Made by a program: the position numbers and the translations under genes. Positions 1-28,304 of a stretch of DNA of 28,304 bases are shown here, one piece after another (positions within the stretch are counted from its first letter, which is position 1; each line of letters opens with the position of its first letter). Source of the stretch: a virus; IMG/VR virus record IMGVR_UViG_3300029263_000551, positions 1-28,304 of that record; one strand, written 5' to 3'. The notes beneath the pieces are model-generated. The model ran no database searches, was not told the origin of the DNA, and worked only from the letters and a program-made list of their open reading frames with translations.

Positions 1-1
1 A

Positions 2-3000
2 TTTAATGTAACATCCAATACTAATGTAGATTTTATAGGAGGAACTAATATAACAACCTCAACAGGAACACAAGCTGGAGGTCTCGTTGTTACTATAAAT
101 AATGGTATTACTAATAACAATCAGTTAACTAACGGAGCAGGATATACGACTAATACAGGTACAACAACAGCCTCAAATACACAAACGTTTACTAACAAAA
201 GCGGTAATATAAGTCAATGGACTAATAATTCAGGTTATATTACGTCAGCATCTTTACCAACTGTAAGTAATGCAACTATTACATTAGCAGCAGGTACAGG
301 TCTTAGTGGTGGAGGAGCAATTACTCTTAATCAATCAGGTAATGAAACAGTTACTTTTAATAACACTATAACTAATAATAATCAACTTTCTAATGGAAGA
401 GGTTTTATTGGAATAGGTTCGGTTGCAATAACTTCTAATGGATCAACGCCAAGTTTAGGTTCAGGAATTAGTGCTGCTGAAATTAGATCACTTATAGGAG
501 CTGGTACAAGTTCAAGTACAGGTACAGTAACTTCTATAGCAACTAGTACAGGATTAAGTGGTGGTACAATTACAACATCTGGAACTTTAACAAATACTGA
601 TAGAGGATCACAGCAAAACATATTCAAAAACTTTACAGCAAGTTCAGGCGGAACAGCTACAGCTAATATTAATAATGATACGTTAACTATAGCTGGTGGT
701 TCTAATGTTAGTACTGTAAGATCTGGTGATACAATAACTATTAACGCTACAGATACAAATACAAATAATTATCTAACAGGATTATCTTGGGCAACTGGCA
801 CAGGTGTTTTAAGTGCTACTAGACAAGGGTTAAGTACTTTGTCTGTAGATTTAGATGGTAGATATGTTACGTCATCAGGTGTAACGTCTATAGCAACAAG
901 CACAGGATTAAGTGGTGGTACAATAACAAGCACAGGAACTCTTACAAATACTGATAGAGGTTCACAACAATCTATATTTAAGAATATTGCAGTAAGTGGA
1001 CAAAATACTGTAATAGCAGATAACAATAACGACACGTTAACTTTGGTTGCCGCTGGTGGTATGACTATTACTACAAATTCTGCAACAGATACAATTACAT
1101 TTAATCCTAATGATGATAATTCAAACAATTTCGTAACAGGTGGTAATGTAACAAGTGGAACAGTAACATTAAATAGATCAGGATTAAGTAATGTTTCATT
1201 TGCAATTAACAACAGTCAGATAACAAATGGTGCTGGTTACATAACTGCAGGATCTTTACCTTCAGTTGGTAATGGAACATTAACTGTTACAGGAGGAACT
1301 GGACTAAGTGGTTCAGGAACATTTACCGCAAATCAATCAGGCAATACTACAATTACTCTTAATAACAGTATTACAAATAACAATCAATTAACAAATGGTA
1401 GAAACTTTACAGTTTCAGGTAGTAACATATCTCAATTTGCAAATAATTCAGGTTATATAACTTCATCAGGAAGTATAAGTGGTAACGCAGCTACAGCGAC
1501 TAAATTTTCAACAGGTAGAACTAATTACAAAGGTGTTACAGATACTTCTGTTATTGGTCAGATGATGTGGAAACATTATGGAAATAACCATACTATATTT
1601 GATGCTTCTAATGGCACATCTCCATCTGGAACTTCTATAAGTAATACTAGTCCAGGAGCTTCTTGGACAGGAACTTACCCTACACTAATGGGTTGGAATG
1701 GATCAACTACTTATGGAGTTAGAGTAGATGTTTCAGCAAATGCAGAGCAGTTTAAAAACGCAAGAACTATAGCTGGTGTATCATTTAACGGTACTGCTAA
1801 TATATCTCTTAACAATAATGCTATAACAAATGGAGCAGGATATATAACTTCAGCTTCTTTGCCAAGTGTAGGTAATGGTACATTTAGTGTAACAGGTAAT
1901 ACTGGTTTATCAGGTTCTGGATCAATGACTGCAAACCAATCAGGTAATACAAGTGCTACATTAACAAATACTGATAGAGGTTCATCACAAGCTATATTTA
2001 AGAATTTTTCAGCAAGCTCAGGTGGTACAGCTACTGCAAATAGCAATAACGATACATTAACTATTGCAGCTGGTAGTAATATTACTACAGTTAGATCTGG
2101 AGACACAATAACTATTAACGCTATAAGTGATGGACAAGGTGTAACTTCAGTAGCAACTGGTGGTGGGTTAACAGGTGGAACAATAACTTCAACTGGAACT
2201 TTATCACACGCAAACACATCAAGTCAAGGTAATGTAAATAATTCAGGTAATACATATATTCAAGATGTAACATTAGACACGTATGGTCACGTTACAAGTC
2301 TAACATCTGGTACAACTACATTAGCTACACTTGGTTATACAGGAGCAACTAATGCTAACAATATTACTAACAATAATCAATTAACTAACGGTGCAGGATA
2401 TGTAACTTCTTCAGGAGGTTCAATGTCAACCTGGAATATTACAGCTGATTCAGGAGGTAGTGAAAGCATATCTCAGAATGAAACTGTAGATATTGCTGGG
2501 GGTACTAACATTTCAACATCACGTTCAGGTTCTACTATTACAATAACTAATGGTATTACTAACAATACTCAGATAGCTAATGGTAGAGGTTATAGTACAA
2601 CTACTGGAACAGTAACATCAGTATCCTCAAGTATTGATGGATCAGCTTTAAGTGTAGGTGTTGCAAATGCAACATCAACTCCAGCTGTGAATTTTGACTG
2701 GCAAGGATCAAGTACTGAATATGTAAATGGTGAAGGAGGTTTAGTAACTTTTCCATCTATTCCACAAGGTGATATAACAGCAGTAGTCGCAGGTAACAAA
2801 ATGACAGGTGGTGGAACAAGTGGTTCTGTTAGTATAGGATTAGCTAGTAACAACATTTCTCAGTTTGTTAATAATTCTGGTTATACTACAAACGTAGGAG
2901 ATATTACAGGTGTTACTGCTGGTACAGGAATGAGTGGTGGTGGAACAAGTGGATCAGTTACATTAAATTGTACAATAACTAACAACAATCAACTTACCAA

Positions 3001-4198
3001 TGGAGCTGGATATATAACCTCTGCAGGAACAAGGGTTACATCTATAGCTACAACAGCACCTATATTGGGTGGAACTATAACAAGTACAGGAACTCTTAGC
3101 TTACGATCACCAGTTAGTGGTAATTGGCATAATGGAGGTGCACCTGTAGTTGGTGGTGATGGACTTATGGAAATAGGTAGATATATTGATTTCCATACAA
3201 GTAACACTTCTACTTCAGATTTTGATGTAAGACTTAATGCTACATCTGGACTTTTAACTGTATCTGGAAGTGTTAGTTCTACAGGAAACATTCAAGCAGT
3301 AGGTAATCTTACTGGGGCAGATGTTTACATAAATGATCAAATAATAAAACTAGGAGATACCAATACATATTTACAATTTAATGCTGCTGATACGTGGAGA
3401 GTTGTAACAGGAGGTACTCAAAGATTTCAAGTAAGTAATAGCTTAGTAAAAGTTAATAATGTTTTTGAAGTTGCAGATACCAATGGTGATAAATCTCTTA
3501 CTATTAATCCTTTTGATGGTAGTTTTTCAATTGGAGATTTAGATGCAATTACTGGAGAAGCTCAAATTGTTAGTGATAACAGTAATATCTTTTTTAATAC
3601 AGGTGGAAACACTAGAATGAGGATTAAAAACAATGGTGGCATTGGTATGGGTACAGATCCAAGTACAGGAGTTAAACTTCAAGTACAAGGTGTTATATTA
3701 GGAAGACAGAGTAATGGTGTTGCAGATTTTTATTTAGGTAATTATGGATTTAATAGATTTATAAGATTTCACGTAAATAATATAGACACTTATTTCGATA
3801 TGAATTGTGGTGATATTTTCTGGAGACAAGGAAGTAGCAACAGATTTAGAATGTCTATGAGTACTGGATCTTTTATAGCTTCTGGAGCTATTACTGCATT
3901 TGGTTCTCCTTCTGATGAAAGATTAAAAGAAAATATTAAACCTATTGAATCAGCTTTAGATAAAGCTATGAAACTTCAAGGGGTAACTTTTAATTGGAAA
4001 GAACAAGATGAAGCAAATATTAAAGAAGATATAGGATTTATAGCTCAGGATGTTAAGAAAGTTTTACCAGAACTTGTAAGAGAAGAAGCTGATGGTATGT
4101 TGTCAATGAGACATCAAGGAATCACTCCAATACTTCTTGAAGCTATTAAAGAATTAAAAGCTGAAATTGAAGAATTAAAAAAAATAATAAATAAATAA
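2..4198 (+). CDS. Tail fibre with repeats and C-terminal S74 chaperone (5' end missing)
   Basis: The frame is open from the first bases of the window, so this is the last ~1398 residues of a longer receptor-binding fibre; there is no reason to start it at the TTG at 839. Most of it is Gly/Ser/Thr/Asn-rich repeats typical of trimeric phage fibre shafts. Recurrent motifs are ITNNNQLTNGAGYIT, ISQFxNNSGYIT, GLSGGTITSTGTL and LTNTDRGSxQxIFKN. A distinct block at visible residues ~521-577 (1562-1733, MMWKHYG...MGWNG...YGVRVD) interrupts the repeats and is followed by a fibre-type motif, ARTIAGVSFNGTANI. The last ~95 residues (from 3911) are a Peptidase_S74 intramolecular chaperone: SDERLKENI, then GFIAQDVKKVLPELV, then a C-terminal helix. 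Ser1304 and Lys1309 (visible numbering) match the Ser/Lys dyad spacing of endosialidase chaperones, so cleavage just before the Ser is expected after trimer folding. The missing N-terminus would hold the virion anchor. Confidence 0.93.
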   Translation, partial: FNVTSNTNVDFIGGTNITTSTGTQAGGLVVTINNGITNNNQLTNGAGYTTNTGTTTASNTQTFTNKSGNISQWTNNSGYITSASLPTVSNATITLAAGTGLSGGGAITLNQSGNETVTFNNTITNNNQLSNGRGFIGIGSVAITSNGSTPSLGSGISAAEIRSLIGAGTSSSTGTVTSIATSTGLSGGTITTSGTLTNTDRGSQQNIFKNFTASSGGTATANINNDTLTIAGGSNVSTVRSGDTITINATDTNTNNYLTGLSWATGTGVLSATRQGLSTLSVDLDGRYVTSSGVTSIATSTGLSGGTITSTGTLTNTDRGSQQSIFKNIAVSGQNTVIADNNNDTLTLVAAGGMTITTNSATDTITFNPNDDNSNNFVTGGNVTSGTVTLNRSGLSNVSFAINNSQITNGAGYITAGSLPSVGNGTLTVTGGTGLSGSGTFTANQSGNTTITLNNSITNNNQLTNGRNFTVSGSNISQFANNSGYITSSGSISGNAATATKFSTGRTNYKGVTDTSVIGQMMWKHYGNNHTIFDASNGTSPSGTSISNTSPGASWTGTYPTLMGWNGSTTYGVRVDVSANAEQFKNARTIAGVSFNGTANISLNNNAITNGAGYITSASLPSVGNGTFSVTGNTGLSGSGSMTANQSGNTSATLTNTDRGSSQAIFKNFSASSGGTATANSNNDTLTIAAGSNITTVRSGDTITINAISDGQGVTSVATGGGLTGGTITSTGTLSHANTSSQGNVNNSGNTYIQDVTLDTYGHVTSLTSGTTTLATLGYTGATNANNITNNNQLTNGAGYVTSSGGSMSTWNITADSGGSESISQNETVDIAGGTNISTSRSGSTITITNGITNNTQIANGRGYSTTTGTVTSVSSSIDGSALSVGVANATSTPAVNFDWQGSSTEYVNGEGGLVTFPSIPQGDITAVVAGNKMTGGGTSGSVSIGLASNNISQFVNNSGYTTNVGDITGVTAGTGMSGGGTSGSVTLNCTITNNNQLTNGAGYITSAGTRVTSIATTAPILGGTITSTGTLSLRSPVSGNWHNGGAPVVGGDGLMEIGRYIDFHTSNTSTSDFDVRLNATSGLLTVSGSVSSTGNIQAVGNLTGADVYINDQIIKLGDTNTYLQFNAADTWRVVTGGTQRFQVSNSLVKVNNVFEVADTNGDKSLTINPFDGSFSIGDLDAITGEAQIVSDNSNIFFNTGGNTRMRIKNNGGIGMGTDPSTGVKLQVQGVILGRQSNGVADFYLGNYGFNRFIRFHVNNIDTYFDMNCGDIFWRQGSSNRFRMSMSTGSFIASGAITAFGSPSDERLKENIKPIESALDKAMKLQGVTFNWKEQDEANIKEDIGFIAQDVKKVLPELVREEADGMLSMRHQGITPILLEAIKELKAEIEELKKIINK
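532..748 (+). repeat. Long fibre repeat, copy 1
   Basis: This coding repeat begins at a TSIATSTGLSGGTIT motif and runs through NTDRGSQQNIFKN to VRSGDTITINA. It is similar in DNA and protein to 886-1098 and 1958-2122. Copies 1 and 3 remain alike over about 155 bases, with differences mostly in third codon positions. All copies are in the same reading frame of the fibre gene. Confidence 0.8.
886..1098 (+). repeat. Long fibre repeat, copy 2
   Basis: Its first ~100 bases are nearly identical to copy 1 (GLSGGTITSTGTL then LTNTDRGSQQSIFKN). The second half has diverged more (the VRSGDTITINA end reads TNSATDTITFN), so the two halves seem to evolve separately. Confidence 0.75.
1958..2122 (+). repeat. 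Long fibre repeat, copy 3
   Basis: This copy matches the second part of copy 1 closely (NTDRGSSQAIFKN, ASSGGTATAN, VRSGDTITINA), about 1.37 kb downstream of it. The leading GLSGGTIT part is absent here and appears separately after the repeat, near 2155-2210. Confidence 0.78.
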
Positions 4199-4202
4199 AA
4201 TT

Positions 4203-4541
4203 ATGGCAATTACTTACAAATGGTACATAGATCAAATGTCAGCTCACGTTGAATCTGAAGGTCAAAACAATGTAATATACACGGTACAATGGAATTATAC
4301 TGGATCTGAAGAAGTTAATGGCAAAACATATCAAAGCATTCATATAGGATCAGAAAACTATACTTACGTAGCTGGTACTACTTTTATACCTTACGAAAAT
4401 ACTGAAGCTTTTGAAGCTGTAGTAATTGGATGGCTAGAAGGATCATTAGATGTTCCTGCAATGCAAGCAAATATAGAAGCAGCTATAAAATTAGAAATTG
4501 AACCAGTAGATGAAAGTTTGTATTTCACTTGGCAAAATTAA
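4203..4541 (+). CDS. Small conserved protein downstream of tail fibre
   Basis: 112 residues, starting at an ATG four bases after the fibre stop codon. I recognise the general type (MAITYKW... opening, YTVQWNYTGSEEVNGKTY core, Trp/Tyr-rich, acidic C-terminus) as a small protein commonly found beside tail-fibre genes in marine phages. Its function is not known to me. It has no signal peptide or membrane segment and looks like a small beta-rich globular domain. Position suggests a fibre-associated or fibre-assembly role, which is inference from context only. A promoter-like sequence follows the gene, so it is probably the last gene of the fibre transcription unit. Confidence 0.85.
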   Translation: MAITYKWYIDQMSAHVESEGQNNVIYTVQWNYTGSEEVNGKTYQSIHIGSENYTYVAGTTFIPYENTEAFEAVVIGWLEGSLDVPAMQANIEAAIKLEIEPVDESLYFTWQN

Positions 4542-4560
4542 AATAATATTACTATCTTTG
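4529..4560 (+). promoter_or_regulatory. Bacteroidota-type promoter
   Basis: TTG at 4529-4531, then a 21-base spacer, then TATCTTTG at 4553-4560. This fits the Bacteroidota -33 TTG / -7 TAnnTTTG pattern, with a start point expected near 4565 and an A/T-rich leader of ~25 bases before the ATG at 4590. It is the only candidate promoter in the window with both boxes at suitable spacing. It would drive the small genes and perhaps terminase and portal. Confidence 0.65.
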
Positions 4561-4589
4561 ATTTTAAATTTAATCTAAAATAATACATT

Positions 4590-4865
4590 ATGGAAGTTAA
4601 CAAATTATCAGCAGAAGAATTAAAAAACTTACAAGAACTTAATCAAAGTTTTACTGCAAAAAAAATGAACATCGCAGATACTGTTTATCAACAACAATCA
4701 CTTGTTAAAGAGTTAGATGAAATTAAAGACCGTTTTTCTGTAGTTGAAAAAGCTTTAGGAGAAAAATACGGTAAAGATGCTATAGTCGATTTGTCTAATG
4801 GAGATGTTAAATATCCTGAAGATGTAGTATCAACAGAAGAAGATACTAATACAGAAACAGAGTAA
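4590..4865 (+). CDS. Small coiled-coil protein of unknown role
   Basis: 91 residues, almost entirely helical by composition. Residues ~7-60 show a heptad-like pattern (LQELNQSF... QQSLVKELDEIKDRFSVVEKAL), followed by EKYGKDAIVDLSNGDV and an acidic Glu/Asp/Thr-rich tail. The helix plus 'EKYG...G-D/E' ending is a type I recall from marine phage structural regions, where it carries no assigned function. It follows a good -33/-7 promoter. It could be a small virion component or an assembly chaperone; nothing in the sequence decides between these. Confidence 0.85.
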   Translation: MEVNKLSAEELKNLQELNQSFTAKKMNIADTVYQQQSLVKELDEIKDRFSVVEKALGEKYGKDAIVDLSNGDVKYPEDVVSTEEDTNTETE

Positions 4866-4867
4866 TA

Positions 4868-5395
4868 ATGGCAAAAATTAGCAACACAGCATCGTATCCA
4901 ATAATAGTTCCAACAGGAGGTGATTATTTTTTATTAACTGATGCTGATAATTCTAATACAACAAAAAATTGTACAATAGATAATTTATCTAATTATCTAG
5001 CTTTAAATACAATTAATATTTCTGTTAGAGTTTCAGCTGCTAATTTAAAAGTTATAGGTAGTGTTCCTTATCAAATATTACCAGCTCCAGGAGTTGGTTT
5101 TACGTATAAGATTATTCAAGCAACTGCATTTTTAGATTTCAAAACAACAGCTCACAATTTTAGTAGTCAAGCTAACATTGAAATGGATAATGGAGGAGCA
5201 GCTTATTCTGCTGCAGTTTTCCCTTTTTCAGTTTTAAATGCAACAGCAGATACAGTTTATACATCTATTATTTCTGCAGGAATATTACCTACAAACACAG
5301 CCTTATCTTTAAATGGTGCAAATTCAACAGCAGGAGATAGTCCATTTATTATTAATATTACATATCATAAATTTAAATTAGATTCTACTTTTTAA
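4868..5395 (+). CDS. Probable small virion protein, beta-rich, fibre/knob-like
   Basis: 175 residues. The first ~45 (MAKISNTASYPII, then GGDYFLLTDADNSNTTKN and a Leu-Asn-Tyr helix) resemble the short N-terminal attachment segments found on phage fibres and accessory virion proteins. The remaining ~125 residues are Ser/Thr/Asn/Ala-rich alternating beta strands without Cys or transmembrane segments, suggesting a beta-sandwich or trimeric knob. It starts two bases after the previous stop, in the same transcription unit. A head fibre, decoration protein or secondary tail fibre would all fit. The architecture is inferred from composition only. Confidence 0.85.
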   Translation: MAKISNTASYPIIVPTGGDYFLLTDADNSNTTKNCTIDNLSNYLALNTINISVRVSAANLKVIGSVPYQILPAPGVGFTYKIIQATAFLDFKTTAHNFSSQANIEMDNGGAAYSAAVFPFSVLNATADTVYTSIISAGILPTNTALSLNGANSTAGDSPFIINITYHKFKLDSTF

Positions 5396-5399
5396 ATAA

Positions 5400-5624
5400 A
5401 TGGATATTAGAAAAATATCAATTGGAGCAGATTATAAGTCTAGTGCTATGCATTATATAGCTGGACAAGAAGTTCTTGGAGGTAATTACAATATACATTT
5501 AATACAAAAAGACATTAGCTTAGATTCATATAAAATATGGATTGAAAAAGATAATGAAATAATTTTATGGAAAGAATTTAATTCTAATATTCCTGTATCA
5601 ATCGAATATAATATAAATTTCTAA
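5400..5624 (+). CDS. Conserved hypothetical protein, 74 aa
   Basis: A compact beta-rich protein: MDIRKISIGADYKSSAMHY, then GQEVLGGNYNIHLI, then KIWIEKDNEIILWKEF and PVSIEYNI. I recognise this as a small family seen in marine phages close to the terminase, with no known function. Its stop codon overlaps the next start (TAATG at 5622-5626), so translation of the two genes is probably coupled. The conserved proximity to the GroES-like gene makes a joint role plausible but unproven. Confidence 0.83.
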   Translation: MDIRKISIGADYKSSAMHYIAGQEVLGGNYNIHLIQKDISLDSYKIWIEKDNEIILWKEFNSNIPVSIEYNINF

Positions 5625-6187
5625 TGAAATCACCTTTCAGTTTCATTGTAGAACCATACAATGGAAGAAGGTATGATAATATTAAAAAAATTGGAGATGT
5701 TAATTTAATTATAAGCTCCTCCAAAGAAGATCATACTGTTTCCAATAGGTTTGCAAAAGTAATAAGTACTCCAATTAACTACGAAGGAGAAATAATACCA
5801 GGAGATATCCTTTTGGTTCATCACAATGTTTTTAAGTTTTATAATGATATGAAGGGTGTTGAAAAAAGCGGTAAAAGTTTTTTTAAAGACAATTTATTTT
5901 TTATAGACTATGATCAATTTTTTATGTACAAGCATAAAGATAAATGGAATTGTCATTCTAAATATGTTATGATAAAACCATCTTTAAAAATAGAATCTGA
6001 TATTAAAACTTCAAATGTAGAAGAACCATTAATAGGAGTTATAAAATATATTAATGACGAGTTAAAGAGTAAAGGATTAAAAGAAGGTGATAAAATTTCT
6101 TATGAACCATCAAGTGAATATCCTTTTATGGTAGAAGGTGAAAAACTTTATAGAATGTTTACTAGTAATATTAAACTATTATTATAA
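5624..6187 (+). CDS. Tandem GroES-like (co-chaperonin-like) protein, putative
   Basis: 187 residues that read as two GroES-type beta-barrel halves. Half 1 (~5-102): IVEP, a candidate mobile-loop segment GDVNLIISSS, FAKVIS (the G-x-V-V position), IIPGDILLVHHN (the VKxGDxVxF position) and NLFFIDYDQFFMY (the final DILA strand). Half 2 (~115-187): VMIKP, PLIGVIKY, LKEGDKISYEP, then VEGEKLYRM and NIKLLL. Half 2 follows the GroES C-terminal half (GDKVLF...VDGEELLIMREDDILAVL-like) well. Chloroplast Cpn20 has a comparable tandem arrangement; T4 gp31 and RB49 CocO are single-domain phage co-chaperonins needed for capsid protein folding. A matching role with host GroEL and the capsid or fibre protein is inferred. 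Starts and ends with TAATG overlaps, indicating coupling to both neighbours. Existence of the gene is secure; the fold is about even odds. Confidence 0.6.
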   Translation: MKSPFSFIVEPYNGRRYDNIKKIGDVNLIISSSKEDHTVSNRFAKVISTPINYEGEIIPGDILLVHHNVFKFYNDMKGVEKSGKSFFKDNLFFIDYDQFFMYKHKDKWNCHSKYVMIKPSLKIESDIKTSNVEEPLIGVIKYINDELKSKGLKEGDKISYEPSSEYPFMVEGEKLYRMFTSNIKLLL

Positions 6188-6465
6188 TGGATGTTAAGAA
6201 TATTAAATTACAAATTATAAAAGCTGGTGAAAAAGCTGTTATGCAATTAATTAAAGTTGCCGAAGAACATATTATTAAATACGGAGAAGACGATGAATTG
6301 GCTGCTGATAAATTAAAGAATGCTGCTGCCACAAAAAAGTTAGCTATATTTGATGCATTTGAAATTCTAAAAAGAATTGAAGATGAAAATAAATTGTTAA
6401 ATGATGGTGACGTTATAACTAAATCTAATACTACTCAAGGATTTGCTGAAAGAAGATCAAAATAA
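6187..6465 (+). CDS. Terminase-adjacent helical protein, possible small terminase subunit
   Basis: 92 residues, all-helical and charged: KLQIIKAGEKAVMQLIKVAEEHII, then KYGEDDELAADKLKNAAATKKL, then FDAFEILKRIEDE and a short polar tail. I recognise the central DKLKNAAATKKLAIFDAFEIL pattern from genes placed directly before TerL in related marine phages. Small terminase subunits (TerS) are usually small, helical, oligomeric DNA-binding proteins encoded just upstream of TerL. Size and position fit, but I see no clear helix-turn-helix, so TerS is a hypothesis. Its last 23 bases overlap the TerL frame, which lies +1 relative to it. Confidence 0.8.
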   Translation: MDVKNIKLQIIKAGEKAVMQLIKVAEEHIIKYGEDDELAADKLKNAAATKKLAIFDAFEILKRIEDENKLLNDGDVITKSNTTQGFAERRSK

Positions 6466-8689
6466 TTTATATAGGAAATTAAATAATTATATTCCGACTA
6501 GCGATTTTGTCAATAAGAACAAAGCTAAAAGTTGGGAGTATGGTTTTAATGAAAAATATAAAGTAATTGTTATATCTAAATCAGGACAAATTGGAGATGT
6601 TATATCAATCAATGGATTAGAAATAGCTCTACCTATACAAAGCAAAAATATACATAAAAAATCTTTAGAAAAAAAAGAACAATACTGGGAATCTTTTACT
6701 ATTCCTGCAGCATTAAAAAAAATACCTACTATATTTCAATGGCATCAAACGTCTATAAACTTTAAAGATCAATGGGTAGATTACATTGAGCAAGAGTTTG
6801 ACAGACGTGAAGAAGGTTTTTGGTTTATGAATAATGGAGTTCCTACTTATATTACTGGATCTCATTATATGTATTTACAATGGACAAAAATTGATATTGG
6901 TCTTCCAGATTTTAGAGAAGCTAATAGAATTTTTTATATATACTGGGAAGCTTGTAAAGCAGATAAAAGAAGTTTTGGAATTTGTTATTTAAAAATTAGA
7001 CGTTCTGGATTTTCTTATATGGGAAGTGAAGAATGTGCTAACATAGCAACAATTTCTAAAGATTCAAGAATAGGTATTTTATCTAAAACTGGAGCAGATG
7101 CTAAAAAAATGTTTACAGATAAAGTAGTTCCTATTTCTAATAATTATCCTTTCTTTTTTAAACCTGTGCAAGATGGTATGGATAAACCTAAAACTGAATT
7201 AGCTTTTAGAGTTCCAGCTTCAAAGATTACAAAAAGAAATATGTATGAAGAAGATGATGTACAAGTTGAAGGATTAGATACTACAATTGACTGGAAAAAT
7301 ACAGGTGATAATTCTTATGATGGAGAAAAGTTAAAATTATTAGTTCACGATGAAAGTGGGAAATGGGAAAAACCTAGTAATATTTTAAATAACTGGAGGG
7401 TAACAAAAACTTGTTTACGATTAGGTAGTAAAGTTATTGGAAAATGTATGATGGGATCTACATCTAATTCATTAGATAAAGGAGGTAGTAATTTTAAAAA
7501 GTTATTTTATGATTCTTCTATACAACAAAGAAACGCTAACGGTCAAACTAAAAGTGGTTTATATAATCTTTTTATTCCTATGGAATATAATATGGAAGGT
7601 TTTATTGATGTTTATGGTATGCCTATTATTCAAGATGTAAAAAAAGAATTATTTGGAATTGATGGAGAAAAAATAACTACATCTGCAATTCAATATTGGC
7701 AAAACGAAGTAGACTCTTTAAAAAATGATCCAGATGCGTTAAATGAATTTTACAGACAGTTTCCTAGAACTGAATCTCACGCATTTAGAGATGAAAGCAA
7801 ACAATCTCTTTTTAATCTTACAAAAATATATCAGCAAATTGATTACAATGATTCTTTAATAAAAGATAGATTTTTAACTAAAGGTAATTTTAGTTGGAAG
7901 AATGGTGTAAAAGATAGTGAAGTTTTATGGAGTCCTGATATTAGAGGTAGGTTTGTTATTTCTTGGACACCTAAAAAAGACTTACAAAACAAAAGCTATG
8001 TACAAAACGGAAAAAAGAAACCTGGTAATGAACATATAGGAGCATTTGGTTGCGATAGTTATGACATATCTGGTACTGTAGGGGGTGGAGGATCAAACGG
8101 TGCGTTACACGGTGTTACAAGGTTCAATATGGATGATGCCCCAAGTAATGAATTTTTTTTAGAATATGTTGCTAGACCACAAACTGCAGAAATATTTTTT
8201 GAAGAAGTATTAATGGCTTGTGTTTTTTATGGAATGCCTATATTAGTAGAAAATAATAAACCAAGATTATTGTATCATTTTAAAAATAGAGGATATAGAG
8301 GGTATAGTATTAATAGACCTGACAAGTCTTATAATAAATTATCAAAAACTGAAAAAGAATTAGGTGGTATTCCTAATTCAAGTGAAGATGTTAAACAAAC
8401 ACACGCAGCATCTATAGAATCATATATAGAAAAATATGTAGGATTAGATTTTTCTGGAGATTATAGAGATCCAGATTCAATAGGCAGTATGTATTTTAGT
8501 AGGACTTTAGAAGATTGGGCAAGATTTGATATTAACAATAGAACTAAGTTTGATGCAACAATTAGTTCAGGGTTAGCGTTAATGGCAATTCAAAAACATC
8601 TTTATGAAACAGTTAAAAAAGAATCAAAAATAAAGTTTAACTTTGCAAGATATGACAATAAGGGAAGTTACAGCAAAATTATAAGGTAA
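6443..8689 (+). CDS. terL: Terminase large subunit (ATPase-nuclease packaging motor)
   Basis: About 748 residues, the size expected for crAss-like TerL. It packages DNA through the portal using ATP and cuts concatemers. The ATPase half has a deviant Walker A at K184-x-x-R187-x-G189-F190-S191, followed by Walker B LLVHDE (D303, E304) and a coupling-type motif MMGSTSN. The nuclease half (RNase H fold) has candidate metal-binding acids D538/D541 in GCDSYD followed by a Gly-rich loop, a central FxxxLVENN strand-helix, and acids D673/D676/D678 in GDYRDPDS. The start is uncertain. There is no in-frame ATG before codon 129, although the region upstream is conserved-looking coding sequence. TTG at 6443 is the only common start codon after the in-frame stop at 6416-6418. 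It overlaps the previous gene by 23 bases and abuts the portal gene. Confidence 0.93.
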   Translation: MLKEDQNNLYRKLNNYIPTSDFVNKNKAKSWEYGFNEKYKVIVISKSGQIGDVISINGLEIALPIQSKNIHKKSLEKKEQYWESFTIPAALKKIPTIFQWHQTSINFKDQWVDYIEQEFDRREEGFWFMNNGVPTYITGSHYMYLQWTKIDIGLPDFREANRIFYIYWEACKADKRSFGICYLKIRRSGFSYMGSEECANIATISKDSRIGILSKTGADAKKMFTDKVVPISNNYPFFFKPVQDGMDKPKTELAFRVPASKITKRNMYEEDDVQVEGLDTTIDWKNTGDNSYDGEKLKLLVHDESGKWEKPSNILNNWRVTKTCLRLGSKVIGKCMMGSTSNSLDKGGSNFKKLFYDSSIQQRNANGQTKSGLYNLFIPMEYNMEGFIDVYGMPIIQDVKKELFGIDGEKITTSAIQYWQNEVDSLKNDPDALNEFYRQFPRTESHAFRDESKQSLFNLTKIYQQIDYNDSLIKDRFLTKGNFSWKNGVKDSEVLWSPDIRGRFVISWTPKKDLQNKSYVQNGKKKPGNEHIGAFGCDSYDISGTVGGGGSNGALHGVTRFNMDDAPSNEFFLEYVARPQTAEIFFEEVLMACVFYGMPILVENNKPRLLYHFKNRGYRGYSINRPDKSYNKLSKTEKELGGIPNSSEDVKQTHAASIESYIEKYVGLDFSGDYRDPDSIGSMYFSRTLEDWARFDINNRTKFDATISSGLALMAIQKHLYETVKKESKIKFNFARYDNKGSYSKIIR

Positions 8690-11125
8690 ATGCAAGATGT
8701 AAAAATAGACATTAACCCAACTGGGTTTCCAAGTCAATTTGTTTCTGATTCTGTTAAGAAATCAAATGAATTTGGATTACAGATTGGTCAAGCCATACAA
8801 TACGAATGGTTTAGAAAAGATGGTAATACAAATAGATTTTATAATCAATGGGGAGAATTTCATAGATTACGACTTTATGCTAGAGGAGAACAATCAGTTG
8901 CTAAATATAAAAATGAATTAGCAATAGATGGCGATTTAAGTTATTTGAATTTAGATTGGACACCAGTTCCTATTATACCAAAATTTGTTGACATAGTTGT
9001 TAATGGAATGTCTGACAGGGTATTTCAAGTAAAAGCATATGCACAAGATGCAATGTCAATGGATAGAAGAAACAACTATCAACGTATGCTTGGTGCAGAT
9101 ATGGCATCAAAAGATTTAATAACTCAAGTAAATAAAGATTTTGACGTAGATGCATTTGCATCTGATGTTGAAGACTTACCTGCAGATAGTGAAGAACTTG
9201 CATTACATATGCAAATGAAATATAAACCTTCAATTGAAATTGCTGAAGAAGAAGCAATTAATACTGTTTTTGAAGAAAATAAATATCACGAAATAAAAAA
9301 ACAATTAGATTACGATCAAACTGTTTTAGGTATTTCTGTAGCTAGACATTCATTTTTGCCTGGTGATGGAATTAAAATAAATTATGTAGATCCAGCTAAC
9401 TTAGTTTATAGTTATACTGAAGATCCTCATTTTAATGATTGTTTTTATTGGGGTGAAATTAAAACTTTACCTATTATAGAATTATTAAAAATTGATCCTT
9501 CATTAACTAAAGAAGATATGGAGGAAATATCTCAGTATAGCCAAAGTTGGTATGACTATAATAATACTGCACAATTTTATAATAACAGTTTGTTTAGTAG
9601 GGATAGTGCTACAATTTTGTTTTTTAATTATAAAACAACTAATACATTTACATATAAAAAGAAAAAAAATAATGTTGGTGCTGAAAAAGTTATAGAAAAA
9701 ACAGATGAATTTAATCCATCAGATGAAATGATGGAAGAAGGAAACTTTGAAAAAGTATCTAAAACTATTGATGTTTGGTATGAAGGAGTTATGGTTATGG
9801 GAACTAGCATAATTCTTAAATGGCAAATGGCTGAGAATATGGCTAGACCACAATCGGCAAGTCAAAATGTTTATCCAGAATTTATAGCTTGTGCTCCTAG
9901 AATGTATAAAGGAGTTTTAGAATCTTTAGTAAGACGAATGATTACGTTTGCAGATTTAATTCAAATTACACATTTAAAATTACAACAAGTTTTATCTAAA
10001 GTTGTTCCTGATGGTGTATTTATTGATGCAGATGGATTAGCAGAAGTTGATTTAGGTAATGGTGCTGCATATAATCCTGAAGATGCATTAAGAATGTATT
10101 TTCAAACAGGTAGTGTTATTGGTAGAAGTTATACTCAGGATGGAGATTTTAATCAAGCAAAAGTTCCTATTCAACAATTAACAGCAAGTTCAGGTCAGTC
10201 TAAAATTCAAAGTTTAATTGGTACATACAATCATTATTTAAGTATGTTAAGAGATGTAACTGGATTAAACGAAGCAAGAGACGGATCTTTACCTAATGAA
10301 AATGCATTAGTTGGATTACAAAAAATGGCTGCATTAAGTAGTAATACTGCTACTCGTCATATATTACAAGCTGGTTTAAGTATAACTCAAAACTTAGCTA
10401 CAGCATTATCTTCACGAATTGCTGATGTTTTAGAGTATTCAGAATTTAAAGATGAATTTGTAAATCAAATTGGTAAATACAATGTTTCTGTACTTAATGA
10501 AATTACAGATTTATATTTAAGTGATTTTGGTATTTTTATAGAAGTTGTTCCTGACGAAGAAGAACGAAAAATGCTAGAACAAAATATTAATATGGCTTTA
10601 TCACGTGATTCTATTAACTTAGAAGATGCTATTGATATTAGAGAAATTAAAAATTTAAAAGTTGCTAATCAAGTTTTAAAATTAAAACGTAAAAGAAAAG
10701 CAGATGCAACTCAAAAAGCATCTGCAGCAGCAGCAGAGCAACAAGGAAAAATCCAACAACAATCTCAACAGATGGCTGCACAGGCTGCAATGGCAAAAAT
10801 TCAAACTGAAAATGAAGCTAAGTTGAAAATAATGCAAAGTGAAATGCAATTTTCACTTCAAAGAATGCAAGGTGAGGCAAACATAAAATCTGAATTAATG
10901 AAATTGGAATTTGATTTAAATATGAAATTAAAAGGAGTTGAGGTTGAAGCAATGTCAGCTAGAGAAGATCAAAGAGAAACTGCTAAATCAGACAGAATAA
11001 GTCAGCAGTCTACTGAGCAATCAAAATTAATAGAACAACGTAAAAATAATTTAGCTCCTGTATCTTTTGAATCTAAAGAAGATAGTTTAGATGGTTTTGA
11101 TCTTGCTGAATTTGAACCTAGATGA
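8690..11125 (+). CDS. Portal protein
   Basis: 811 residues, beginning at the ATG right after the TerL stop. It should form the dodecameric ring at the capsid vertex through which DNA is packaged and released. Features consistent with crAss-like portals are an N-terminal helical region with a YARGEQSVAKYKNEL segment, LDWTPVPIIPKFVDIVVNGM (clip/wing boundary type) and a mixed alpha/beta core. A long C-terminal coiled coil follows from ~residue 660 on (Gln/Ala/Lys/Met-rich: AAAAEQQGKIQQQSQQMAAQ). The protein ends in an acidic tail, DGFDLAEFEPR. The coil corresponds to a barrel or helical tail reaching into the capsid. It ends in TGA, one of the few non-TAA stops here. Assignment rests on order (TerL-portal-scaffold-capsid), size and motifs I recall. 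Confidence 0.9.
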   Translation: MQDVKIDINPTGFPSQFVSDSVKKSNEFGLQIGQAIQYEWFRKDGNTNRFYNQWGEFHRLRLYARGEQSVAKYKNELAIDGDLSYLNLDWTPVPIIPKFVDIVVNGMSDRVFQVKAYAQDAMSMDRRNNYQRMLGADMASKDLITQVNKDFDVDAFASDVEDLPADSEELALHMQMKYKPSIEIAEEEAINTVFEENKYHEIKKQLDYDQTVLGISVARHSFLPGDGIKINYVDPANLVYSYTEDPHFNDCFYWGEIKTLPIIELLKIDPSLTKEDMEEISQYSQSWYDYNNTAQFYNNSLFSRDSATILFFNYKTTNTFTYKKKKNNVGAEKVIEKTDEFNPSDEMMEEGNFEKVSKTIDVWYEGVMVMGTSIILKWQMAENMARPQSASQNVYPEFIACAPRMYKGVLESLVRRMITFADLIQITHLKLQQVLSKVVPDGVFIDADGLAEVDLGNGAAYNPEDALRMYFQTGSVIGRSYTQDGDFNQAKVPIQQLTASSGQSKIQSLIGTYNHYLSMLRDVTGLNEARDGSLPNENALVGLQKMAALSSNTATRHILQAGLSITQNLATALSSRIADVLEYSEFKDEFVNQIGKYNVSVLNEITDLYLSDFGIFIEVVPDEEERKMLEQNINMALSRDSINLEDAIDIREIKNLKVANQVLKLKRKRKADATQKASAAAAEQQGKIQQQSQQMAAQAAMAKIQTENEAKLKIMQSEMQFSLQRMQGEANIKSELMKLEFDLNMKLKGVEVEAMSAREDQRETAKSDRISQQSTEQSKLIEQRKNNLAPVSFESKEDSLDGFDLAEFEPR

Positions 11126-11153
11126 TCCTTAAATAGTATATAAAATTAAATAT

Positions 11154-11161
11154 TAACTTTG
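11154..11161 (+). promoter_or_regulatory. Candidate -7 box for scaffold-capsid genes
   Basis: TAACTTTG fits the Bacteroidota -7 consensus TAnnTTTG. No TTG is visible at the usual upstream distance. The start point would be near 11166, leaving a ~11-base A-rich leader before the ATG at 11177. A separate promoter for scaffold plus capsid protein makes sense because these are needed in large amounts. Confidence 0.5.
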
Positions 11162-11176
11162 TAAAAATTAAATCAA

Positions 11177-12313
11177 ATGAAATTCACAGATGTAAAATCA
11201 GTTGACTCTATTGAGTCAAAATCAACACAAGAAATTGAGCAAGACTTATTAACTAAACACGAAGATGGTTTACAAGCTCAAGAAGTTAACGAAAATTCTG
11301 ATACAATAGAAATTGTTGTTCCAGAAACTAAAGAATTACCAATTGAGGAAAAGTCAGAAGAAATTCAAGACTTACCTGAATTAAAAGACGAAGATGTTCT
11401 TTCATATATTAAATCACGATATAATAAAGATATATCTTCTGTAGATGATTTATTTGCTCAATCAGAAAGTAATGAAGAATTACCAGATGATGTTTCTAAA
11501 TATTTAAAATTTAAAAAAGAAACAGGGCGTGGGTTTCAAGATTTTGTAAATGCTAATAAAGATTATACAGAATTAAGTGACGATAAATTATTAAAAGAAT
11601 ATTATTCTTTAACAGAAACAGATTTAGATACAGAAGATATTGAATATCTAATGGAAGATAAATATGGTTATGATGAAGATATAGATGATGAAAGAGATAT
11701 TAAAAAGAAGAAGATATCTAAAAAAAGAGAACTTGCAACAGCACGTAAATATTTAAGTGAAATTTCTGAAGCATATAAAATTCCTCTTGAGTCAAGTGGG
11801 GGTTCGCTGAACGAAGATGATCGTAAAGATTATAGTGAATACAAGGAAAAGGTCCAAGAGGCTCGTGATGAGATGGAGGCTAATAAAAAAAGAGCTGAAT
11901 TTTTTAGCAAAAAAACAGATGAAGTTTTTAATTCTGAATTCAAAGGTTTTGAGTTTAATATAGGAGAAAAAAATATTATTTATTCATCTGGAGATGCAAA
12001 TGAAATTAAATCTAAACAAATTAATGTACAAAATTTTATTAATGAGTATGTTGATAGCGAAGGTATAATATCAAATGCAAAAGGTTGGCACAAGGCATTA
12101 AATGCAGCAATGAATCCAGACAAACTTGCTCAATATTTTTATGATCAAGGTAAGGCAGATGCCATAGGTGATGTTTCGAAAAAAAGTAAAAACATTAATA
12201 TGGACTTGAGACAAACACCTCAAGGAACGCCACAAGCAGGATTTAAAGCTAAAGCAATTAATGACACATCAGGAAAAGGCTTGAGGATTAGAAGTAGTAG
12301 AAAAAATAATTAA
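11177..12313 (+). CDS. Scaffold-like capsid assembly protein
   Basis: 378 residues directly upstream of the capsid gene, the usual scaffold position. The N-terminal ~115 residues are very acidic and probably disordered (many Glu/Asp, e.g. EEKSEEIQDLPELKDEDV). A helical region follows with a highly acidic block (DLDTEDIEYLMEDKYGYDEDIDDE), a basic switch (KKKKISKKRE) and a coiled segment (DYSEYKEKVQEARDEMEANK). The C-terminus is polar and basic (GKGLRIRSSRKNN), like the capsid-binding ends of known scaffolds. No protease domain is visible, so removal or cleavage of the scaffold would need another gene. A short patch (11795-11885) has noticeably higher G+C and different codon choice. The role is inferred from composition and position. 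Confidence 0.78.
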   Translation: MKFTDVKSVDSIESKSTQEIEQDLLTKHEDGLQAQEVNENSDTIEIVVPETKELPIEEKSEEIQDLPELKDEDVLSYIKSRYNKDISSVDDLFAQSESNEELPDDVSKYLKFKKETGRGFQDFVNANKDYTELSDDKLLKEYYSLTETDLDTEDIEYLMEDKYGYDEDIDDERDIKKKKISKKRELATARKYLSEISEAYKIPLESSGGSLNEDDRKDYSEYKEKVQEARDEMEANKKRAEFFSKKTDEVFNSEFKGFEFNIGEKNIIYSSGDANEIKSKQINVQNFINEYVDSEGIISNAKGWHKALNAAMNPDKLAQYFYDQGKADAIGDVSKKSKNINMDLRQTPQGTPQAGFKAKAINDTSGKGLRIRSSRKNN

Positions 12314-12332
12314 TAATTAAAAATTTAAAAAA

Positions 12333-13772
12333 ATGGCAGGACAAGTAAATGCAGCACCAGGTTTTAATTTACAACCAAGTGCACAGCAAGTAGTATTACA
12401 AACAAACTATATCACAAATTTTGATTTCTTAAATCAATATTTACCAGATACTTATGAAAAAGAATTTGAAAGATATGGAAACAGATCAGTAGCATCATTT
12501 CTTAGAATGGTTGGAGCAGAGATGCCTTCTAATTCAGATTTAATTAAATGGGCAGAACAAGGAAGATTGCATACTAAATATGTAAATGTAACTTCAGCAG
12601 CAGCTGCAGGACAAGACGTAGCAGTATTAGCAATTAACGATGCATTAATTCCAGCAGGTGGACAAATTGCATTAAGAGTTGGTCAAACAATTATGATCTC
12701 TGATAACACAGCTAATTCAGTATTAACAAACAAAGCTTTAATTACAGCAGTAGATTTACCTAATGCACAAATTACAGTAGCGTATTATGAAGCAGGTGGA
12801 CAACAAGCAGCATTAGGAGTTGTTACTTCTATGTTTATTTATGGTTCAGAATTTCAAAAAGGATCTAACGGTATGCAAGGACAACTTGAAGCTGATGACA
12901 TCATTTTTGATAACTCACCAATAATCATCAAAGATAGATATGCAGTATCAGGTTCTGATATGGCACAAATTGGATGGATTGAAGTGACTACTGAAAATGG
13001 AGCTAATGGTTTCTTATGGTATCTAAAATCAGAACACGAAACAAGATTACGTTTTGAAGATTATTTAGAGACAGCAATGGTTGAAGCAGTACCTGCAGAA
13101 GTAGGTGGTGGTGTAGTTGCAATTGCAGCTGGTGTTGCATCAGGTGTAGGTAACAAAGGTTCAGAAGGTTTATTCTATGTGGTTAACGCTAGAGGTAACG
13201 TATGGGCAGGTGGAAACCCAACAACTTTAGGAGAATTTGATTCTATTATTCAGAGACTTGATAAACAAGGATCTATTGAAGAGAATGTACTTTTCTTAAA
13301 CAGAGAGTTTGGATTTGACGTTGACGATATGTTAGCTAGTCTTAACGGTTATGTTGCAGGTGGATCATCTAACTCAGCATCATTTGGTTTATTTGATAAT
13401 GATCAAGAAATGGCTTTAAACTTAGGTTTCTCAGGATTCAGAAGAGGTTATGATTTTTATAAAACAGACTGGAAATATTTAAACGATCCTACAATGAGAG
13501 GTGGTTTAGTAGGTGGAAAAATCAACGGTATTTTAGTACCAGCTGGTTCAACTACAGTTTATGACCAAGTACTTGGTAAAAACGCTAAAAGACCATTCTT
13601 ACACGTAAGATATAGAGCTTCAGAAACTGAAGACAGACGTTATAAAACTTGGATTACAGGTTCTGCAGGTGGAGCAGCTACTTCTAGCTTAGATGCAATG
13701 GAAGTAAACTTCTTATCAGAAAGAGCTTTATGTACTTTAGGTGCTAATAACTTTTTCTTATTCAAACAATAA
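12333..13772 (+). CDS. Major capsid protein (HK97-type, crAss-like)
   Basis: 479 residues, the expected length for crAss-like major capsid proteins. The N-terminus (NAAPGFNLQPSAQQVVLQTN, then NQYLPDTYEKEFERYGNR and FLRMVGAEMP) is the segment by which I recognise the family. There is no obvious N-terminal delta domain; scaffolding seems to come from the separate upstream gene. Residues ~95-152 look like a small beta module (VGQTIMI...ALITAVDLPNAQITVA) that may be the insertion or E-loop region. The start is preceded by an A/T-only leader (TTAAAAATTTAAAAAA) with no Shine-Dalgarno motif, as is usual for strongly expressed Bacteroidota genes. More C/A-ending codons than the neighbouring genes and a strong terminator right after the gene fit very high expression. 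Confidence 0.92.
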   Translation: MAGQVNAAPGFNLQPSAQQVVLQTNYITNFDFLNQYLPDTYEKEFERYGNRSVASFLRMVGAEMPSNSDLIKWAEQGRLHTKYVNVTSAAAAGQDVAVLAINDALIPAGGQIALRVGQTIMISDNTANSVLTNKALITAVDLPNAQITVAYYEAGGQQAALGVVTSMFIYGSEFQKGSNGMQGQLEADDIIFDNSPIIIKDRYAVSGSDMAQIGWIEVTTENGANGFLWYLKSEHETRLRFEDYLETAMVEAVPAEVGGGVVAIAAGVASGVGNKGSEGLFYVVNARGNVWAGGNPTTLGEFDSIIQRLDKQGSIEENVLFLNREFGFDVDDMLASLNGYVAGGSSNSASFGLFDNDQEMALNLGFSGFRRGYDFYKTDWKYLNDPTMRGGLVGGKINGILVPAGSTTVYDQVLGKNAKRPFLHVRYRASETEDRRYKTWITGSAGGAATSSLDAMEVNFLSERALCTLGANNFFLFKQ

Positions 13773-13786
13773 GAAATAAATAATTA

Positions 13787-13829
13787 AAGGGGAGGCAATA
13801 AAAATTCTGATGAGCCTCCCTTTTTTTTT
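13787..13829 (+). terminator. Rho-independent terminator after capsid gene
   Basis: The stem pairs GGGAGGC (13790-13796) with GCCTCCC (13814-13820). It can be extended by a G-U pair and A-U pairs, with a 17-base loop. A run of nine or ten T follows (13820-13829). It lies 15 bases after the capsid stop codon and would isolate the scaffold-capsid transcript. Confidence 0.93.
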
Positions 13830-13853
13830 AACATAAACTTTAAATTTAATTAA

Positions 13854-14609
13854 ATGAAAAAACAAACAAGTATTTTAACAGACAAGACTTATAAATTAGT
13901 AGGAGATATTGCTCCTTTAAGTTTAATGATTCCTGCTAGAAATAGTAGAAGATCTCCATTAATGTATTTTGATGAAGATAAAAATATAAATAGATCTTTG
14001 CGTTATGCTAAAAATCAAAGAAGTCCTTTTGAGGATGAACAAGATGGAAATGCAATTTTAGAACCAATCGTATTTGAAGATGGGTTTTTATTTGTTCCTA
14101 AAACTAATCCAGTTTTACAAGAATTTTTAAGTTACCATCCATCTAATAATAGATTATTTGTAGAAGTAAACAAAGAACAAGATGCTGCAGGAGATGTAGA
14201 AAGTTTAGATTATGAATTAGAAGCAATGATTGCTGCTAAAGATTTAAGCTTAGAATTAATGGAAACTATTGCGACAGTTGTAATTGGTTTAAATGTAAGC
14301 AAAATGAGTTCAGCTGAACTTAAAAGAGATATAAGAATATTTGCAAAAAGATATCCAACTGATTTTTTAGAATCGCTTAATGATCCATTATTATTATTAC
14401 AAAATAAATGTTCTAAATTCTTATCAGAAAGTTTACTGATAATTAAAAATGGAAAAGACATTTATTATAATTTAAAAACAAACAAGAAAAAACTTTTAAC
14501 TATTCCATATGGAGAAGATCCTTTATTTATTCTAGCATCATTTTTCCAAAATGATGAAGGAGTAGAAGTTCTTCGTTTATTAGAAAATAGAATTAATAAA
14601 GTTAAATAA
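13854..14609 (+). CDS. Conserved structural-region protein of unknown function
   Basis: 251 residues between the capsid gene and a beta-rich virion gene. I recognise the family from marine Bacteroidota phages: an opening with APLSLMIPARNSRRSPLMYFDE, then RSLRYAKNQRSPFEDEQDGN, LEPIVFEDGFLFVPK and a helical second half ending in a GEDPLFILASFFQNDEG motif. The N-terminal half is Arg-rich with several invariant-looking motifs; the C-terminal half (from ~residue 110) is helical. There is no catalytic signature, membrane segment or signal peptide. Strong terminators on both sides make it a single-gene unit. I see no exact TAnnTTTG box in front of it (the closest is TAAACTTTA near 13834). A head-completion or capsid-associated role is possible from position alone. 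Confidence 0.85.
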   Translation: MKKQTSILTDKTYKLVGDIAPLSLMIPARNSRRSPLMYFDEDKNINRSLRYAKNQRSPFEDEQDGNAILEPIVFEDGFLFVPKTNPVLQEFLSYHPSNNRLFVEVNKEQDAAGDVESLDYELEAMIAAKDLSLELMETIATVVIGLNVSKMSSAELKRDIRIFAKRYPTDFLESLNDPLLLLQNKCSKFLSESLLIIKNGKDIYYNLKTNKKKLLTIPYGEDPLFILASFFQNDEGVEVLRLLENRINKVK

Positions 14610-14618
14610 AAATTAATG

Positions 14619-14626
14619 TAACTTTG
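14619..14626 (+). promoter_or_regulatory. Candidate -7 box just upstream of a terminator
   Basis: TAACTTTG fits TAnnTTTG, but a start near 14631 would run straight into the hairpin at 14632-14653, giving only a ~30-base RNA. There is no TTG at a -33 position. It is either a chance match or a decoy; see findings. Confidence 0.25.
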
Positions 14627-14631
14627 AAATG

Positions 14632-14661
14632 AACACTCTAGAAATAGAGTGTTTTTTTTTT
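14632..14661 (+). terminator. Rho-independent terminator with GAAA tetraloop
   Basis: Perfect nine-base-pair stem: AACACTCTA (14632-14640), loop GAAA (14641-14644), TAGAGTGTT (14645-14653). The T run extends to 14661. GAAA is a stabilising GNRA-type loop. It ends transcription of the 251-residue gene. An open frame reading through this hairpin from 14629 is an artefact. Confidence 0.93.
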
Positions 14662-14663
14662 AC

Positions 14664-14671
14664 TATATTTG
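14664..14671 (+). promoter_or_regulatory. Candidate -7 box for the modular virion gene
   Basis: TATATTTG fits TAnnTTTG and begins directly after the terminator T run. The predicted start point is near 14676, giving a ~22-base A-rich leader to the ATG at 14698. No -33 TTG is seen at normal spacing. Confidence 0.5.
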
Positions 14672-14697
14672 TAGAATATAATAAAAAAATTAAAACA

Positions 14698-15864
14698 ATG
14701 TCAAAATTTATATCAATACCAATATCAACTGAAATTAATTCTTCATTTACACTTGATGCTGAGTTAGTAATAAAAGGTAAACAAAGCGAAGCTATCGCAA
14801 GTGGTTCTTCAGATTCTATTGGTGCAACTCTTACAGCTTCAAATACTGCAACTGGTGTGGGATATCCAGACTCTGGTGCAGGTGTAGCAACGGTTGCTAC
14901 ATCAGGTACAGGTACAGGATTAACAGTTACTTATACGCAAACAGCAGGAGTAGTAGATGTAAATTCAGTTGTAGTAGTGACAGGTGGTATTAATTATCTA
15001 GTAGGTGATACATTTAGTATTGCAGGTGGTGATACTAATGCTGTTGGTGCAATATTAACAGTACAAACAGTAGTAAATAGATTGACAGATTCTAGTAAAG
15101 ACTTTGTTGCTTTAGGAGTTGCAGCAGGAGATTTTTGTTTTGATACAACAACTAATACTACTAGAATAATAGTATCAGTAGCAGCAACTTTTCTAACTTT
15201 AGATGGAACTTTCCCAGGAGGTAATAATTATTTTATTAAAAAACCATTAGTTGTAAGATCATCAACTGCTGATTTTTCAACACATCAAGTACAAGTTGGA
15301 GATATTGTAAGAAACATTTCAGATAATCTTTTTGCAAATGTTGCAGAAGTATTAAGTAACACAGAAATATTACTAGATGCTGATATTTTTAATACTGCAC
15401 AAAGATCAAATGCTAATTTCACTATTTCAGCTAAAGCTCAAGAACTATATAATTTTGATCAGCAATGGACTTCTAATGTAAAAGTAGGAGATTTTATTGT
15501 ATTTAGTTCTGGTGTTGTAAGTAAAGTAGAAGCTTTGGTTGGAACATTTTATAGAGTAAAATTATTTAAAAATGTAACAATTGATGATACTTTTAAAATT
15601 TATGACTCTTCTTTATCGAGTCCATTATTAGTTGCAGCAGATCATATTACAGTAGCAACAATAGATAGTACAACTTCAGTAAAATTATTTTGTTCTACAG
15701 ATTATACAATAACTTTAACAACTTCATCAGATGTTGACAAAACTGTTTTAACAGGTATTCAAAATGCTCAAATAGCAGCAGAAGGAAATGTTTCTGGAAC
15801 AGCTATATCTTTTGTACAAATAACACCATCGGATGTTGTAATTACAGGATCAGCAGTTGGATAA
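14698..15864 (+). CDS. Modular beta-rich virion protein (decoration/head-fibre-like)
   Basis: 388 residues from the ATG at 14698. The frame stays open back to 14629 but that part crosses a terminator and promoter, so the ATG is preferred. Residues ~43-125 are a Gly/Thr/Ser-rich block containing a G-x-x-Y-x-x-GD-x-x-x-I motif (GGINYLVGDTFSIAGG). Then come three copies of a ~45-residue beta module of the form 'F...V..GD.V......V..V.S.T.L.L': ~128-172, ~186-232 and ~251-290. The C-terminal ~60 residues are Ser/Thr/Val-rich. There are no membrane segments or catalytic residues. Its own promoter and terminators suggest high dosage, as for a decoration or head-fibre protein; this role is inferred from dosage and composition. 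Confidence 0.8.
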   Translation: MSKFISIPISTEINSSFTLDAELVIKGKQSEAIASGSSDSIGATLTASNTATGVGYPDSGAGVATVATSGTGTGLTVTYTQTAGVVDVNSVVVVTGGINYLVGDTFSIAGGDTNAVGAILTVQTVVNRLTDSSKDFVALGVAAGDFCFDTTTNTTRIIVSVAATFLTLDGTFPGGNNYFIKKPLVVRSSTADFSTHQVQVGDIVRNISDNLFANVAEVLSNTEILLDADIFNTAQRSNANFTISAKAQELYNFDQQWTSNVKVGDFIVFSSGVVSKVEALVGTFYRVKLFKNVTIDDTFKIYDSSLSSPLLVAADHITVATIDSTTSVKLFCSTDYTITLTTSSDVDKTVLTGIQNAQIAAEGNVSGTAISFVQITPSDVVITGSAVG

Positions 15865-15891
15865 AAATTAAATAATTTATTAAGATTATAG

Positions 15892-15926
15892 AGAGGTTTC
15901 AATAAAATGAAGCCTCTTTTTTTTTT
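15892..15926 (+). terminator. Rho-independent terminator
   Basis: The stem pairs AGAGGTTTC (15892-15900) with GAAGCCTCT (15909-15917), nine pairs with one G-U wobble and an eight-base loop. A ten-base T run follows (15917-15926). It is immediately followed by the next -7 box. Confidence 0.93.
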
Positions 15927-15927
15927 G

Positions 15928-15935
15928 TATCTTTG
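15928..15935 (+). promoter_or_regulatory. Candidate -7 box for ring-muzzle operon
   Basis: TATCTTTG, one base after the terminator T run. The predicted start point is near 15940, with a ~13-base leader to the ATG at 15953. No -33 TTG is visible at normal spacing. It would drive the ring, muzzle and following virion genes, which are nearly contiguous. Confidence 0.58.
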
Positions 15936-15952
15936 TGTAAACAAGATTAAAA

Positions 15953-16927
15953 ATGATAAATACAGTCAGAGCCACGGTAATGTCTATTGCTAATAAAAAC
16001 AACTACGGATACATAACTCCTAATGATTTTAATTTATATGCAAAACAAGCTCAATTAGATATATTTGAAGATTACTTTTATCAATATAACAGTTGGGTTG
16101 TAAAACAAAACGCAAGAGTATCTGGAAGTGGGTATGCTGATATTTTAAGAGGATTAGTAGAAGTAATCGATAGTTTTTCAGAAACAAGAGGATTAACAAA
16201 TACTGGAATTAATTTATTTAATTTACCAGAAGATTATTATTTAATTAATAAGATAAATTTATATCCTAATATAATTACTTCTTCTACTACAACAGCAGCT
16301 GCTCTTAACACATTAACAGATACAAATGCAACGTTTAATAACGGATCTGTACTACCAGGTCAGATAGTTTATAACTCTTCTTTAACAAGCGTTTCTAGTG
16401 GTGTAAGTGCATATGTAATAAGTGTTGATTCAGCTACACAATTAACTTTGTCTGCTAATCCATTTGGAACAGCAGCAACGATTGGAAATGGATATGTTAT
16501 TGCTACAACAGCAGGTATTAGAGAAATAGAAAGAGTTTCACAAAATAAAATATTTTATTTAAATTCATCTCATTTAACTTCTCCAACTACTTCATATCCA
16601 GCTTATGTTTTAGGTGGTGCTACTGCAGGTACATTTGGAAATACATTAACAGTATACCCAACAACAATTACTATTAGTAGTGGTATAGTTGTATCTCAAT
16701 ATATAAGATACCCATTAGATCCTAATTGGACTTACAGTTCTTTAACTGGTGGAGAACCAGTTTTTGATGAAGGTCAAGCTGATTATCAGGATTTTGAATT
16801 ACCAGAATCTGATGAACCTAATATAGTAAACAAAATATTACAATATGCAGGTGTTTCAATAAGAGAAGAACAAATAGTTGCTTTTGGACAATTACAAGAA
16901 AGTGAAGATAATACTCAACAAAATTAA
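15953..16927 (+). CDS. Ring/adaptor-type head-tail connector protein, crAss-like
   Basis: 324 residues. The N-terminal helical half (TVRATVMSIANKNNYGYITP, then FNLYAKQAQLDIFEDYFYQYN, then LFNLPEDYYLINKINLY) is the pattern I associate with crAss-like ring proteins, which stack under the portal and join it to the muzzle. Residues ~118-170 look like an inserted beta module (LTDTNATF...VLPGQIVYNSS...AYVISVDSATQLTLS) related to those in the preceding gene. The core seems to resume at REIERVSQNKIFYLNSSHLTSP, then YPAYVL. The C-terminus is acidic (ELPESDEPNIVNKILQYAG). It lies two bases before the next ring-type gene. Which ring of the stack it forms cannot be told from sequence alone. Confidence 0.75.
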   Translation: MINTVRATVMSIANKNNYGYITPNDFNLYAKQAQLDIFEDYFYQYNSWVVKQNARVSGSGYADILRGLVEVIDSFSETRGLTNTGINLFNLPEDYYLINKINLYPNIITSSTTTAAALNTLTDTNATFNNGSVLPGQIVYNSSLTSVSSGVSAYVISVDSATQLTLSANPFGTAATIGNGYVIATTAGIREIERVSQNKIFYLNSSHLTSPTTSYPAYVLGGATAGTFGNTLTVYPTTITISSGIVVSQYIRYPLDPNWTYSSLTGGEPVFDEGQADYQDFELPESDEPNIVNKILQYAGVSIREEQIVAFGQLQESEDNTQQN

Positions 16928-16929
16928 AT

Positions 16930-17853
16930 ATGGCTTATATAACTGACTATCAGTATTACGAAAATAATGGAACTGCACCTGAAGATTCTAATTGGGGATC
17001 TTATCAATATGTAACATTAGATGACATTGTAACTAACTTTATTTTAATGTATGTTGGTAATGATAAACTAATTAATAACGTAGAAAAATATAATATTTTA
17101 TTTCACGCAAAAAGAGGAATTCAAGAATTGAATTATGATGCTATGAAAGAAATTAAAATATTAGAATTAAATGTATCTGATCAATTAAGATTTATTTTGC
17201 CTCAAGATTATGTAAATTGGGTTAGAATATCTTTATACAAAAATGGTGTATTAATGCCATTAACTGAAAATATACAAACAAATTGGAGTGGAGCATATCT
17301 ACAAGATAATAATTATAGAATTTTATTTGATGAAAACGGTAATATTTTAAAACCTGAAAATTCTACTTTAGATATGGATAGAATTGCAAACACGCAAAAA
17401 TCTATTTATCTAAATGCAAACAGTCCACAAAATGGTAATGAAGGGTTTAATATTGATGGGATGTGGTATTTTGATTATAATATTGGTAATAGGTTTGGTT
17501 TAAATACAGAAACAGCAAACGCTAATCCTACATTTGTAATTGATAAAGCTTCAGGAGTAATTAATTTTAGCTCAGGAATGTCAGGAGAACTTTGTATTCT
17601 TGAATATGTTTCTGATGGTATGAAAAATGGTGTAGATTCTCAAATAAATTTAAATAAATTATTTGAAGATTTTATTTATGCCTATATAAAATATGCTATA
17701 TTAACCAGTAAATACGGAGTACAAGAATATATTATTAATAGAGCAAAAAAAGACAAAGCTGCTTTATTACGAAACGCAAAATTAAGATTAAGTAACATAC
17801 ACCCTGGTAGATTATTAATGAATCTAAGAGGTCAATCTAAATGGTTAAAATAA
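16930..17853 (+). CDS. Second ring/adaptor-type protein (P22 gp4/T7 gp11-like role)
   Basis: 307 residues. The N-terminus (TLDDIVTNFILMYVGNDKLI, then YNILFHAKRGIQELNYDAMKEIK) is a helical bundle followed by beta strands (LELNVSDQLRFILPQDYVNWVRISLYKNG). This is characteristic of tail-adaptor families next to the muzzle gene in crAss-like phages. The C-terminus is helical and basic (INRAKKDKAALLRNAKLRL), ending in RGQSKWLK. It starts two bases after the previous stop and ends one base before the muzzle start, so the three should be produced together. It is not obviously a paralogue of the preceding gene at sequence level. Confidence 0.75.
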   Translation: MAYITDYQYYENNGTAPEDSNWGSYQYVTLDDIVTNFILMYVGNDKLINNVEKYNILFHAKRGIQELNYDAMKEIKILELNVSDQLRFILPQDYVNWVRISLYKNGVLMPLTENIQTNWSGAYLQDNNYRILFDENGNILKPENSTLDMDRIANTQKSIYLNANSPQNGNEGFNIDGMWYFDYNIGNRFGLNTETANANPTFVIDKASGVINFSSGMSGELCILEYVSDGMKNGVDSQINLNKLFEDFIYAYIKYAILTSKYGVQEYIINRAKKDKAALLRNAKLRLSNIHPGRLLMNLRGQSKWLK

Positions 17854-17854
17854 T

Positions 17855-20800
17855 ATGCCTCAGTTTACAAGAAATTTTATAAAAGGAAGAATGAATAAAA
17901 GCGTTGATGAGCGATTAGTTGCTCAAGGCGAATATATTGATGCTTTAAATTGTAGATTAGGTTCTACTGAAAATACAGAAATTGGAGCTGTAGAAAATTC
18001 TTTAGGAAATTCTACGTTAACTATTTTAACATATGAAGGTCAAGCTTTAAGTGATAAATCTAAATGTATTGGTTCATTTGAAGATGGAGGTACAGAAACT
18101 TTATATTGGTTTGTAAATGATCCAGCTAATGAAACTTCAAGTACTGGTAAAGTAGATATGATAGTTTCATATAATACTAATTTAGATTTACTTTTTTATC
18201 ACGTTATTTCTACTAGTCTTTTAAATTTTAATAATTTAAATTTAGTTACTGGTATTAATTTAATAGATGGGTTATTATTTTTTACTGATAATTTAAATGC
18301 TCCAAGAAAAATAAATGTAAATAGAACCTATCCATATCCTATAAGTGATGTTGATCAAATATTTGAACAAGACATTGGTGTTATTTTAGCACCGCCTTTA
18401 TTTGCACCTACATTAACGCCTATTCAACAAGGTGGTGGAGAAAATTTTATGAAAGATATTATGATATCTTTTGCTTATAGATACAAATATGAAGATAATG
18501 AGTATTCAGCAATATCACCATTTTCCCCAATATCATTTACTCCAGGACCATTTTCATTAGATTTTGCTACTTATAATAATGCTTCAATGGAAAATGTTTT
18601 CAATAGTGTTATTGTAGAGTTTAATACTGGTGGTAGAAATGTTGTAGGAATTGATTTATTATTTAAAAATTCTGAAATGGTAACAGTAAATGTTATCGAA
18701 AAATTTAATAAAGTTGATCAAGGTTGGTTAGATAATATTAATCAAACTTTTCAATTTACTAATCAAAAAATTTATACAGTACTTCCTGCAGCACAAATGC
18801 TAAGATTGTATGATAATGTACCTAGATATGCTCAAGCTCAAACAATAATGGGCAATAGATTAATGTATGGTAATTATATAGATGGATATAATATTACAAA
18901 TTCAGCTGGTCAAAGTGTATATTTAGATTATACATTAGAAAGAGTAAGCGAATCATTAGGTGCAGGTGAAAAAGATTCTGTTAATACTGCTTTTACTTAT
19001 ACAATAAATGGAGCTGTAAATCAATTAAATGCAACTGCAAGTTATGATACTACAGGTTTTGCTTTAATAACAGGATCACAAATAGGTATTTCATTTAATT
19101 TTGGACACGGACAATTTTCTGGATCAGCAACTTATATAGATGGTAATGAACCTCTTAATGAATTTGTTGGAACATTTTTATTTACTCTTCAACAAAATTT
19201 TGACAATGCACACGATATGGTTACTAGTCAAGCTTTTATAGATGGTATAACTACATTTGTAGCTCCTTCTTCATCTAATTGTTTTCCTATCAAATGTTCT
19301 TCAGGATGTACAAACGGTTCTTCTGTTACAGATTTAATTAACTGTGGTATTGTTACTAATGCAGCAGGTGGATGGGAAAAAGTTGGTTTTGGATTGTCAG
19401 GAATTGATCAGGGTATTGTAATTACTTCTACTCCAGGTAGTAATGTTTTTACATTAACTCCTCAAGCATTAAAATTTGAAGCATATAATCAAGCAACTGT
19501 ACCACCTACAGCTTTAGGTGTTTTTGCTTTTGAATACCTTACTATTAGACAATCAGAACTTCTTTATAGTTTAGATTCTTCTAGAAAAACATTACATAGT
19601 GATAGAGATTATGAAGTAGCAGTTGTTTATGAAGATGAGTATGGTAGAGCTAGTACTGCTTTAGTGGATATAAATAACACTATTTATATGCCTTGTGAAA
19701 ATTCTATTACTAAAAACACAATAAAAATAACATTAAGTAGTTATCCTCCATTTTGGGCAAAAAAATACAAGTTTGTATTAAAACCATCTAAAGATGAATA
19801 TCGTACAGTATTTTCAAACATATTTTTTCCAGAAGAAGAAACTGGTAATGTGTGGTTTAAACTAGAAGGAGACAATAAAAGTAAAGTAGTTTTAGATGAA
19901 AATTTAAAAGTAAAAGCTGATACTACAGGAGCAGTATTAAGATGTGTTGAAACTAAAGTTTTAGATTACGGATCTCAAGTTAAAGATTTTTTATGTGCTA
20001 GAGATAGCAATGGCGTTAAAGTAGATCCAGATTGTACACAACCAGGTGGAGTATATATGCAATTAAGACCTTCAAATTTTGCAGCTGCAATAGCACCAGA
20101 TTCTTTGATAAATACAGGTCAAGAAACTTGTAGTTCAGGTGATTTTTGTGCTGTTAAATATAGTGTTTCAATTAAAAATCCTGATAGTACTGGAGCAACT
20201 GATGAATTTATTCCTTACACAATACCAGCAGGTAGTATTGTTACTATAATACTAACCGAGAGTAGATCTAGAAGAGGAAACAGATGTGGTGCTAAAAAGT
20301 ATAATTATAATAAAACATTTACCGCTGGTCAAGACTACGAAAGTATGTATGCTTTTGTAGAAGGTCAAAATATTGATTTAACAAATGGTTCAACTGATGG
20401 TACAACTGATGATGGTGGTCCAAACAATATAAATCAACCTAGTACATTATATTCATTTTTTACTAGATTAGCTACTGATTCGCAGTCATATGTTACTTTT
20501 CAAACTGATGCTGCAAATGGAAAAATGTATTTAGTTCATCAAACAGGGACACAAAAATGTCGTGGTTTAGATATAAGAAATTCTTATGCAACAGTAGAAT
20601 TAATTGTTCAAAGAGCAACTACATTAATGATATTTGAAACTGAAGCAAAAGATGCTAATACAGAATTGTATTTTGAAAACGAACAAGTTTTTGATATAAC
20701 TTCTGGTAATCATCAATCTGGTTCAAATACTACAGATCAAAATCAAACTAGTTTATTACCTGCTATTATTAATTTAACATTTTCTAATGCATTTGTTTTT

Positions 20801-22693
20801 GGTAATGGTTGTGAGTCTAATAGGGTTTTAGATGCTTTAACAACTCAAAGTTTTACTTTGGGAGAAAAAGTAACTGCAGTTTCTGAAGAGGATTATAAAG
20901 AAAATTTACGATTTGCTGACATAACTTATAGTGGAAACTTTAATTTAGAAACGAACGTTAATAAACTAAATGAATTTAATTTAGCTTTAGCTAATTTTAA
21001 ATCTTTAGAATCATCATTTGGTCCTATAAGAAAATTACACGCAAGACAAACAGATATTTTAACATTACAAGAAGATAAAATCTCATATGTATTAGTAGAA
21101 AAGAATCTTTTATCTGATGCAGCCGCTGGTGGAGCTATTGCTTCTATACCAGAAGTTTTAGGAACTCAATTAGCTCGTATAGAAGAATATGGTATTAGTA
21201 ATAACCCTGAAAGTTTTGCTCATTATGGGTATGATGTATTTTTTACAGATGCTAAAAGAAGTTCTGTATTAAATTTAAGAGGTGGAATTAGTGCTAAGTC
21301 TGACAAATTAGAAGTAATATCTAATCAAGGTATGCGTAGTTGGTTTAGAGATTTATTTACTGATGATTTTAATACACAAAAATTAGGAGGTTATGATCCA
21401 TATATGGATGAATATGTACTAAGCAGTAACTCTAGTATTGTACCTGTTGAACCAACTAAAAGAGATTGTGGATATAATATAAGACAAACGTTATCGAGTA
21501 AAGCAGTTGTTTTTGACCTTAATTGTACTTCAACTATAGGTATTGTATCAGTTGTTTATAATTTTACTGCAGGTTCGGCTGTACTATTAATTAATTATAA
21601 TGGTATAGATGTAGTTAATCAAACAATTTCAGGAACAGGAACATTAACGTGGAATAAAAATCAAGCATTCCCAGTTGGTGCACAGGTAACAATTACACCT
21701 ACCGCAGCAACTTATTCTGTTACTATTGGATGTCCTTCAACGGAAAATCTAACTGTAAAACGTATTGTTATTAATGAAAGTGGCGATGCTTCTTTAACTT
21801 CTTCTATAAGATACAGATGGTCAGATGGTGTTACAACCAGTCCTTTTCAAAGTGACAATATTATATTAGAAGAAGATGGTACTTCTTTATTTGCTTCTCA
21901 AACTGGTCCTGCATCGTTTGGTACTATTCCAACATCTGGATCAACTGTGACAATGCAAAACTTACAACCAAGTGGAGATACATTTATTTTTGATCCTTTA
22001 TCGGATAAATTTAAATATTTAGTTTCTAATGTTAATTATAACGAAGCTGATATTAATACATTAATACCATTGTTGAATACTGCTACCCCTATTACGTTAA
22101 CTGGTTTAAATACTTATTCAGCTCCTTTTACATATAGTAATGCAGCTAACAATGATTATTTATATTTAGTTTGGGATTATAGAGTATCTACTGCAATTGA
22201 GTTATGTTATGATGCTTCCTCTTCTACTTCATCTTGTTGTGATTGCGGAACTGATGCACCTACTTGTCCAGATAGAACTTTAGTTTTTCAAGTGTGTAAT
22301 AGTAACTCTGCTAAAGATGATAATTTTGATGTATATTTAAATAACAACTACATAGGAGCATTAGATTTAAATTCTAATACACAAGCTGGATCAGTATTTA
22401 TTGCATCTAATAATGCAAGTTCTACAATTGTAACTAGTGATTTTGTTTGTCCTTTAAACCTTATGGTTACATATAGATTCAACCCTAATTTTGTAGTGGG
22501 TGGTGCTAATACTTTAGAGTTAAGGAATACTCAATCAAATAATAATGGTAACTTTGGTTCTATAGGATTAAGAAACTATTTAACAACAGGTAATAATTTA
22601 ACAAGTCCTTGTGTTGTAACTGATTTAGTTTATTCTGGATCAACAGGTCAGAGTTTTAATATATCATTTAACTACACGGAGTGTTGTCCTTAA
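17855..22693 (+). CDS. Muzzle/tail stabilisation protein (P22 gp10-like role, crAss-like)
   Basis: 1612 residues. The N-terminus QFTRNFIKGRMNKSVDERLV, then GEYIDALN and IGAVENSLGN, is the hallmark opening of the large 'stabilisation/muzzle' family of Bacteroidota phages. That protein forms the tail tip below the rings and holds the genome in. A second conserved block lies near residues ~1060-1190: LHARQTDILTLQEDKISYVL, YGISNNPESFAHYGYDVFFTD, ISNQGMRSWF and LGGYDPYMDEYVL. The last ~400 residues seem to be separate beta domains: one beginning RDCGYNIRQTLSSKAVVF, and a Cys-rich linker (SSTSSCCDCGTDAPTCPD). A final sandwich follows (KDDNFDVYLNNNYIGALDL...NTLELRNTQSN). The C-terminus is ECCP. Such C-terminal additions may be surface-exposed and variable. 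No enzymatic motif is visible. Confidence 0.83.
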   Translation: MPQFTRNFIKGRMNKSVDERLVAQGEYIDALNCRLGSTENTEIGAVENSLGNSTLTILTYEGQALSDKSKCIGSFEDGGTETLYWFVNDPANETSSTGKVDMIVSYNTNLDLLFYHVISTSLLNFNNLNLVTGINLIDGLLFFTDNLNAPRKINVNRTYPYPISDVDQIFEQDIGVILAPPLFAPTLTPIQQGGGENFMKDIMISFAYRYKYEDNEYSAISPFSPISFTPGPFSLDFATYNNASMENVFNSVIVEFNTGGRNVVGIDLLFKNSEMVTVNVIEKFNKVDQGWLDNINQTFQFTNQKIYTVLPAAQMLRLYDNVPRYAQAQTIMGNRLMYGNYIDGYNITNSAGQSVYLDYTLERVSESLGAGEKDSVNTAFTYTINGAVNQLNATASYDTTGFALITGSQIGISFNFGHGQFSGSATYIDGNEPLNEFVGTFLFTLQQNFDNAHDMVTSQAFIDGITTFVAPSSSNCFPIKCSSGCTNGSSVTDLINCGIVTNAAGGWEKVGFGLSGIDQGIVITSTPGSNVFTLTPQALKFEAYNQATVPPTALGVFAFEYLTIRQSELLYSLDSSRKTLHSDRDYEVAVVYEDEYGRASTALVDINNTIYMPCENSITKNTIKITLSSYPPFWAKKYKFVLKPSKDEYRTVFSNIFFPEEETGNVWFKLEGDNKSKVVLDENLKVKADTTGAVLRCVETKVLDYGSQVKDFLCARDSNGVKVDPDCTQPGGVYMQLRPSNFAAAIAPDSLINTGQETCSSGDFCAVKYSVSIKNPDSTGATDEFIPYTIPAGSIVTIILTESRSRRGNRCGAKKYNYNKTFTAGQDYESMYAFVEGQNIDLTNGSTDGTTDDGGPNNINQPSTLYSFFTRLATDSQSYVTFQTDAANGKMYLVHQTGTQKCRGLDIRNSYATVELIVQRATTLMIFETEAKDANTELYFENEQVFDITSGNHQSGSNTTDQNQTSLLPAIINLTFSNAFVFGNGCESNRVLDALTTQSFTLGEKVTAVSEEDYKENLRFADITYSGNFNLETNVNKLNEFNLALANFKSLESSFGPIRKLHARQTDILTLQEDKISYVLVEKNLLSDAAAGGAIASIPEVLGTQLARIEEYGISNNPESFAHYGYDVFFTDAKRSSVLNLRGGISAKSDKLEVISNQGMRSWFRDLFTDDFNTQKLGGYDPYMDEYVLSSNSSIVPVEPTKRDCGYNIRQTLSSKAVVFDLNCTSTIGIVSVVYNFTAGSAVLLINYNGIDVVNQTISGTGTLTWNKNQAFPVGAQVTITPTAATYSVTIGCPSTENLTVKRIVINESGDASLTSSIRYRWSDGVTTSPFQSDNIILEEDGTSLFASQTGPASFGTIPTSGSTVTMQNLQPSGDTFIFDPLSDKFKYLVSNVNYNEADINTLIPLLNTATPITLTGLNTYSAPFTYSNAANNDYLYLVWDYRVSTAIELCYDASSSTSSCCDCGTDAPTCPDRTLVFQVCNSNSAKDDNFDVYLNNNYIGALDLNSNTQAGSVFIASNNASSTIVTSDFVCPLNLMVTYRFNPNFVVGGANTLELRNTQSNNNGNFGSIGLRNYLTTGNNLTSPCVVTDLVYSGSTGQSFNISFNYTECCP

Positions 22694-22724
22694 ATGATGA
22701 GTGTGAACATAACAATTATATGAT

Positions 22725-23648
22725 ATGAGTGTAGTAAATAAGTTTATAGATTCAGTAAGTTTTTTAACTGCAAACGCAGTCTATGATGATGTTAATTTAA
22801 CAATTAAATCCGCTGATGGTTTTTATCAATTTGGTGGACAATATAGACAACAGTTAAGTGGGTTATTATTATCTTCTAATGTATGTGCTGATTGTTTTAC
22901 ATTTGATTCTTTAGATTATGTTTCTACGGTATCTCAAGATCTTTGTTGTTTAACGCAAACATCTGTACAATATTATTATCCAAATGGTTTAACTTTTTTA
23001 AATACTACAAATATATTTACTGATGTTAATTTAACTACAATAGCACCAGATGGATTCTATGGAGAACCAGCTGGAAACCAATATAGGCAAATGACTGGTA
23101 GTGTTTTAGCAGCGGTAGCATCTTGCTCTGCTTGTTATAGTGCTGTTAATTTAGAATTTAATGTAACTTCTGCAAATGATTTATGTTGTGTTAGTAGAGT
23201 AACTTCTTCATACTTTGTTGATTATGGATCTTCATTATCTACTACTAGTAATGTATATACAGATACATCAGGTACTGTTGCAGCCGCAGGGTTTTATAGA
23301 ACTCCTGGTACAACAAGTTATAGACAAATTACTGGTTCTACATTAGGATCTTTAAGTGTTTGTCCATCTTGTGGAGCAGCTAATACCTCTTTCTTTGTAA
23401 CAGCAGGAACTTCTACTTTAGCCGATGGTATGTGTGGAATTAATACTAGTCAACTTTTATATCATAATGGATCAGGAACTTTACCTCAAGTCGGTGATAT
23501 TATTTATTCAGGATCTTCTCCTGGATCATCAACTGTTACGTGGAGTAACTACAGAGGAATTGGTCCATCTGACGTTGGAGGTGGTGCAACTGAGTCTGCA
23601 ACAGTAAATGCTTCAGGAGCTGTTTTACTTATAGCGATTTGTCCATAA
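22725..23648 (+). CDS. Cysteine-patterned 80-residue repeat virion protein
   Basis: 307 residues built of three ~80-residue repeats plus a partial fourth. Each repeat reads N-x-[YF]-x-D..DGFY/AGFY, YRQ-x-[LT]-[ST]-G, CxxC, a strand, then DLCC or GMCG. Landmarks: YRQ at 40, 120 and 199; CxxC at 54-57, 134-137 and 213-216; CC at 74-75 and 154-155, with a single Cys at 237. The partial fourth repeat has LLYHNGSGTLPQVGDIIYSG, a motif I associate with surface or virion proteins of Bacteroidota and their phages. The sequence is hydrophilic and beta-rich, without a signal peptide. It follows the muzzle gene, whose C-terminus is also Cys-rich, so it may attach to the tail tip. Function is unknown; host-binding or tail decoration is inference. 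Confidence 0.8.
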   Translation: MSVVNKFIDSVSFLTANAVYDDVNLTIKSADGFYQFGGQYRQQLSGLLLSSNVCADCFTFDSLDYVSTVSQDLCCLTQTSVQYYYPNGLTFLNTTNIFTDVNLTTIAPDGFYGEPAGNQYRQMTGSVLAAVASCSACYSAVNLEFNVTSANDLCCVSRVTSSYFVDYGSSLSTTSNVYTDTSGTVAAAGFYRTPGTTSYRQITGSTLGSLSVCPSCGAANTSFFVTAGTSTLADGMCGINTSQLLYHNGSGTLPQVGDIIYSGSSPGSSTVTWSNYRGIGPSDVGGGATESATVNASGAVLLIAICP

Positions 23649-23668
23649 TAATAAATAAATAAATAAAT

Positions 23669-24418
23669 ATGCCAAGTTATACATTAACATATAGTCAAGG
23701 AGTTAAAGGATTTCCATCGTTTTATAGTTTTTTTCCAGACTATATAATGGGTATGAATCAATATTTATATACTTTTAATAAAGGTAATTTATATCGTCAC
23801 AATACTAATGTGTTAAGAAACAACTATTATGGTATTCAATATAATTCTACTATAACAGGAGTTTTAAACGATCAACCTTTACAAGCAAAAATATTTAAAA
23901 CAATTGAATTAGAATCTGATGGTAGATGGGCAACAACTTTAATTACTGATTTACAATCAGGTAGTATTGCTGCTGATTATTATTCTTTAAAAGAAGGATC
24001 ATTCTTTAGTTTTATTAGATATAATTCAGGTTCTCAAAATTTAAATTTACGTTCTACACAAGGTATTGGAACTTGTTTGACTGTAACTGGTAGTGTTGCA
24101 GCTCCACCAGTAGTTATAAGTTTTAGTTTTTCTGTGGATTCAATTTTAAGTATTGGTGATAAAGTATATAAAGTATCCGCTGGAGTTTTATCTGAAGTAG
24201 GACCAGTTACTGCAATATCTGAAAATAGAACAGCAATTACAATTGCAATTCCAGTAGGAGATATAGTTGGTGGTGATCAAGTTGTTTACTTAAAAGATTC
24301 AGTTGCTGAGTCTTATGGTATGTTAGGTTATTATTTAGAATTTACTTTAACAAATACCAGTACAAGTGCGGTTGAGTTATTTTCTGTAAACACTCAAGTC
24401 TTTAAAAGTTTCCCATAG
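23669..24418 (+). CDS. Conserved virion-associated protein of unknown function
   Basis: 249 residues. The first ~90 (YSQGVKGFPSFYSFFPDYIM, then NQYLYTFNKGNLYRHN, NNYYG and LQAKIFKTIELES) form a motif set I recognise from marine Bacteroidota phages in the tail region, function unassigned. Residues ~152-209 (VDSILSIGDKVYKVSAG, then VTAISENRTAITI) resemble the small beta module in the capsid and decoration proteins. The C-terminal strands (YLEFTLTNTSTSAVELFSV) look like a beta-sandwich edge. It begins after an AAAT-rich leader and ends with TAG, the only TAG stop used by a gene here. Position between muzzle and internal-protein genes suggests a tail or head-tail component. Confidence 0.82.
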   Translation: MPSYTLTYSQGVKGFPSFYSFFPDYIMGMNQYLYTFNKGNLYRHNTNVLRNNYYGIQYNSTITGVLNDQPLQAKIFKTIELESDGRWATTLITDLQSGSIAADYYSLKEGSFFSFIRYNSGSQNLNLRSTQGIGTCLTVTGSVAAPPVVISFSFSVDSILSIGDKVYKVSAGVLSEVGPVTAISENRTAITIAIPVGDIVGGDQVVYLKDSVAESYGMLGYYLEFTLTNTSTSAVELFSVNTQVFKSFP

Positions 24419-24424
24419 ATTTTG

Positions 24425-24432
24425 TATCTTTG
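24425..24432 (+). promoter_or_regulatory. Candidate -7 box giving a leaderless GNAT mRNA
   Basis: TATCTTTG ends four bases before the ATG at 24437. In Bacteroidota promoters transcription starts about five bases after this box, i.e. at or next to the A of the ATG. The box lies inside a seven-base inverted repeat, TCCCATA (24411-24417) / TATGGGA (24436-24442). No -33 TTG is evident. Confidence 0.5.
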
Positions 24433-24436
24433 GGTT

Positions 24437-24847
24437 ATGGGATTTATTATAAAAAAATTAAAAGATACTGACTACGAGGAAATTTTAGTAAATTGGTGGA
24501 ATGATTGGAGATGGAAAGCTCCTCCTAAAGATTTTTTACCTGAAAATGGTAAAGGTGGATATATTGTTTACGATGAAGATATTCCTGTTTGTGCAGGATT
24601 TATTTATGTAACTAACTCCAAAGTAGGATGGTGTGATTGGATTATTTCTAATTTTCATTATAAAGATAAATCAAAAAGAAAAGAAGCATTAGAAAAGCTT
24701 ATAAATGTTCTAACTCAAACACTAAAAAAAAGCAATTGTAAATATGCTTATGCTTTAATAAAGTCAGATAGTTTAATAAATGTATATAAAGAACAAGGTT
24801 ATATGGAGGCAGGTCAATACAATAAAGAAATGATTAAAATATTATAA
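24437..24847 (+). CDS. GNAT-fold acetyltransferase-like protein
   Basis: 136 residues from the ATG at 24437; an in-frame TTG at 24422 would lie within the promoter box and is rejected. It reads as a compact GNAT domain: IIKKLKDTDYEEILVNWW (strand 1/helix 1), a Trp-rich loop, LPENGKGGYIVYD, then PVCAGFIYVTN (strand 4 position). A helix follows (KRKEALEKLINVLTQTLKK), then YAYALIKSDSLINVYKEQGYMEAG (C-terminal strand-helix-strand of GNATs). The acetyl-CoA loop (R/Q-x-x-G-x-G/A) is not conserved; SKRKEA occupies that place, so catalysis is doubtful. It sits directly before putative internal virion genes and is nearly the size of T7 gp13 (138 residues). It could be an assembly factor of the internal core rather than an enzyme, which is inference. 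Confidence 0.78.
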   Translation: MGFIIKKLKDTDYEEILVNWWNDWRWKAPPKDFLPENGKGGYIVYDEDIPVCAGFIYVTNSKVGWCDWIISNFHYKDKSKRKEALEKLINVLTQTLKKSNCKYAYALIKSDSLINVYKEQGYMEAGQYNKEMIKIL

Positions 24848-24848
24848 T

Positions 24849-25724
24849 ATGCAAGTAACATCAACAATTTTATCTTTGGGATCAATGGCTTATAAAGGCT
24901 ATGCTGGACTTCAAGCAGGAAAAGAAGCTGATAGAGAAGCAGGTTTACTTAGACAAAAAGAACTAGCTTTAGAAGAACAAGCGTTAGCAGATTTAGAACA
25001 AAATAGATTAGATTCTATTCAAGCTCCTATGGAAGTATTTGATAGAGCTAATGAATTTAAAACTCTTGATGGTTCTACAATTTTAGAATCTGCAGCAGAA
25101 GGTGATACAAGAGGTGTTTCTGCAACAGCTGGTAAAATTAAAGCAACTCAAGATCTTGCTAGAAGTCAAGATAGAGATGCATTGACCAAGATAAAATTAG
25201 ATATTGACACAAAAGCTGCAATAGAAGGAAATAGAAAAGGTGAGTTGGTGAGTACTATGAAAGATACGAGAGGAGAATCTGCAGGAATTGAATCAAAGTT
25301 GTTACAACAAGAAGCTGATACGCTTACTTCTACTGGTATGGATGCTCTAGGATCAGCTGCTTTAGGAGCAGTTAGTGCCTTAACACCAGCCTTTAATTCA
25401 GATTTTAAAAAGGCTGCAGAAGCACTACAGGCAGCTGCAAAAGCAAAAGGAGAAACTCTTTCTGATACAGATGCTTTAGCACAAGCAAAAGCGTTTGCTA
25501 AGTTTGATGCAGAAGATGCAGCAGCTGAATCAGCTGAAGCTGAAGTAAGTACTATAGACAAAATAGGAAATGCAGTAAATAAAGTTGGTACTGCTTTTGG
25601 TATAGGTGATGGAAAGGATTTTGGAGAATCTAAAGTAGGTGGTTTTTTAGGAGGTATTGGAGATAAAGTATCAGGTTTTTTAGGTGGTTTTGACTGGGCA
25701 TCAATGTTTAAAGGTAAATTATAA
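24849..25724 (+). CDS. Ala/Gly-rich putative internal (ejected) virion protein
   Basis: 291 residues. It begins with a mildly hydrophobic helix (STILSLGSMAYKGYAGLQAG), then a long Ala/Glu/Lys/Gln coiled region (REAGLLRQKELALEEQALADLEQNR), an Ala-rich stretch and AAEALQAAAKAKGE. The C-terminus is Gly-rich and amphipathic (VGGFLGGIGDKVSGFLGGFDW). Small Ala-rich helical proteins with glycine-zipper-like segments, such as T7 gp14, are carried in the head and enter the cell envelope during DNA ejection. It starts one base after the GNAT stop and ends nine bases before the next large gene, so the cassette is co-transcribed. There is no signal peptide. Assignment is by composition and order. Confidence 0.75.
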   Translation: MQVTSTILSLGSMAYKGYAGLQAGKEADREAGLLRQKELALEEQALADLEQNRLDSIQAPMEVFDRANEFKTLDGSTILESAAEGDTRGVSATAGKIKATQDLARSQDRDALTKIKLDIDTKAAIEGNRKGELVSTMKDTRGESAGIESKLLQQEADTLTSTGMDALGSAALGAVSALTPAFNSDFKKAAEALQAAAKAKGETLSDTDALAQAKAFAKFDAEDAAAESAEAEVSTIDKIGNAVNKVGTAFGIGDGKDFGESKVGGFLGGIGDKVSGFLGGFDWASMFKGKL

Positions 25725-25733
25725 AAAAATAAT

Positions 25734-28166
25734 ATGGCAATAAAGGCAGAGAATTTATTTAAATTAGAAAAACTAGGTGCGATAAAATCTAAAGCCAATA
25801 CAAGTTTTGCAGATTCATTGGCAAAATTTGGAACAGGAGTTCTTCTTGATCAGGAAGCTAAAGCAGAAACTCGTCAACAGTTTAAAGAAACAGGTTCGAA
25901 GGATATAAGAGATCTTAGATTACTAAGAGATCAGGCTGTTAAAGATGGTGCTACAAATGAGAAGTCTTCTAGTGGTGGAAGTATTGAATTAGGCGATGTG
26001 CCATCAAATACTACACTATCAAATTGGACATTAAAGAATATAGATAATTTTATTGCACAAACTTATAAAAGACAAGAAGTAGTTACTTCTGGATTAGGAG
26101 GAAAATTTGCTGTTAGAGATTACGGTATATATAAAGCTAATCAAAAAGCAACTTGGCAAGCAATAAAAGGAAGAGTAGATAATGCAGAGGCACAATCTGT
26201 ACGAAATAAAGAAATGAATGAAGGTTATACTAATGATAAGGGAGTGTTTGTCCCTCCAACTTCTGGTCAAGGTAATCTTGCAATGCAGAGTAGTTTCGCT
26301 TTTATCCAAGATTTAAATAATACAAATGTTACACCTGATGATGAAGGAAATGGTATAGTAGAGGTTTATCAAACAGTATTCGATCCAACTACTGGTTTAC
26401 AGAAAAGAGTGTTGGATCTTAAAACTGGTCTGCCTATACTTGATAAAGATAAAAGTGGTGTAAGTGTTTTAGCTTTATTGCAAAACGGAGGAGAGGAATG
26501 GAATTCAACAAATGTTAAAACTGATGTGGATACAGCATTTAATCCAACTGTTTTGGATTCATATGAAACTATAATTGGTATGCAGGGTTTCGTAGGCGGA
26601 TCTAGAGAAGATAATGTAAGAAGAAATCCTGAATTTCTTAATTACGCAAATAGTTTTATAAATAGTAAAACACGAACTAATAGAGATATATCTAGTACGT
26701 TAACTGATAATTTTATTATGGGAACGCAAGGATTTAAACAATTAACTGCACAAGAAACCAGTACTGGTTATATATCAGATCCAGCAAACCCTGGTAAGAT
26801 GATAGAGTTTAATCCAGACGAAAAAATATCAGTTAACGTTGTAACGTCTTGGGATGCTAATGGAAAACCTGTATATGAAAACTTAAAAGTTAATAAATAT
26901 ATTGGAATGAGGATGACTAAGCCTGCTGGAATCTTAGTAGTTGATACTAATGATGAACAAAGAAAAGCTGCTACAGGTTTTTTTAGAGGTGTTATTAGTG
27001 GTAAAGTAGGTAGAAAATTTACACCTGGACAAGCTAGAGCACAATTTGATCCATACAAAAATCAACTAGATAAAGACAAGTTGAATAAGCTTACTGACAA
27101 ACAATTGTATAATATAGATACAATGGAGAAAATAAGCAATTTAATTGTTGGTGGTCAAGAGGTAGGAAAAGCAGAATTAGAAGCATTACAGAATCAATCA
27201 AAATATAAATTTTCTGAAGGTGTAACTGAAGTTAGAAAACTTGATTATAGATCAGGTGCAGAGGTTGTGACTAAGTTTACGCTGGGTGTTGACAAAAACG
27301 AAGGTTTAGGATCAATAGATATGAATATTACCACAAGAGAGCCAAACAAGAAATTTGATTTAGATAAACAATTAATTTCTGGGGATGGAACTGCAGGAAG
27401 TCCATATGTATTGCAACCAGAGTTTATTATCAAGAAGGAAGATGGAAAAGATGTAAAGGTTAAAAATCCTAAATATCAACCACAATTTCTTAAAATGACT
27501 AAAAAACAACTTGAAAATAATCTGTATGCAGTATATGGTGAAGGTTCTTCAACTGCAGCTAGAACAGGATTAAAGGTTAGGTTAGGAGATAAATACTCAG
27601 AATTTGCTGAACCAACTGGTGTGGATAGTGGAGGAAAAGATATAGATGTTACCATTACTAAGACTGTATTTGAAGATGCTATAAGAGGTGTTACTGTAGA
27701 TGATATTTTAGCTAAGGATGGACAAACTGCTACTCAAATGCTTGTTGATTCGGAAGCATACAAATCCATTATTAGTAATACATTTAATTTTGGTATTGAT
27801 GATGAGCAAACAATAAAAATGACAAATGAGTTAGGAAAATTATACAGAGCTTTAGGTGTTAAACAAGACGATGGTCAAGGAGAAGATGTTGAATTTTTAG
27901 CTGATCCAAATGGATATAATATTTCTATTACTATTCCTGATCCAGCTGATCCTAAGAAAAGAAAAACAATAAAGACAGTAACTTTAAAAGGAAATGATGA
28001 AACATTTGCACAAAATATAAATGAGTTATTTAGAGAAGCTGTAAAAACAGGATATACTGCTAAAGCAGAAACTGATTTCCTAACAAAAACGGTTAAAAAC
28101 ATTACCTATACTCAAGATGATATGGGATTATTTAAAGATAAGAATGGTAACATTTTAGAAGAATAA
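25734..28166 (+). CDS. Large putative internal/cargo virion protein
   Basis: 810 residues, hydrophilic throughout, with alternating helical and mixed segments and no Cys, signal peptide or membrane helix. The N-terminus (AENLFKLEKLGAIKSKANTS) and following coil (EAKAETRQQFKETGSKDIRDLRLLRDQ) resemble internal core proteins. Middle segments contain FMGTQGFKQLTAQE-type helices, GKMIEFNPDEKISVNVV and repeated Lys/Asp-rich strands. Size is near T7 gp15 (747 residues) and it occupies the matching position after a gp14-like gene. crAss-like virions also carry large cargo proteins. No enzymatic motif was recognised. Codon use is somewhat more varied than in the fibre gene. The role is inferred from order and composition. 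Confidence 0.78.
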   Translation: MAIKAENLFKLEKLGAIKSKANTSFADSLAKFGTGVLLDQEAKAETRQQFKETGSKDIRDLRLLRDQAVKDGATNEKSSSGGSIELGDVPSNTTLSNWTLKNIDNFIAQTYKRQEVVTSGLGGKFAVRDYGIYKANQKATWQAIKGRVDNAEAQSVRNKEMNEGYTNDKGVFVPPTSGQGNLAMQSSFAFIQDLNNTNVTPDDEGNGIVEVYQTVFDPTTGLQKRVLDLKTGLPILDKDKSGVSVLALLQNGGEEWNSTNVKTDVDTAFNPTVLDSYETIIGMQGFVGGSREDNVRRNPEFLNYANSFINSKTRTNRDISSTLTDNFIMGTQGFKQLTAQETSTGYISDPANPGKMIEFNPDEKISVNVVTSWDANGKPVYENLKVNKYIGMRMTKPAGILVVDTNDEQRKAATGFFRGVISGKVGRKFTPGQARAQFDPYKNQLDKDKLNKLTDKQLYNIDTMEKISNLIVGGQEVGKAELEALQNQSKYKFSEGVTEVRKLDYRSGAEVVTKFTLGVDKNEGLGSIDMNITTREPNKKFDLDKQLISGDGTAGSPYVLQPEFIIKKEDGKDVKVKNPKYQPQFLKMTKKQLENNLYAVYGEGSSTAARTGLKVRLGDKYSEFAEPTGVDSGGKDIDVTITKTVFEDAIRGVTVDDILAKDGQTATQMLVDSEAYKSIISNTFNFGIDDEQTIKMTNELGKLYRALGVKQDDGQGEDVEFLADPNGYNISITIPDPADPKKRKTIKTVTLKGNDETFAQNINELFREAVKTGYTAKAETDFLTKTVKNITYTQDDMGLFKDKNGNILEE

Positions 28167-28170
28167 AAAA

Positions 28171-28304
28171 ATGAATAAATATAGAACTCCTAATGGTAGA
28201 ATAGTAAGTGAGTCTGATTTAATTAATAAATATGGACAAGATCAATTTAATAAACTTGTTGCTTCTGGTAAGTTTACTTTAGTTACTGAGGAAGTCGTCA
28301 AAGA
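28171..28304 (+). CDS. Start of another large virion-type gene (3' end missing)
   Basis: An ATG follows the previous stop after AAAA, and the frame stays open to the window edge, giving the first 44 codons. The opening (MNKYRTPNGRIVSESDLINK, then YGQDQFNKLVASGKFT) is one I recall from the N-termini of large proteins in marine phage internal-protein cassettes: a short 'T-P-x-G-x-x-V-S-E-x-D-L' element followed by a helix. By order it would correspond to a T7 gp16-like or other large ejected protein, which can carry a transglycosylase. No such domain is visible in this fragment. Confidence 0.75.
   Translation, partial: MNKYRTPNGRIVSESDLINKYGQDQFNKLVASGKFTLVTEEVVK

Follow-up and report, generated by a model that had tools for sequence, protein, structure and literature searches.

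It is described for podoviruses that the ejection proteins are encoded by an operon of a small, a medium and a large gene, and that the slot occupied by gp15 of T7 is matched between phages mostly by size and synteny (in a passage of PMC8954989). In T7 (Autographiviridae) the genes in question, 14 to 16, are preceded by gene 13, and the four products have 138, 196, 747 and 1318 residues. Pfam calls T7 gp13 merely a probable scaffold protein. For cobaviruses, an analogy between a small GNAT protein and gp13 was already put forward, as one part of PMC6775973 states. The crAss-type phage crAss001 also carries cargo genes downstream of its muzzle gene gp44, and a passage of Bayfield et al. (PMC10172136) expects two of the products, gp45 and gp46, to help form a channel, as in T7. 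In the open-licence literature no published description was found of a cassette consisting of a muzzle, a GNAT, a small, a medium and a giant gene, the arrangement reported here.

The DNA analysed (the window) is the entire 28,304-base virus record IMGVR_UViG_3300029263_000551. The cassette lies on the forward strand at its 3' end, behind a crAss-type muzzle (tail tip or nozzle) protein that appears to be split into an N-terminal part of 1612 residues (positions 17855-22693; phrog_14478, E 2e-241) and a C-terminal part of 249 residues (23669-24418; Pfam crAss_MUZ_C, PF25729, E 5.5e-15). It is followed by the gene for a GNAT-fold protein in gp13-like position (24437-24847; phrog_17252, E 1.8e-38), by that for a 291-residue protein resembling gp14 and internal virion protein B (IVP-B) in position and profile ranking (24849-25724), by that for an 810-residue protein without recognised fold in the gp15 position (25734-28166) and by the start of a giant gene in gp16-like position (28171-28304), of which the window holds the first 44 codons from the ATG at 28171. 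From the C-terminal muzzle part onward the intergenic gaps are 18, 1, 9 and 4 nt. The GNAT reading frame gives 136 residues from its ATG; an alternative TTG upstream, at 24422, would give 141. Because the record stops at 28,304, the sequence of the fourth gene was taken from L002 and L003, two contigs with an 810-residue protein 95% identical to that of the window. There it is complete (12438-19103, 2221 residues) and is followed by genes on the opposite strand, so the forward block ends with the giant gene. The nearly gap-free series of 136, 291, 810 and 2221 residues agrees with the order and sizes that an earlier note on this DNA had likened to genes 13 to 16 of T7, and the T7 sizes quoted there correspond to the T7 record. 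Nine other window proteins had no match in Pfam at E 0.01, and comparison of six proteins with NCBIfam returned 0 families.

The conservation of the arrangement was followed with a profile of four GNAT sequences, which found at least 535 related stretches in IMG/VR. The closest 80 were kept; the addition of three named phages and of L002 and L003 brought the set to 85 loci (82 from IMG/VR), all picked by their GNAT, one contig being counted twice (as L003 and L008). Genes were labelled with family HMMs built from the same 85 loci. A muzzle gene was directly upstream of the GNAT gene in 85/85 loci; where the contig was long enough, the small protein was directly downstream in 82/83, and the middle and giant proteins were in the expected place in 77/79 and 62/66, respectively. 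Median gaps were 1 nt (GNAT to small), 9 nt (small to middle) and 5.5 nt (middle to giant). The exceptions comprised phage phi46:3 (L004), with three small reverse genes inserted, two loci with apparently broken reading frames (L017 and L031) and one with an unlabelled piece of 769 residues (L086). HMMs grown only from the window proteins found all collected small and middle proteins except those of the seed, L004 and L006, and all collected giants except those of L004, L005 and L006 and three cut copies; a smaller run of this kind found 78/81 small, 62/67 middle and 49/55 giant proteins. The row of genes that the earlier note described is real and recurs beyond chance, and it shows the arrangement by which podovirus ejection cassettes are recognised, a nozzle or muzzle gene followed by neighbouring genes of small, medium and large size. 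The GNAT is strongly conserved: in a 32-row alignment (A4) all 31 other rows are 60-89% identical to the window sequence and 42 of 136 columns are invariant. A4 is a close set, since the loci kept were the closest of the at least 535. Conservation is lower in the small, middle and giant proteins, with mean column identities of 33%, 24% and 36%.

The connection with crAss phages rests on the muzzle. The C-terminal part aligned to residues 1199-1290 of crAss001 gp44 (blastp, E 0.003), and its family profile matched gp44 with a probability of 91.5%. The 1612-residue upstream protein gave a weak match to residues 1049-1164 (E 0.16), and because the two parts match separate stretches of gp44 the muzzle looks split. 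Among the other window proteins the terminase had a marginal match to crAss001 (E 0.005) and the rest were above 0.1, the best of the putative cargo proteins being the 291-residue protein against gp45 (E 0.30). Family profiles compared with single crAss001 sequences of gp45, gp46 and gp47 gave probabilities of 0.0 to 0.4%. A muzzle followed by cargo genes, a feature of the virion cargo of Crassvirales, was found in the window. The earlier note had called the phage crAss-like, and this is partly right: the C-terminal domain of the muzzle is of that type, but the named phages closest to it are Pachyviridae (phi18:3 and phi46:3), Elemovirus (elemo phage) and an unclassified podovirus, and the recorded lineages of the Pachyviridae and Elemovirus phages contain no Crassvirales. 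Judged by its GNAT and muzzle sequences, the phage groups with Pachyviridae- and Elemovirus-type relatives and is not demonstrably a member of Crassvirales.

Searches with window proteins found GNAT, muzzle and ring-position proteins in four named relatives. Caudoviricetes sp. ctfjg026 (MW202828) has the same cassette order, with small and middle proteins homologous to those of the window; Flavobacterium elemo phages also share the order, with related small and giant proteins. Their giants have 3859 (ctfjg026) and 3694 (elemo) residues, whereas the window-type giant has 2221. The Cellulophaga phages phi18:3 and phi46:3 keep this order as well but differ from the window in three small reverse genes between the GNAT and the small gene and in an extra gene of about 100 codons. 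HMMs seeded with window proteins did not reach the small, middle and giant proteins of phi46:3, phi18:3 and elemo, nor the giant of ctfjg026. When reading frames of seven named stretches were ranked with profiles made from the window and IMG/VR only, the small-protein profile placed the small proteins of elemo (69%), phi46:3 (12.3%) and phi18:3 (11.1%) at ranks 1 to 3 of 81. With the giant profile, over 64 reading frames, the elemo giant came first (96%), that of phi18:3 12th and that of phi46:3 56th; with the middle profile the middle proteins of the relatives (the elemo, phi46:3 and phi18:3 set) came only 7th, 27th and 36th of 64. By these ranks, the link to phi18:3 is one of weak sequence evidence for the small protein and of position only for the middle and giant proteins.

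This link matters because virion data exist for phi18:3. Its small (gp120, 227 residues), middle (gp121, 499 residues) and giant (gp123, 1935 residues) proteins were deposited with the remark 'annotation based on experimental MS/MS proteomics analysis', and so were gp112-gp115, the four genes before the GNAT, muzzle included. The GNAT (gp116) and the extra gene of 103 codons carry no such remark, their absence from the list being weak evidence. The elemo annotation calls the small and giant proteins structural and the GNAT and middle proteins hypothetical. Presence in virions, on which the earlier note had made its reading depend, has some backing from MS/MS at all three positions in a relative, gp120 being connected by profile; the argument is positional for the middle and giant proteins because gp121 and gp123 are not linked in sequence to those of the window.

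The 136-residue protein was modelled with AlphaFold from 32 sequences of its family (pLDDT 91.9, pTM 0.87). Foldseek matched the model to 520 PDB chains at E <= 0.001, and with VIA-align 999/999 chains had Z >= 5, the best being ArgA (5yge_A; Z 15.9, rmsd 2.2, 127 residues aligned). Nearly all of the best 50 VIA-align matches (Z about 14-16) are acetyltransferases by title. On the strength of this model we are confident that the protein has a GNAT fold. Searches of Pfam, NCBIfam and PDB sequences with the protein had missed the fold, so its recognition in the earlier note, made from sequence, was a good one. In active GNATs the acetyl-CoA loop carries the motif R/Q-x-x-G-x-G/A. In the window family the loop between the strand 63-71 and the helix 78-98 reads about Y-K-D-K-x-K-R-K-E-A. 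Arg81 is present in 32/32 sequences of A4, and the middle glycine occurs in 1/32 and 0/32 in the two registers that fit by eye, the single glycine being at position 79. The loop thus appears degenerate and lacks the motif of an active GNAT, which agrees with the catalytic doubt raised in the earlier note. The motif is also missing from relatives of T7 gp13, and SIO1-type cobavirus GNATs keep the arginine and mostly the last small residue and lack the middle glycine. We propose that the GNAT-fold protein is probably a non-catalytic assembly factor in the gp13 position. It was not listed by Pfam Phage_T7_Gp13 (PF11090) at E 10, a family that T7 gp13 itself matches at 1.1e-47. Genes 41 and 42 of K1E, annotated as acetyltransferase, were set aside as a comparison, having 92 and 95 residues and lying elsewhere in the K1E genome.

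Alternatively, the protein might be a live acetyltransferase whose target is a protein of the virion or the host, and the cassette would then house it for reasons of expression timing only. Its best 50 structural matches resemble real enzymes as closely as the Z values above indicate, an active site could lie among the 42 invariant columns, and the window GNAT may bind acetyl-CoA through other contacts. Moreover, the small GNAT of Achelous, encoded before the head-tail adaptor and away from ejection genes, shows the same loop pattern as the SIO1-type GNATs and is likewise without the middle glycine, so loss of this residue is not specific to GNATs adjacent to ejection genes. Against this stand the replacement of the middle glycine in a loop whose Arg81 is invariant, and the muzzle gene, which adjoins the GNAT gene in every locus and thereby suggests a structural partner. 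We regard an enzymatic role as unlikely.

Relationships to T7 and cobavirus proteins were sought by several routes. Profile-profile comparison with T7 proteins gave at most 1.0% for the pairs tried and 4% for the giant against gp16, none of it significant; individual matches to T7 or cobavirus proteins were not significant either, the best reaching 37.9%, and none of the four family profiles found a credible match among PDB sequences. Profiles were also ranked over 211 reading frames of 90-1000 residues from 17 T7-like, cobavirus, crAss001, Achelous and K1E stretches, in which the decoys include mutual close relatives. The first four places under the GNAT profile went to cobavirus GNATs and the next two to T7 gp13 (one phage in two records); SIO1 followed with its GNAT at 8 and Achelous at 12, and the remaining T7-type gp13 proteins were outside the best 14. 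The small-protein profile ranked all 5 cobavirus IVP-B proteins first; T7-type gp14 proteins, identified by their position, took ranks 6 and 9, and the remaining gp14 proteins again fell outside the best 14. The aligned stretches of the named proteins in both rankings are short (10-69 columns). After shuffling of the columns of the target the real score was reached in 0/60 trials in each of five comparisons: GNAT against cobavirus GNAT (29.7, shuffled maximum 22.8), GNAT against T7 gp13 (17.4 and 17.1, barely above), T7 gp13 against cobavirus GNAT (20.5 and 20.1), small protein against cobavirus IVP-B (32.7 and 19.0) and small protein against T7 gp14 (19.6 and 18.1, barely above). Such shuffles favour Ala-rich helices because they destroy helical periodicity. 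With the profile from the window and IMG/VR only, the three homologous small proteins and an exonuclease preceded the IVP-B of P12053L, which was 5th of 81; T7 gp14 was outside the best nine. At the level of sequence, the ranks of the GNAT and the small protein support a common role and possibly a remote homology, and prove neither.

The small protein was described in the earlier note as rich in alanine and glycine, and these residues make up 27% of it. An N-terminal hydrophobic stretch was detected by hydropathy in 77/81 members of its family (copies included) and in 3/349 reading frames of similar size, the controls being drawn from the same loci as the families. The four members below the threshold are the window protein and its close copies, the window copy being weak, at 0.74. 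A tblastn search of 50,697 phage records with the protein found no match. The hydrophobic stretch bears on the possibility that all three proteins encoded after the GNAT are internal structural parts of the head or tail lumen (fillers, tape-like proteins or a portal collar) that are never ejected. MS/MS shows presence in the virion and not ejection, and the model of the middle protein (see below) is unlike the helix-rich gp15, as would be compatible with such parts; however, the N-terminal stretch of the small family, its rank similarity to IVP-B and gp14 and a position after the nozzle gene that matches podovirus ejection operons speak for ejection, and we think it quite improbable that the proteins stay in the particle.

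The middle protein offered the least to compare. Its model is of moderate confidence (pLDDT 74.5, pTM 0.45) and predicts a mixed alpha/beta protein, with long helices at 24-163 followed by alpha/beta domains, whereas the T7 core is helix-rich (in the part of PMC11784390 that describes it). No PDB match exceeded Z 4.4, and T7 gp15, crAss C1 and DEV gp72 were outside the best 50 structural matches, which does not count against a relationship to any of them. In BFVD 10 matches at E <= 0.001 were found, to unnamed proteins of 520-692 residues that possibly belong to the same family. Searching 50,697 phage records by tblastn gave no match. Ranked with the middle profile over 74 reading frames, an exonuclease came first, gp15 at 2 and 7, crAss001 gp46 at 5 and a cobavirus protein of the medium type at 6, none above 1.6%; over 64 reading frames a second alignment (A6) put gp46 first, at 1.3%. 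Column shuffles beat the gp15 score in 3/60 trials and the score of the large cobavirus protein in 59/60. The likeness to gp15 noted earlier is one of position and size; neither the profiles nor the mixed alpha/beta model, of moderate confidence, lends it support.

In the giant protein of 2221 residues, hydropathy marks hydrophobic segments at 443, 2010, 2107 and 2155, and the final 30 residues form a basic tail with a charge of +11. Such a segment falls in the last 350 residues of 8/15 distinct complete giants, and 6/15 have a tail charge of at least +5 (20% of 416 control reading frames). The same hydropathy measure places the hydrophobic segments of T7 gp16 at 390, 1136 and 1189. The earlier note had suggested looking for a transglycosylase in the gene beyond 28304, and none was found in giants of the type in L002 and L003: the SLT domain (PF01464) was detected at E 0.1 in 0/17 giants scanned (6 of which lack their 3' end) and in T7 gp16 at 1.7e-31. 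P22 and Sf6 are likewise without a transglycosylase, according to a passage of PMC8954989. A 38-row giant profile ranked over 74 reading frames (at least 300 residues, 12 stretches) placed 4/5 T7-type gp16 proteins at ranks 1-4 and that of K1E 10th, matching T7 gp16 at about 270-416, and the score of 37.8 exceeded a shuffled maximum of 23.1 (0/24). With a 17-row alignment (A7) T7 gp16 was outside the best nine of 64, so the link to gp16 depends on the alignment.

An RNA polymerase identity of the giant protein was considered and dropped after motif and blast checks. No Pfam polymerase domain was found at E 0.1 in the 17 giants scanned (of 55 rows); D-x-D-x-D strings occur in 29/55 giants at scattered places, and a recurring D-x-D-x-D-K string in the C-terminal region has surroundings unlike those in crAss001 gp50. 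That the set is strictly crAss-type cargo, with a giant that consists of or includes a subunit of a virion RNA polymerase, injected for early transcription, would fit the crAss001 order of muzzle, gp45, gp46 and gp47 (the last annotated as an RNA polymerase subunit), the size of the fourth protein, the first rank of gp46 with the middle profile and the virion RNA polymerase in the gp16 slot of the schitovirus DEV (in a passage of PMC10925440), but the domain and motif results and giant-profile probabilities of 0.2% each for gp47 and gp50, as single crAss001 sequences, make it very unlikely.

We consider it fairly likely that the cassette encodes ejection (pilot or cargo) proteins that work like those of T7 genes 14 to 16, plus a GNAT-fold assembly helper. 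The 291-residue, 810-residue and giant proteins would be loaded near the portal during assembly and, at infection, would exit via the muzzle before the DNA does. The small protein would then insert its N-terminal hydrophobic helix into the outer membrane, the middle protein might span or organise the periplasmic stretch, and the giant protein could reach the inner membrane through its hydrophobic segments. For the GNAT-fold protein we infer a binding or scaffolding function in core assembly, after which it would be left out of the mature virion, as was suggested for T7 gp13. A broader idea, which we hold tentatively and think less than probable, is that podoviruses with unrelated hosts have in common a dedicated, catalytically dead GNAT-fold chaperone, whose gene sits after that of the nozzle and before the first ejection gene, and which loads or folds the ejection core but does not itself become part of the virion; T7 gp13, the cobavirus GNATs and the window GNAT would then belong to one functional class. 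The cassette belongs to a widespread podovirus group (at least 535 GNAT-encoding stretches in IMG/VR), the named members of which infect Flavobacteriia; it connects the group to the ejection machinery known from T7 and crAss001 and offers candidates for components in the outer membrane, the periplasm and the inner membrane. The puzzling GNAT beside ejection genes turns into an assembly-factor hypothesis that can be tested in cultured phages such as phi18:3.

Compared with known systems, the cassette shares with crAss001 the muzzle gene, including the MUZ C-terminal domain, followed by two cargo genes and a giant one, which in crAss001 are C1 (gp45), C2 (gp46) and gp47. Unlike the window, crAss001 has no annotated gene, and thus no GNAT, between gp44 and gp45, its cargo proteins have 842, 534 and 2341 residues (291, 810 and 2221 in the window) and no detectable sequence similarity, and further RNA polymerase genes, gp49-gp50, lie on its other strand. 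T7 gp13-gp16 resemble the cassette in their order after the nozzle gene, in relative sizes, in a first protein without the glycine loop and in a small protein with an N-terminal hydrophobic stretch; there is, however, no significant sequence homology, the SLT domain of gp16 was not found in the giants scanned, the giants have 2221 to 3859 residues (gp16, 1318), and gp15 is of a helical tunnel type, whereas the 810-residue protein is known here only from a mixed alpha/beta model. The ejectosome-like set proposed in the earlier note thus stands in order, in sizes and in the profile ranks of the GNAT and the small protein, but not in significant T7 homology or in a link to gp15: by size and synteny the cassette works like a T7-type ejection set, and at the sequence level it does not qualify as a member of the T7 families. 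Cobaviruses (SIO1 and P12053L) also have a nozzle gene, a small GNAT and a small, N-terminally hydrophobic IVP-B. In them the large protein precedes the medium one (1484-1487, then 564-679 residues), and their GNATs differ from the window GNAT in keeping the loop arginine and mostly the last small residue. Among the modules tried, that of the cobaviruses is the best profile partner of both the window GNAT and the small protein.

The window opens with a gene (2-4198) for a protein of at least 1398 amino acids that was judged by eye to be repeat-rich and fibre-like, and the C-terminal end of this protein, likewise inspected by eye, resembles a chaperone domain of the endosialidase type (S74).

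With the GNAT protein of cobavirus SIO1 as query, tblastn matches were obtained in 229 phage records belonging to many genera, and in Pseudomonas phage Achelous (L118, 13268-13729) the GNAT gene precedes a head-tail adaptor gene and is not located beside ejection genes.

Among the giant proteins scanned, a DUF3293 match was listed for that of a Flavobacterium elemo phage (3694 amino acids; L006, 16394-27478; residues 1323-1392, E 1e-12) and for none of the others. The giant gene of Cellulophaga phage phi46:3 may be in two pieces: ORFs of 1439 and 626 amino acids (L004, 17848-24367) occupy the position of one 1935-residue gene in phi18:3. GroEL and chaperonin-10 genes are annotated in the related phage ctfjg026 (L137, 10672-12562).

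The muzzle gene of the window (17855-24418) looks to be in two pieces, between which lies a gene for a 307-residue, cysteine-containing protein (22725-23648). The gene at this slot differs in size or, in ctfjg026, bears a putative glycosidase annotation; the slot is variable. In an elemo phage the muzzle position is taken by a single gene for a 1470-residue protein immediately 5' of the GNAT gene; in phi18:3 the muzzle is split, with no gene inserted.
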